A DNA stretch of 45,347 bases. Origin: an uncultured Lachnospiraceae bacterium. GTDB taxonomy: Bacteria > Bacillota > Clostridia > Lachnospirales > Lachnospiraceae. How positions within the stretch are numbered: the first letter of the stretch is position 1; each line of letters opens with the position of its first letter. Made by a program: the position numbers and the translations under genes. Positions 1 through 45,347 of the stretch are shown here, in pieces. The stretch spans positions 1 to 45,347 of the forward strand of contig CALWGP010000008.1 of the NCBI GenBank assembly GCA_944380095.1, in the 5' to 3' direction. The notes beneath the pieces are model-generated. The model searched no databases. It was not told where the DNA came from and was given only the letters and a program-made list of their open reading frames with translations.

Positions 1-13
1 CGGCTGGCGCCTG

Positions 14-595
14 ATGTGGGAGCGGATGGGGCAGATCCGGCAGCTGGACGCAGCGGAATGGGAGGAAATGATGGCGCCCTGGAAGGACTCCTGCTATATG
101 AGCAGCGGGGTGGCGGCGGTGCTGCTTTTGATGGCTGCCTTAAAGAACAGGCCGGTTTTGGACCGCGACCAGCTTTGGCACAGCCTGCAAAAGCTGGGGA
201 AATTTTCCCGGGAATGCTTTTTGCCGGGGCCTCCCTGCCCGTCCTGCGAGGAGGATTTCCCCTTTGAAAAGGAAGAACGGCTGGAATGGCTTTTGTCCCG
301 GTTTTCCAATCCACAGAAACCGGCTTATATCCGGGAAAAGACCCGTATTTCAAGCGAATGGCTGGAGCGGCTTTACCGGGTGATGTCTCTGGCGGGCCTG
401 CCGGCTTCCGCCTGTGAAACCATGCACCTAAGCTGCCGGGAAGTCCGCCGGCTTCTGGAACTGATGGAGGAAAAACCCTCGGAGCGCCAGTATATGACCT
501 TTTTGATGCTCTATGCGGTAGCCAGGGAGCTGGCCCAGGCCGGAAGGGCCGCCGCCGCTTTGGAAGCGCCTGGAAACCGGGGACTGCCCGCCTGA
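14..595 (+). CDS. Unrecognised protein, probably truncated at the window start
   Basis: I do not recognise this protein. The reading frame is open from base 2 to the first ATG at 14, and no ribosome site can be judged, so the gene may begin before the window. The visible 193 residues are charged and mostly helical in character, with many Glu, Arg and Leu. A Cys-rich stretch near residues 68-79 (CFLPGPPCPSC) might bind metal. A short hydrophobic stretch near residues 32-43 is too brief to be a clear membrane segment. The C-terminus is Ala/Gly-rich. It ends about 50 bases before the promoter of the next gene and shows no link to the glycan genes. It probably belongs to the chromosomal region flanking the locus. 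Confidence 0.55.
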   Translation: MWERMGQIRQLDAAEWEEMMAPWKDSCYMSSGVAAVLLLMAALKNRPVLDRDQLWHSLQKLGKFSRECFLPGPPCPSCEEDFPFEKEERLEWLLSRFSNPQKPAYIREKTRISSEWLERLYRVMSLAGLPASACETMHLSCREVRRLLELMEEKPSERQYMTFLMLYAVARELAQAGRAAAALEAPGNRGLPA

Positions 596-645
596 TTTTT
601 GGGCCGGCCGGATGCCGGTACAAAAGATACAAAAAGGCGGCGGCC

Positions 646-674
646 TTGCTTTTCCTTCCCGATCCCGATATAAT
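646..674 (+). promoter_or_regulatory. Sigma-A-type promoter of the fRMsr gene
   Basis: A TTGCTT -35 box lies at 646-651 and a perfect TATAAT -10 box at 669-674, with a 17-base spacer. Transcription would start near 681, leaving a leader of about 35 bases with GGAGGG at 705-710 ahead of the ATG at 715. The in-frame TTG at 646 lies inside the -35 box, which argues against it as a start codon. Confidence 0.75.
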
Positions 675-714
675 AAGCGCGGTTGGAGTAAAACGCTTTT
701 GCACGGAGGGAAAG

Positions 715-1248
715 ATGTGGGAAAAGGAAAAGAGTCGGGAATATGAAGAACTGTGTTGCCGGATGGAGGCGGCCCTGTCCCCAAAGGAACCTGCGATCAG
801 CAGCCTGAGCAATGCGGCCGCGATTCTGTATGAGGGGCTGGAACGGGTCAACTGGGCCGGATTTTACCTGCGGGCAGGAAGCGTCCTGTGGCTGGGGCCC
901 TTCCAGGGCCGGCCTGCCTGCGTGCGCATCGAGCTGGGAAAGGGCGTGTGCGGCACGGCGGCTGCCGAAAAAAGGACCGTCCTGGTGGAAGATGTGCACT
1001 GCTTTCCGGGACACATTGCCTGCGACAGCGCCTCCCGGTCGGAAATCGTGGTGCCCCTGTACCGGGACGGGGAGGTAATGGCGGTGATGGACATCGACAG
1101 TCCCCAAAAAGGCCGGTTTGATAAAGAGGACCGGGAAGGGCTGGAACGGATCGCGGGCATTCTTGAAAGAGCGGTGAAAAATGCGGCCGCGCCGGCGGTT
1201 GCAATCGGCCGGGAGCTATGGTATGATGATACCGAATTTATGGAATGA
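715..1248 (+). CDS. msrC: Free methionine-(R)-sulfoxide reductase (GAF domain)
   Basis: This single GAF-domain enzyme of 177 residues would reduce free L-methionine-(R)-sulfoxide in the cytosol using thioredoxin. The diagnostic three cysteines of the fRMsr family are present with the family spacing: Cys in PACVRI, Cys ten residues later in GVCGTA, and Cys 24 residues after that in HIACDS, matching Cys84/94/118 of the E. coli enzyme. The NWAGFYL motif and the C-terminal DIDSP motif also fit. The start at 715 has GGAGGG six bases or so upstream and follows a clear promoter; longer in-frame starts run into that promoter. Length is normal for the family. It is a housekeeping stress gene at the edge of the glycan locus, and the promoter of pseB lies within its last codons. 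Confidence 0.9.
   Translation: MWEKEKSREYEELCCRMEAALSPKEPAISSLSNAAAILYEGLERVNWAGFYLRAGSVLWLGPFQGRPACVRIELGKGVCGTAAAEKRTVLVEDVHCFPGHIACDSASRSEIVVPLYRDGEVMAVMDIDSPQKGRFDKEDREGLERIAGILERAVKNAAAPAVAIGRELWYDDTEFME
1199..1227 (+). promoter_or_regulatory. Promoter of pseB inside the end of the fRMsr gene
   Basis: TTGCAA at 1199-1204 and TATGAT at 1222-1227 are separated by 17 bases. A TG dinucleotide one base before the -10 box (1219-1220) makes it an extended -10. Transcription would start near 1234, about 49 bases ahead of the pseB ATG. The promoter is fully inside the upstream coding sequence. Confidence 0.6.
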
Positions 1249-1282
1249 TAAGGCAAAAGAAGAAAAGCGGAGGCATGGTTTC

Positions 1283-2281
1283 ATGTTATTGGACGATAAA
1301 ACGATTTTGATTACCGGCGGCACGGGCTCTTTTGGGAAATGCTTTACCAAATATGTGATGGAGCACGCAAACCCGAAAAAGGTCATCATCTATTCCAGGG
1401 ATGAATTCAAACAGTGGATGATGGCCAATGAACTGAAAGAATACGGGGACAGGCTCCGGTTCTTCATCGGCGACGTGCGGGACCAGGAACGGCTGCGCAG
1501 GGCGTTTTACGGGGTGGATTATGTGATCCATGCCGCGGCCTTAAAGCAGGTGCCCGCCTGTGAGTACAACCCCAACGAGGCCATCAAGACCAATATCCAC
1601 GGCGCGATGAACGTCATTGAAGCCGCATTGGACTGCGGCGTGAAGAAGGTGGTGGCCCTTTCCACGGACAAGGCGGTAAACCCGGTGAATCTTTACGGCG
1701 GCACCAAGCTGGTCAGCGACAAGCTGTTTGTTGCGGCCAACGCTTATGTGGGGAATAAGGATATCAGCTTTTCCATTGTCCGCTACGGCAATGTGGCGGG
1801 AAGCCGGGGGTCCATTATCCCGCTGTTTCACAGCCTGATCGAACGGGGCGAGATAGAGCTTCCCATTACGGATCTGCGCATGACCCGCTTCTGGATCAGC
1901 CTGGAGCAGGGCGTGGAGCTGGTGATCAAGGCCCTGGACGAGGCCAAGGGCGGGGAGACCTTCATCAGCAAGATCCCTTCCTTTAAGATTACCGACCTGG
2001 CGCAGGCCATGCTGCCCGGCTGCAAAATCCGGGAAATCGGCATCCGCCCGGGAGAAAAGCTGCACGAGATCATGGTGACCACGGAGGATTCCTTTACCAC
2101 CTATGAATTTGAAAAGCATTTCATCGTGTATCCGCAGATGACCTGGAACAACAAGCAGCAGCCGGATGCGCGGGGGAAAAAGGTAGCGGAAGGATTTTCC
2201 TACAGTTCCGGCAACAATTCGGAATGGCTTTCCGTGGAGGACATCCGCAGACTGCTGGGAGAGCTGCATCTGGAGAAATAA
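1283..2281 (+). CDS. pseB: UDP-N-acetylglucosamine 4,6-dehydratase (inverting), PseB
   Basis: This catalyses the first step of CMP-pseudaminic acid synthesis: UDP-GlcNAc is dehydrated and epimerised at C5 to UDP-2-acetamido-2,6-dideoxy-beta-L-arabino-hexos-4-ulose. The protein has 332 residues, is soluble and has no membrane segments, unlike the PglF-type dehydratase at 24420. It shows the NAD(P)-binding TGGTGSFG at residues 11-18, the catalytic D129-K130 pair in STDKAVNP, and Y138-x3-K142. The stretch RMTRFWISLEQG near residue 215 is typical of PseB. The start at 1283 has GGAGG at 1269-1273; the longer frame upstream overlaps the preceding gene. Four bases separate it from the next gene, so 1283-4762 is a likely operon. 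The rest of the Pse genes lie in opposite orientation at 5197-7978. Confidence 0.93.
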   Translation: MLLDDKTILITGGTGSFGKCFTKYVMEHANPKKVIIYSRDEFKQWMMANELKEYGDRLRFFIGDVRDQERLRRAFYGVDYVIHAAALKQVPACEYNPNEAIKTNIHGAMNVIEAALDCGVKKVVALSTDKAVNPVNLYGGTKLVSDKLFVAANAYVGNKDISFSIVRYGNVAGSRGSIIPLFHSLIERGEIELPITDLRMTRFWISLEQGVELVIKALDEAKGGETFISKIPSFKITDLAQAMLPGCKIREIGIRPGEKLHEIMVTTEDSFTTYEFEKHFIVYPQMTWNNKQQPDARGKKVAEGFSYSSGNNSEWLSVEDIRRLLGELHLEK

Positions 2282-2285
2282 ACCG

Positions 2286-3728
2286 ATGAACATATCAGAA
2301 AAAATTCGGACGAACTGGCTTCGGATTTTAATCTGGGGAGGCGTGGCGTTTTTTACGCTGTTATACGTCTCCCTGATTTTTAATCAGAATGTGTGGACGG
2401 ATGAGATTTTCACCCTGAAGCTGATTGAAAACGATTTTGCGGGGATTATAGGGGGGACGGCAGAGGACGTGCATCCGCCCCTGTATTATTTCGCGGCCAG
2501 GATCGTCAGGCTTTTGGCCGGCGACAGCCTGCAGGCGCAGAAGCTTCTGACGATCGTCCCCATGACGCTGACGCTGCTTTTGGGCGCCATAAAAGTGCGG
2601 CGGCTTTTTTCGGACGCGGTGGCCTGCGGTTTTATCTGGACGCTGGGATGCATTCCCTGCACCATGGAATATGCGGTCCAGATACGGATGTATTCCATGG
2701 CCCTGCTGGCGGTGACAGCCTGCGGGCTGTATGCCCTGGAAGCTTTTGAAACGCCGAAAAAGACACCGTGGATTTGGATGACGGTATCCGCCCTGGCCGC
2801 GGCATGGCTGCATTACTTTGCGCTGGGATCGGTCCTTGTGATCCAGGGATTTCTTTTCCTGGCCCTGCTGTGCAAAAAAAGGGAAAAGTTAAAGTACTGG
2901 CTGGCAGCGGCAGCGGCGGCCGCCGCCGGATATGCGCCCTGGATCGGCGTATTTTTGCGGCAGTCCGCAGGCGTGGCCGAAAGCTACTGGATTCCCGAAA
3001 TTACCTGGACGACGGTGGCGGATTATTTCCAGTGGGCCTTTGGAATCCATAAGTGGCAGTGGCCTGCCTGGGCGTTTACAGCCATGGCGGTCCTGCTGGG
3101 CATCGTTGTGGCTTTCAAGGCTGCCAAGGGAAGCCGGGAGGATATCGCGGCCCTGTTTGCCATGCTGGTGCCCGCCCTGACTGCCCTGACCGGAGTGGCC
3201 CTTTCTTTCCTGATCCGCCCGGTCTATCGAGATCAGTATGTTTTTCCGGCCATGGGGCTGTTTTGCCTGTTTTTCGCCGTGGGCCTTTCCCACCTGAAAA
3301 AGAAATTCCTGCTGTTTTTCGCCTGCCTGTTTTTGCTGTTTTTGGGAGCGGTACAGTATCTGGAAACCTGGAGACAGGAGTATAAGAGTACGCTGACGGA
3401 CCAGACCGTGGCGTTCTGGGAAGGGCATGTGGGGGAAAACGACCTGGTCGTGTATAATCTGGAAGTCTATGAGTTTTGCTATTCCTACTATTTCCCGGAG
3501 GAAAAGCTGTCCTATGTGCGGGACGTGGACTTAGACCAGGACTTTGAACAGATCTGGTTTCTGGATACGCCGGGGGAATGGGAATTTGTCCCGCCCCAGA
3601 TTCTGCCCTATGACCTGCAGATCGAATATATGGGACATTTCGGGATTGAGCATAACGAGTTTGACATTTACCGGGTGACAAAGGGGCCCAATCCGCAGCC
3701 CCTGCCTGAAGAGGGAGGACAGGGATGA
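2286..3728 (+). CDS. GT-C membrane glycosyltransferase, ArnT/GT39-GT83-like
   Basis: A polytopic membrane protein of 480 residues. The first membrane segment (about residues 13-32) is followed by an extracytoplasmic loop with the acidic D39-E40 pair (VWTDEIF) and H63-P64-P65 in DVHPPLYY. These are the hallmarks of PMT/ArnT-type enzymes that take sugar from a polyprenyl-phosphate donor outside the membrane. About ten further hydrophobic segments follow, then a soluble C-terminal domain from about residue 365. It would transfer a lipid-linked sugar to a glycan or protein; donor and acceptor are unknown. It lies four bases after pseB and overlaps the next gene by ATGA. A role in the same glycan as Pse is inferred from position only. 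Confidence 0.8.
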   Translation: MNISEKIRTNWLRILIWGGVAFFTLLYVSLIFNQNVWTDEIFTLKLIENDFAGIIGGTAEDVHPPLYYFAARIVRLLAGDSLQAQKLLTIVPMTLTLLLGAIKVRRLFSDAVACGFIWTLGCIPCTMEYAVQIRMYSMALLAVTACGLYALEAFETPKKTPWIWMTVSALAAAWLHYFALGSVLVIQGFLFLALLCKKREKLKYWLAAAAAAAAGYAPWIGVFLRQSAGVAESYWIPEITWTTVADYFQWAFGIHKWQWPAWAFTAMAVLLGIVVAFKAAKGSREDIAALFAMLVPALTALTGVALSFLIRPVYRDQYVFPAMGLFCLFFAVGLSHLKKKFLLFFACLFLLFLGAVQYLETWRQEYKSTLTDQTVAFWEGHVGENDLVVYNLEVYEFCYSYYFPEEKLSYVRDVDLDQDFEQIWFLDTPGEWEFVPPQILPYDLQIEYMGHFGIEHNEFDIYRVTKGPNPQPLPEEGGQG

Positions 3729-4762
3729 AACCAAAAAAACTGAGCATTATTGTGCCTGTATACAATATGGCGTCGGAAGGAAAGCTGGAGTACTGCCTCA
3801 ATTCCCTGGTCGGCCAGACTTTCCGGGACTATGAGATCATTGCGGTGGACGACGCTTCTAAGGACGAGTCCCCGCAGATATTAAAGCGCTACGAAGAAAA
3901 GTATCCGGACCGCTTCCGGGCGGTTTTGTGCGAAAAGAACCGCCGGCAGGGCGGGGCAAAAAACACCGGGCTGTCTTTGGCGCAGGGGGAATGGATCGGT
4001 TTTATCGACAGCGACGACTGGATTGCGCCCGATATGTATGAAAAGCTGCTCAAAAAAGCGGAGGAAACCGGGGCGGACATGGTGGGCTGCGACTATCACC
4101 TGACCTGGGAGCACAGCATGAAAATCGGGCAGGTGGTGGCCAACGGCAGCCCGGACCAGTGCGGCGTCCTGACGCCGGAAAAGTACCGCCGCCTGATTTT
4201 GGACAGCGGCAGCCTGGTGGTAAAAATCTACCGCAGGGAGATCTTTGAAGACAACCATATCCGTTTCCCGGAAGGGATTTTTTATGAGGACAACGCGGTC
4301 AGCGACGCCGTTTTGCTGCATGCAAAGCACTACGAATATATTCCGGAGCCCCTTTACTATTATTACCAGCACGACACTTCCACCGTGCATACGATTACGA
4401 AACAGCGCTGCGAGGACCGTATGGAAGCGGGACGGGGAATCGTCAGACAGGCGGAACGGTTCGGCTATCTGGAACAATACAGGCCGGAGATCTGCTTTGA
4501 ATTTACCGTACTCTTTTTTGTCAACACCCTCTTTTCCTACATGGTGGGAAAGGGGCATAAGTCCTTGCGGTTCGTAAGGCGCATGGGGAAAGAGATGCGA
4601 AAGACTTTCCCGGAATTTATGGAAAATCCCTACTATCAAAGCAGGATCCACGAAGAAGAAAAAAAACTCATCGCCCTCCAGCAAAAATCCACCCTGGCCT
4701 TCGTCCTTTATTATAAACTGCTTTGGACATGGCGGAATTTCCGGAAAAGGAAAAATCAATAG
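3725..4762 (+). CDS. Family 2 glycosyltransferase
   Basis: A cytosolic GT-A fold glycosyltransferase of 345 residues. The N-terminal SIIVPVYN strand starts the nucleotide-binding domain, VDDASKD follows near residue 40, and the metal-binding FIDSDDW has D95-S-D97-D98. The YYYYQHDTST stretch in the C-terminal half is common in capsule and wall-polymer GT2 enzymes. The C-terminal 90 residues are basic with one amphipathic stretch, suggesting membrane association. Translation is coupled to the preceding gene through an ATGA overlap. It is the last gene of the pseB transcript. Donor sugar cannot be read from sequence. Confidence 0.88.
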   Translation: MKPKKLSIIVPVYNMASEGKLEYCLNSLVGQTFRDYEIIAVDDASKDESPQILKRYEEKYPDRFRAVLCEKNRRQGGAKNTGLSLAQGEWIGFIDSDDWIAPDMYEKLLKKAEETGADMVGCDYHLTWEHSMKIGQVVANGSPDQCGVLTPEKYRRLILDSGSLVVKIYRREIFEDNHIRFPEGIFYEDNAVSDAVLLHAKHYEYIPEPLYYYYQHDTSTVHTITKQRCEDRMEAGRGIVRQAERFGYLEQYRPEICFEFTVLFFVNTLFSYMVGKGHKSLRFVRRMGKEMRKTFPEFMENPYYQSRIHEEEKKLIALQQKSTLAFVLYYKLLWTWRNFRKRKNQ

Positions 4763-4792
4763 GATGTTTCTTTTTCTTTAAGAAAATTTCCA

Positions 4793-4821
4793 GAAAATGT
4801 CCATAGTTTCCTCACATTTTC
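4793..4821. repeat. AT-rich inverted repeat between two genes
   Basis: GAAAATGT at 4793-4800 is repeated inverted as ACATTTTC at 4814-4821 with a 13-base loop. A competing pairing is AGTTTCC (4805-4811) with GGAAACT (4832-4838). The region is much more AT-rich than its surroundings. It may weakly terminate the pseB transcript or bind a regulator next to the promoter at 4831; I cannot tell which. Confidence 0.4.
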
Positions 4822-4830
4822 CTTCTAAAA

Positions 4831-4860
4831 TGGAAACTGTTCAAAGGTACGGCATAGAAT
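4831..4860 (+). promoter_or_regulatory. Probable promoter of the DUF5348-like gene
   Basis: TGGAAA at 4831-4836 and TAGAAT at 4855-4860 are separated by 18 bases. The -10 box is good and the -35 box matches consensus at four of six positions. The first half of the AGTTTCC/GGAAACT inverted repeat overlaps the -35 region, which could allow regulation. Confidence 0.45.
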
Positions 4861-4894
4861 CGTTTCAGAGGAAAAAATGAAAGGAGGGAACGAC

Positions 4895-5122
4895 ATGGAA
4901 GGTGTACTGGTTTACAGCAGCAAAGAGCACGGATATGTCCTGGCGGATAAAAAAGGGAAATTCCAGAAGCTTCTGAGGGCGGGACAGCAGTTGTACATCT
5001 ATCTTTGCAGCGTATGGGTCCCTGTTATCCTTCAGTATTCCGAGAAACTGGGGGAATGGTATTTTAAGTACCTGCCCAATGTGCAGGTCAACGGATGCAA
5101 AGCGATGCTCAAAACGGACTAG
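4895..5122 (+). CDS. Small protein resembling DUF5348
   Basis: A 75-residue soluble protein of unknown function. The pattern of a Leu-rich strand, GQQLYIYL, a WVP motif, then EWYF and a final VNGCKAML resembles the DUF5348 family, whose members are small beta-rich proteins often found in mobile or accessory regions of Clostridia. The match is from memory of the family pattern, not a search. The start at 4895 has an excellent AAGGAGG at 4881-4887; the ATG at 4877 overlaps that site and has none of its own. It stands alone between the end of the pseB transcript and a bidirectional terminator, with its own promoter, so it may be unrelated to the glycan pathway or may be a small regulator. Confidence 0.7.
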   Translation: MEGVLVYSSKEHGYVLADKKGKFQKLLRAGQQLYIYLCSVWVPVILQYSEKLGEWYFKYLPNVQVNGCKAMLKTD

Positions 5123-5140
5123 GATACAGGCCGTAAAGTG

Positions 5141-5198
5141 AAAACAGCCGGGAAGGCAAAGACCCATGGAAAACGGGTCCCGCCTTTCCGGCTGTTTT
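5141..5198. terminator. Bidirectional rho-independent terminator between convergent genes
   Basis: AAAACAGCCGG at 5141 onward pairs with CCGGCTGTTTT ending at 5198. Internal GGAAGGC and GACCC pair with GCCTTTCC and GGGTC, giving a long GC-rich stem flanked by A and T runs on either side. It can serve the small gene ending at 5122 and the minus-strand pseG, whose stop codon touches its edge. Confidence 0.85.
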
Positions 5199-6252
5199 AA
5201 TTGCCGGTCCTGGTCAGGGCTTCCGCGATGCGGTCCGCCCCGGCGCCGTCTACGGCCATCCGCATCCGGGTGGATAGCTCTTTCCTGCGGGGATAATCCC
5301 GGGCAAGTTCCAGAAGCATCCGGACGGTGCAATCCAGGAAATCGGGGTTGTTGCGGATATCCCCGGCGTAAGGGATCAGGCCCGCCCGGTCAAAATCCTT
5401 TGTACAGGGCGCCTGGTTGTCCGTCATGCTGTAGCTGACGCTGGGGACTCCTATGGCGCACAGTTCATACAGGGTGGTGCCGCCGGCGGAAACGGCCAGG
5501 TCGCATTCCGCCATAAGGGAGGCCATGTCCGCCACGTTTTCATGAAGCCGGATGCGGCCGTCTTCCCGGGCCATCCGCACAAGTTCGCTGCGGTGGACGT
5601 GCATGGGGCCCGTAAGGACGTGCAGGCAGGCGGACTCAAATTCCGGCAGGACCAGCAGGCGGCGGGCCAGGCCTCCCGCGATCCCGAAGGGGTCCGTCCC
5701 CCCCGTGGAAAGGAACAGATCCTTCACCTGCTCCCAGACATGGTAAGGATGCAGGGAGAACTGACTGCGCAGGGGCGTATAGGCGCTCCCGGCCAGGACG
5801 GTGCGGGCGCTTTTGTAAAAAGAGACGTCCGCGTTTAAGTCGTAATTGACCACCAGGTCCACGGGATAGTCGAAGGCCTGCAGGTCGTCCAGATAGGCCA
5901 CCCGGCAGATCTGCGCCATCCGGGACAGGTAGGCAGCGGTGGCAAAGTAGGAATCCACCAGCAAAAAAGAGACGTTGTGGGAGGAAAGGATGCGCTGCAT
6001 CACAGGGATTTCTGCCTCCGGGTCGCGGTAGTCGGTCTGCAGATGAATGATCGGGAAAACCTTCCGGGCGGTTTCTTCCGGGGTCATCATCTTTTGCAGG
6101 AGGGAAATGGAGGAAGTATCCGAAACAATGAAAATGGGGAGGGCGTTTCTATGGCACAGGGCCCGTGCGACGGAAAGGCAGCGCATCAGGTGCCCGGTGG
6201 CAATGGTTTCGTTGCCGTCCGTGCGGATATAAACTAACGGATGAGATTCCAT
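5197..6252 (-). CDS. pseG: UDP-2,4-diacetamido-2,4,6-trideoxy-beta-L-altropyranose hydrolase, PseG
   Basis: PseG removes UDP from UDP-6-deoxy-AltdiNAc to give the free sugar condensed by PseI. The protein has 351 residues and the GT-B-like fold. Near the N-terminus, IRTDGNETIATGHLMRCL carries H21, the equivalent of the catalytic His17 of Campylobacter PseG. The C-terminal half has the UDP-binding SAGGTTLYELCAIGVP. Length is close to other Gram-positive PseG proteins, somewhat longer than Campylobacter PseG. It is the last gene of the minus-strand operon pseF-pseI-pseG, and its start overlaps the end of pseI by 19 bases, with a GGGG-type ribosome site inside pseI. It ends at the terminator at 5141-5198. 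Confidence 0.93.
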   Translation of the reverse strand: MESHPLVYIRTDGNETIATGHLMRCLSVARALCHRNALPIFIVSDTSSISLLQKMMTPEETARKVFPIIHLQTDYRDPEAEIPVMQRILSSHNVSFLLVDSYFATAAYLSRMAQICRVAYLDDLQAFDYPVDLVVNYDLNADVSFYKSARTVLAGSAYTPLRSQFSLHPYHVWEQVKDLFLSTGGTDPFGIAGGLARRLLVLPEFESACLHVLTGPMHVHRSELVRMAREDGRIRLHENVADMASLMAECDLAVSAGGTTLYELCAIGVPSVSYSMTDNQAPCTKDFDRAGLIPYAGDIRNNPDFLDCTVRMLLELARDYPRRKELSTRMRMAVDGAGADRIAEALTRTGN

Positions 6253-7286
6253 GATAAAGGGGTCCCCTTTCTGATGGGACAGGAGGCCTTCCTGCCCAGA
6301 ATTTCCTCATAGTACATGGTGTGAAGGCCGCAGCCGGGGCGGATGGAGCGCACATTTTCGGACGTAAAGGATTCCCCTTCCCCCATGTCTTTTACCACAA
6401 AGAGGGAGCGGGAGCCAAAACGTTCGGATTCCTGGACGTCCGTGAGCCGGTACACCGGGGAACCCAGCGCTTTTTCCAGGATCCGGATATCGTCCACCAT
6501 TTTTTTGAACTCTTCGGGCTCCATGGAAAAAGCCCCGTCCGGGCCGCCGTCGCTTCTGCGCAGGGTCAGGTGCTTTTCCACCATGCGGGCGCCCAGGGCT
6601 ACCGCGCCGACGGCTACGGCGGATCCCATGGTGTGGTCGGAAAGCCCGGTCAGGCAGCCGAACGTCCTCTCCAGGGTGGGGATTACGTTAAGGTTGACAT
6701 CTTCATAGGGAGTAGGGTAGGCGGAGACGCATTTGAGCAGGATCACGTCTTCATTGCCTTCCTGGCGGCAGACCGCCAGGGCGCGCTCGATATCCTCCAG
6801 CCGTGCGATGCCGGTGGCAAAAATCATGGGTTTGTGCAGCCGTGCGATTTTGCGGATCAGGGGGATATCGTTGATCTCGTAGGAGGCGATTTTATAGGCG
6901 GGCATGTCCAGCCCTTCCATGAAATCCACCGCCGTGAAATCAAAGGGGGAGGAAAAACAGATCAGTCCCTGCTTTTTTGCCTCTTCCATCAGCTTGGGGT
7001 GCCATTCCCAGGGCGTATAGGCCTCCTCATAAAGTTTGTGCAGGGTGGTGCCGTCCCAGAGGGTGCCGCCGGTGATCTGGAAACAGTCGTCGTCGCTGTC
7101 AAAGGTGATGGTATCGGCGGTATAGGTCTGCAGCTTGACGGCGTCCGCGCCGGCTTCCTTGGCGGCATGGAGGATGCGCACCGCACGGTCATAGTCCTGC
7201 AGATGGTTGGCGGACATTTCCGCCACAATGAAAACGGGGGAGTCGGCAGCGATGCGCCGGCCCGCCAGATAAACTTCCTGGTTCAT
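6234..7286 (-). CDS. pseI: Pseudaminic acid synthase, PseI
   Basis: PseI condenses 6-deoxy-AltdiNAc with phosphoenolpyruvate to make pseudaminic acid. The 350-residue protein has an N-terminal NeuB-type TIM barrel and a C-terminal SAF (antifreeze-like) domain from about residue 290. The N-terminal VAEMSANHLQDYDRA followed by VKLQTYTADTITFD, the GTLWDGTTLHKLYEEAYTPW stretch and SSPFDFTAVDF are characteristic of PseI and differ from sialic acid (NeuB) and legionaminic acid (LegI) synthases. This makes the product assignment firmer than for most nonulosonate genes. It overlaps pseF by ATGA (7283-7286), and its ribosome site AAAGGA lies within the end of pseF. Confidence 0.94.
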   Translation of the reverse strand: MNQEVYLAGRRIAADSPVFIVAEMSANHLQDYDRAVRILHAAKEAGADAVKLQTYTADTITFDSDDDCFQITGGTLWDGTTLHKLYEEAYTPWEWHPKLMEEAKKQGLICFSSPFDFTAVDFMEGLDMPAYKIASYEINDIPLIRKIARLHKPMIFATGIARLEDIERALAVCRQEGNEDVILLKCVSAYPTPYEDVNLNVIPTLERTFGCLTGLSDHTMGSAVAVGAVALGARMVEKHLTLRRSDGGPDGAFSMEPEEFKKMVDDIRILEKALGSPVYRLTDVQESERFGSRSLFVVKDMGEGESFTSENVRSIRPGCGLHTMYYEEILGRKASCPIRKGTPLSWNLIR

Positions 7287-7978
7287 TTTAAGTTCCTTTC
7301 CAGCATTTTTTCGTATTTCACTTCCGCGATGGCCCAGTCTTCCAGGGTATCAATGTCCTGGACTTCCAGTTCGGGCAGGATCATGGACACCATGTTTTTC
7401 GTGTCCGTGGTGCCCTCCCGGAAGAAGGCCTCGGTGCGGCAGGCATAAAACTGCCCGCAGTCATGATAGATTTTTTCCAGGTCCTGGCTGCGGGAAGCCG
7501 CATACTGGGGCCATTTATAGCCCAGATGGCCCTGTCCGTCCAGACACAGCCCGCGCTGCACCGGATAGGAAAAAGGCACTACGGGCATAACGGACTCCGC
7601 GGATTTTAACATTTCCATGGCGTCCCGTAACTTCTGCGCCGTTACAAAGGGGGCGGTGGGATAGATGCAGCAAAACGCGTCAAATTCCCTGCCCTGTGCG
7701 CGGTAGGCAAGAAGCACTTCCCGGATCACATCGTCGGTGGAAGCGTAGTCCCCGGCGGTTTGGGCGCTGCGCAAAAAGGGGACGGATGCCCCGGCGTTTT
7801 CTGCGATGCGGGCGATTTCCGCATCGTCGGTGGAAACCATGACCTCTTCAAAAATGCCGGCGTTTAAAGCGGCTTCCACGGAATAAAGCAGGATGGGTTT
7901 CCCCAGAAACGGCCGTACGTTTTTGCGGGGGATCCGCTTGCTTCCCCCCCTGGCCGTAATAATTGCAACAGATGACAT
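7283..7978 (-). CDS. pseF: Pseudaminic acid cytidylyltransferase, PseF
   Basis: PseF activates pseudaminic acid with CTP to give CMP-Pse, the donor for transferases. The 231-residue protein begins with the CMP-NulO synthetase signature ARGGSKRIPRKN at residues 9-20. LQDIDTLEDW-like residues near the C-terminus (VQDIDTLEDWAIAE) fit the PseF/NeuA family. The start at 7978 has a perfect AGGAGG at 7987-7992; a longer in-frame start at 8161 would run through the intergenic region and the divergent gene. It is the first gene of the minus-strand operon and is divergent from the CotH-like gene. Confidence 0.93.
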   Translation of the reverse strand: MSSVAIITARGGSKRIPRKNVRPFLGKPILLYSVEAALNAGIFEEVMVSTDDAEIARIAENAGASVPFLRSAQTAGDYASTDDVIREVLLAYRAQGREFDAFCCIYPTAPFVTAQKLRDAMEMLKSAESVMPVVPFSYPVQRGLCLDGQGHLGYKWPQYAASRSQDLEKIYHDCGQFYACRTEAFFREGTTDTKNMVSMILPELEVQDIDTLEDWAIAEVKYEKMLERNLK

Positions 7979-8005
7979 AAGACATTCCTCCTGGATTTCA
8001 TTGTA

Positions 8006-8034
8006 AGTATACCATTGGATGCAGGAAATAGAAA
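8006..8034 (-). promoter_or_regulatory. Promoter of the pseF-pseI-pseG operon
   Basis: Read on the minus strand, TGG-TATACT (extended -10, hexamer at 8006-8011) is preceded by 17 bases and a poor -35, TTTCTA (8029-8034). Transcription would start near 7999, leaving a leader of about 20 bases with AGGAGG ahead of pseF. Confidence 0.5.
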
Positions 8035-8049
8035 AGCCTTTTTGGGACT

Positions 8050-8077
8050 GTGAAAAGAAAGAAATTTGGGGTATACT
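8050..8077 (+). promoter_or_regulatory. Promoter of the CotH-like gene
   Basis: GTGAAA at 8050-8055 and TATACT at 8072-8077 are separated by 16 bases. Transcription would start near 8084, so the ATG codons at 8019 and 8085 would be outside or at the very end of the message. This supports the start at 8112, which has GGGAG at 8096-8100. The two divergent -10 boxes are only about 60 bases apart. Confidence 0.45.
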
Positions 8078-8111
8078 GGGAATAATGAAAAAAACGGGAG
8101 AAATTCTTCGA

Positions 8112-9725
8112 ATGGAAGAAAAAAGAGAGATCCGGAAAATCCTGGCGCTGATGGGGGCCATGTGCGTTCTAGCGGCAGCGGTTTTGGGCTACGAGCATAT
8201 AGAGGCCAATGCCGACCGGTATGCCGAAGTCACAGTTTATGAAAATGAAGAGGGAGAACGATACCTGTTCCTTCCCTCCTGGGCGGACGCCGGGCGGGAG
8301 AAGGCGCGGCTGGGGCAGGCGGGAGAAGACGTGGCGGTCCTGCAGTCCGAAAACCTGGCCAGCGTGGAAATCCGGACGGCCAGCGGTTCTTTGGACTTGC
8401 TTTTGGAAGATAAGGAACATACGGAAAAAGGGCGCATCCGGATTACCGGCGCGGACGGGACCCTTTTGTATGAAGGGAATCTGGAAAAGATCCGGGGCCG
8501 GGGAAACAGCACCTGGTCTTTGGAGAAGAAGCCCTTTGAGATCAAACTTTCGGAGAAAGCGGACCTGTTTGGCATGGGCGAAGCCAAAACCTGGATCCTT
8601 TTGGCAAACGGCTTTGACGAAACGGGCATCCGCAGCAGCATCGGCCTTTGGCTGGCCGATGAAGCAGGGCTTGCTTTCACGCCCCGGCAGGAGCCAGTGG
8701 ATCTTTACTGCAACGGGGAGTACCAGGGCAGCTATCTGCTGTGCGAAAAGGTACAGGCCCGGGAAAACCGGGTGGAGATCGGGAACGGTTATCTTATCGA
8801 GCGGGAGCTCAAAGAGCGCTGGGAAGTAGCGGTTTATACGGAAGGAAAAGCCGGATTTGCCACAGGGCGGGGGGAATATTACCTGATCGATTTCCCCGAA
8901 AATCCCACTCCGGAGCAGATTGAGCAAATAAGCTCTCTGGTCCAGGAGGCAGAGGACGCGGTCTTTGCGGCGGACGGTATCCATCCGGAAACGGGCAGGA
9001 GCTGGGACGAGTATCTGGACCGGGACTCCTTCGTACGCAAGTACCTGCTGGAAGAAGTGACCAAAAACTATGACGGCGGCGTCACCAGCGCATTCTACTA
9101 TGTGCCGGAAGGGGAGGCAAAGCTGTATGCCGGGCCGGCCTGGGACTACGATGCGATTTTTGGAAACGTCCTCTTAGACGAGATGAACAGCGACCCCAAG
9201 GGGATCACGGAGCTGTCGGACCATCTTTTTGGGACGGATCTGTACAGCGCCCTGATGGATTTGGAGCCGTTTCGGGAAGAGGTATTCCATTGCTTTGAAA
9301 CCGTGTACCTGTCTCTTTTGGAAGAACTGCTGGACGGCGGAATCGACCGGATGGCCGCACGGACGGAGGCTTCGATGCAGATGAACCACATCCGCTGGGA
9401 AGAGATGGATAACCGCCATCAGTATTATGAAAGCTATGAAGATAACCTGCGTTATCTGAAATACTATATTCGGGAACGGATGGATTTTCTGACGGAAGTC
9501 TGGGTGGGGGGAGAAGTCTACCGGACGGTGACCATGGAGGTGGAAGGCGTTGAATGGAGGAAGTTTTACGTCAGGGACGGCAGCCTTCTGGGCGACCTGC
9601 CGGTTCCGTTTTTAAACGACAGCCTTTTTATGGGCTGGTATCGGACGGATGGGAAAAAATACGATCCCTACCGGCCGGTTTATGAAGATATGACCCTGGA
9701 AGCGGTCTGGCAGGAAGTTGAATGA
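8112..9725 (+). CDS. CotH-family protein kinase, membrane-anchored and extracytoplasmic
   Basis: CotH proteins are atypical kinases first known from Bacillus spore coats. This one has 537 residues from the chosen start. Residues 10-30 form one hydrophobic segment, either a signal anchor or an uncleaved signal peptide, so the domain is probably outside the cell. The CotH signature R128-GRGNSTW is followed by KKPFEIKL, LFGM and WILLAN; EKV follows near residue 220. W344-DYD is the likely metal-binding motif. The last 40 residues (PVPFLNDSLFMGWY ... YEDMTLEAVW) match a Listeria-Bacteroides-type beta-grasp repeat, often seen in cell-wall proteins. It is divergent from pseF and stands alone with its own promoter. 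The substrate is unknown; phosphorylation of a surface protein or glycan of this locus is only a guess. Confidence 0.85.
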   Translation: MEEKREIRKILALMGAMCVLAAAVLGYEHIEANADRYAEVTVYENEEGERYLFLPSWADAGREKARLGQAGEDVAVLQSENLASVEIRTASGSLDLLLEDKEHTEKGRIRITGADGTLLYEGNLEKIRGRGNSTWSLEKKPFEIKLSEKADLFGMGEAKTWILLANGFDETGIRSSIGLWLADEAGLAFTPRQEPVDLYCNGEYQGSYLLCEKVQARENRVEIGNGYLIERELKERWEVAVYTEGKAGFATGRGEYYLIDFPENPTPEQIEQISSLVQEAEDAVFAADGIHPETGRSWDEYLDRDSFVRKYLLEEVTKNYDGGVTSAFYYVPEGEAKLYAGPAWDYDAIFGNVLLDEMNSDPKGITELSDHLFGTDLYSALMDLEPFREEVFHCFETVYLSLLEELLDGGIDRMAARTEASMQMNHIRWEEMDNRHQYYESYEDNLRYLKYYIRERMDFLTEVWVGGEVYRTVTMEVEGVEWRKFYVRDGSLLGDLPVPFLNDSLFMGWYRTDGKKYDPYRPVYEDMTLEAVWQEVE

Positions 9726-9742
9726 GGGGAAGTTTGCGCACC

Positions 9743-9772
9743 TTGCGCTGTCCGTACAGAATGTGGTAAAAT
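9743..9772 (+). promoter_or_regulatory. Promoter of the 9809-21823 gene run
   Basis: TTGCGC at 9743-9748 and TAAAAT at 9767-9772 are 18 bases apart, with TG at 9764-9765 as an extended -10. Transcription would start near 9779, and AAAGGAAGG at 9794-9802 precedes the ATG at 9809. No terminator is visible between the CotH-like gene and this promoter. Confidence 0.6.
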
Positions 9773-9808
9773 ACAGCGTGCCCTCTGGGCGCGAAAGGAA
9801 GGATACCG

Positions 9809-10900
9809 ATGAAGAAAAAGACTCCGAAAAAAGATCGGATTTATGTCTGCCATACCTATTACCATGTATATGTGACCTGTTTAAAAGAGCTGACCCTTCC
9901 CAAAGAAATGCGCGGCCGCGGGACGCTGGTGCTGAGCACTTTGTCCAACGACTTCGGGAACCTGAAGGAGAGGGCGGAAAAGAGCGGGATCTTCGAAGAA
10001 GTCCTTTTGTTTGAGGAAAAGAGGGAGGATCGTTTTCCCCAGCTGGCCCGTTACCATAAGGACCGGGAAAACCTGCTTGTCAACCTGGCTGCCAGGATGG
10101 TCTTTACCAAGCTTTACGGCAAGCTGCAGCAGCCCTATGTGCCCGTGGATTTCCGGGATTACCGGGATATCTACGTGTTCTGCGACTCGGATCCCATCGG
10201 CTATTACCTGAACTGGAAGAAGATTCCCTATCATGCCCTGGAGGACGGGCTGGACTGTATCTGCTATTACGACACGGCGCGTTACGATAACAGGGGACAT
10301 TTTAAGCTGAAGGCGTTTCTGGCCTCCCTGAACCTGATTTTTATTCAGAACGGATACAGCAAATACTGTATGGATATGGAAGTGAACAATACTTCCATTT
10401 TAAAATATCCCTGTCCCAAATACATCGAGCAGCCCCGCGAGGTGCTGGTGCGCCGGCTGACCCGGGAGGACAAGGAGCGGATCCTGGCCCTCTTTTTGCA
10501 GGATCTGGACCGGCTCAAAGAGCAGCTGGCAACCGGGGAGCACCATGAGAAAAAGGTGCTCATCCTGTCGGAGCCTCTGTGCAGCCTGCCGGTGAGAAAG
10601 AAGCTGTTTACCGACCTGGTGGAGACTTACGGCAAAGGCGCCCAGGTGCTCATCAAGCCCCACCCCAGGGACGTGCTGGATTACCGGGCGCTTTTCCCCG
10701 GGTGTATCGTGCTGGACAAGATGTTCCCCATGGAAATCTTGAATTTCCTGGAAGGGGTTTCTTTTGACCGGGTGGTTTCCGTTTATACGGTGACGGATTC
10801 CATCCATTTTGCAAAGGAAAAGATCTTCCTGGGGGACGATTTCATGGATCGGTATGAGAAACCGGAGGAGCATCGCTTCAACGAGCAGATCGAAGACTGA
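9809..10900 (+). CDS. GT52-like sialyltransferase-type glycosyltransferase; candidate pseudaminic acid transferase
   Basis: A soluble 363-residue protein with the two motifs that define bacterial sialyltransferases of families GT38, GT52 and GT80. The acidic D/E-D/E-G motif is E145-D146-G147 in HALEDGLD, and the HP motif is H285-P286 in IKPHPRD. A Ser/Thr pair in VSVYTVTDS near residue 330 corresponds to the third conserved site. In these families the motifs bind the CMP-nonulosonate donor. Because genes for CMP-Pse synthesis lie just upstream, the most economical role is transfer of Pse from CMP-Pse to a glycan. It could equally be a transferase using another donor, since family members without sialic acid activity exist. 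It starts a plus-strand run of coupled genes and is followed at once by an ABC flippase. Confidence 0.72.
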   Translation: MKKKTPKKDRIYVCHTYYHVYVTCLKELTLPKEMRGRGTLVLSTLSNDFGNLKERAEKSGIFEEVLLFEEKREDRFPQLARYHKDRENLLVNLAARMVFTKLYGKLQQPYVPVDFRDYRDIYVFCDSDPIGYYLNWKKIPYHALEDGLDCICYYDTARYDNRGHFKLKAFLASLNLIFIQNGYSKYCMDMEVNNTSILKYPCPKYIEQPREVLVRRLTREDKERILALFLQDLDRLKEQLATGEHHEKKVLILSEPLCSLPVRKKLFTDLVETYGKGAQVLIKPHPRDVLDYRALFPGCIVLDKMFPMEILNFLEGVSFDRVVSVYTVTDSIHFAKEKIFLGDDFMDRYEKPEEHRFNEQIED

Positions 10901-10922
10901 GGGGACGAAAGAGAGTAGAGGA

Positions 10923-12674
10923 ATGAAAAGAATCTGGAAAAAAATGATGGTGCTGCTGAACCATCGCCAAAAACTGAAAATGGTGCAGATCCTGATCATG
11001 ATGGTGATCGGGGCGGCGCTGGAAACCTGCAGCATCGCGCTGGTGATCCCCGCCATCCAGGTGATCATTGATCCTTCCTGCGTGGAAGGGGACGGGATCG
11101 TGGCGAGGGCGTACCGGCTGACGGGCCTTGAAAATCCCACCAGCTTTATGATCCTGATTTTGGGAATGATCATCTTGGGGTTCGTCCTGAAAAACATCTT
11201 CCTGTATTTTCAGAACGTGGTGCAGCTGCGGTTTGTCTATACCAACCAGTTCGAGACTTCCCAGCGGATGATGATCAATTTTATGAAGCGGCCTTATGAA
11301 TACTACCTCAATGCGGATACTTCCGTGATCCAGCGGATGATCACTTCGGATGTGAACAATATGTACGGGCTGATCCTGGCCTGCCTGCAGCTGGTCAGCG
11401 AAGTGATTATCTTCGTGTTTCTGACCGTGACCCTGACTTCCCAGGCGCCCCAGATGATCCTCACCATCGCGGCCCTTTTGGTGGTGGTGCTTTTGATTAT
11501 CAAATGGGTGTTAAAGCCCATTATGCGCCGGGCCGGCGAGGAAAACCAGGATTATTACAGCGGGCTTTACAAGTGGATTGAAGAGTCCGTCATGGGCATC
11601 AAGGAAATCAAAATTGCCAACAAGGAAAACTACTTTATCACGGAATACGGAAAGTGCGGGAAAGGGTATGTGAGCGCCGTCCAGCGCTACAATATTTTCA
11701 ACGCGACCCCCAGGCTTTTGATTGAGACGGTGTGTATGGCCGGGCTGATTTTATACCTGATCCTGATGATTTTATCCGGGGCGGACGTTACGGCCATGGT
11801 GCCCCAGATCGGCGCTTTTTCCGTGGCGGCCATGCGTCTTTTGCCGTCGGCCAACCGGATTAACAACTACCTGACTTCCATTTCCTATTTCGAACCCTTT
11901 TTCATGGGGGTTTCGGACAACCTGCAGGACGAGATCCACGACAAAAACGTGGTATACGACGAGAGCGCCTATCGGGTAAAAAAGGATGTGGAAAAGCTGC
12001 CGGTGAAAAAGGAAATCGTCCTGGAGGATATTGTATACCATTACCCCAATTCCGACGTGCGGATCTTTGACCACGCCCGCATGGAAGTCCCGGTGGGCAA
12101 ATCCGTGGGGATTGTGGGGACATCCGGCGCGGGAAAGACCACCATTGTGGATATCATGCTGGGGCTTTTGCAGATTTCCGAAGGGTCCATCCTGGCAGAC
12201 GGGGTGGAAGTGCGGGATCATTATGAATCTTGGCTGAAAAATATCGGCTATATCCCCCAGAATATTTTCATGGTGGATTCCACCATCCGCAAAAACGTGG
12301 CCTTCGGGTGCGCGGACGAGGAAATCGACGATGAAAAAGTATGGGAAGCGCTGAAAAAAGCCAGCCTGGACGAATTCGTGCGCAGCCTTCCCCAGGGGCT
12401 GGATACGGGCATCGGGGAGCGGGGCATCCGCATTTCCGGCGGACAGCGTCAGAGGATCGGCATTGCCAGGGCCCTTTATGAGGATCCGGAAGTGCTGGTG
12501 CTGGACGAAGCCACCAGCGCTTTGGACAACGATACCGAAGCGGCCATCATGGAGTCCATCAACAGCCTGCACGGGCATAAGACGCTGGTGATCATTGCCC
12601 ACAGGCTGCAGACCATTGAAAAGTGCGACATCGTTTACCGGGTGGAGAACGGACAGATCGTCCGGGAAAGATAG
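10923..12674 (+). CDS. ABC transporter, fused permease and ATPase, PglK/MsbA-like flippase
   Basis: A 583-residue half-transporter. An N-terminal permease domain of about six membrane segments (residues 15-310) is fused to a C-terminal ATPase. Walker A is GTSGAGKTT with K405, the signature is ISGGQRQR at 504-511, and Walker B is VLVLDEA with D528-E529. The permease N-terminus and domain layout resemble PglK and WlaB, which flip undecaprenyl-diphosphate oligosaccharides, and the drug/lipid exporter MsbA. In this locus a lipid-linked oligosaccharide is the likely cargo, particularly since no MATE-type Wzx flippase is seen in the window. The start at 10923 has AGAGGA close upstream; the longer frame overlaps the previous gene. 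Confidence 0.85.
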   Translation: MKRIWKKMMVLLNHRQKLKMVQILIMMVIGAALETCSIALVIPAIQVIIDPSCVEGDGIVARAYRLTGLENPTSFMILILGMIILGFVLKNIFLYFQNVVQLRFVYTNQFETSQRMMINFMKRPYEYYLNADTSVIQRMITSDVNNMYGLILACLQLVSEVIIFVFLTVTLTSQAPQMILTIAALLVVVLLIIKWVLKPIMRRAGEENQDYYSGLYKWIEESVMGIKEIKIANKENYFITEYGKCGKGYVSAVQRYNIFNATPRLLIETVCMAGLILYLILMILSGADVTAMVPQIGAFSVAAMRLLPSANRINNYLTSISYFEPFFMGVSDNLQDEIHDKNVVYDESAYRVKKDVEKLPVKKEIVLEDIVYHYPNSDVRIFDHARMEVPVGKSVGIVGTSGAGKTTIVDIMLGLLQISEGSILADGVEVRDHYESWLKNIGYIPQNIFMVDSTIRKNVAFGCADEEIDDEKVWEALKKASLDEFVRSLPQGLDTGIGERGIRISGGQRQRIGIARALYEDPEVLVLDEATSALDNDTEAAIMESINSLHGHKTLVIIAHRLQTIEKCDIVYRVENGQIVRER

Positions 12675-12727
12675 GGAAACGCCTTTGGGATGAAAGGCTG
12701 CACGGACGAAGGAAGGAGGCGCAGGAC

Positions 12728-13834
12728 ATGGCCGGTGGAACGCAAAAAAGACAGGCGAATCTGGAAGCGCTGCGCATTGCAGCCATGTTCATGGTAGTCG
12801 TTTTGCATTATCTGTCCGGCAGCGGGGCTTTGCCGGAATCGGGCCGGGGGACGGACGGCATCGCCGTGCTTTCCGTGTGCCTGGAATCGGTGTGCATTGT
12901 GGCGGTGAACGCCTATGTGCTCTTAAGCGGCTATTTTTTGAGTACGGCAGACTTTCGCTGGAGCAGGCTTTTGCGGCTGCTTTTGGAGGTCTGGTTTTAT
13001 ACCCTGCTGATTCCGCCCCTTCTGGCGGCCCTTGGGCTGATCGGGCCGTCGGAGCTAAAGGATCCCTATCATCTGTGGAACAGCCTGTTTCCCATCCAGT
13101 CGGGCCATTACTGGTTCGTCACCGCCTATGCGGTGCTGCTTTTGTTTTCCCCCCTGGCGGGCGCAGCCTTAGAAAAGCTGGGGCAAAAGCGGATGAAAGG
13201 GGTGATTTTGGGCCTTCTGGTCTTTTTCTCTTTCGGAAAATCCGTCAGCGTCCTGCAGTTTTCCACGGACCGCTACGGCTATGATTTCGGATGGTTTTTG
13301 TGCCTGTACCTCATCGGCGGCTACTGGCGCCGGTACGGCATCCCTTTTTTGGACAAAAAGGGGAGGGGGATTGCGGTTTATCTGGGTTCGGCCGCAGGCA
13401 TTGCGGGAATGGAACTGGTGCTGGCCCGGCTGTCGGCCGCCCTTCCCCAGCTGACCTACTATGCTTCGGTCCCTTTTCATTATAATTTTGTCCTCTGCCT
13501 TACCGGGGCCATGGGGCTGTTTTCCGCTTTCCTTCACTGGAATATCCGGGAAGGCAGGATGGCCGGCCTGATCCGGGCGGTGAGCCCGGCTACCTTCGGG
13601 GTTTACCTGATTCACCAGCAGGCCGACGTGCAGGGAAGGTGGCTTATGTGGGCGGACGGGCTGGCTGCAAAAGCCGGCCTGGGACAGGTCTGGCAGGACG
13701 GGCTGGCAGCCGGGACCACAGCGCATTTTGCCCTCTGCCTGCTGGCGCAGACGCTTCTGGTCTTCTGGTTTTGCATCGGCGCAGACCGGATCAGGGGCCT
13801 GCTGTTTTGGATCATAAGGAGGAAACGGCCATGA
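12728..13834 (+). CDS. Membrane O-acyltransferase, acyltransferase-3 family
   Basis: A 368-residue polytopic protein of the AT3 family (OafA, WecH, OatA type), which moves acetyl or other short acyl groups across the membrane onto extracytoplasmic sugars. The first segment holds the conserved basic and histidine residues R16 and H27 (NLEALRIAAMFMVVVLHYLSG is the family pattern of an Arg and a His flanking the first membrane helix). About ten membrane segments follow. The GHYWFVTAY stretch near residue 125 and FGVYLIHQQ near the C-terminus are typical. AAGGAGG at 12713-12719 fixes the start. It overlaps the next gene by ATGA. It probably decorates the finished glycan. Confidence 0.85.
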   Translation: MAGGTQKRQANLEALRIAAMFMVVVLHYLSGSGALPESGRGTDGIAVLSVCLESVCIVAVNAYVLLSGYFLSTADFRWSRLLRLLLEVWFYTLLIPPLLAALGLIGPSELKDPYHLWNSLFPIQSGHYWFVTAYAVLLLFSPLAGAALEKLGQKRMKGVILGLLVFFSFGKSVSVLQFSTDRYGYDFGWFLCLYLIGGYWRRYGIPFLDKKGRGIAVYLGSAAGIAGMELVLARLSAALPQLTYYASVPFHYNFVLCLTGAMGLFSAFLHWNIREGRMAGLIRAVSPATFGVYLIHQQADVQGRWLMWADGLAAKAGLGQVWQDGLAAGTTAHFALCLLAQTLLVFWFCIGADRIRGLLFWIIRRKRP

Positions 13835-15552
13835 CGGACCGTATGAAACAAGCCTTGACGAACTTTATCTTCCCGCTGCTGCTGTTTTTGTATCCCTTCC
13901 TGAAAATCGGGCAGGGGATCGACCTGACGGATTCCAGCTACGGACTGGTCAACTACCTGTTTTTCCCCAACGCGGGACAGGAATGGACGGTGGCTACCTG
14001 GCTTGCCAATGTGCTGGGGGCGCTTTTCATCCGGCTGCCCTTTGGGGATACGCTGATCGGGATCCGGTTTTACTGCAGCCTGCTGGTCTGCTTTATGGCG
14101 CTTTTGTCCTATTTTTTCCTGAAAGGGAAAATGCCGCCCTGGATCGCTTTCCTGGGGGAGGCGGCCGCCGTCAGTCTCTGCTGGATCCCGGTGACGAGCC
14201 TGTATAATTACCTGACGTTCGCGCTTTTTTTAAGCGGCAGCATCTGCCTGTACCGGGGACTGGTCTGGCAGAGAAGGAGGACCATGGCCCTTGCGGGCGC
14301 GCTGCTTGGGGCCAGCACCCTGACCCGGCTGCCCAATATTTTGGAGTGCGGCCTGATCGTGGCGGTGTTTTATTACGGAATCGTGAAAAAAAAGGCGGCG
14401 AAGGAAATCTGGAAGGACGCAGGGGCCTGCGCGGCAGGGTTTTTTGCCGCTTTCGGCGCGGGTTTTTTGTGCATCTGCCTGCAGTTTGGACCTGCGGCCT
14501 ACGGGGAAATGCTGACGGGGCTTTCCGGCTATCAGAGCACGGACGCCACCTATTCCCCCCTGTCCATGCTCACATCGGTGGCAGGGGCGTATGTGACTTC
14601 GTTTAAATGGGTGCTTTTGCTGGCGGTGGCGGCAGCCATGGGAAGCGTGCTGTTTTTGCTTTTGCCGGGCCGGTTTGAAAAGACCAAGGCAGCCCTTTAC
14701 CTGTGTATGCTCCCCGTGCTTTTGCGGCTGTTATGGGGAAGGGGGATGTTCAATTTCCAGTATGCTTTTTACTGGAGCGTGTTCCAGTGGTGCATGGTGC
14801 TTTTGTACGCGGCCGTGGGCCTGTGCGTTTTTTGCCTGGCAAATCCCAGGGTTTTCAGAAGGGATAAGCTGCTGGCGCTGATCGTCCTTTTGACCATCCT
14901 CATTACCCCCATCGGGAGCAACAATGAAACCTATCCCAATATGAACAATCTTTTCCTGGTGGCGCCGGTGACGTTTTGGCTGGGATACCGGCTGTTTCTG
15001 GCCCTAGGTTCCAGGAAAGGGACCTTTGCCTGGCGGGCCATGCTGGTTTTTGCGGCGGCGGTTTTCCTGGTCCAGAGCGCGGGCTTTGGCGTCCGGGCGG
15101 TCTTTCGGGACAGCATCGAAGGACAGAGACGGGACAGCGAGGTGACCGGATGTCCCAAACTTTCCGGGGTGAAGACCAATGCCCAAAACGCTGCCGCCCT
15201 GCAGGATGTGGTGGACTACGCCGCCGAAAACGGATGGGAAGAGGATGCGGCCAGGAGCAGGAAAATGATCACTTTCGGAGACGTGCCGGGGTTTTGCTGG
15301 CTGTTTGACATGCCCTCGGCCCTGTCCCATGACTGGCCGGATATGAACACTTATCCGGCGGAAAAAATGCGGGAAGACCTTGGGGCCATCCGCTCCATGA
15401 GCAGCGAGCCTCCGGCGGTGATCGTAAACGAAGGGAATGTGGATTTGGAAGAGCCACAGGAGGCAAAGAAGTGGGAAGCCCTGCAGGCTTTTTTGCAGGA
15501 AAACGGATATGAATGCCGGATGGACAACGGTACATACCGGATTTATGAATAA
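13831..15552 (+). CDS. Polytopic membrane protein, probable GT-C glycosyltransferase
   Basis: A 573-residue protein with a first membrane segment at about residues 10-27 and an acidic first loop (GIDLTDSSYG, D31 and D34). About ten more hydrophobic segments follow, then a soluble extracytoplasmic C-terminal domain from about residue 425. This layout is that of GT-C enzymes using polyprenyl-phosphate sugars, but I do not recognise a named family. The C-terminal domain includes WLFDMPSALSHDWPD, a pattern seen in other uncharacterised Clostridia homologues. AAGGAGG at 13816-13822 supports the start. Translation is coupled to the acyltransferase by ATGA. A flippase or scaffold role cannot be excluded. 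Confidence 0.68.
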   Translation: MTDRMKQALTNFIFPLLLFLYPFLKIGQGIDLTDSSYGLVNYLFFPNAGQEWTVATWLANVLGALFIRLPFGDTLIGIRFYCSLLVCFMALLSYFFLKGKMPPWIAFLGEAAAVSLCWIPVTSLYNYLTFALFLSGSICLYRGLVWQRRRTMALAGALLGASTLTRLPNILECGLIVAVFYYGIVKKKAAKEIWKDAGACAAGFFAAFGAGFLCICLQFGPAAYGEMLTGLSGYQSTDATYSPLSMLTSVAGAYVTSFKWVLLLAVAAAMGSVLFLLLPGRFEKTKAALYLCMLPVLLRLLWGRGMFNFQYAFYWSVFQWCMVLLYAAVGLCVFCLANPRVFRRDKLLALIVLLTILITPIGSNNETYPNMNNLFLVAPVTFWLGYRLFLALGSRKGTFAWRAMLVFAAAVFLVQSAGFGVRAVFRDSIEGQRRDSEVTGCPKLSGVKTNAQNAAALQDVVDYAAENGWEEDAARSRKMITFGDVPGFCWLFDMPSALSHDWPDMNTYPAEKMREDLGAIRSMSSEPPAVIVNEGNVDLEEPQEAKKWEALQAFLQENGYECRMDNGTYRIYE

Positions 15553-15587
15553 GAAAAGAGCGGGCAGACCGCCGGAAAGAGGGAAAA

Positions 15588-16754
15588 ATGAGCGAAAACA
15601 GATTACCGTTTACCGGACATGAAAAAATACGGTTCAACGTCCCGCCTTTTACCGGAAAAGAATACGACTATATCCGGCAGGCGGTGGAAAACAAGAAGAT
15701 CTGCGGGGACGGGGAGTTTACCAGGAGGGCCGGCCGGTGGTTCGAGGAGCGCACCGGGACGGCAAAGTGCCTGATGACCACTTCCTGCACCCATGCCACG
15801 GAACTGGCCGCCCTTTTGTGCAATATCCGCCCGGGGGACGAGGTGATCATGCCTTCTTTCACCTTTGTGTCCACCGCGGACGCCTTCGTGCTGCGGGGGG
15901 CGGTGCCGGTCTTTGTGGATATCCGCCCGGATACCATGAATCTTGACGAAACGCTGATCGAAGGGGCGGTTACGGAAAAGACGAAAGCCATTGTCCCCGT
16001 CCACTATGCAGGGGTGTCCTGCGAGATGGATACCATCCTGGACATCGCCCGCCGCCATCATCTGTTCGTGGTGGAGGACGCGGCCCAGGGCGTGATGGCC
16101 TCTTATAAAGGGAAAGCCCTGGGGACCATGGGGGATTTCGGCTGCTACAGCTTCCACGAGACGAAAAACTACAGCATGGGGGAAGGCGGCGCCCTGCTCA
16201 TCCGGGATCCGGAGTATATCGAGAAGGCGGAGATTTTCCGGGAAAAGGGAACGGACCGGAGCAAATATTTCCGGGGACAGGTGGACAAATACCGCTGGCA
16301 GGATTACGGTTCCAGCTATCTGCCCAGTGAGCTCAACGTGGCCTATCTGTACGCCCAGCTGGAGATGGCGGAGCAGATCAACGAATACCGGCTGGCCCGC
16401 TGGAACGAATATTACGAACAGCTCCTTCCCCTGAAAGAGGCCGGAAAGCTGATCCTTCCCACCGTGCCGGAGGGCTGCGTCCACAATGCCCATATGTTCT
16501 ATATCAAGACGGCGGACGAAGGGGAGTGCACGGCCCTGCGGGAATTTTTAAAGGACAGGGACGTTCTGGCCGTGACCCATTACGTGCCCCTGCATTCCGC
16601 GCCCGCGGGACGCAAATACGGGCGTTTTTACGGGGAAGACGTTTATACCACAAAGGAGAGCGAACGGCTGCTGCGCCTGCCCATGTACTACGGGCTGACG
16701 GCGGACGATGTTTCCTTTGTGACAGAGAAGGTAAGGGAGTTCTATGGAGCTTAA
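15588..16754 (+). CDS. wecE: dTDP-4-amino-4,6-dideoxygalactose transaminase, WecE/RffA
   Basis: A PLP aminotransferase of the DegT/DnrJ/EryC1 family, 388 residues. It converts dTDP-4-dehydro-6-deoxy-glucose and glutamate to dTDP-4-amino-4,6-dideoxy-D-galactose (dTDP-Fuc4N). The sequence follows E. coli WecE very closely over its whole length: IRFNVPPFTGKEYDY, KICGDGEFTRR, PSFTFVSTADAFVLRG, VFVDIRPDTMN, SFHETKNYSMGEGG with PLP lysine K193, and the EDVYTTKESERLLRLPMYY end. This makes the substrate call stronger than is usual for the family. The dTDP-glucose synthesis genes (rmlA, rmlB) are not in the window and must be elsewhere. The GNAT-GT2 fusion two genes downstream could acetylate its product. 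Confidence 0.9.
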   Translation: MSENRLPFTGHEKIRFNVPPFTGKEYDYIRQAVENKKICGDGEFTRRAGRWFEERTGTAKCLMTTSCTHATELAALLCNIRPGDEVIMPSFTFVSTADAFVLRGAVPVFVDIRPDTMNLDETLIEGAVTEKTKAIVPVHYAGVSCEMDTILDIARRHHLFVVEDAAQGVMASYKGKALGTMGDFGCYSFHETKNYSMGEGGALLIRDPEYIEKAEIFREKGTDRSKYFRGQVDKYRWQDYGSSYLPSELNVAYLYAQLEMAEQINEYRLARWNEYYEQLLPLKEAGKLILPTVPEGCVHNAHMFYIKTADEGECTALREFLKDRDVLAVTHYVPLHSAPAGRKYGRFYGEDVYTTKESERLLRLPMYYGLTADDVSFVTEKVREFYGA

Positions 16755-18513
16755 AAACCGATGGCAGGACCGGCTGACGGCATCGCTGCTTACGCTGCTT
16801 TTCTTCGGCTTTTTGGCCCTGCGTTTCGATTTCTGTTATGACCTTAATGACGACGTGCTGATCAAGGATATCCTTTCCGGGGTTTATTCCGGCGCGCCGG
16901 ACGGGCATACCATGCAGCTGCTCTATCCGCTGGGAGCGGTTTTAAGCTTTCTGTACCGGCTGCTGCCCGTCCCCGTCTTCGGTCTGTTTTTGATCGCCTG
17001 CCAGGGCGTGTCCGTCTGGGTGATCCTGCGCCGGACGGCGGGGATGTGCCGGGGCCTTGTGGGACGGATTGCTTTGCCTGCGGCGGAGAGCCTGTTCCTT
17101 CTGGCGGCTTTCGGCGGCCACATGCTTTTTTTGCAGTATACGGTAACGTCCGGGCTGCTGGCCGGGGCTGCCGTTTTCTGGCTTTTGACCGGCAGGCAGG
17201 AGGAGGAACCTTTTTTGGCGGGAAGGTTCATCGGGCAAAATGTGCCGGCCCTGGTTTTGTACTGGCTGGCCTTTTGCCTCCGGCCGGAGATGGGCCTGCT
17301 TTTGCTGCCTTTGGCGGGAACGGCGGGACTGTGCCTTTGGGCCCAAAGGCCCCCTTTTTTTAGCCGGGAAAACCTGGCGGCATACGCAGGGCTGTTTTTG
17401 ATCCTGGCCGCAGGCATGGGCCTGTTTTGGGGCATGGACGGACTGGCGTACCGGTCGCAGGACTGGAAGGAATTCAGGCGGTTTTTTAACGCCCGTACCG
17501 AGCTGTACGATTACCAGCTGGATTTGATCAACAATTACGGGGAAAATGAGGAAATCTACCGGGCGTTAGACATTGCGCCCCAGCAGCAGAAACTGCTGGA
17601 AACCTACAACTTCGGCGCGGATGATTCCATAGATGCGGACTGGATGGAAGGGCTGCAGGATGCGGCGGCCGGCCGGGAAGGGGGCGGGATTTTTAGACAG
17701 ACCGTCGGGGAAGCCCTGTGGAGCCTGCGGCACCGTTTTTTGTCTTCCGGGGATTTCCCGCTGAACCTTGCAGTGCTGACGGCGTTTGTTTGTCTGCTGG
17801 GTTTGGGGGCCCGCAGGGGCAGCCGGGGGCTTTTGTGGCAGGCGCCTTTGTGCCTGGCAGCGGGAGGCGTTTCGTGGATGTTCCTGCTTTTGCGCAACCG
17901 CCCGGAAACAAGGGTGGTGGATCCCCTCTACCTGGCCCAGTTTCTGGTCTTTTGGGGCCTGCTTCTGAAATGTTTAGCGGATCGGGCCAAGGGGCGGGAA
18001 GGCAGGGAAAGCCTTTGGGACGGCTGTCAGAAAGCCATTCCCGGCGCTGTAGCGGTCTTTTTGGCCGTGCTTGCCGCCGTGCGGCTGCCTTTTTCGCTGA
18101 CGGAAATGGAAGGGGAATTCTGGCGGCGGGAGGAGACCAACCGGATCCAGCAGGAAGTGATGGCGTACTGCAGCGCCCGTCCGGAAACGCTGTTTTTGGA
18201 GGACGTATATTCCACGGTGGCTTACAGCGAAACGATTTGGGTAGACAGGGACAAACCCTTCAATTACGATCTGCTGGGGGGCTGGCTGGTGAAAAGCCCG
18301 CTGACCCAAAAGAAGCTGTCCGCTTTCGGATTTTCCGGCATGGAAGAGGCGGTGCGCAGCACGGAAGGGGTTTTGCTTTTGAGCGATGTAGAATCCGGGA
18401 TGGAGTGGCTTGAGGATTACTTCGCGTTTCGTCAGGAAGCGGTTTCGCTGGTTTTGGAAGATACCATCGGGGACCGGGTGGAGGTCTGGCGGGTAACGGC
18501 GGAAGGAGAATGA
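16744..18513 (+). CDS. Polytopic membrane protein, probable GT-C glycosyltransferase
   Basis: A 589-residue protein with about ten hydrophobic segments. After the first segment (residues 12-27) an acidic loop contains YDLNDDVL (N35, D36, D37), the kind of motif that binds the donor phosphate in GT-C enzymes. A soluble stretch at about residues 235-325 and a soluble C-terminal domain after about residue 440 are probably extracytoplasmic. No named family is recognised. It overlaps the end of wecE by 11 bases, with GGGAG just upstream, and is followed after three bases by the GNAT-GT2 fusion. Its place between the Fuc4N aminotransferase and that fusion suggests it transfers the lipid-carried Fuc4NAc, which is an inference from position. 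Confidence 0.68.
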   Translation: MELKNRWQDRLTASLLTLLFFGFLALRFDFCYDLNDDVLIKDILSGVYSGAPDGHTMQLLYPLGAVLSFLYRLLPVPVFGLFLIACQGVSVWVILRRTAGMCRGLVGRIALPAAESLFLLAAFGGHMLFLQYTVTSGLLAGAAVFWLLTGRQEEEPFLAGRFIGQNVPALVLYWLAFCLRPEMGLLLLPLAGTAGLCLWAQRPPFFSRENLAAYAGLFLILAAGMGLFWGMDGLAYRSQDWKEFRRFFNARTELYDYQLDLINNYGENEEIYRALDIAPQQQKLLETYNFGADDSIDADWMEGLQDAAAGREGGGIFRQTVGEALWSLRHRFLSSGDFPLNLAVLTAFVCLLGLGARRGSRGLLWQAPLCLAAGGVSWMFLLLRNRPETRVVDPLYLAQFLVFWGLLLKCLADRAKGREGRESLWDGCQKAIPGAVAVFLAVLAAVRLPFSLTEMEGEFWRREETNRIQQEVMAYCSARPETLFLEDVYSTVAYSETIWVDRDKPFNYDLLGGWLVKSPLTQKKLSAFGFSGMEEAVRSTEGVLLLSDVESGMEWLEDYFAFRQEAVSLVLEDTIGDRVEVWRVTAEGE

Positions 18514-18516
18514 GTG

Positions 18517-20007
18517 ATGATACAGGGAGAACATATTTATCTGCGTCCCATCGGGGAAGAGGATACGGAACGGATCGTGGCCTGGAGAAACCAGGAGCGG
18601 GTACGGCATAATTTCATTTATCAAAAGCCGTTTACCCGGGAGGGACATGAAGCCTGGCTGCGCACCAAGGTAGCTTCCGGGGAAGTGGTGCAGTTTATCA
18701 TCTGTGAAAAGGAAACGGACCGGCCGGTGGGAAGCGTGTATTTTAGGGACATTGACCGGGAAAATAAAAAGGCGGAATACGGGATTTTCATCGGGGAAGA
18801 AGACGCGGCCGGGAAAGGCATCGGGACGGAAACCGCCCGGCTGGCGGTGGCCTATGCCAGGGACGTGCTGAAACTGCACAAGCTGATGCTGCGGGTGTTT
18901 GCGGATAACATCGGGGCGGTAAAAAGCTACGAAAAGGCGGGCTTTGTGCGGGAAGCGTATTTAAAAGACGAGATCTGCCAGGGCGGCCGCTACCGGGATC
19001 TTTTGCTGATGGCGGTGCGTTTCGGGGAAGAAGGGGCTGTCTTGGACAACAAGAAGCTTGTCAGTTTCGTCATTCCCTGCTATCGTTCCCGGGATACCAT
19101 CGGGGGCGTGGTGGAAGAAATCGGCGCCGCCATGGAAAAGCTGGCGCAAGTTTACGATTACGAGGTGATCCTGGTCAACGACTGTTCCCCGGACGATACC
19201 TTTTCCCAAATCCGCAAGCTGTGCCGGCAGGACGAGAGGATTACCGGCGTGAACCTGGCCAAAAATTTCGGACAGCACGCGGCGCTGATGGCGGGCTTCC
19301 ACCAGGTAAAAGGGGATATCCTAGTCTGCCTGGACGACGACGGGCAGACCCCTGCGGACGAAGTGGGAAAACTGCTGTCCGCCTTGGAGGAAGGGGCGGA
19401 TGTGGCCTACGCCCGCTATGAGCATAAGCATCACAACGCTTTCCGCAATTTCGGCAGCAGGGTCAACGACTGGATGCTGTGTTTTATGCTCCATAAGCCG
19501 AAAAATCTGTTTATTTCCAGTTATTTTGCGGCCCGCCGGTTCGTGCTGGAAGAGATGCTGCGCTATGAGAACGCCTTTCCCTACGTGATCGGCCTGGTGC
19601 TGCGCACCACAAAAAATATCGTCAATGTGACGGTGGAACACAGGGACCGCAAGTCCGGCGTGTCGGGATATACGTTCGGGAAGCTTCTGGCTTTGTGGTT
19701 CAACGGGTTTACGGCCTTTTCGGAAAAGCCGCTGCGCATCGCAACCCTCACCGGCACGGGCTGCGCGGGGCTGGGATTTTTATACGGGCTGTATACGGTG
19801 ATCAAAAAGCTGGTGGTGCCCAATGTGCCCGTGGGCTTTTCGGCGTTAATGTCCGGGATCATGTTCATCGGGGGGATGCTGATGCTGATGCTGGGGCTGA
19901 TCGGGGAATACATCGGGAGAATGTATATCTGCATGAACAGCGCCCCCCAGTTTGTGATAAGGGAGATCGTGGGTGGAACAAAAGATGGAGAAAAGGGGAA
20001 CGCATAA
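18517..20007 (+). CDS. Fusion of GNAT acetyltransferase and GtrB/ArnC-like polyprenyl-phosphate glycosyltransferase
   Basis: One 496-residue protein with two domains. Residues 1-168 are a RimJ/RimL-type GNAT domain: IYLRPIGEEDTERIVAWRN at the start, an acetyl-CoA loop near GKGIGTETARLAVAYA, and ADNIGAVKSYEKAGF. This subgroup includes amino-sugar N-acetyltransferases. Residues 170-496 are a family 2 glycosyltransferase (SFVIPCYRSRDT, VNDCSPDD, L272-DDDGQ) ending in two membrane segments at roughly 405-425 and 440-465, as in ArnC, GtrB and CsbB, which load one sugar onto undecaprenyl phosphate. Close to wecE, it could acetylate dTDP-Fuc4N and then make Und-P-Fuc4NAc. A GTG at 18514 is possible, but the ATG at 18517 is better spaced from GGAAGGAG (18501-18508). 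No stop or frameshift separates the domains. Confidence 0.87.
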   Translation: MIQGEHIYLRPIGEEDTERIVAWRNQERVRHNFIYQKPFTREGHEAWLRTKVASGEVVQFIICEKETDRPVGSVYFRDIDRENKKAEYGIFIGEEDAAGKGIGTETARLAVAYARDVLKLHKLMLRVFADNIGAVKSYEKAGFVREAYLKDEICQGGRYRDLLLMAVRFGEEGAVLDNKKLVSFVIPCYRSRDTIGGVVEEIGAAMEKLAQVYDYEVILVNDCSPDDTFSQIRKLCRQDERITGVNLAKNFGQHAALMAGFHQVKGDILVCLDDDGQTPADEVGKLLSALEEGADVAYARYEHKHHNAFRNFGSRVNDWMLCFMLHKPKNLFISSYFAARRFVLEEMLRYENAFPYVIGLVLRTTKNIVNVTVEHRDRKSGVSGYTFGKLLALWFNGFTAFSEKPLRIATLTGTGCAGLGFLYGLYTVIKKLVVPNVPVGFSALMSGIMFIGGMLMLMLGLIGEYIGRMYICMNSAPQFVIREIVGGTKDGEKGNA

Positions 20008-21823
20008 GGGAAAAAAGACGGATATTGCCCGGGCGGCAGTCTGCGCTTTCCTGGGGACCACAGCCTGTCTGGGAAATGGAAAGGGAAGCACATCCTGGGC
20101 CCTTTCCAACAGCGCCCTGTCGGTGGTTTTGTTTCTGGCCCTTTCCCTGCTTTGTTTTTACGCCTTCCGGGCAGGGCCTTTTTCAAAACGCAAATGGATC
20201 TGCGCCGGGATCGGGGCACTGTTTTTGGGGACGGCCTGGCAGTGGGGCGTCCAGCTGGAAACCTGGGGAAGCGTAAGCTTCCCGGCAAAAAGGACCTGGC
20301 TGTTCCCCCTCTTTTTTGCAGTCTGCATGACGCCGGTCTTTGTCTGGGCGTTTGAGGCGCTGGAGAATTTGCTGTCCCGGACGGACGGCTGTTTGGGGGA
20401 ACCGGGAAAAGGTGCGGCGGCAAAGATCGCAAGGATATTGTCCGCCCATCCGGTGCTGTTTGGCGCGCTGGGCCTGTTTTTGGCATGGCTGCCGGTGTTT
20501 TTGGCTGTCTATCCGGGCTTTTTTGCCTATGACGCTACGGATGAGCTGGAACAGGTGCTCAGCGGGGAATATGTGACCCGCCATCCCCTGATCCATGTGC
20601 TGGTTTTAGGAAAGATCGTCTCCCTGGGCCAAAAGCTGACCGGAAACTATAATACGGGGATCGCCGTTTACGTACTGCTGCAGACGGTTCTCTGGGCGTT
20701 TCTTTTGTCCTGGACGGTTTCCTGCATCCGGGATGGGGGGAAAAAGGGAGCGCATCCAAAGGCGGTATGGATCGGTTCGTGGCTGTTTTTTGCTTTCTTT
20801 CCCGTGATCCCGCTGTTTGTGATGTGTACCACCAAAGACTCCCTTTACACGGCCGCCCTGCTGGCGGTGATCGTCCTTTTATCCCGGATGGGGAGGGAAC
20901 CGGAACGATTCTGGGAGGACAAAAGGGCGCAGGCAGGGCTGGTGTCGGCCCTCTTTTTCATGGCCCTTCTGCGCAACAACGGTTTCTATATCTTCCTGGT
21001 GATGATCCCGGTGCTGCTGATCTGGGCCGGACGTAGGCGGGCGGGACGGATGGGGATTTTGCTGGCGCTGACCTTTTTGTGCTGGTTTGGGGTGGACGCA
21101 GGATTTAAGGCAGCCCTGCAGCCGGCCAGCACGGATGTGCAGGAAACCCTTACCGTGCCCATCCAGCAGCTGGCCCGGGTGTGGAAAAACAGCCCGGAGA
21201 CGTTTTCCAAAGAAGACCGGGAAGCGCTGTTTGAAATTCTGCCCCCGGATGCGCTGGAATACTACACGCCGAAACTTTCGGATCCGGTGAAGAATACCTT
21301 TGACAACGAAGCCTTCCGGAAAAATCCCGGCCGCTACATAAGCCTCTGGGCCAAAACCGGGCTGAAAGCGCCTTTTACCTATGTCAATGCCTGGCTGATG
21401 ACTTCCTACGGGTTCTGGTATCCGGATACGGTAATCGACGTCTACAACGGGGTCAGGGATTATGTGGACAGTTCCTGGTTTAGTTTCGAAACCGAAGAAC
21501 CGGGATTCAGAAACAGCCTGCTTCCCGGACTGGAAGAAATCTACCGCAGGATTTCCCTGGAGATCTGGGTACAGCGCGTGCCCGTGCTGTCCATGCTGTT
21601 TTCCCCCGGATTTCTGTGCTGGGTGTATGCGCTGGGGCTTTTGTACCTGGTTTCCTGCGGACGGTTCAAAAGTGCGGCCGCCTTTTTGCCGCTGGTTTTA
21701 AACTGGCTTACCGTGCTGCTTGGGCCCACTTATCTGGTGCGCTACGTCCTGATTTTCTGGTTCGCCCTGCCGGTGCTGGCAGCGGCGGCCTGCGCCCCCA
21801 AAACGCCCGGGGACGCCCGCTAA
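19973..21823 (+). CDS. DUF6020-like polytopic membrane protein
   Basis: A 616-residue protein with about twelve hydrophobic segments. The central stretch VYPGFFAYDATDELEQV followed by YVTRHPLIHVLVLGK resembles the DUF6020 family of Clostridia and Actinobacteria, whose members have a GT-C-like layout. TTKDSLY follows, and a soluble extracytoplasmic region is found at about residues 385-520. The function is unknown; a role in sugar transfer or polymer export is a guess from context. The GTG at 19973 has AAGGGAG at good distance and overlaps the preceding gene by 35 bases; the ATG at 19985 is an alternative start. It is the last gene of the 9809 run, and a new promoter follows directly. Confidence 0.72.
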   Translation: MEQKMEKRGTHKGKKTDIARAAVCAFLGTTACLGNGKGSTSWALSNSALSVVLFLALSLLCFYAFRAGPFSKRKWICAGIGALFLGTAWQWGVQLETWGSVSFPAKRTWLFPLFFAVCMTPVFVWAFEALENLLSRTDGCLGEPGKGAAAKIARILSAHPVLFGALGLFLAWLPVFLAVYPGFFAYDATDELEQVLSGEYVTRHPLIHVLVLGKIVSLGQKLTGNYNTGIAVYVLLQTVLWAFLLSWTVSCIRDGGKKGAHPKAVWIGSWLFFAFFPVIPLFVMCTTKDSLYTAALLAVIVLLSRMGREPERFWEDKRAQAGLVSALFFMALLRNNGFYIFLVMIPVLLIWAGRRRAGRMGILLALTFLCWFGVDAGFKAALQPASTDVQETLTVPIQQLARVWKNSPETFSKEDREALFEILPPDALEYYTPKLSDPVKNTFDNEAFRKNPGRYISLWAKTGLKAPFTYVNAWLMTSYGFWYPDTVIDVYNGVRDYVDSSWFSFETEEPGFRNSLLPGLEEIYRRISLEIWVQRVPVLSMLFSPGFLCWVYALGLLYLVSCGRFKSAAAFLPLVLNWLTVLLGPTYLVRYVLIFWFALPVLAAAACAPKTPGDAR

Positions 21824-21830
21824 ACTGCTG

Positions 21831-21860
21831 TTGTCAATCGCTGTCAAAGTGTGCTATACT
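21831..21860 (+). promoter_or_regulatory. Strong promoter of the 21923 gene run
   Basis: TTGTCA at 21831-21836 and TATACT at 21855-21860 are 18 bases apart, and TG at 21852-21853 makes an extended -10. It lies in the 100-base gap after 21823. Transcription would start near 21867, and GAAAGG at 21911-21916 precedes the ATG at 21923. This is among the best promoters in the window. Confidence 0.72.
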
Positions 21861-21922
21861 GCTAAGGATATATCGGAAAAACTGGAAAATTCTGTCCCGG
21901 GAGCGGGTCAGAAAGGATGGAA

Positions 21923-24418
21923 ATGAACCGAAAAATCAGAGGATACCGGTTAATTACATACTGTATTGCATTTTATGCGGTCCTGGCCTTCCTGCTGCTT
22001 GGGCCTGCCGGGATTTTGAAATCCGACCGGACGGTGGCGGGCAACGAGGCGCCGGCGGGCAGCGTGGAAGTGCGGCTGGACCGGCAGGTCCAGCAGGTGA
22101 TTGTGGCGGAAGGGACCTGGCTGCGCTATCTGGATCTGTACGTCACTTCTGAGGAGTCCGGGGGCAGGACCTACAACCTGCTGGTGTACGATTCCCAAAA
22201 CCAGCGGCTGCTGCAGCGCCAGATCGCCCTGCCCGAGACGGAAATCCCGGGCTTTGTGCGTCTGCCCATCGGCGTGGAAACCGTGCCGGGGCAGCTGTAT
22301 GTCTGGCAGCTGCAGGGAACGGATACCCCTCTTTCCCTGGCTTATGAGAATACCGGGGAGACGGGGCTGACCACCTTCGGCAATTATTATGTGCTGGAGG
22401 ACGGCCAGTCCTTTATGCAGGAAGCGCAGAATATCGTTATGCGCGTCACCTATACGGACAGCCCTTCGGCAAAGAAGATGGCCGCCCTGTACGGGGCTCT
22501 TTTTGCCGTGGCTGCGATTTGTATTGCCCTGGCGGAATATCAGGGCAGGAAATCGCAGAAACTGAAAAGGGAAGTGCGTCTGCAGACCGCGGTACGCCTG
22601 ACCTTAGGACCGACGCTGTGCTGCGCCGTACTGTACCTGTGCTATGCGGTTTTCGGACAAAACCTGTTCGGCGGAAAGCCGGAAGACAAGATTGTTTACG
22701 GCCTGGGGATCGGGATTGCAGCCGCTTTTTTTGCCTGGGTGATTTTTGCCCCCCGAAAAAGCGGGGAGGGCCGTCCCTTTGGGGAGTTGGTTTCCGGCGA
22801 GGGGATGGACTGGCTGCAGGCCGCCGCTTTCGCAGGCGCCCTGTGGGGAACCATCCGTTTTATGAACGCCCAGTACCAGTTCCAGCAGGATATGGCGTAC
22901 CGGCAGGTCCTGTTTGCCTCTGCCCTGGTCCTTCTGACCATGGGGCCGGCCAAGGCTTTGCTGCACAGATACAGCGTCCTTTGGACAGGGCTGTCCGCCC
23001 TGGCCGGTACGGTGTTTTACGGATTGCAGAAAAGCTCTTTGGCAGAAGAGGACGCCGTGCAGAAGCTGTCTTTGCTGCGCTGGGACATCCTGATTGCCAT
23101 TGCGGCCGGACTGGCGGTGATCGCCCTCTGGGATAAGATCCGGCGCAGGACCTTTGTCTTTTTTGGGATCAACCGCCTGTACGCAGCCCTTTTCGGAGCG
23201 CTTCTGATCCTGCTTTTGGTCTTTCGCAATACCAGGACGTGGCCGGTCTACCTGGTGGTTGTATTCGGCCTGTTTTATCTGTTTTACCTGGGATGGGAGA
23301 ACAGGGACAGACTTTTGTATAACTTCTGCAACGGAGTGACCCTAAATTTTGCCCTGGCGGTGATTTTCGCCCTGGCGCGAAGGCCATTCCGGGCCTGGGT
23401 GTACAGCCGCTACAATTTCGTCTTCCATACCGTGACCATTACGGCGACCTATTTGACCCTGGTGCTGTGCGCCCTGACCGTGCGTCTTTTGTGGAAGCTT
23501 CATAAGGGAAAACGGCTGACGGATTTTTCGGGGACGCTGCTTTTGTACGGTATGGCCGCAGCTTTCCTGTTTTTCACCCTGTCCCGCACGGGCTATCTGG
23601 CCGTGGTGGTCATGACGGTGATCCTCGTGCCTTTTGTGACGTTCTTTGTTTTCCGGCAGGGCGCGGCCGCGTTTTTCCGGTACGCAGGCTGTATGCTTTT
23701 GTCCGCGGTCCTGTGCGTCCCTGTAGCCTATACCGGGGTGCGGATTTTGCCCGCCTTGTATAACGATCCCTATATTTATGAAGTGGAAGAGTCCGCGGCG
23801 GCCATTCACAGGGATGATCCGAAGGATTCCACCGGCTACATGTCGGTGTCCTATTTTAAATATGTGATGGACAATAAGCTGTTTGCCGCAGCAGGGGAGG
23901 AAGGGCTTTCCCCCAGGGCATGGATGAGCTGCCTGGCCGGGGAAACCGCAGTGCTTCCGGGCAGCGTCCTGGTGGCCTCTGCCGGGGAGGACGCCCAGCT
24001 GTCCGATCTGGAAGAGTTTTCCAACGGCCGTCTGGAAATTTTCAAAAGTTATATCGGCAACTGGAACCTGACGGGGCACAGCCGGATGGGGGTGACTTTG
24101 CCCGACGGTTCCACCAGCGTACACGCCCACAACACCTACCTGCAGGTGATCCATGACCACGGCCTTCTCACCGGCGCCGTCTACCTGGTTTTCGGCCTGG
24201 CAAGCGCGGTGATGATGTTCGGATATGCGTTAAGGCACGGGAAAAAGGACGGGTGCGCGGCCCTGCCGCTGGCGGTTTTCATCGGCTTTGCGGTAGCCGG
24301 GCTGGTGGAATGGATTTTCCATCCCTGCAACCCGCTGGGCTATTCGGCCATGGTTGTCCTGGCCCCGCTGCTTTTGTCCGACAGGAAATTAAAATCCGGG
24401 AAAGTGTTTAAGAAGTAA
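21923..24418 (+). CDS. O-antigen ligase/polymerase family protein (Wzy_C) with a large N-terminal extracytoplasmic domain
   Basis: An 831-residue membrane protein. After the first membrane segment (about 9-29) comes a soluble beta-rich region to about residue 185. About twelve membrane segments follow. The family signature is in the second half: SRTGYLAVVV, then a large extracytoplasmic loop (about 615-730) ending in VHAHNTYLQVIHDHGLL, where HNxxL is the conserved pattern of Wzy_C proteins. Such proteins polymerise repeat units (Wzy), ligate glycan to a lipid (WaaL) or transfer it to protein (PglL). Sequence alone does not separate these. It heads a run with PglF, PglE and PglC homologues. 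The start at 21923 is favoured by GAAAGG six bases upstream; the ATG at 21917 touches that site. Confidence 0.8.
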   Translation: MNRKIRGYRLITYCIAFYAVLAFLLLGPAGILKSDRTVAGNEAPAGSVEVRLDRQVQQVIVAEGTWLRYLDLYVTSEESGGRTYNLLVYDSQNQRLLQRQIALPETEIPGFVRLPIGVETVPGQLYVWQLQGTDTPLSLAYENTGETGLTTFGNYYVLEDGQSFMQEAQNIVMRVTYTDSPSAKKMAALYGALFAVAAICIALAEYQGRKSQKLKREVRLQTAVRLTLGPTLCCAVLYLCYAVFGQNLFGGKPEDKIVYGLGIGIAAAFFAWVIFAPRKSGEGRPFGELVSGEGMDWLQAAAFAGALWGTIRFMNAQYQFQQDMAYRQVLFASALVLLTMGPAKALLHRYSVLWTGLSALAGTVFYGLQKSSLAEEDAVQKLSLLRWDILIAIAAGLAVIALWDKIRRRTFVFFGINRLYAALFGALLILLLVFRNTRTWPVYLVVVFGLFYLFYLGWENRDRLLYNFCNGVTLNFALAVIFALARRPFRAWVYSRYNFVFHTVTITATYLTLVLCALTVRLLWKLHKGKRLTDFSGTLLLYGMAAAFLFFTLSRTGYLAVVVMTVILVPFVTFFVFRQGAAAFFRYAGCMLLSAVLCVPVAYTGVRILPALYNDPYIYEVEESAAAIHRDDPKDSTGYMSVSYFKYVMDNKLFAAAGEEGLSPRAWMSCLAGETAVLPGSVLVASAGEDAQLSDLEEFSNGRLEIFKSYIGNWNLTGHSRMGVTLPDGSTSVHAHNTYLQVIHDHGLLTGAVYLVFGLASAVMMFGYALRHGKKDGCAALPLAVFIGFAVAGLVEWIFHPCNPLGYSAMVVLAPLLLSDRKLKSGKVFKK

Positions 24419-24419
24419 G

Positions 24420-26315
24420 ATGCGAGAAGAAACGAAGAAAAAAAGAACTTCATTTAACTATCAGCTGTTTTACCGCAGGACCGCCCTGATCGTCTACGAC
24501 ATCATCAGCGTGGTGGCGTCCAGTTTCCTGGCGCTGCTGATCCGGTATGATTTTGAAGTGGACACAGTGCCTGCGGAATTCCTGCTGCCCATCCGTCAGT
24601 TTTTGTGGATCAATATCCTGCTGACGCTGCTCATTTTTTATTTCTTCCGTCTCTATCACAGCCTTTGGGCCTTTGCGGGGGAGACGGAGCTGCAGAACCT
24701 GGTGATGGCCTGTCTGTGCGCCAGCGTGATGACGGGCGTGGGGATCAACTTTTTTAAACTGTCTTCCCAGGCCGTGCCGGACAGCTATTATTTCCTGTAC
24801 TTTTTCATCCTGCTGATGTTTCTGTTTGCCAGCCGGTTTTCCTACCGTTTCCTGCGCAGCAGGAAGCATAAGCTGCAAAACCGCAAAAACAGTATTTCCG
24901 TGATGATTATCGGCGCCGGGGAAGCGGGCAACACCATCATCAAGGAAATCGTGACCAGCAACTATTCCACCATGGTGATCCGCTGCATCATCGACGACGA
25001 CAAAAACAAGTGGGGACAGTTCATCCAGGGCATCAAGGTGGTGGGCGGCCGGGAAAAGATCATCGAGTCCGCCGACCTTTACGATATCGACGAAATCTTC
25101 CTGGCGATCCCGTCCGCATCCCCTAGGCAGATCCGGGAGATTCTGGAAATCTGCAAGGAAACCAACTGTAAGCTGCGTTCCCTGCCTGGGCTGTATCAGC
25201 TGGTGAACGGGGAAGTCAACGTCAGCAAGCTAAGGGACGTGGAAGTGGAGGACCTGCTGGGCAGGGAGCCCATCCGGGTGGATCTGGATTCCATCCTGGG
25301 ATATGTGCAGAACAAGGTGGTGCTGGTCACCGGCGGCGGGGGTTCCATCGGCAGCGAGCTGTGCCGACAGGTGGCTACCCACAGGCCGGCCCGCCTGATT
25401 ATTTTCGATATTTACGAAAACAACGCCTACGACATCCAGCAGGAACTGAAGGAAAAGTTCCCGGATTTAAAACTGACGGTGCTCATCGGCAGCGTCCGCA
25501 ACACCAACCGGATCAATTCCGTGTTTGAAACGTGGAAGCCGGATATCGTTTACCACGCGGCGGCCCACAAACATGTGCCCCTGATGGAGGACAGCCCCAA
25601 CGAGGCCATTAAAAACAATGTCTTTGGCACCTGGAAAACCGCCATGGCGGCGGCCATGAACGGCACGGAGAAATTCGTGATGATTTCCACGGACAAGGCG
25701 GTGAACCCCACCAACATCATGGGGGCCAGCAAGCGGATCTGCGAGATGATCATCCAGACCTTCAACCGCCATTACGATACGGAGTTCGTGGCGGTGCGCT
25801 TCGGCAACGTGCTTGGCTCCAACGGCAGCGTGATCCCGCTGTTTAAAAAGCAGATCGCGGCGGGCGGGCCGGTGACGGTGACCCATCCGGACATCATCCG
25901 GTACTTTATGACCATCCCGGAGGCGGTTTCCCTGGTGCTCCAGGCGGGGGCCTACGCCAAAGGCGGGGAGATTTTCGTGCTGGATATGGGCGAGCCGGTA
26001 AAAATTCTGGACCTGGCAAAAAACCTGATCCGGCTGTCCGGCTATAAGGTGGACGAGGATATCAAAATCGTGTTCACCGGGCTGCGCCCGGGGGAAAAGC
26101 TGTATGAGGAACTGCTCATGGACGAAGAGGGGATGCAGGATACGGACAATAAACTGATCCATATCGGCAAGCCCATCGAACTGGACGAGCGGCAGTTTTT
26201 CGTCCAGCTCAAAAAGCTGGAAGAGGCGTCCAAAAGCGAATGCAGGGACATCCGGCCCATGATCCGGGAAATCGTGCCCACGTATCATTATCAGGAAAAA
26301 AGGGAGAATCCATGA
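24420..26315 (+). CDS. pglF: Membrane-bound UDP-N-acetylglucosamine 4,6-dehydratase, PglF/WbpM/CapD-like
   Basis: A 631-residue protein with four N-terminal membrane segments (about residues 17-145), a first nucleotide-binding-like region (IGAGEAGNTIIKEI), and a C-terminal SDR dehydratase domain. VTGGGGSIGSELCRQ begins the dehydratase; HAAAHKHVPLMEDSP, STDKAVNPTNIMGASKR and RFGNVLGSNGSVIPLF follow. The MxxxK in place of YxxxK is normal for this membrane-bound, C5-retaining family. It would make UDP-2-acetamido-2,6-dideoxy-D-xylo-hexos-4-ulose from UDP-GlcNAc, the substrate of the PglE-like aminotransferase at 26722. It begins one base after the preceding gene and overlaps the next by ATGA. 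It is the second UDP-GlcNAc 4,6-dehydratase of the window, with the opposite stereochemistry to PseB. Confidence 0.9.
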   Translation: MREETKKKRTSFNYQLFYRRTALIVYDIISVVASSFLALLIRYDFEVDTVPAEFLLPIRQFLWINILLTLLIFYFFRLYHSLWAFAGETELQNLVMACLCASVMTGVGINFFKLSSQAVPDSYYFLYFFILLMFLFASRFSYRFLRSRKHKLQNRKNSISVMIIGAGEAGNTIIKEIVTSNYSTMVIRCIIDDDKNKWGQFIQGIKVVGGREKIIESADLYDIDEIFLAIPSASPRQIREILEICKETNCKLRSLPGLYQLVNGEVNVSKLRDVEVEDLLGREPIRVDLDSILGYVQNKVVLVTGGGGSIGSELCRQVATHRPARLIIFDIYENNAYDIQQELKEKFPDLKLTVLIGSVRNTNRINSVFETWKPDIVYHAAAHKHVPLMEDSPNEAIKNNVFGTWKTAMAAAMNGTEKFVMISTDKAVNPTNIMGASKRICEMIIQTFNRHYDTEFVAVRFGNVLGSNGSVIPLFKKQIAAGGPVTVTHPDIIRYFMTIPEAVSLVLQAGAYAKGGEIFVLDMGEPVKILDLAKNLIRLSGYKVDEDIKIVFTGLRPGEKLYEELLMDEEGMQDTDNKLIHIGKPIELDERQFFVQLKKLEEASKSECRDIRPMIREIVPTYHYQEKRENP

Positions 26316-26716
26316 AAATTCATCATATCGGGTATCTGGTGAAACGCCTGGAAAAAGCGGCGGCGGCCTTCGAGGCCCTGGGCTATGGGCGGGAAGGAAC
26401 GACTGTCCGGGACGAAAGCCGGGGGGCGGACATTTTGTTTCTGCAAAAGGACGGCTACCGGATCGAACTGGTAAGCCCTTACTGTCCGGACTCCGTGGTG
26501 TCCGGACTTCTGAAAACCTACAAAAACGCTCCCTATCACATCTGCTATGAGAGCGATAATTTTGCCGCAGATACGGCCGCCCTGGAAGGGGGCGGCTATC
26601 TGCGCATGGGACAGCCCCAGGCGGCCCCCGCCATCTGCGGGCGGCGGGTGGTGTTTTTCATGCATCCGGCCATGGGGATGATCGAGGTTGTGGAAGAAGA
26701 AGGAAAGGCGGTTTAA
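26312..26716 (+). CDS. VOC (glyoxalase/methylmalonyl-CoA epimerase-like) family protein
   Basis: A soluble 134-residue protein of the vicinal-oxygen-chelate fold. It opens with KIHHIGYLVKRLEKAAAAFEALGY, where H4 or H5 takes the place of the first metal ligand, and has IELVSPY near residue 50, then YHICYES near 73 and MGMIEVVEEE at the end. These fit the four metal-ligand strands of methylmalonyl-CoA epimerase-like VOC proteins. Its substrate is unknown. It is locked between pglF (ATGA overlap) and the aminotransferase (five-base gap), so it very probably acts in the same pathway. It might help form the acyl group used by the ATP-grasp enzyme at 28534 or act on a keto-sugar; both are guesses. 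Confidence 0.85.
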   Translation: MKIHHIGYLVKRLEKAAAAFEALGYGREGTTVRDESRGADILFLQKDGYRIELVSPYCPDSVVSGLLKTYKNAPYHICYESDNFAADTAALEGGGYLRMGQPQAAPAICGRRVVFFMHPAMGMIEVVEEEGKAV

Positions 26717-26721
26717 GGAAA

Positions 26722-27852
26722 ATGGAAAGAAAGCGGATTTATCTTTCTTCCCCTACCATGCACGGGGAAGAGCAGGCCTTTGTGAAGGAGGCCTTCGACA
26801 CCAACTGGGTGGCGCCCCTTGGCCCCAATGTGGACGCGTTTGAACGGGAAATGGCGTCCTATGCGGGCATCGGACATGCGGCGGCCCTGTCCGCGGGTAC
26901 GGCGGCCCTGCACTTGGCCGTGATTTTAAGCAACGTCAAACAGGGGGATGTGGTATTCGCTTCTTCCCTGACCTTTTCCGCCAGCGTCAATCCGGTCTGC
27001 TATGAAAAGGCGGTGCCCGTTTTCATCGATTCGGAGCCGGATACCTGGAACATGGATCCGGACGCTTTGGAGAGGGCTTTTGAAAAGTATCCCCGCCCGG
27101 CGGCGGTGATCGCGGTGCATCTGTACGGCACCCCGGCTAAAATCGACCGGATCCGGGCTATCTGCGACGCCCATCATGTGCCCCTAATCGAGGATGCGGC
27201 GGAATCTTTGGGCGCGACTTTCCGGGGAAAGATGACGGGGACTTTCGGGGATTTCGGCATTTATTCTTTTAACGGCAACAAGATCATTACCACTTCCGGC
27301 GGCGGCATGCTGGTGTCGGAGGACGAGGCGGCCATCAAACGGGCCCGCTTCTTAGCTACCCAGGCCCGGGATCCGGCCCGTCACTACCAGCACTCCTGCA
27401 TCGGCTACAATTACCGTATGTCCAACGTCATCGCGGGCATCGGCAGGGGACAGCTTTTGCATCTGGAGGAACATAAGGCGAAAAAACAGGCCATTTACCG
27501 GCAGTACAGGGAAGCCTTCCGGGATATCCCGGAAATTTCCATGAATCCCATGAATCCGGAAGGGGAGGCCAACAACTGGCTTTCCTGCATGACCATTGAC
27601 CCGGCCTGCCCGGTGACGCCCGTCGGGGTGATGGACGCTTTGGCGGAATACAACATTGAAACCCGCCCCATCTGGAAGCCCATGCACCTGCAGCCGGTAT
27701 TTTCGAACTGTGATTTCATTCAGACAAAAGAAGGGGTCAGCGTTTCCGAAGATATCTTTAACCGGGGGCTTTGCCTGCCCAGCGACATCAAAAATACGCC
27801 GGAGGATATGGAACTGATTATTTCCGTGGTCCGCAGGCAGTTTGGCAGATAA
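26722..27852 (+). CDS. pglE: UDP-4-amino-4,6-dideoxy-GlcNAc transaminase, PglE-like
   Basis: A PLP aminotransferase of 376 residues. It follows Campylobacter PglE throughout: RIYLSSPTMHGEEQAFVKEAF, NWVAPLGPNVDAFE, SAGTAALHLA, ASSLTFSASVNPVCYEKA, HLYGTPAKIDRI, EDAAESLGATF, FNGNKIITTSGGGM with PLP lysine K187, and IETRPIWKPMH. It would aminate the PglF product to UDP-2-acetamido-4-amino-2,4,6-trideoxy-D-glucose. These motifs differ from PseC, so it does not fill the missing PseC step of the Pse pathway. In the canonical route PglD acetylates its product; no PglD-type left-handed beta-helix acetyltransferase is present here. Confidence 0.9.
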   Translation: MERKRIYLSSPTMHGEEQAFVKEAFDTNWVAPLGPNVDAFEREMASYAGIGHAAALSAGTAALHLAVILSNVKQGDVVFASSLTFSASVNPVCYEKAVPVFIDSEPDTWNMDPDALERAFEKYPRPAAVIAVHLYGTPAKIDRIRAICDAHHVPLIEDAAESLGATFRGKMTGTFGDFGIYSFNGNKIITTSGGGMLVSEDEAAIKRARFLATQARDPARHYQHSCIGYNYRMSNVIAGIGRGQLLHLEEHKAKKQAIYRQYREAFRDIPEISMNPMNPEGEANNWLSCMTIDPACPVTPVGVMDALAEYNIETRPIWKPMHLQPVFSNCDFIQTKEGVSVSEDIFNRGLCLPSDIKNTPEDMELIISVVRRQFGR

Positions 27853-27875
27853 CCGCGCCCACGGAGGAAAGACCG

Positions 27876-28520
27876 ATGTACAAAAAATGGATGAAAAGAT
27901 TTCTGGATATCCTCCTTTCCCTGTGCATCCTCCTTGTTTTAAGCCCCGTGCTTTTGGTGCTGGCGCTGCTGGTGCGTATGAAGCTGGGAAGCCCGGTGAT
28001 TTTTTCCCAAAAGCGGCCGGGATACGGGGAGAAGATTTTTACCCTGTATAAATTCCGCACCATGACGGATGCGCGGGACAACGAGGGAAACCTCCTGCCG
28101 GACAGCGAAAGGCTCACTCCCTTCGGAAAATTCCTGCGGGCCACAAGCTTAGACGAGCTGCCGGAGTTTTTCAACATCCTGAAAGGGGACATGAGCTTTA
28201 TCGGCCCCAGGCCGTTGTTGGTAAGCTACCTTCCCTACTATACGAAGGAGGAATCTTTGCGCCATACCGTCCGTCCGGGACTGACCGGGTTGGCCCAGGT
28301 AAGCGGGCGCAACTTCCTGGACTGGGACAGGCGGCTTAAAAAGGATGTGGAGTATGTAAAGGGGCTGTCCTTTGCCATGGACTGTAAAGTGCTTTTCCTG
28401 ACGGTAAAGGCGGTGTTTTCCCGGTCCGGCGTGGCGGAGGACACCGGACGGACAGAAGGAAATTTCGCCCGGATCCGGCAGGAGCGCCTGGAGCGCACCG
28501 GAAAGCTGAAAGAAGACTGA
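27876..28520 (+). CDS. pglC: Undecaprenyl-phosphate phosphoglycosyltransferase, PglC-like
   Basis: A monotopic phosphoglycosyltransferase of 214 residues that moves a phospho-sugar from a UDP donor to undecaprenyl phosphate and so begins a lipid-linked glycan. Residues 10-35 form the re-entrant membrane helix with SPVLL. SQKRPGYGEKIFTLYKFRTM, the catalytic D93-E94 in SLDELPEFFNILKGDMSFIGPRP, and RPGLTGLAQVSGRN follow. The dyad has the same numbering as in Campylobacter PglC. GGAGG at 27863-27867 fixes the start. Its place just after PglE and before an ATP-grasp protein suggests its substrate is the 4-acylated trideoxyhexose. Confidence 0.9.
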   Translation: MYKKWMKRFLDILLSLCILLVLSPVLLVLALLVRMKLGSPVIFSQKRPGYGEKIFTLYKFRTMTDARDNEGNLLPDSERLTPFGKFLRATSLDELPEFFNILKGDMSFIGPRPLLVSYLPYYTKEESLRHTVRPGLTGLAQVSGRNFLDWDRRLKKDVEYVKGLSFAMDCKVLFLTVKAVFSRSGVAEDTGRTEGNFARIRQERLERTGKLKED

Positions 28521-28533
28521 TGGGGAGGTCGGT

Positions 28534-29508
28534 ATGACCAATATTCTGATTTTGAGCGCAGGCACCCGCGACAAAGTGGTGCAGTATTTCAAAAAAGAAC
28601 TGGCGGGCCGGGGAAAGGTGGTCGCCACGGACTGCAGCCCCGTCGCCCCGGCGATTTACGAGGCCGACGAGTATGTGATTGTCCCAAGGATCACGGAGGA
28701 AGGCTATCTGGAAACGATCCTTTCTTTGTGCAGGGAAAAACAAATTTCCGGCGTCTTTTCCCTGATCGACCCGGAGCTTAGCCTCCTGGCGGCCCACCGG
28801 GAAGAATTCCTGGCCGCAGGGACGGTGCCTGTGGTGCCGGACGAAGACGTGGTGGAACTGTGTTTCGACAAATACCGGATGTATGAAAAGCTTACCTGCC
28901 TGGGCGTGCCCACGGCCCAATGCTACCGTACGCCGGAAGCGTTTTTTGAGGCCCAAAAAGCAGGAAAAATCGATTATCCCGTTTTCTTAAAACCCGTCTG
29001 CGGCAGCGCCAGCCTGAATATCAGCAGGGTGACGTGCCGGGAAGAGGTGGAGCTTTTGTGCCGGGAAAATCCGGACCTGATGATCCAGGAGTTCATGGAC
29101 GGGCAGGAGTATGGGGCGGATTTGTATATCGACCTGGTCAGCGGGGAAGTGATTTCCATTTTCGTCAAGAAAAAGCTGAAAATGCGGGCCGGGGAAACGG
29201 ATAAGGCGGTTTCCGTCAAGGATGAGGCGCTGTTTTCCTTTTTGAAGGGTTTTGCCGAGACCATGGGCTTTCGCGGGATGATCGACATCGACCTGTTTTT
29301 GATCGGGAATACCTGGTATGTGTCCGAAGTCAATCCCCGGTTTGGCGGCGGCTATCCCCATGCCTACGCCTGCGGGGTGAACGTGCCGGCCATGGTAATC
29401 AACAACCTGCAAGGGGAAAAAAACCGGCCCTGCATCGGCGAGTATAAGGCCGGTATGGTGATGATGAAATACAGCGAGATCATGGTCCGGGAAGGAATTG
29501 GGGAATGA
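28534..29508 (+). CDS. ATP-grasp ligase, likely acylating a 4-amino sugar
   Basis: A soluble ATP-grasp enzyme of 324 residues, related to PylC and the carbamoyl phosphate synthetase large subunit. Residues 1-110 are the pre-ATP-grasp domain (ILILSAGTRDKVVQYF). The ATP-grasp core follows: FDKYRMYEKL, FLKPVCGSAS, IQEFMDGQEYGADLYID, and the metal-binding VSEVNPRFGGGYPHAY. Such enzymes activate a carboxylate as acyl phosphate and join it to an amine. It stands exactly where a PglD acetyltransferase would be expected. In Neisseria PglB2 a PglC-like domain is fused to an ATP-grasp domain that adds glycerate to the same amine; here the two parts are neighbouring genes, 13 bases apart. The acid used here is unknown. 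Confidence 0.85.
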   Translation: MTNILILSAGTRDKVVQYFKKELAGRGKVVATDCSPVAPAIYEADEYVIVPRITEEGYLETILSLCREKQISGVFSLIDPELSLLAAHREEFLAAGTVPVVPDEDVVELCFDKYRMYEKLTCLGVPTAQCYRTPEAFFEAQKAGKIDYPVFLKPVCGSASLNISRVTCREEVELLCRENPDLMIQEFMDGQEYGADLYIDLVSGEVISIFVKKKLKMRAGETDKAVSVKDEALFSFLKGFAETMGFRGMIDIDLFLIGNTWYVSEVNPRFGGGYPHAYACGVNVPAMVINNLQGEKNRPCIGEYKAGMVMMKYSEIMVREGIGE

Positions 29509-29518
29509 GGTGAATCCT

Positions 29519-30634
29519 TTGGAAAAATCCGTTCTGATTTTGACAAACAGCGATTCCGGCCTGTACGACTTTCGGAAAGAGGTGCTTACGGCCCTGCGAA
29601 AAGAGGGCTACCGGGTGCATGTTTCCGTGCCGGACACCGGCTATGCAAAAAAAATAGACGCCCTGGGCTGCATCCGGCATGAGACGCATCTGGACCGCAG
29701 GGGGATGAACCCGCTGCAAGACGGGAAGCTGTTTTTGTTTTATCTGCGGCTGATCCGGCAGGTCAGGCCGGCCGCAGTGCTTACTTATACCATCAAACCC
29801 AATGTTTACGGAGGCATGGCCTGCCGGCTTTTGCGGGTCCCCTTTCTTGCCAATATTACAGGGCTTGGAAGCACCCTGCAAAAGGGCGGGATTTTGCAGA
29901 AACTGATCGTCTTTTTATACCGGGAAGGCCTGCGCTGCGCATCCTGTGTTTTTTTCCAGAACAAAAAAAACCTGGAATTTATGACCGAAAAAGGGTGCCT
30001 GAAACGGGGCGCGCCGGTCCGGGTGATCCCCGGCTCCGGCGTAAACCTGCAGGAACATGGATACCGTCCCTATCCGGGGGACAAACAGGTGCGGTTCCTT
30101 TCGGTGATGCGGATTATGAAAGACAAAGGGATCGGGGAGCTTCTGGAAACCGCCGGGACCATCCACGCCCAGTATCCGGAGACCCTGTTTGAGATCCTGG
30201 GGGCTTATGAGGAGGAAAGCAGGGACCGGTATGAACCCCTGATCGGGGACTTGCAATCCCGGGGGGCTGTGCGGTATTATGGTTACCGGGACGATGTGGC
30301 GGCCTTTTATGAGGACTGCCATGCGCTGATCCATCCCTCCTATCACGAGGGAATGTCCAACGTGCTGCAGGAGGCCGCGGCGGCAGGCCGCCCGGTGCTG
30401 GCCAGCGACATTAACGGCTGTAAGGAAATCTTTGAGGACGGGATTTCGGGATTTGCCTTCCCGCCGAAAGACGCGGCCGGCCTGACGGAGGCGGTGCGCA
30501 GATTCCTTTCCCTTTCCCACAGTCAGCGGGAAGAGATGGGCAGGCAGGCCAGGGCCTATGTGGAAGGGCATTTTGACCGGAGGGACGTAGTGGAAGCCTA
30601 TCTGGAAGAGATCCGGCGCGTGACCGGACGGTGA
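29519..30634 (+). CDS. Family 4 glycosyltransferase, PglA/CapM-like
   Basis: A GT-B fold glycosyltransferase of 371 residues. The N-terminal domain opens with SVLILTNSDSGLYDFRKE; TYTIKPNVYGG and NITGLGS are typical of the PglA/WbpT/CapM group, which adds the second sugar to an undecaprenyl-diphosphate-linked residue. PGSGVNL starts the second domain, and HEGMSNVLQEAAAAGRPV carries the catalytic E-x7-E type motif. The start is probably TTG at 29519, six bases after a GAGGTG site; GTG at 29510 and TTG at 29498 are alternatives. It follows pglC and the ATP-grasp gene directly, so it likely extends the same lipid-linked sugar. Confidence 0.87.
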   Translation: MEKSVLILTNSDSGLYDFRKEVLTALRKEGYRVHVSVPDTGYAKKIDALGCIRHETHLDRRGMNPLQDGKLFLFYLRLIRQVRPAAVLTYTIKPNVYGGMACRLLRVPFLANITGLGSTLQKGGILQKLIVFLYREGLRCASCVFFQNKKNLEFMTEKGCLKRGAPVRVIPGSGVNLQEHGYRPYPGDKQVRFLSVMRIMKDKGIGELLETAGTIHAQYPETLFEILGAYEEESRDRYEPLIGDLQSRGAVRYYGYRDDVAAFYEDCHALIHPSYHEGMSNVLQEAAAAGRPVLASDINGCKEIFEDGISGFAFPPKDAAGLTEAVRRFLSLSHSQREEMGRQARAYVEGHFDRRDVVEAYLEEIRRVTGR

Positions 30635-30701
30635 CGGATGGGATGTCCCGGGCCGGTCCGGCTGTTTTTGAAAAGAAGAAATGGAAAGCGAGGAGAATAC
30701 C

Positions 30702-32018
30702 ATGGGATTATATGAAAAACTGGTGGCTGGAGAAGAAAAGCTGTCCCTGGTGGGACTGGGCTATGTGGGCATGCCCATTGCCGTGGCTTTTGCCAGGAAG
30801 ATCAAGGTGGTAGGCTATGACCTGAATGAAAAGAAGATTGAGCTGTATCGTTCCGGCGTAGACCCCACACGGGAAGTGGGGGACGAAGTGATTCGGAACA
30901 CCACGGTGGAGTTTACGGCGGACGAGACGAAATTAAGGGAGGCAAAATTCCATATCGTGGCGGTCCCCACCCCGGTCAACGACGACCATACCCCGGACCT
31001 GACCCCGGTGGAAGGGGCCAGCCGGATTCTGGGCCGCAACCTGCAAAAGGGCAGCGTGGTGGTATTTGAATCCACGGTTTACCCCGGCGTTACGGAGGAA
31101 ATCTGCGTGCCCATCCTGGAAAAGGAATCCGGCCTAACCTGCGGCGCGGACTTTAAAATCGGCTATTCCCCGGAGAGGATCAACCCCGGCGACAAGGTGC
31201 ACCGCCTGGAAACCATTACCAAGATCGTTTCCGGCATGGACGAAGAGACGCTGGATACGGTGGCAAAGGTGTATGAACTTGTGGTGGAAGCGGGCGTTTA
31301 CCGCGCGGAATCCATCCAGGTGGCGGAAGCGGCGAAGGTCATTGAAAACAGCCAGCGGGATATCAATATCGCCTTTATGAACGAGCTTTCCATTATCTTC
31401 AATAAAATGGGCATCGATACCCGCAGCGTGCTGGAAGCGGCGGGCACAAAATGGAACTTCCTGAAGTTTTTCCCCGGCCTGGTGGGCGGCCACTGCATCG
31501 GCGTGGATCCTTACTACCTGACCTACCGGGCGGAGCAGATGGGATACCATTCCCAGATCATTCTGGCGGGCCGTAGGATCAACGACGATATGGGCAAATA
31601 TGTGGCGGAGAACGTGGTGAAAAACCTGATCCGCGCGGACGTGCCGGTGAAACGGGCGAAGGTGGCCATCCTGGGCTTTACCTTCAAGGAAAACTGCCCG
31701 GATACCCGCAATACCAAAGTTATCGATATCGTAAAGGAACTGCGGGAGTACGGCATCGAGCCGGTGATCGTGGACGAGACGGCGGACCGGGACGAAGCGA
31801 AGAGGCTCTATGGCGTCAAGCTGGCGGACAGAAGCGCGGTAAACGGCGTGGACGCTTTGGTAATCGCCGTGGCCCATGAGGAATTCGCGGACCTGGACCG
31901 GGAAACCATCGACGCTTTCTTCAATCCCGCCAACGGCAAAAAAGTGCTGGTGGACGTAAAGGGGATTCTGGACAGAAAGCACTATCAGGACGAATCCTAC
32001 ATTTACTGGAGATTATAA
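30702..32018 (+). CDS. UDP-N-acetylhexosamine 6-dehydrogenase, TviB/WbpO/WbpA-like
   Basis: A nucleotide-sugar dehydrogenase of 438 residues that oxidises C6 of UDP-GlcNAc or UDP-GalNAc to the uronic acid with two NAD. The N-terminal Rossmann motif is VGLGYVG at 17-23. PTPVNDDHTPDLTPV, ESTVYPGVTEE, YSPERINPGDK and FFPGLVGGHCIGVDPYYL follow, with catalytic C265. The PERINPGD pattern and the short length suit the N-acetylhexosamine group (TviB/WbpO) better than UDP-glucose dehydrogenase. The start at 30702 follows AGGAG by seven bases; an ATG at 30681 is weaker. It follows a 67-base gap. With the 4-epimerase at 34604 it would yield UDP-GalNAcA, and with AsnB its amide. Confidence 0.9.
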   Translation: MGLYEKLVAGEEKLSLVGLGYVGMPIAVAFARKIKVVGYDLNEKKIELYRSGVDPTREVGDEVIRNTTVEFTADETKLREAKFHIVAVPTPVNDDHTPDLTPVEGASRILGRNLQKGSVVVFESTVYPGVTEEICVPILEKESGLTCGADFKIGYSPERINPGDKVHRLETITKIVSGMDEETLDTVAKVYELVVEAGVYRAESIQVAEAAKVIENSQRDINIAFMNELSIIFNKMGIDTRSVLEAAGTKWNFLKFFPGLVGGHCIGVDPYYLTYRAEQMGYHSQIILAGRRINDDMGKYVAENVVKNLIRADVPVKRAKVAILGFTFKENCPDTRNTKVIDIVKELREYGIEPVIVDETADRDEAKRLYGVKLADRSAVNGVDALVIAVAHEEFADLDRETIDAFFNPANGKKVLVDVKGILDRKHYQDESYIYWRL

Positions 32019-32030
32019 GCGGAGAAATCC

Positions 32031-33431
32031 ATGAGGGAACGGATGAAGCGATTTTCCCCCGTCTTTTTGCTGCCTGTCCTTTTTTTCGCCGGGATATGGC
32101 TGTTTGGAACGACGGGACTTTACAATGACAGCAACCAGTATATTGCCATGCACATCCACAGGGAGCCTTTGTATCCGTTTTTTCTGTGGATTGTGCGCAG
32201 CCTGGCGGGAGAGGGGACCTACCTGGAAATTGCCCGTTTTTTCCAGAACGTGCTGGCGGCGTATTCCGTGATCCGGCTGACGGCCTGTATCCGGAAGCGC
32301 TTTGAAACGGGCGCCTTTTTCACCCTGCTGATCTGCCTGGTTTTGCTGGCCCCCCATGTGATCACCCCCCTGTTTTCGGCCAGCGCCCTGGTTTTGTCCA
32401 ACGGCATCATCAGCGAGGCCTTGGGGTTGCCCCTGTTTTACCTGTTTTTCGGGCAGTGTCTGGATTTGCTGCTTTGTAGGGAAAAAAAGGCGGCCTGTGC
32501 AGCGCTTGTGCTGGCCCTGCTTTTGTCCCTTACCAGGGGGCAGATGATGACCGCCCTGCTTTTGTGGGCTTTATGCTGCCTGTACCGGATCCTGTTTTGC
32601 AGGTGGGAGGCACCCAAAAAGTTTTGGAAGCCGGCGGCGGCCGTGCTGGTATGTACGGCCCTGGCTTTCTGCGGGCGTTCGGCGCTGGTGCGGACCTACA
32701 ATCTGGCCTTTAACGGCTATTTTATCAACAATACGTTTGGCAGCGTGGGCATGCTGGCCAATATGCTGTATGCGGCGGACCGGGAGGACGGGGAAAATAT
32801 CCGGGACGAAAAGGCGAGGGAGCTGTTTGAGCTGTCCTTTGACTTAGCCTGGGAAAGGGAAGCCAACTACCGTTTCTCGCCGGAAGGGTTTTTGAACCGG
32901 GCGGCCCATCTGGAAGGACAGCACGACGCGCTGAAATTCGAGATCATTGAAGAGCCCTGGAGGGCCTGGCACGACGAACGGGGAATGAAGGATTACATTC
33001 CGGAAAATGTGGAATCGGACCGGGTTGCGGGAGAAATCATGAAAGGGATTTTCCCCCGTGTCCTGGGCAGGTGGGTTTACGATTACCTGGCCCTTTCCGC
33101 CTATGGGCTGATCCGTTCCGTGGCGGTGGTCCATCCGCTGCTTAACTGGTACGCCCTGCTTGTCTGGGCAGGGATGCTTGTCCTGATTGGATTCACCTTT
33201 TGGAAAAACAGGGACTCCAAGGCTGCGCCGGCGGCGCTTTTTGCCGTTTTGTGCGTGCTGGCAAACGTCTATGCCACTTCCCTGATTATTATGTGCCTGT
33301 CCCGCTATATGATCTACGGACTTCCGGTTTTTTATATCGGGGGCCTGCTGCTTTTGCGGGAAAATTGCCGTAAGTTTTATTTAAGATTCCATGAAGGCCA
33401 TTGCTTAAAAAAAGAAAAGAGGCTATACTAA
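32031..33431 (+). CDS. Polytopic membrane protein, probable GT-C glycosyltransferase
   Basis: A 466-residue protein with about nine hydrophobic segments. The first segment (11-28) is followed by LYNDSNQYIAMHIHREPLYPFF, an acidic and aromatic loop reminiscent of GT-C enzymes. An extracytoplasmic soluble loop is seen at about residues 240-345. No named family is recognised. GGAG lies seven bases before the ATG. It follows the dehydrogenase by 12 bases and contains the promoter of the next gene near its end. A role in transferring a lipid-carried sugar or in export is inferred from layout and context only. Confidence 0.65.
   Translation: MRERMKRFSPVFLLPVLFFAGIWLFGTTGLYNDSNQYIAMHIHREPLYPFFLWIVRSLAGEGTYLEIARFFQNVLAAYSVIRLTACIRKRFETGAFFTLLICLVLLAPHVITPLFSASALVLSNGIISEALGLPLFYLFFGQCLDLLLCREKKAACAALVLALLLSLTRGQMMTALLLWALCCLYRILFCRWEAPKKFWKPAAAVLVCTALAFCGRSALVRTYNLAFNGYFINNTFGSVGMLANMLYAADREDGENIRDEKARELFELSFDLAWEREANYRFSPEGFLNRAAHLEGQHDALKFEIIEEPWRAWHDERGMKDYIPENVESDRVAGEIMKGIFPRVLGRWVYDYLALSAYGLIRSVAVVHPLLNWYALLVWAGMLVLIGFTFWKNRDSKAAPAALFAVLCVLANVYATSLIIMCLSRYMIYGLPVFYIGGLLLLRENCRKFYLRFHEGHCLKKEKRLY
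33401..33429 (+). promoter_or_regulatory. Promoter of the SGNH lipoprotein gene, inside the end of the preceding gene
   Basis: TTGCTT at 33401-33406 and TATACT at 33424-33429 are separated by 17 bases. Transcription would start near 33436, 36 bases before the ATG, with AAGGAGAG in the leader. The -10 box overlaps the last codons of the membrane protein gene. Confidence 0.65.
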
Positions 33432-33471
33432 ACCGGAAAGAAGACTCCATAAGGAAGAAGGAGAGAGGCTT

Positions 33472-34578
33472 ATGAAACGACTATCCAAACGGATCTGCGC
33501 CCTGCTTCTGACCGGGGCAGCGCTGATGGGAACGGCGCTTTCGGGATGCGCACAGGGCACGGACTATACACAGGAAATCAAAGAATACCAGGCGAAGCTG
33601 GAATCTTTGGCGGCGGAGAACGAAGAGCTGAAAGCCCAGCTGGGCCTTGGGGAGACCGCACAGGAAGAGACCGCAGGGGAGGAAACCACTGCGGTAACGC
33701 AGGAGACTGCGGTTTCCGGAAACGAAACCCAGACCGCTTCGTCTGAGACGGAGGCTTCGCAAGACGCCACCCAGACGGCATCCGCGCAGGAAACCGAAGG
33801 ACAGGACGGGGAGAAAGAAGACGACCGGCTCAACATCCTCGTATTCGGCGACAGCATCTGGGGCAACTACCGGGACGCTACCGGCGTGGCCGCGAAGCTG
33901 GACTACTACCTGTCCCAGCTGGGGGTGGGCGCCACCGTATACAATGCGGCCATCGGCGGCACCAGGGCGACCCTGGACCCGGAGGACAATGAGTATGAAT
34001 TCGGCCCGGCCAGCGAAAATTCCCTGGCCAAGATGATTTCCATCCTGGACGGACAGACGGATGTGGAACTTCTGCAGGGCAAACCTGCCTATGAGGATAT
34101 GAAGGCGGCGCTTTCGGTGCGCGACCAGATCGACGTGGTGATCATCGCCTACGGCATGAACGACTTTTTAAGCCAGGCGCCCATCAACAGCTCGGACGAT
34201 CCCTGGACGGGATTCGGTACGGCTTTGATCAACGGGGTTTTGGGCGTGCGCAGAATCTGCCCCGAAGCCAGGATCCTCATCGCAGCGCCCACCTATGCGT
34301 CCTATTTTTCCATCCCCGTGCAGAATATGGGGGAAAAGGCGCTGTACAATTATGCCAGCGTGGCCTGCGACGTGGCCGAAGGTCAGGAGACGCTGTGTCT
34401 GGACGCCTATGACCATCTGGGCATCGACGCCTACAATGCGGACGAGTATCTGGAAGACGGCGTGCACTTAAACGAGAAGGGCCGCGATCTGTACGCAAGG
34501 GCGGTGGCGTCCTGTCTGGTATACGGCCAGGAAGGCCAGATCTCCGGCAACGCATACGATTTCGATCAGCAAGATTAG
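33472..34578 (+). CDS. Lipoprotein with an SGNH/GDSL hydrolase domain
   Basis: A 368-residue exported lipoprotein. A type II signal peptide ends in the lipobox LSGC with lipid-bearing C26. Residues 31-55 are a short predicted coiled coil (IKEYQAKLESLAAENEELKAQL in pattern). Residues about 58-115 are a low-complexity linker very rich in Glu, Thr, Ser and Ala. The SGNH domain follows: VFGDSIW with nucleophile S128, GGTRA, YGMNDFL near residue 225, and D329-GVH332 as the catalytic Asp/His. Such enzymes remove or transfer acyl groups on sugars, so it may de-acetylate or acetylate the surface glycan, opposite to or with the AT3 protein at 12728. The Ser/Thr-rich linker could itself be O-glycosylated. 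It has its own promoter. Confidence 0.87.
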   Translation: MKRLSKRICALLLTGAALMGTALSGCAQGTDYTQEIKEYQAKLESLAAENEELKAQLGLGETAQEETAGEETTAVTQETAVSGNETQTASSETEASQDATQTASAQETEGQDGEKEDDRLNILVFGDSIWGNYRDATGVAAKLDYYLSQLGVGATVYNAAIGGTRATLDPEDNEYEFGPASENSLAKMISILDGQTDVELLQGKPAYEDMKAALSVRDQIDVVIIAYGMNDFLSQAPINSSDDPWTGFGTALINGVLGVRRICPEARILIAAPTYASYFSIPVQNMGEKALYNYASVACDVAEGQETLCLDAYDHLGIDAYNADEYLEDGVHLNEKGRDLYARAVASCLVYGQEGQISGNAYDFDQQD

Positions 34579-34603
34579 AGAACGATCAGGAGGATAAGGG
34601 AAA

Positions 34604-35578
34604 ATGGGTTTTCAGAATCTGGTTTTTAATCCGGACAGCGTGTTTTTGGTAACGGGGGGCGCGGGCTTTATCGGCTCCAATCTGTGCGAAGCCATCCTGA
34701 ATTTAGGATACCGGGTCCGCTGCCTGGACGACCTTTCCACAGGGAAAAAAGAGCATGTGGAACTGTTTGCGGACAATCCCAACTATACGTTTATCAAGGG
34801 GGATATCCGGGATTTCGATACGTGCAAAGAAGCCTGCGAAGGCGTAGACTACGTCCTTCACCAGGCGGCCTGGGGCAGCGTGCCCAGAAGCATCGAGATG
34901 CCCATTTTCTATGCCCAGAACAACATCCTGGGAACGCTGAACATGATGGAAGCGGCCCGGCAGTGCAGTGTAAAGAAATTCGTATACGCTTCCAGTTCCT
35001 CCGTTTACGGGGACCATCCCGGCCTCCCCAAAAAGGAAGGGGTGGAGGGAAACGTCCTTTCCCCCTATGCTTTGACCAAAAAGACGGACGAGGAATACGG
35101 GCGCCTTTACCATGAGCTGTACGGCTTGGACACTTACGGGATGCGGTATTTCAACGTCTTTGGCCGCAGGCAGAACCCGGAAGGGATGTATGCGGCGGTG
35201 ATCCCGAAGTTTTTAAAACTCCTGCTTTCCGGACAGGCGCCTACCATCAACGGCGACGGGAAACAGTCCAGGGACTTTACCTATATTGACAACGTGATCG
35301 AGGCGAATCTGAAAGCCTGCCAGGCGGGGAGCGAAGCGGCGGGCCAGGCCTACAACATCGGTTCCGGCGGCAGGGTCTTTCTGATCGACTTATACCGCGG
35401 GCTTTGCGACGCCCTAGGCGTTTCCATCGAGCCTGTATTCGGGCCGCCCCGGAAAGGGGATATCCGGGATTCCAACGCGGACATCTCCAAAGCCAGGAAG
35501 CTTCTGGGCTATGATCCCGATTATGACTTTGAAAAGGGGATCGCCCTGGCCATCGACTGGTACAAGGAAAATCTGTAA
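34604..35578 (+). CDS. UDP-N-acetylhexosamine 4-epimerase, WbpP/TviC-like
   Basis: An extended SDR epimerase of 324 residues. VTGGAGFIGSN binds NAD near residue 14, HQAAWGSVPRS follows near 85, SSSSVYGDHP near 130, and the catalytic Y155-x3-K159 in SPYALTKK. GSVPRS in this place and RDFTYIDNVIEAN are typical of WbpP/TviC/Gne, which interconvert UDP-GlcNAc and UDP-GalNAc or their uronic acids. The HQAAWGSV has Trp where WbpP has Leu. It lies 25 bases after the lipoprotein gene and ends at a probable terminator. With the TviB-like dehydrogenase it matches the Vi-antigen pair that makes UDP-GalNAcA. Confidence 0.87.
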   Translation: MGFQNLVFNPDSVFLVTGGAGFIGSNLCEAILNLGYRVRCLDDLSTGKKEHVELFADNPNYTFIKGDIRDFDTCKEACEGVDYVLHQAAWGSVPRSIEMPIFYAQNNILGTLNMMEAARQCSVKKFVYASSSSVYGDHPGLPKKEGVEGNVLSPYALTKKTDEEYGRLYHELYGLDTYGMRYFNVFGRRQNPEGMYAAVIPKFLKLLLSGQAPTINGDGKQSRDFTYIDNVIEANLKACQAGSEAAGQAYNIGSGGRVFLIDLYRGLCDALGVSIEPVFGPPRKGDIRDSNADISKARKLLGYDPDYDFEKGIALAIDWYKENL

Positions 35579-35592
35579 ATGTGAGGAAAACT

Positions 35593-35636
35593 GCCGCCCT
35601 GCGCCGGCTTTTTGCGGGGCGGCTCTTTCCCTTTTC
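35593..35636 (+). terminator. Probable rho-independent terminator
   Basis: GCCGCCCTGC (35593-35602) pairs with GCGGGGCGGC (35614-35623), ten pairs with one G-T wobble and an 11-base loop. TCTTTCCCTTTTC follows at 35624-35636. The T tract is broken by C, so it may be partial. It would end the lipoprotein-epimerase transcript. I could not find a convincing promoter between here and 35675, so read-through may feed the next genes. Confidence 0.55.
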
Positions 35637-35674
35637 AACCGGCTTTGCAAAAGCTAGGGAGGGAGGAAGGCAGC

Positions 35675-36607
35675 ATGCATTATAAGCTGGTGATTTTCGG
35701 GGTCAAGGATACCACCGATGAAATTGTGAAATACGTGCAGGAAAAGCTGTGTCCCGTGGATCTTGTGGTAACCATCCATCCGGACGTGCTCAAAAAAAAT
35801 CAGGTGTCCGGCTATCAGGGGCTGTCCTATCTGACGGACCGATACGGGATTGAGGTTTATGAGGCCGGATCCTACGGCCTGGCGGACGAAGAGACGGCCC
35901 GTTTTTTTGCGGAAAATACGTTTGACCTGGGGATTTCCATGGGCTGGCAGAGGCTGGTGCCAAAGGCGGTGCTGGACCGGTTTTCCACAGGGGTGTTCGG
36001 TTTCCACGGAAACTGCGGCTATTTGCCCTTCGGACGGGGCCGTTCCCCTTTGAACTGGTCCATTATCCTGGGGGACAGCCGGTTTATCTTAAACCTGTTT
36101 CGCTATGACGAGAAGGCGGACAGCCCCAACGTATTCGCCAATGAGATGTGCGAGATCACGCCCCACGATACGGTACGCACCATGCAGTATAAGAACATGC
36201 TGGTGAGCAAGCGCCTCATCGCCAGGCTGGTGGCGGCCTGGAAAGCGGGAAATGTGCAGGTGCAGACGGCTTCGAAGGATTTCGACAGCTGGTACGGGAA
36301 GCGGACGGCGGCGGACGGGAAGCTGGATTTTCGCGACCGGACCAGGAACCTGTACAACCTGGTCCGGGGCGTGACCCGGCCTTTCCCCGGTGCGTTTTGT
36401 TTCTGCGAAGGGAAAAAGGTGACGGTGTGGAGCGCCCATCCCTTCGACGGGATACTGGATCTTTCCGCTTATGCGCCCGGGGAGATCGTGGACGAATTTG
36501 ACGGGCGGCTGATCGTGCGCACGGTGGACGGTTCCCTTCTCATCGAGGAGTATGAATATGACGGCACGCTTTTGCCCGGCATGGTCCTAGGGGAGGAAAG
36601 CGTATGA
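35675..36607 (+). CDS. Formyltransferase-family protein with an altered active site
   Basis: A 310-residue protein of the methionyl-tRNA/ArnA-type formyltransferase fold. ArnA has FNLHGSLLP followed by YRGRAPLNW; here the same place reads FGFHGNCGYLPFGRGRSPLNW. The catalytic His is kept (H111) and the catalytic Asp is likely D149 in KADSPNVFA. However, the catalytic Asn two residues before the His is Gly109, and two residues are inserted after it. A C-terminal OB-like domain (about 230-305) is retained. It may be an amino-sugar N-formyltransferase of a divergent subgroup, or may use another folate or acyl donor. Candidate acceptors in this locus are the PglE and WecE products. It overlaps the next gene by ATGA. 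Confidence 0.75.
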   Translation: MHYKLVIFGVKDTTDEIVKYVQEKLCPVDLVVTIHPDVLKKNQVSGYQGLSYLTDRYGIEVYEAGSYGLADEETARFFAENTFDLGISMGWQRLVPKAVLDRFSTGVFGFHGNCGYLPFGRGRSPLNWSIILGDSRFILNLFRYDEKADSPNVFANEMCEITPHDTVRTMQYKNMLVSKRLIARLVAAWKAGNVQVQTASKDFDSWYGKRTAADGKLDFRDRTRNLYNLVRGVTRPFPGAFCFCEGKKVTVWSAHPFDGILDLSAYAPGEIVDEFDGRLIVRTVDGSLLIEEYEYDGTLLPGMVLGEESV

Positions 36608-37356
36608 AGGCGGCGGTGCGGCTGGACGATATTACGCCGGATATGGACTGGGACAGCTTTGAGGCGTTTGAGGCCCTGTGCGACCGCTTCGGCGTCTGCC
36701 CCCTTCTGGGGATAGTGCCCCAAAACCGGGATCCCAAGCTGTCCGTGGGAGAAGTGCGGGAGGATTTCTGGGAAAAGATCCGGGCCCTGCAAAAAAAAGG
36801 CTGGTGCGTGGCCATGCACGGCTGCCATCATCAGTACCGGACGAATTTAGGGGGCCTGTTCCCCCTAAACCGGCAGTCGGAGTTTGCAGGCCTTCCGGAA
36901 GAAGAGCAGAGGGCGTCTTTGCAGGAAGGACTGCGCATCCTGGATTTTCATGGAATCCATCCGGAGATTTTTATGGCGCCGGGGCATACCTTTGACCGGA
37001 CCACGCTGAAAGTGTTAAAGGAACTGGGCTTTCGTTATGTGACGGACGGCTACGGCAAAAGGCCCTATGTGCGAAAGGGGCTGACTTTTCTGCCCATTTC
37101 CTTTTTGCGCAGCCGCCTGTTTTCGGGGAAAGGATACGGCACGCTGGTGCTGCACTTAAACGGGGCCTCAAAAAAAGAGCTGGAAGGATACGGGCAGCTG
37201 TTTGCGGCCCACAGGGACGGGTTTATCACCTGGCAGGAATACATGGCCGTTCCCGCCAAAAAGCGGGGGCTGCCCGGAAACGGGGCAGAGTATGCCATGG
37301 CTTTTGCAAAAGGGCTGGCGGGCAGGGCAAGGCGGCTTCTTAAGGGGAAGCGGTAA
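36604..37356 (+). CDS. NodB-fold polysaccharide deacetylase-like protein (DUF2334-like)
   Basis: A 250-residue protein of the NodB/polysaccharide deacetylase superfamily. RLDDIT gives the catalytic and metal-binding D8-D9, VAMHGCHHQY the metal histidines, and FMAPGHTFD a later motif. The layout resembles DUF2334 proteins. There is no signal peptide or membrane segment, so it should act in the cytosol, perhaps on a nucleotide- or lipid-linked sugar before export. It is translationally coupled to the formyltransferase-like protein, which hints that the two act in sequence, such as N-deacetylation followed by re-acylation. This is an inference. Confidence 0.78.
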   Translation: MKAAVRLDDITPDMDWDSFEAFEALCDRFGVCPLLGIVPQNRDPKLSVGEVREDFWEKIRALQKKGWCVAMHGCHHQYRTNLGGLFPLNRQSEFAGLPEEEQRASLQEGLRILDFHGIHPEIFMAPGHTFDRTTLKVLKELGFRYVTDGYGKRPYVRKGLTFLPISFLRSRLFSGKGYGTLVLHLNGASKKELEGYGQLFAAHRDGFITWQEYMAVPAKKRGLPGNGAEYAMAFAKGLAGRARRLLKGKR

Positions 37357-37396
37357 GGAACCCGGGCCTGCAGGGAAAAGGGAGGAGAAGAGGACG

Positions 37397-38512
37397 ATGG
37401 GAAAGACGATCCGCGTGCTGCAGGTACTGGGCGGGACGAACCTGGGAGGGGCGGAGAGCCGCGTGATGGACCTTTACCGGAATATGGACCGGGACAGGAT
37501 TCAGTTTGATTTTGCGGTGCACGGCCAACAGCAGGGATACTTCGACGAAGAAATCCGGAAGCTTGGCGGAAGGATTTACCGCCTCCCCCGTTTTGTGGGG
37601 GCCAACTGGACGGCATACCGGAAAGCCTGGAGGGATTTTTTTGCTTCCTATCCGGGGTATGCCTGCGTCCACGGCCACATGACCAGCACGGCGTCTATCT
37701 ATCTTCCGGAAGCGAAACGGGCGGGGGTGCCCCTGACCATTGCCCACGCCAGGAGCGCCGGCGTGGACGCAGGGCCCAAAGGATGGCTCACCAGACAGCT
37801 GCGCCGGTCTTTGTGGAAACGGGCGGACGTCTGCCTGGCCGCTTCGAAGGAAGCGGGACTTGCGGTATTCGGGCCCAAAGCCGCAGCCGCGGGAAAGGTG
37901 ATCGTGGCGCCAAACGCCATCCGGGCAGAAGTGTACGACTACGACCCAAAAGTGCGGGAGCAGCTGCGGCGCAAGCTGGGGCTTTCGGATGCTTTCGCGG
38001 CCGGCCATGTGGGCCGGTTCCATCCCTGCAAAAACCATCCTTTTTTGCTGGAAGTGTTCGCAGAAATCTGCGAACTTTGCCCGGATTCCCGGCTGCTTTT
38101 GCTGGGAGAAGGAAGCGGGATGGAAGCGGCAAAGCAGCAGGCCGGACAGCTGGGCATCGCAGACCGGGTCCTGTTTTTGGGCAACCGGGGCGACGCCTGG
38201 AATTATTATCAGGCCATGGATGTGTTCCTCTTTCCCTCTTTGTACGAGGGACTGCCCGGCACGGTGCTGGAGGCCCAGACTTCGGGGCTGCCCTGCCTGG
38301 TTTCGGACAGCGTGACCCGGGAAGTGGGGGTCACGGACCTGGTGGATTTCCTGCCGTTAAAGGAAACGGCCCGGGAGTGGGCAAAGAAAGCCCTGGCATC
38401 CGCAGGGAGGGAAAGAAGAAGCTATCTGGAAGAGATCCGGGAAAGCGGTTTTGACGCAGAAGAACAGGCGGCGAGGATGGCGCGCCTGTATGAGACCGGT
38501 ACGTGGGAATAA
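37397..38512 (+). CDS. Family 4 glycosyltransferase, EpsF-like
   Basis: A GT-B fold glycosyltransferase of 371 residues. VLQVLGGTNLGGAESRVMDLYR is the N-terminal pattern of EpsF-type exopolysaccharide transferases, in which GGAE binds the acceptor side. IAHARSAG and VAPNAI follow; the C-terminal domain has GHVGRFHPCKNH, LLGEGSG and FPSLYEGLPGTVLEAQTSGLP with the donor-binding Glu residues. GGAGGAG about 10 bases upstream and AGAGG closer support the start at 37397; the longer frame overlaps the preceding gene. The sugar transferred is unknown. Confidence 0.87.
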   Translation: MGKTIRVLQVLGGTNLGGAESRVMDLYRNMDRDRIQFDFAVHGQQQGYFDEEIRKLGGRIYRLPRFVGANWTAYRKAWRDFFASYPGYACVHGHMTSTASIYLPEAKRAGVPLTIAHARSAGVDAGPKGWLTRQLRRSLWKRADVCLAASKEAGLAVFGPKAAAAGKVIVAPNAIRAEVYDYDPKVREQLRRKLGLSDAFAAGHVGRFHPCKNHPFLLEVFAEICELCPDSRLLLLGEGSGMEAAKQQAGQLGIADRVLFLGNRGDAWNYYQAMDVFLFPSLYEGLPGTVLEAQTSGLPCLVSDSVTREVGVTDLVDFLPLKETAREWAKKALASAGRERRSYLEEIRESGFDAEEQAARMARLYETGTWE

Positions 38513-38527
38513 GGAGAGAAAGCCGAT

Positions 38528-39295
38528 ATGGTAATCAAGTATCGAAAGAAAATGCTGCGCCTGGCGCAGATCTGGTTTGAACCCGTGCCGGCAGGCAGGA
38601 CTGCGGGGACGGGGAAAGGGGCGGATATCGCATTTTACCATCAGGTGGAAAAGCCGGTTTCCGGTCTTTTTGCAATTTCCCAGCCGTTCCATACCCAGGT
38701 CAGCGACCTGACGCTGCCGGGAGAGGAGCTTTTTTCCCAAATCAGCAAGACGGAACGATATCAGATCCGCAAGAACATGCGGGACGATGTGACGGTGGAA
38801 CACTGGGACAGTCCGTCCCTGCTGGAACATCCGGAAGTGCTGGAAGGGCTGGCGGAAATGTTCGAGGCCATGTATGCTTCCAAAAATACGCCAAAGACCA
38901 TGAACCGGGAACAGATCCTTCAGTACGCAAAGGCAGGCGGCCTGTTTGTGACCTGTGTGAAAAAGGACGGGGAAGCGCTGGTATACCATTCCTATACAAT
39001 GGATGAAAAAAACGCGCGCCTTCTGCATTCGGTGTCCGATTTCAGGGAGCGGGAAGATGCCAGCCTGATCGCCCGGTCCAATAAACGGCTGCACTGGGCG
39101 GATATGGAGCTGTTTTCTTCCATGGGGATAGAAGTTTACGACTGGGGCGGTATTTCCAGCCTGGAAAAGCCAAATGGGATCGACAGCTTCAAGATGAAGT
39201 TCGGCGGGCAGCTGGTGACCCGGTATAATGTATTTTTAGGACGGACGATTTTAGGGAAACTGGCGATTCTGGCACTGAAGATCAAGGGGTTTTAA
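38528..39295 (+). CDS. FemAB-like/GNAT-fold acyltransferase
   Basis: A 255-residue protein that resembles the C-terminal half of FemAB and related GNAT-like enzymes. TERYQIRKNM near residue 75 and GGISSLEKPNGIDSFKMKFGG near residue 215 match the conserved FemAB stretch in which the FK-x-x-FGG pattern ends the fold. Full FemA/B/X proteins are over 330 residues and use aminoacyl-tRNA; this one is shorter and has a single domain, so it may add an acyl or amino acid group to a sugar amine or be a simple acetyltransferase. No membrane segment is seen. AAGGAGAG lies nine bases before the ATG. It is surrounded by GT4 genes. Confidence 0.7.
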   Translation: MVIKYRKKMLRLAQIWFEPVPAGRTAGTGKGADIAFYHQVEKPVSGLFAISQPFHTQVSDLTLPGEELFSQISKTERYQIRKNMRDDVTVEHWDSPSLLEHPEVLEGLAEMFEAMYASKNTPKTMNREQILQYAKAGGLFVTCVKKDGEALVYHSYTMDEKNARLLHSVSDFREREDASLIARSNKRLHWADMELFSSMGIEVYDWGGISSLEKPNGIDSFKMKFGGQLVTRYNVFLGRTILGKLAILALKIKGF

Positions 39296-39298
39296 CCG

Positions 39299-40474
39299 AT
39301 GGATAAGAAAAGACTTTTGCTGATCGTGCCCAAACTGGACCAAGGGGGGCTGGAACGGGTCTGCGTCCGGACGGCGCGGATCCTTTCCGACCGCTTCCGG
39401 GTGACCATCGCAGCCTTTGACCCGTCCGACCCGGCCTATGACCTGACCGGGCTGGATGTGCGGGACTTAGGGGCGCCTGCACTGCACAGCCGTGCGGGCA
39501 AGGTTTTTCGCCTGCTGCAGCGGGCCCTTAAGCTTCGCCGGTTAAAAAGACAGATCGGGGCGGATATCTGCTACAGTTTCGGCCCTACGGCCAACCGGGC
39601 CAATGTCCTGGCCGGGGGGCGGGGGAAAATCTGGTGCGGCCTGCGCAGCTGGGTGGACGTTTCTTCTTCCCGGCAGCTGTCCTGGACCGCAGGGCGGGCG
39701 GACGAAATGATCTGCTGCAGCCGCGCCCTGGCGGACCGGTTAAAGGAACTTTGTCCCAAAGCTTCGGCCCGGGTGCTCTACAACCCTTATAACGGGGAGG
39801 AAATCGCCAAAAGCGCGGCCTGTGCCGACGGGGACCTGCCGGACTGGGAGGGCTGTAGGGTGCTGGTTTCCGTGGGCCGGGAAGATCCGGTAAAAGGCTA
39901 CTGGCATCTGATGAAAGCCTTTTCCCTGGTTCACAAAAGGCTGCCGGATACCCGGCTGGCCATTGTGGGAAACGGGGACTTTTCCCAATACCGGGAACTG
40001 GCGGAAGCGCTTGGCATCGGGGAGGCGGTATGCCTGCCCGGCCTGAAAAAAAACCCGTTTCCCTGGCTTGCCCGGGCGGATTTGTTCGTGCTTACCTCCC
40101 TGTATGAAGGATTTCCCAATGCCATGACGGAAGCCATGACCCTGGGCTGTCCGGTGGTGGCTGCCAACTGTATGACCGGCCCGGCGGAAATTCTGACCAA
40201 AGATTACCGGGCCGCCCAGAAGGCCACAGGAATTTTGGAGGGGGAATACGGGATTTTGTTCCCGACCATGGACCCGCAGGAAAATCTGGATCCGTCCTGC
40301 ATCACCAAAGAGCAAAGGCAGCTGGCCGAAACCATTTGCGGCCTGCTTTCCGATCCCCAAAAGCTGGACGCTTACGCAAAAGCGGCAAAGCAAAGGGCTG
40401 CGGACTTTGGGGAAGAGACTTACGCGGAACGGTTCTGCCGTCTGGCCCAAGACGCCGGGAAGGCAGCAAATTAA
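39299..40474 (+). CDS. Family 4 glycosyltransferase
   Basis: A GT-B fold glycosyltransferase of 391 residues. LIVPKLDQGGLERVCVRTARIL is the N-terminal GG-x-E-R motif, YNPYN starts the second domain, VSVGREDPVKGY the donor half, and TSLYEGFPNAMTEAMTLGCPVVA the retaining GT4 motif with two Glu. An insertion at about residues 300-345 (after TGPAEILTKDYR) is longer than in its neighbours. It begins three bases after the FemAB-like gene, so the two are very likely co-translated. The sugar transferred is unknown. Confidence 0.87.
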   Translation: MDKKRLLLIVPKLDQGGLERVCVRTARILSDRFRVTIAAFDPSDPAYDLTGLDVRDLGAPALHSRAGKVFRLLQRALKLRRLKRQIGADICYSFGPTANRANVLAGGRGKIWCGLRSWVDVSSSRQLSWTAGRADEMICCSRALADRLKELCPKASARVLYNPYNGEEIAKSAACADGDLPDWEGCRVLVSVGREDPVKGYWHLMKAFSLVHKRLPDTRLAIVGNGDFSQYRELAEALGIGEAVCLPGLKKNPFPWLARADLFVLTSLYEGFPNAMTEAMTLGCPVVAANCMTGPAEILTKDYRAAQKATGILEGEYGILFPTMDPQENLDPSCITKEQRQLAETICGLLSDPQKLDAYAKAAKQRAADFGEETYAERFCRLAQDAGKAAN

Positions 40475-40486
40475 GGAAGGAAAGGT

Positions 40487-41578
40487 ATGCAAAAGATCGC
40501 ATTTCATTTAAATTGTCTGGCCCGGGCCGGGGCGGAGCGGGTGGTGACCAACCTGGCCGCCCAGTTTGTACAGGAAGGCTACGAGGTGGTCATCGCCACC
40601 GAATGGAAGGATAAAGTGGAATACGAACAGGATCCCAGGGTGCGCCGGGTGATCGTGGGGCCGGAAGGGGAAGAGGAGAAAAAGGGAAGGATCGCCAAAA
40701 TTTTCCTGCGCTATTTCAAGCTGCGCCGGTTTGTGAAGCGGGAGCGGCCGGACGTGCTCATCGCCTTCGGGCACAAAGCCAATTACCGGGCGCTGATCGC
40801 CACCCTTTTGATGAAGCAGAAAGTGGTGGTGTGCGTGCGCACCGACCCTACGGGCCATTATGACGGGAAAACGGATCAGATCCTGATCCCGCTGCTGTTT
40901 CCAAGGGCTGCCGGCTTTGTGTTCCAGACCACGGGGCAGAGGGACTTTTTCCCGCCCTTTGTGAGGAAAAACTCCACCATTATTTTAAATCCGGTAAATC
41001 CCAAATATTTCGGCCTGCCAAAGCCCCAAAAGCGGGAAAAGGAAGTGGTGCATTCCGGACGCCTGGTGGACTTTAAGAATCATCCGCTGCTGATCCGCGC
41101 CTTTGCCCGGGTGCATGAAAAGCACCCGGATTATGTGCTCAAGCTTTACGGGGCGGATTCCGGGGACGGCACTTTACAGATCATCGAAACCCTGATCGAT
41201 CAGCTGCATGCCAAAGACTGGGTAAAACTCATGGGCGGCAGCGACGAGCTGGAAAAGCTTCTGCCTTCCGCCGCGGTTTATGCCTTTTCTTCGGACTGGG
41301 AAGGGCTGCCAAACGGTGTGCTGGAAGCCATGGCCATGGGGATCCCCACGGTGGCCACGGACTGCCCCTGCGGCGGGCCCGCCACGGTCATCCGAAACGG
41401 GGAAAACGGCCTGCTGGTGCCCATTATGAACGAAGAAGCGCTGGCCGATGCCATCTGCAGGCTCATCGAGGATCCGGATTTTGCCGGACGCCTGGGGGAC
41501 AACGCCAGAAAAATCGAGGAGCTGACCAATCCGGAGGCGGTATTCGTCCGGTGGAAGGAATACCTGGAATCCCTCTGA
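40487..41578 (+). CDS. Family 4 glycosyltransferase
   Basis: A GT-B fold glycosyltransferase of 363 residues. It has AFHLNCLARAGAERVVTNLAAQF at the N-terminus, NPVNPKYF at the domain junction, VVHSGRLVDFKNHPLLIRAF, and SSDWEGLPNGVLEAMAMGIPTVATDCPCGGP. The last stretch, TDCPCGGP, and the GAERVV-type start are shared with the transferase at 44265, so these two seem to be paralogues that add related sugars. AAGGAAGGAAAGG just upstream is a strong ribosome site. The pattern is that of N-acetylgalactosamine-type transferases such as PglH/PglJ, but this does not fix the donor. Confidence 0.88.
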   Translation: MQKIAFHLNCLARAGAERVVTNLAAQFVQEGYEVVIATEWKDKVEYEQDPRVRRVIVGPEGEEEKKGRIAKIFLRYFKLRRFVKRERPDVLIAFGHKANYRALIATLLMKQKVVVCVRTDPTGHYDGKTDQILIPLLFPRAAGFVFQTTGQRDFFPPFVRKNSTIILNPVNPKYFGLPKPQKREKEVVHSGRLVDFKNHPLLIRAFARVHEKHPDYVLKLYGADSGDGTLQIIETLIDQLHAKDWVKLMGGSDELEKLLPSAAVYAFSSDWEGLPNGVLEAMAMGIPTVATDCPCGGPATVIRNGENGLLVPIMNEEALADAICRLIEDPDFAGRLGDNARKIEELTNPEAVFVRWKEYLESL

Positions 41579-41610
41579 AAAAATAGTTCACACAAGAAAG
41601 GGAAAAAGAA

Positions 41611-42384
41611 ATGTTTTCATACGACGATTACCGGCAGATCATCCGCCTCATCCAGGAAACGGGAAGGGGCATGGGCTATGAGGAAGCGCTGGGCGCGGAC
41701 CGGTTTGTGATCATGCGCCACGACGTGGAATACAGCGTGGAGCGGGCCTATGAGCTGGCAAAAGTGGAACATGAAATGGGCTTTGTTTCCACCTGGTTTT
41801 TCCAGTGGACCAACAATTCCTACAATATTTTGTCCGTGCGCAACCAGGAGAAGATCCGAAAGATCCGGGAAATGGGCCATCATGTGGGACTGCATTTTGC
41901 CTTAAACGGCCTGACGGATATGGGGGAAGTGCGCTGCCAGATCGGGAAGGAAATCCGGATTCTTTCGGAGATGTTCGGCTTTCCCATCACACAGTTTAGC
42001 ATCCACCGGCCTTCCAAGGACGCGCTGCGGGAAAATATCAAGCTGCCCGGTGTTTTAAACGCCTACCAGGACGATTTTTTCACCTTCGCGGAGGAAGTGG
42101 GGGAAAAGACCGAGCTGAAGGTAAAGTACATGTCGGACGCCAACCATATCTGGCGCTACGGCTATCCGGACCGGGACAATATTTTCGGCCACGATAAGGT
42201 ACAGATCCTCACCCATCCTTTTGCCTGGACCGAAAAAGGCTATGACAACCGGGACAATTACGCCACCCTGGTGCAGGAAAAGTATGCGGAAATGATCGAC
42301 AGCATCGACAAGGAATGCAAGGACTTTTATGTGTACCGGGAGGAATTTTTGCAGGCAAAGCTGATTGCGGAAAAGGAGCAGTGA
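41611..42384 (+). CDS. NodB-fold polysaccharide deacetylase-like protein
   Basis: A 257-residue cytosolic protein related to polysaccharide deacetylases. IMRHDVEYSV has H37-D38 in place of the usual DDG metal motif, GHHVGLHFALN holds the metal histidines, and FSIHRPS is a third motif. The RHDVD/E variety is common in capsule and wall-glycan loci, where its substrate is unknown. No signal peptide or membrane segment is present. It is followed after six bases by asnB. It is distinct from the deacetylase-like protein at 36604 and is not a close copy. Confidence 0.78.
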   Translation: MFSYDDYRQIIRLIQETGRGMGYEEALGADRFVIMRHDVEYSVERAYELAKVEHEMGFVSTWFFQWTNNSYNILSVRNQEKIRKIREMGHHVGLHFALNGLTDMGEVRCQIGKEIRILSEMFGFPITQFSIHRPSKDALRENIKLPGVLNAYQDDFFTFAEEVGEKTELKVKYMSDANHIWRYGYPDRDNIFGHDKVQILTHPFAWTEKGYDNRDNYATLVQEKYAEMIDSIDKECKDFYVYREEFLQAKLIAEKEQ

Positions 42385-42390
42385 TCGCCC

Positions 42391-44268
42391 ATGTGCGGAA
42401 TTTGCGGGTTTTATTCGAAAAAAGAGATCCGGATGGGGCAGCTTGAGGGGATGAATAATACCATGATCCACCGGGGGCCGGATGATGCCGGCGCAGAGAT
42501 CTTTGACGAAAGGGACGGCTACCGGGTGGGGCTGGCCCAGCGCCGCCTTTCCATCCTGGACCTGTCCCCCCTGGGCCATCAGCCCATGCATGCGGCGGAC
42601 GGCCGGGTGAGCCTGGTGTTCAACGGGGAAATCTACAATTTCGAAGAGCTGCGGGCGCAGCTGCCCGGCTACCCGTTTCGTTCCCGCTGCGATACGGAGG
42701 TGCTGCTGGCAGCTTATGAAGCCTGGGGCATTTCTTTTGTGGAAAAGTGCAGCGGGATGTTTGCCATTGCCCTGTACGACCGGCAGGACGGGTCTTTGTA
42801 TCTGATCCGGGACCGGATCGGGAAAAAACCCCTGTATTACTGGGAAGACGGGCAAAACCTGGTCTTTGGTTCGGAACTCAAAGCCATTATGGCCTGCCCC
42901 GGCTTTCCTAGGACCCTCCGCAGGGATGTGCTGCCCCGTTACCTGTTCCAGCAGTATATCCCGGAACCGGATACGGTTTTTGAACAGGTCTTCCAGCTGC
43001 TGCCCGGGGAAATGCTGCGGTTTTGCCGGGGAAGGGCAAAGAAGGAACGCTACTGGAGCATTCCGGGGAAGTACCGGGAGGGAATGGCCGACCCCGTGAC
43101 GGATTATGGGGAAGGAAAGGCCCGGTTAAAGGAGCTGCTTACCGCCGCGGTGAAACGGCGCATGATCGCGGACGTGGAGCTGGGGACTTTCTTAAGCGGC
43201 GGCTATGATTCCTCCCTGGTGACCGCCATTGCGGCGGGGCTTTCCGAAAAGCCGGTAAAAACCTTTTCCATCGGATTTGAGGAAGCGGCCTACGACGAGT
43301 CCGGCTATGCGGAAAAAATCGCCTCCTGCCTGGGCACGGAGCATACGAAGCGCATCATTACGGAAAAAGAAATGTTCGACCTGGTGGAAAGCATCCCCAA
43401 GTATTACGATCAGCCTTTTGCGGATTCTTCCCAGATTCCTACCATGCTGGTGTCCGCCCTGGCGAAGGAAAAGGTGACCGTGGCCCTTTCCGGGGACGGG
43501 GGGGACGAGTTTTTCTGCGGATACGGATTGTACGATAAGCTGTATCAGGCGCAGAGGCTGGACCGGCTGGGCGGCCTGGTGTACGGCCTGTGCAGCCTGC
43601 CGGGCCTTAAACAGGCAAAGACGCTGGAAAAGCTGCCTTTTTCCGTACAGGTGATTGCAAAAAACCGGGACAGCCGGATGAAAACCCAGCTTTGTTCCCC
43701 CCATTACTTAGACTGCGTCCGGAAAATGGCCGGGGAAGGGGAAGTCCGCTTTTTGCAGGAAGCAGGCTACGGCGTAAAAGACTGGCAGGTGCGGCGGATG
43801 CTGCTGGACATGGAAACCTATCTGCCGGGAGACATTTTATGCAAGGTGGACCGGGCTTCCATGAAATATTCCCTGGAAGCCAGATGCCCCATCCTGGACC
43901 GGGACGTGATGGAATATTCTTTCCGCCTGCCCCAGTCCTTTAAGTACAAAAACGGGACGAAAAAGAAAATCCTGAAGGAAATCGCCTGGGACTATCTGCC
44001 CAAGGAACTGCTGGAACGGCCCAAGAAGGGATTTTCCGTGCCCATGGACAAATGGCTGGCCGGCCCCTTAAAGGAGCGGCTTTTGGACTATGCGGACGCA
44101 GGATTTTTAAAAAGACAGGGGCTGTTTTGCCCGGAATACACCCAGGCTTTTGTCAGGGAGTGGCTTGGGCGGGGGGACGCAGGCGCGGGCAGCGGGGCCA
44201 ACGATTCCAAAATCCTGTGGGCGTTTTTTATTTTCCAACAATGGTATGAACGGTGGATGCAGCGATGA
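42391..44268 (+). CDS. asnB: Asparagine synthase-like amidotransferase (glutamine-hydrolysing)
   Basis: A 625-residue class II amidotransferase. The N-terminal glutaminase begins MCGICGFYS with catalytic Cys2; HRGPDD, LAQRRLSILD and FNGEIYNF follow. The C-terminal ATP-pyrophosphatase domain has LSGGYDSSL near residue 267 and ALSGDGGDEFF near residue 365, then KVDRASM and RPKKGFSVPMDKWL. Members of this group in surface-glycan loci (WbpS in Pseudomonas O6, WbtH in Francisella) amidate the C6 carboxyl of hexuronic acids. Since the locus encodes a UDP-HexNAc dehydrogenase, amidation of GalNAcA or GlcNAcA is a reasonable role. It could instead be an ordinary asparagine synthetase. It overlaps the next gene by ATGA. 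Confidence 0.88.
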   Translation: MCGICGFYSKKEIRMGQLEGMNNTMIHRGPDDAGAEIFDERDGYRVGLAQRRLSILDLSPLGHQPMHAADGRVSLVFNGEIYNFEELRAQLPGYPFRSRCDTEVLLAAYEAWGISFVEKCSGMFAIALYDRQDGSLYLIRDRIGKKPLYYWEDGQNLVFGSELKAIMACPGFPRTLRRDVLPRYLFQQYIPEPDTVFEQVFQLLPGEMLRFCRGRAKKERYWSIPGKYREGMADPVTDYGEGKARLKELLTAAVKRRMIADVELGTFLSGGYDSSLVTAIAAGLSEKPVKTFSIGFEEAAYDESGYAEKIASCLGTEHTKRIITEKEMFDLVESIPKYYDQPFADSSQIPTMLVSALAKEKVTVALSGDGGDEFFCGYGLYDKLYQAQRLDRLGGLVYGLCSLPGLKQAKTLEKLPFSVQVIAKNRDSRMKTQLCSPHYLDCVRKMAGEGEVRFLQEAGYGVKDWQVRRMLLDMETYLPGDILCKVDRASMKYSLEARCPILDRDVMEYSFRLPQSFKYKNGTKKKILKEIAWDYLPKELLERPKKGFSVPMDKWLAGPLKERLLDYADAGFLKRQGLFCPEYTQAFVREWLGRGDAGAGSGANDSKILWAFFIFQQWYERWMQR

Positions 44269-45347
44269 GCGAAAGAAACGGAAAACATGTGGCTTTCTAT
44301 ATCGGTTCCTTGAAAAAAGGGGGCGCGGAACGGGTATTCGTCAACCTGGCCCGGTATTTTGTTTCCCGGGGCTACAGGGTGACGATGGTGACCCAGTACG
44401 AAAAGGAAAACGAATATCCGCTGCCCGAAGGGGCAGGAAGGGTCCTTTCCGACCTGACCCCGGCAGAGGAAGGAAACCGGGTGCAGAACCTGTTTCGCAG
44501 ATACACAAAGCTTCGCCGGATTTTCCGGGAGCTGAAGGCGGACGTGGTGCTGTCCACCATCGGGAAAAACAATTTCATGGCGATTTTGGCCAACCTTTTT
44601 TCCAAAACCCGGGTGATCGTTTCCGTTGTGGCGGAGCCCACGGAGGAATATCCCAATGCCCTGATGCGGTTTCTGGCCAAAACGCTGTTTTACCTGGCGG
44701 ACGGGATCGTGATGCAGACAAAGGACGCGGTGGCTTTTTTCCAGCCCTCTTTGCAGAAAAAATGCGTGATCCTGAAAAATTCCGTAAATCCGGCTTTCCT
44801 GCGCCCCAGATACGAGGGAAAGAGGGGACAGGATATTGTGGCCGTGGGACGGATGGACGCCAACAAAAACCAGGCCATGGCCATCCGGGCCTTTGCAAAG
44901 ATTGCGGGAGAATTCCCGGAAAGCCGGCTGATCCTCTACGGGGACGGGCCGCTTAAGGAACAGTTAAAGGCGCTGGCCGGCGGTTTGGGCGTAGGGGACA
45001 GGGTCCTTCTGCCCGGCACGGTGAACGATGTGGCGGACCGGATCGAAAAGGCCAGGATTTTTTTGCTCACCTCCTTTACGGAAGGAATGCCCAACACCCT
45101 GCTGGAGGCCATGTCCTTAGGGCTGGCCTGCATTTCCACGGACTGCCCCTGCGGCGGCCCCAAAGACGTGATCCAAGACGGGGTCAACGGCTGCCTGGTA
45201 GGGGTGGACGACCCGGAGGGCCTGTCTTTCAGGCTTCGGGAACTGCTTTCGGATCCTAAAAAAGCGGAACGGATGGGAAGGGAAGCGGCGCGGCTTCAGG
45301 AAAGCTACCGCCCGGAGCGGGTCAACCGGGAGTGGGAGGACTATTTT
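44265..45347 (+). CDS. Family 4 glycosyltransferase, cut by the window end
   Basis: The frame opens with ATGA overlapping the asnB stop and stays open to the last base, 361 codons, so the C-terminus lies outside the window, probably by only a few residues. It is a GT-B glycosyltransferase: AFYIGSLKKGGAERVFVNLARYF at the N-terminus, LKNSVNPAFL at the junction, AVGRMDANKNQAMAIRAF, LYGDGPLKEQLK, and TSFTEGMPNTLLEAMSLGLA followed by STDCPCGGPKDV. It is a paralogue of the transferase at 40487. The locus evidently continues downstream. Confidence 0.85.
   Translation, partial: MSERNGKHVAFYIGSLKKGGAERVFVNLARYFVSRGYRVTMVTQYEKENEYPLPEGAGRVLSDLTPAEEGNRVQNLFRRYTKLRRIFRELKADVVLSTIGKNNFMAILANLFSKTRVIVSVVAEPTEEYPNALMRFLAKTLFYLADGIVMQTKDAVAFFQPSLQKKCVILKNSVNPAFLRPRYEGKRGQDIVAVGRMDANKNQAMAIRAFAKIAGEFPESRLILYGDGPLKEQLKALAGGLGVGDRVLLPGTVNDVADRIEKARIFLLTSFTEGMPNTLLEAMSLGLACISTDCPCGGPKDVIQDGVNGCLVGVDDPEGLSFRLRELLSDPKKAERMGREAARLQESYRPERVNREWEDYF

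Follow-up and report, generated by a model that had tools for sequence, protein, structure and literature searches.

A predicted GT52/GT38-type CMP-pseudaminate glycosyltransferase in a flippase-linked glycan locus of a Lachnospiraceae gut bacterium

Sequence, structural, and genomic evidence leads us to predict, with a probability of about 80%, that the 363-residue protein encoded at positions 9809 to 10900 (plus strand) of the 45,347-nucleotide stretch of DNA analyzed here (the window) is an inverting CMP-pseudaminate glycosyltransferase of the GT52/GT38 type, acting on a glycan tied to a PglK-like flippase locus. Family models, the fold, the CMP-sugar repertoire of the genome, and co-occurrence across genera all support the original prediction, made from the DNA alone, of a GT52-type enzyme using CMP-pseudaminic acid (CMP-Pse). 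The host, a gut bacterium, belongs to the Eisenbergiella group (Lachnospiraceae). The gene is genuine, with an ATG start and an AAGGA-type ribosome site upstream. Close relatives were present in 20 of 98 related genomes, the nearest (91%) belonging to Candidatus Eisenbergiella merdigallinarum, and 80 named loci of relatives were collected, mostly from Eisenbergiella and other Lachnospiraceae.

Only two Pfam models matched the protein at an E value of ≤1: PF07922 (GT52), at 34.8 bits (cut-off, 26.1), over profile positions 59 to 240 (182 of 272), and PF07388 (polysialyltransferase), at 23.3 bits (cut-off, 23.3). The GT52 model was matched by 76/76 relatives at an E value of ≤0.01 and the polysialyltransferase model by 71/76. 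These profile matches place the protein in the GT52/GT38 superfamily; GT52 fits it better, though only along part of the domain. No NCBIfam model matched it, nor did the Pfam models for Maf (PF01973), GT80, KpsC/KpsS-type capsule synthases, or TagB, and a sequence search of the PDB, whether with the single protein or with a profile, matched no chain. Profile alignment with another GT52/polysialyltransferase-family protein from Bacillota (L119) placed EDG on EDG and KPHPRD on KPHPND; alignment with a third such protein (L120), likewise from Bacillota, placed the same segments on EEG and KPHPRE. The latter protein matches both PF07388 and PF07922 and lies in a legionaminic/sialic-type CMP-nonulosonate locus (LegB, LegC, NeuC, and NeuB), which supports the view that donor use in the superfamily tracks the CMP-sugar available in each genome.

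E145-D146-G147 (codons at 10241 to 10249, plus strand) and H285-P286 (10661 to 10666, plus strand) are present exactly where the original prediction placed them; they are the sole [DE][DE]G and the sole HP of the protein and lie 140 residues apart. Taken bare, such motifs are unremarkable and constitute weak evidence, gaining force only in combination with conservation and fold. Among 162 real open reading frames of at least 250 aa, 34 (21%) contain both motifs and 11 (7%) have them 100 to 190 residues apart, and shuffling of the protein itself yielded both motifs in 12% of cases and suitable spacing in 2.4%. Moreover, SpsB of Bacillus subtilis carries DEG and HP and adjoins CMP-Leg genes yet is dispensable for Leg transfer (PMC7439481). 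Given the 7% of ordinary long reading frames that match by spacing and the SpsB precedent, motif counting was dropped as evidence; the original argument from motifs and neighborhood was right about the motif positions and insufficient alone for calling a transferase. Both motifs are unchanged across 18 relatives with 51 to 91% identity and invariant in an alignment of 76 relatives, as are K283, R287, and D288, which flank HP.

Two distant relatives (L109, 8147 to 9271, and L112, 8573 to 9673; 23 to 25% identity) do not have EDG, the former having EHA at that position, and both retain HPRD; judging from these residues, their catalytic base may be different. In Lachnospiraceae genomes, weak relatives embedded in longer proteins (L110 and L111) have KdsB-type CMP-Kdo synthetase-like genes as neighbors.

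An AlphaFold2 model built from 76 sequences (mean pLDDT, 88; pTM, 0.88) predicted a GT-B fold of the sialyltransferase type. The top two Foldseek matches were a Photobacterium sialyltransferase and the Mannheimia polysialyltransferase (MhPST), and the best 23 PDB entries in VIA-align were all bacterial sialyltransferases (GT80 or GT38; Z scores of 16.9 to 12.7). The first unrelated GT-B enzyme followed at a Z score of 12.4; the lowest-scoring sialyltransferases were tied with it, and the top ones were 4 units clear. Superposition on 2ex1 (PmST1-type GT-B) gave a Z score of 16.5, with an rmsd of 4.2 over 285 residues, and superposition on MhPST gave a Z score of 14.1 at 13% identity. The structural matches listed included no GT42 structure, an absence that is uninformative either way, and no GT52 crystal structure, and the comparison with GT52 therefore rests on sequence. 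In the model, EDG occupies the loop between strand 141-144 and helix 150-156, directly following the strand, and PHP lies directly after strand 279-283; these are the expected loops. The original prediction had named a structure prediction that fails to bring the two motifs to a shared nucleotide site as a result that would count against it. In partial answer to this, the predicted fold agrees, and the loops carrying the motifs come after the strands where they would be expected.

Functional data from two polysialyltransferases indicate what these loops may do. The base of MhPST, E153, is located in a strand-to-helix loop, H291 of the same enzyme binds the alpha-phosphate (PMC5517516), and mutants of NmB-polyST in either motif lose most or all activity (PMC2169525). 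By analogy, we infer that D146 would be the catalytic base, deprotonating the acceptor hydroxyl, and that H285 would be the ligand that holds the phosphate of CMP, the reaction being an inverting single displacement.

The highest structural scores (Z of up to 16.9) were obtained with PmST1 and other GT80 enzymes, which also carry both motifs, but their motif spacing is 171 in PmST1 (D140 to H311) versus 140 here, and the protein has no GT80 Pfam match; EDG-HP spacing in GT80 has been described as longer by about 50 residues (PMC2169525). The resemblance to the GT38 polysialyltransferases raises the possibility that the protein polymerizes pseudaminic acid, adding Pse onto Pse as polysialyltransferases do with sialic acid. 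Consistent with such an activity are the polysialyltransferase model, matched at its cut-off here and by the 71 relatives noted above, the structural score to MhPST, and the motif spacing, which is close to the 139 of MhPST by residue numbers (PMC5517516) and also similar to the approximately 126 of NmB-polyST. Set against this, identity to MhPST is low, the protein scores higher with the GT52 model than with the polysialyltransferase model, and the many other glycosyltransferases and the PglK-like flippase of the locus suit a mixed oligosaccharide over a homopolymer. We therefore consider a polymerase quite improbable and favor an enzyme that transfers Pse to a mixed glycan.

The genes for CMP-Pse lie beside the candidate, as originally predicted, and their products all score above NCBIfam cut-offs: the inverting UDP-GlcNAc 4,6-dehydratase PseB (1181 to 2281, plus strand; TIGR03589, 530.9 bits; cut-off, 407.75), the UDP-sugar hydrolase of the pathway, PseG (5197 to 6252, minus strand; TIGR03590, 163 bits; cut-off, 153.55), pseudaminate synthase PseI (6234 to 7286, minus strand; TIGR03586, 483.6 bits; cut-off, 340.25), and CMP-pseudaminate synthetase PseF (7283 to 7978, minus strand; TIGR03584, 280.4 bits; cut-off, 205.7). 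The longer reading frame of pseF starts at 8161, and its true start, with a GAGGA site, is at 7978. PseI scores below the cut-off of the NeuB model. PseC, also above its cut-off, is encoded on another contig. For PseH, the possible counterpart, judged by a near-threshold match (TIGR03585, 91.3 bits; cut-off, 93.1), is the gene at 18514 to 20007 (plus strand), whose product fuses a PseH-like N-acetyltransferase domain to an ArnC/PgfS-like (polyprenyl-phosphate) GT2 domain at residues 181 to 487. Matches to this fusion, some of them partial, were found in the flanks of 38/80 relatives. The pseC locus (L105; contig C27 of genome G000, 5224 to 10368) adjoins genes for an isopropylmalate synthase, a PLP decarboxylase, and a PylC-like ATP-grasp protein; a PylC-like protein is also encoded in the window (28534 to 29508).

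We surveyed the whole genome, an assembly that is 97.6% complete, for CMP-sugar genes. The lack of neuA and neuB that the original prediction saw in the window extends genome-wide: the sole CTP_transf_3 protein is PseF and the sole clear NeuB-type synthase is PseI, a second NeuB-family match (contig C13) being weak, at 39 bits. CMP-Pse is thus the only CMP-nonulosonate that the genome appears able to make, and we infer that it is the donor. CMP-Pse differs from sialic-acid-type CMP-sugars in configuration at C5, C7, and C8. The main argument against accepting this donor is that the best-studied donor test of a GT52 enzyme points the other way, since gonococcal Lst accepts CMP-Neu5Ac and five of its analogues, CMP-Leg among them, and rejects CMP-Pse5Ac7Ac, which is of differing stereochemistry (PMC4668040). 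The candidate resembles the Neisseria enzyme and its relatives in an above-cut-off family model, in the D/E-D/E-G and HP pair, in its CMP-sugar context, and, as predicted from the model, in a GT-B fold, and it departs from the Lst donor range in residing in a genome that apparently makes only CMP-Pse.

The remainder of the locus is rich in glycan genes. Next in the same operon, and starting 22 bases past the stop codon of the candidate, is a PglK/MsbA-like ABC flippase (10923 to 12674, plus strand; best NCBIfam model PglK, 343 bits, below the cut-off of 1000). Next come an Acyltransferase_3 membrane protein (12623 to 13834, plus strand; PF01757, 99.8 bits), a conserved 637-residue protein that is hydrophobic by inspection, of a large membrane type, and has no Pfam match above cut-off (13639 to 15552, plus strand), and a WecE-type aminotransferase (dTDP-Fuc4N; 15588 to 16754, plus strand; TIGR02379, 612.8 bits; cut-off, 434.85); a GT2 glycosyltransferase is encoded upstream (3725 to 4762, plus strand; PF00535, 123.2 bits). 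When flanks within 10 kb of the gene were inspected for the 80 named relatives, these five neighbors were found in 67, 65, 64, 68, and 47 loci, respectively. Two large proteins with no Pfam match are encoded at 16744 to 18513 and 21917 to 24418, the former conserved in 60/80 relatives, and neighboring proteins of this kind, which have no assigned function, could include another transferase. A row of genes at 24420 to 28520, broken by a glyoxalase-like gene (26240 to 26716), encodes a PglF-like dehydratase, a LegC/PglE-like aminotransferase, and a sugar-phosphate primer transferase, likely a priming sugar pathway. A CotH-kinase-domain gene (8019 to 9725), also found in 11/80 relatives, separates the transferase operon from the divergently oriented pseF operon.

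To what extent the candidate travels with Pse synthesis was assessed in the same flanks and then across genera. PseI was encoded within 10 kb of the gene in 69/80 relatives and PseF in 68/80; in all of the remaining 12, PseF was found over its cut-off elsewhere in the genome (12/12). Searching the whole phylum with the GT52 model of Pfam proved insensitive, returning only four genomes, and an alignment-based profile within Lachnospiraceae was used instead (A3 profile, ≥400 bits; 299 genera, one genome each). The GT52-type gene was detected in 38 genera, PseF over its cut-off in 60, and both in 33; three further GT52 genera carry PseF fragments at contig ends. Counting these fragments, PseF occurs in 36/38 GT52 genera versus 27/261 others (Fisher P of ∼1e-26), and without them in 33/38 (P of ∼3e-22), values that overstate independence, as genera share ancestry. 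The two GT52 genera with no detectable PseF are represented by genomes that are 67% and 81% complete. Separate contigs carry the two genes in 12 of the 33 genera having both, so more than position links them. One genome of the same genus as the window (G002) has PseI but no GT52-type gene, its 4.3-kb contig breaking off at that point, which accounts for the missing gene.

These counts bear on whether the protein might instead, as a member of GT52, transfer a different sugar (for instance a UDP-, dTDP-, or other CMP-sugar), its association with Pse reflecting only a shared large glycan locus. The locus does make other sugars (WecE, a UDP-sugar dehydrogenase, and the PglF/PglE-like pair), and WecE (68/80) and the flippase (67/80) are linked to the gene about as well as PseI is (69/80). 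GT52 also includes enzymes described as glucosyltransferases, and the known GT52 enzyme Lst rejects CMP-Pse. A merely local association, however, would not readily account for the retention of PseF in every genome where it is not adjacent and in 36 of 38 genera, a link that outlasts separation from the locus. In addition, CMP-sugar enzymes are the class to which the fold and motifs belong, and the genome encodes no CMP-sugar synthetase of the PseF family other than PseF itself. Transfer of another sugar is therefore unlikely in our judgment, and CMP-Pse remains the preferred donor.

The genus survey also addressed whether CMP-Pse is consumed by a different transferase (of the Maf, GT118, GtfS, or other type) and not by the candidate. 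Maf (PMC3426422), GtfS of Tannerella (PMC6388019), and KpsS1 are known or strongly supported Pse transferases, and the candidate matches none of their family models. The genome of the window has no Maf-type (PF01973) protein, and the window proteins scanned with Pfam included no capsule-synthase or TagB-type match and no other sialyltransferase-type gene. Across genera, a strong Maf was found in 19/27 PseF genera that do not have the GT52-type gene versus 8/36 that do (P = 2.4e-4), a pattern that fits two alternative outlets for CMP-Pse, flagellin via Maf and another glycan via the GT52-type enzyme. Eight Pse-positive genera (G025, G388, G401, G460, G503, G536, G547, and G564) lack both the GT52-type gene and a strong Maf. 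There is therefore probably at least one additional type of transferase, and a third kind may be hidden in those genera. For the bacterium studied here, we consider use of its Pse by a different transferase in place of the candidate to be very unlikely, and we retain the candidate as the probable Pse transferase.

A search of the open-licence literature found no GT52 pseudaminyltransferase. Maf enzymes share the proposed donor but belong to PF01973, act on flagellin, and are absent from this genome and rarer in Pse-positive genera with the GT52-type gene. Tannerella forsythia GtfS (Pse) and TFUB4_00887 (Leg) are nonulosonate transferases supported by knockouts. Both glycan-directed, they resemble the candidate in carrying D/E-D/E-G and HP but have been described as having a TagB domain plus a DXD motif (PMC7439481 and PMC6388019), for which the candidate has no corresponding Pfam match. 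KpsS1 (GT118) has in common with the candidate the donor CMP-Pse and a surface polysaccharide product, both of them proposed for the candidate. As cited in PMC12887879, it is a KpsC/KpsS homologue and a retaining enzyme, with CMP-Pse and product both alpha. The candidate, in contrast, matches no KpsC/KpsS family and is predicted to be inverting; with CMP-alpha-Pse as the donor, a beta-linked Pse product would be expected, the opposite of that of KpsS1.

Together, these features suggest the following pathway. PseB, -C, -H, -G, -I, and -F would make CMP-pseudaminic acid in the cytoplasm, where the predicted GT-B enzyme would move Pse from CMP-Pse to a glycan under assembly; the likely acceptor is a lipid-linked oligosaccharide or polysaccharide repeat. 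The PglK-like ABC flippase of the same operon would then export the Pse-bearing product.

We further propose, as a reasonably likely though less certain extension, that a clade of the superfamily switched donor from sialic-acid-type CMP-sugars to CMP-Pse, giving rise to an inverting glycan pseudaminyltransferase that would be mechanistically distinct from GT118 and would replace Maf as a main nonflagellar user of Pse across Lachnospiraceae. Characterized GT52 members are not known to transfer Pse, and a GT52-type Pse enzyme would be a notable variant of the family and, relative to Lst, a real change of donor stereochemistry. Few Pse transferases are known, and the sole glycan-directed family characterized in vitro that we found cited is GT118. 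If the prediction is correct, a common gut family would have a second, inverting route beside GT118, and the destination of Pse in Gram-positive bacteria that have no Maf would be explained. Such an enzyme would also serve in the synthesis of Pse glycosides and would provide a natural experiment on how the sialyltransferase scaffold reads sugar stereochemistry.
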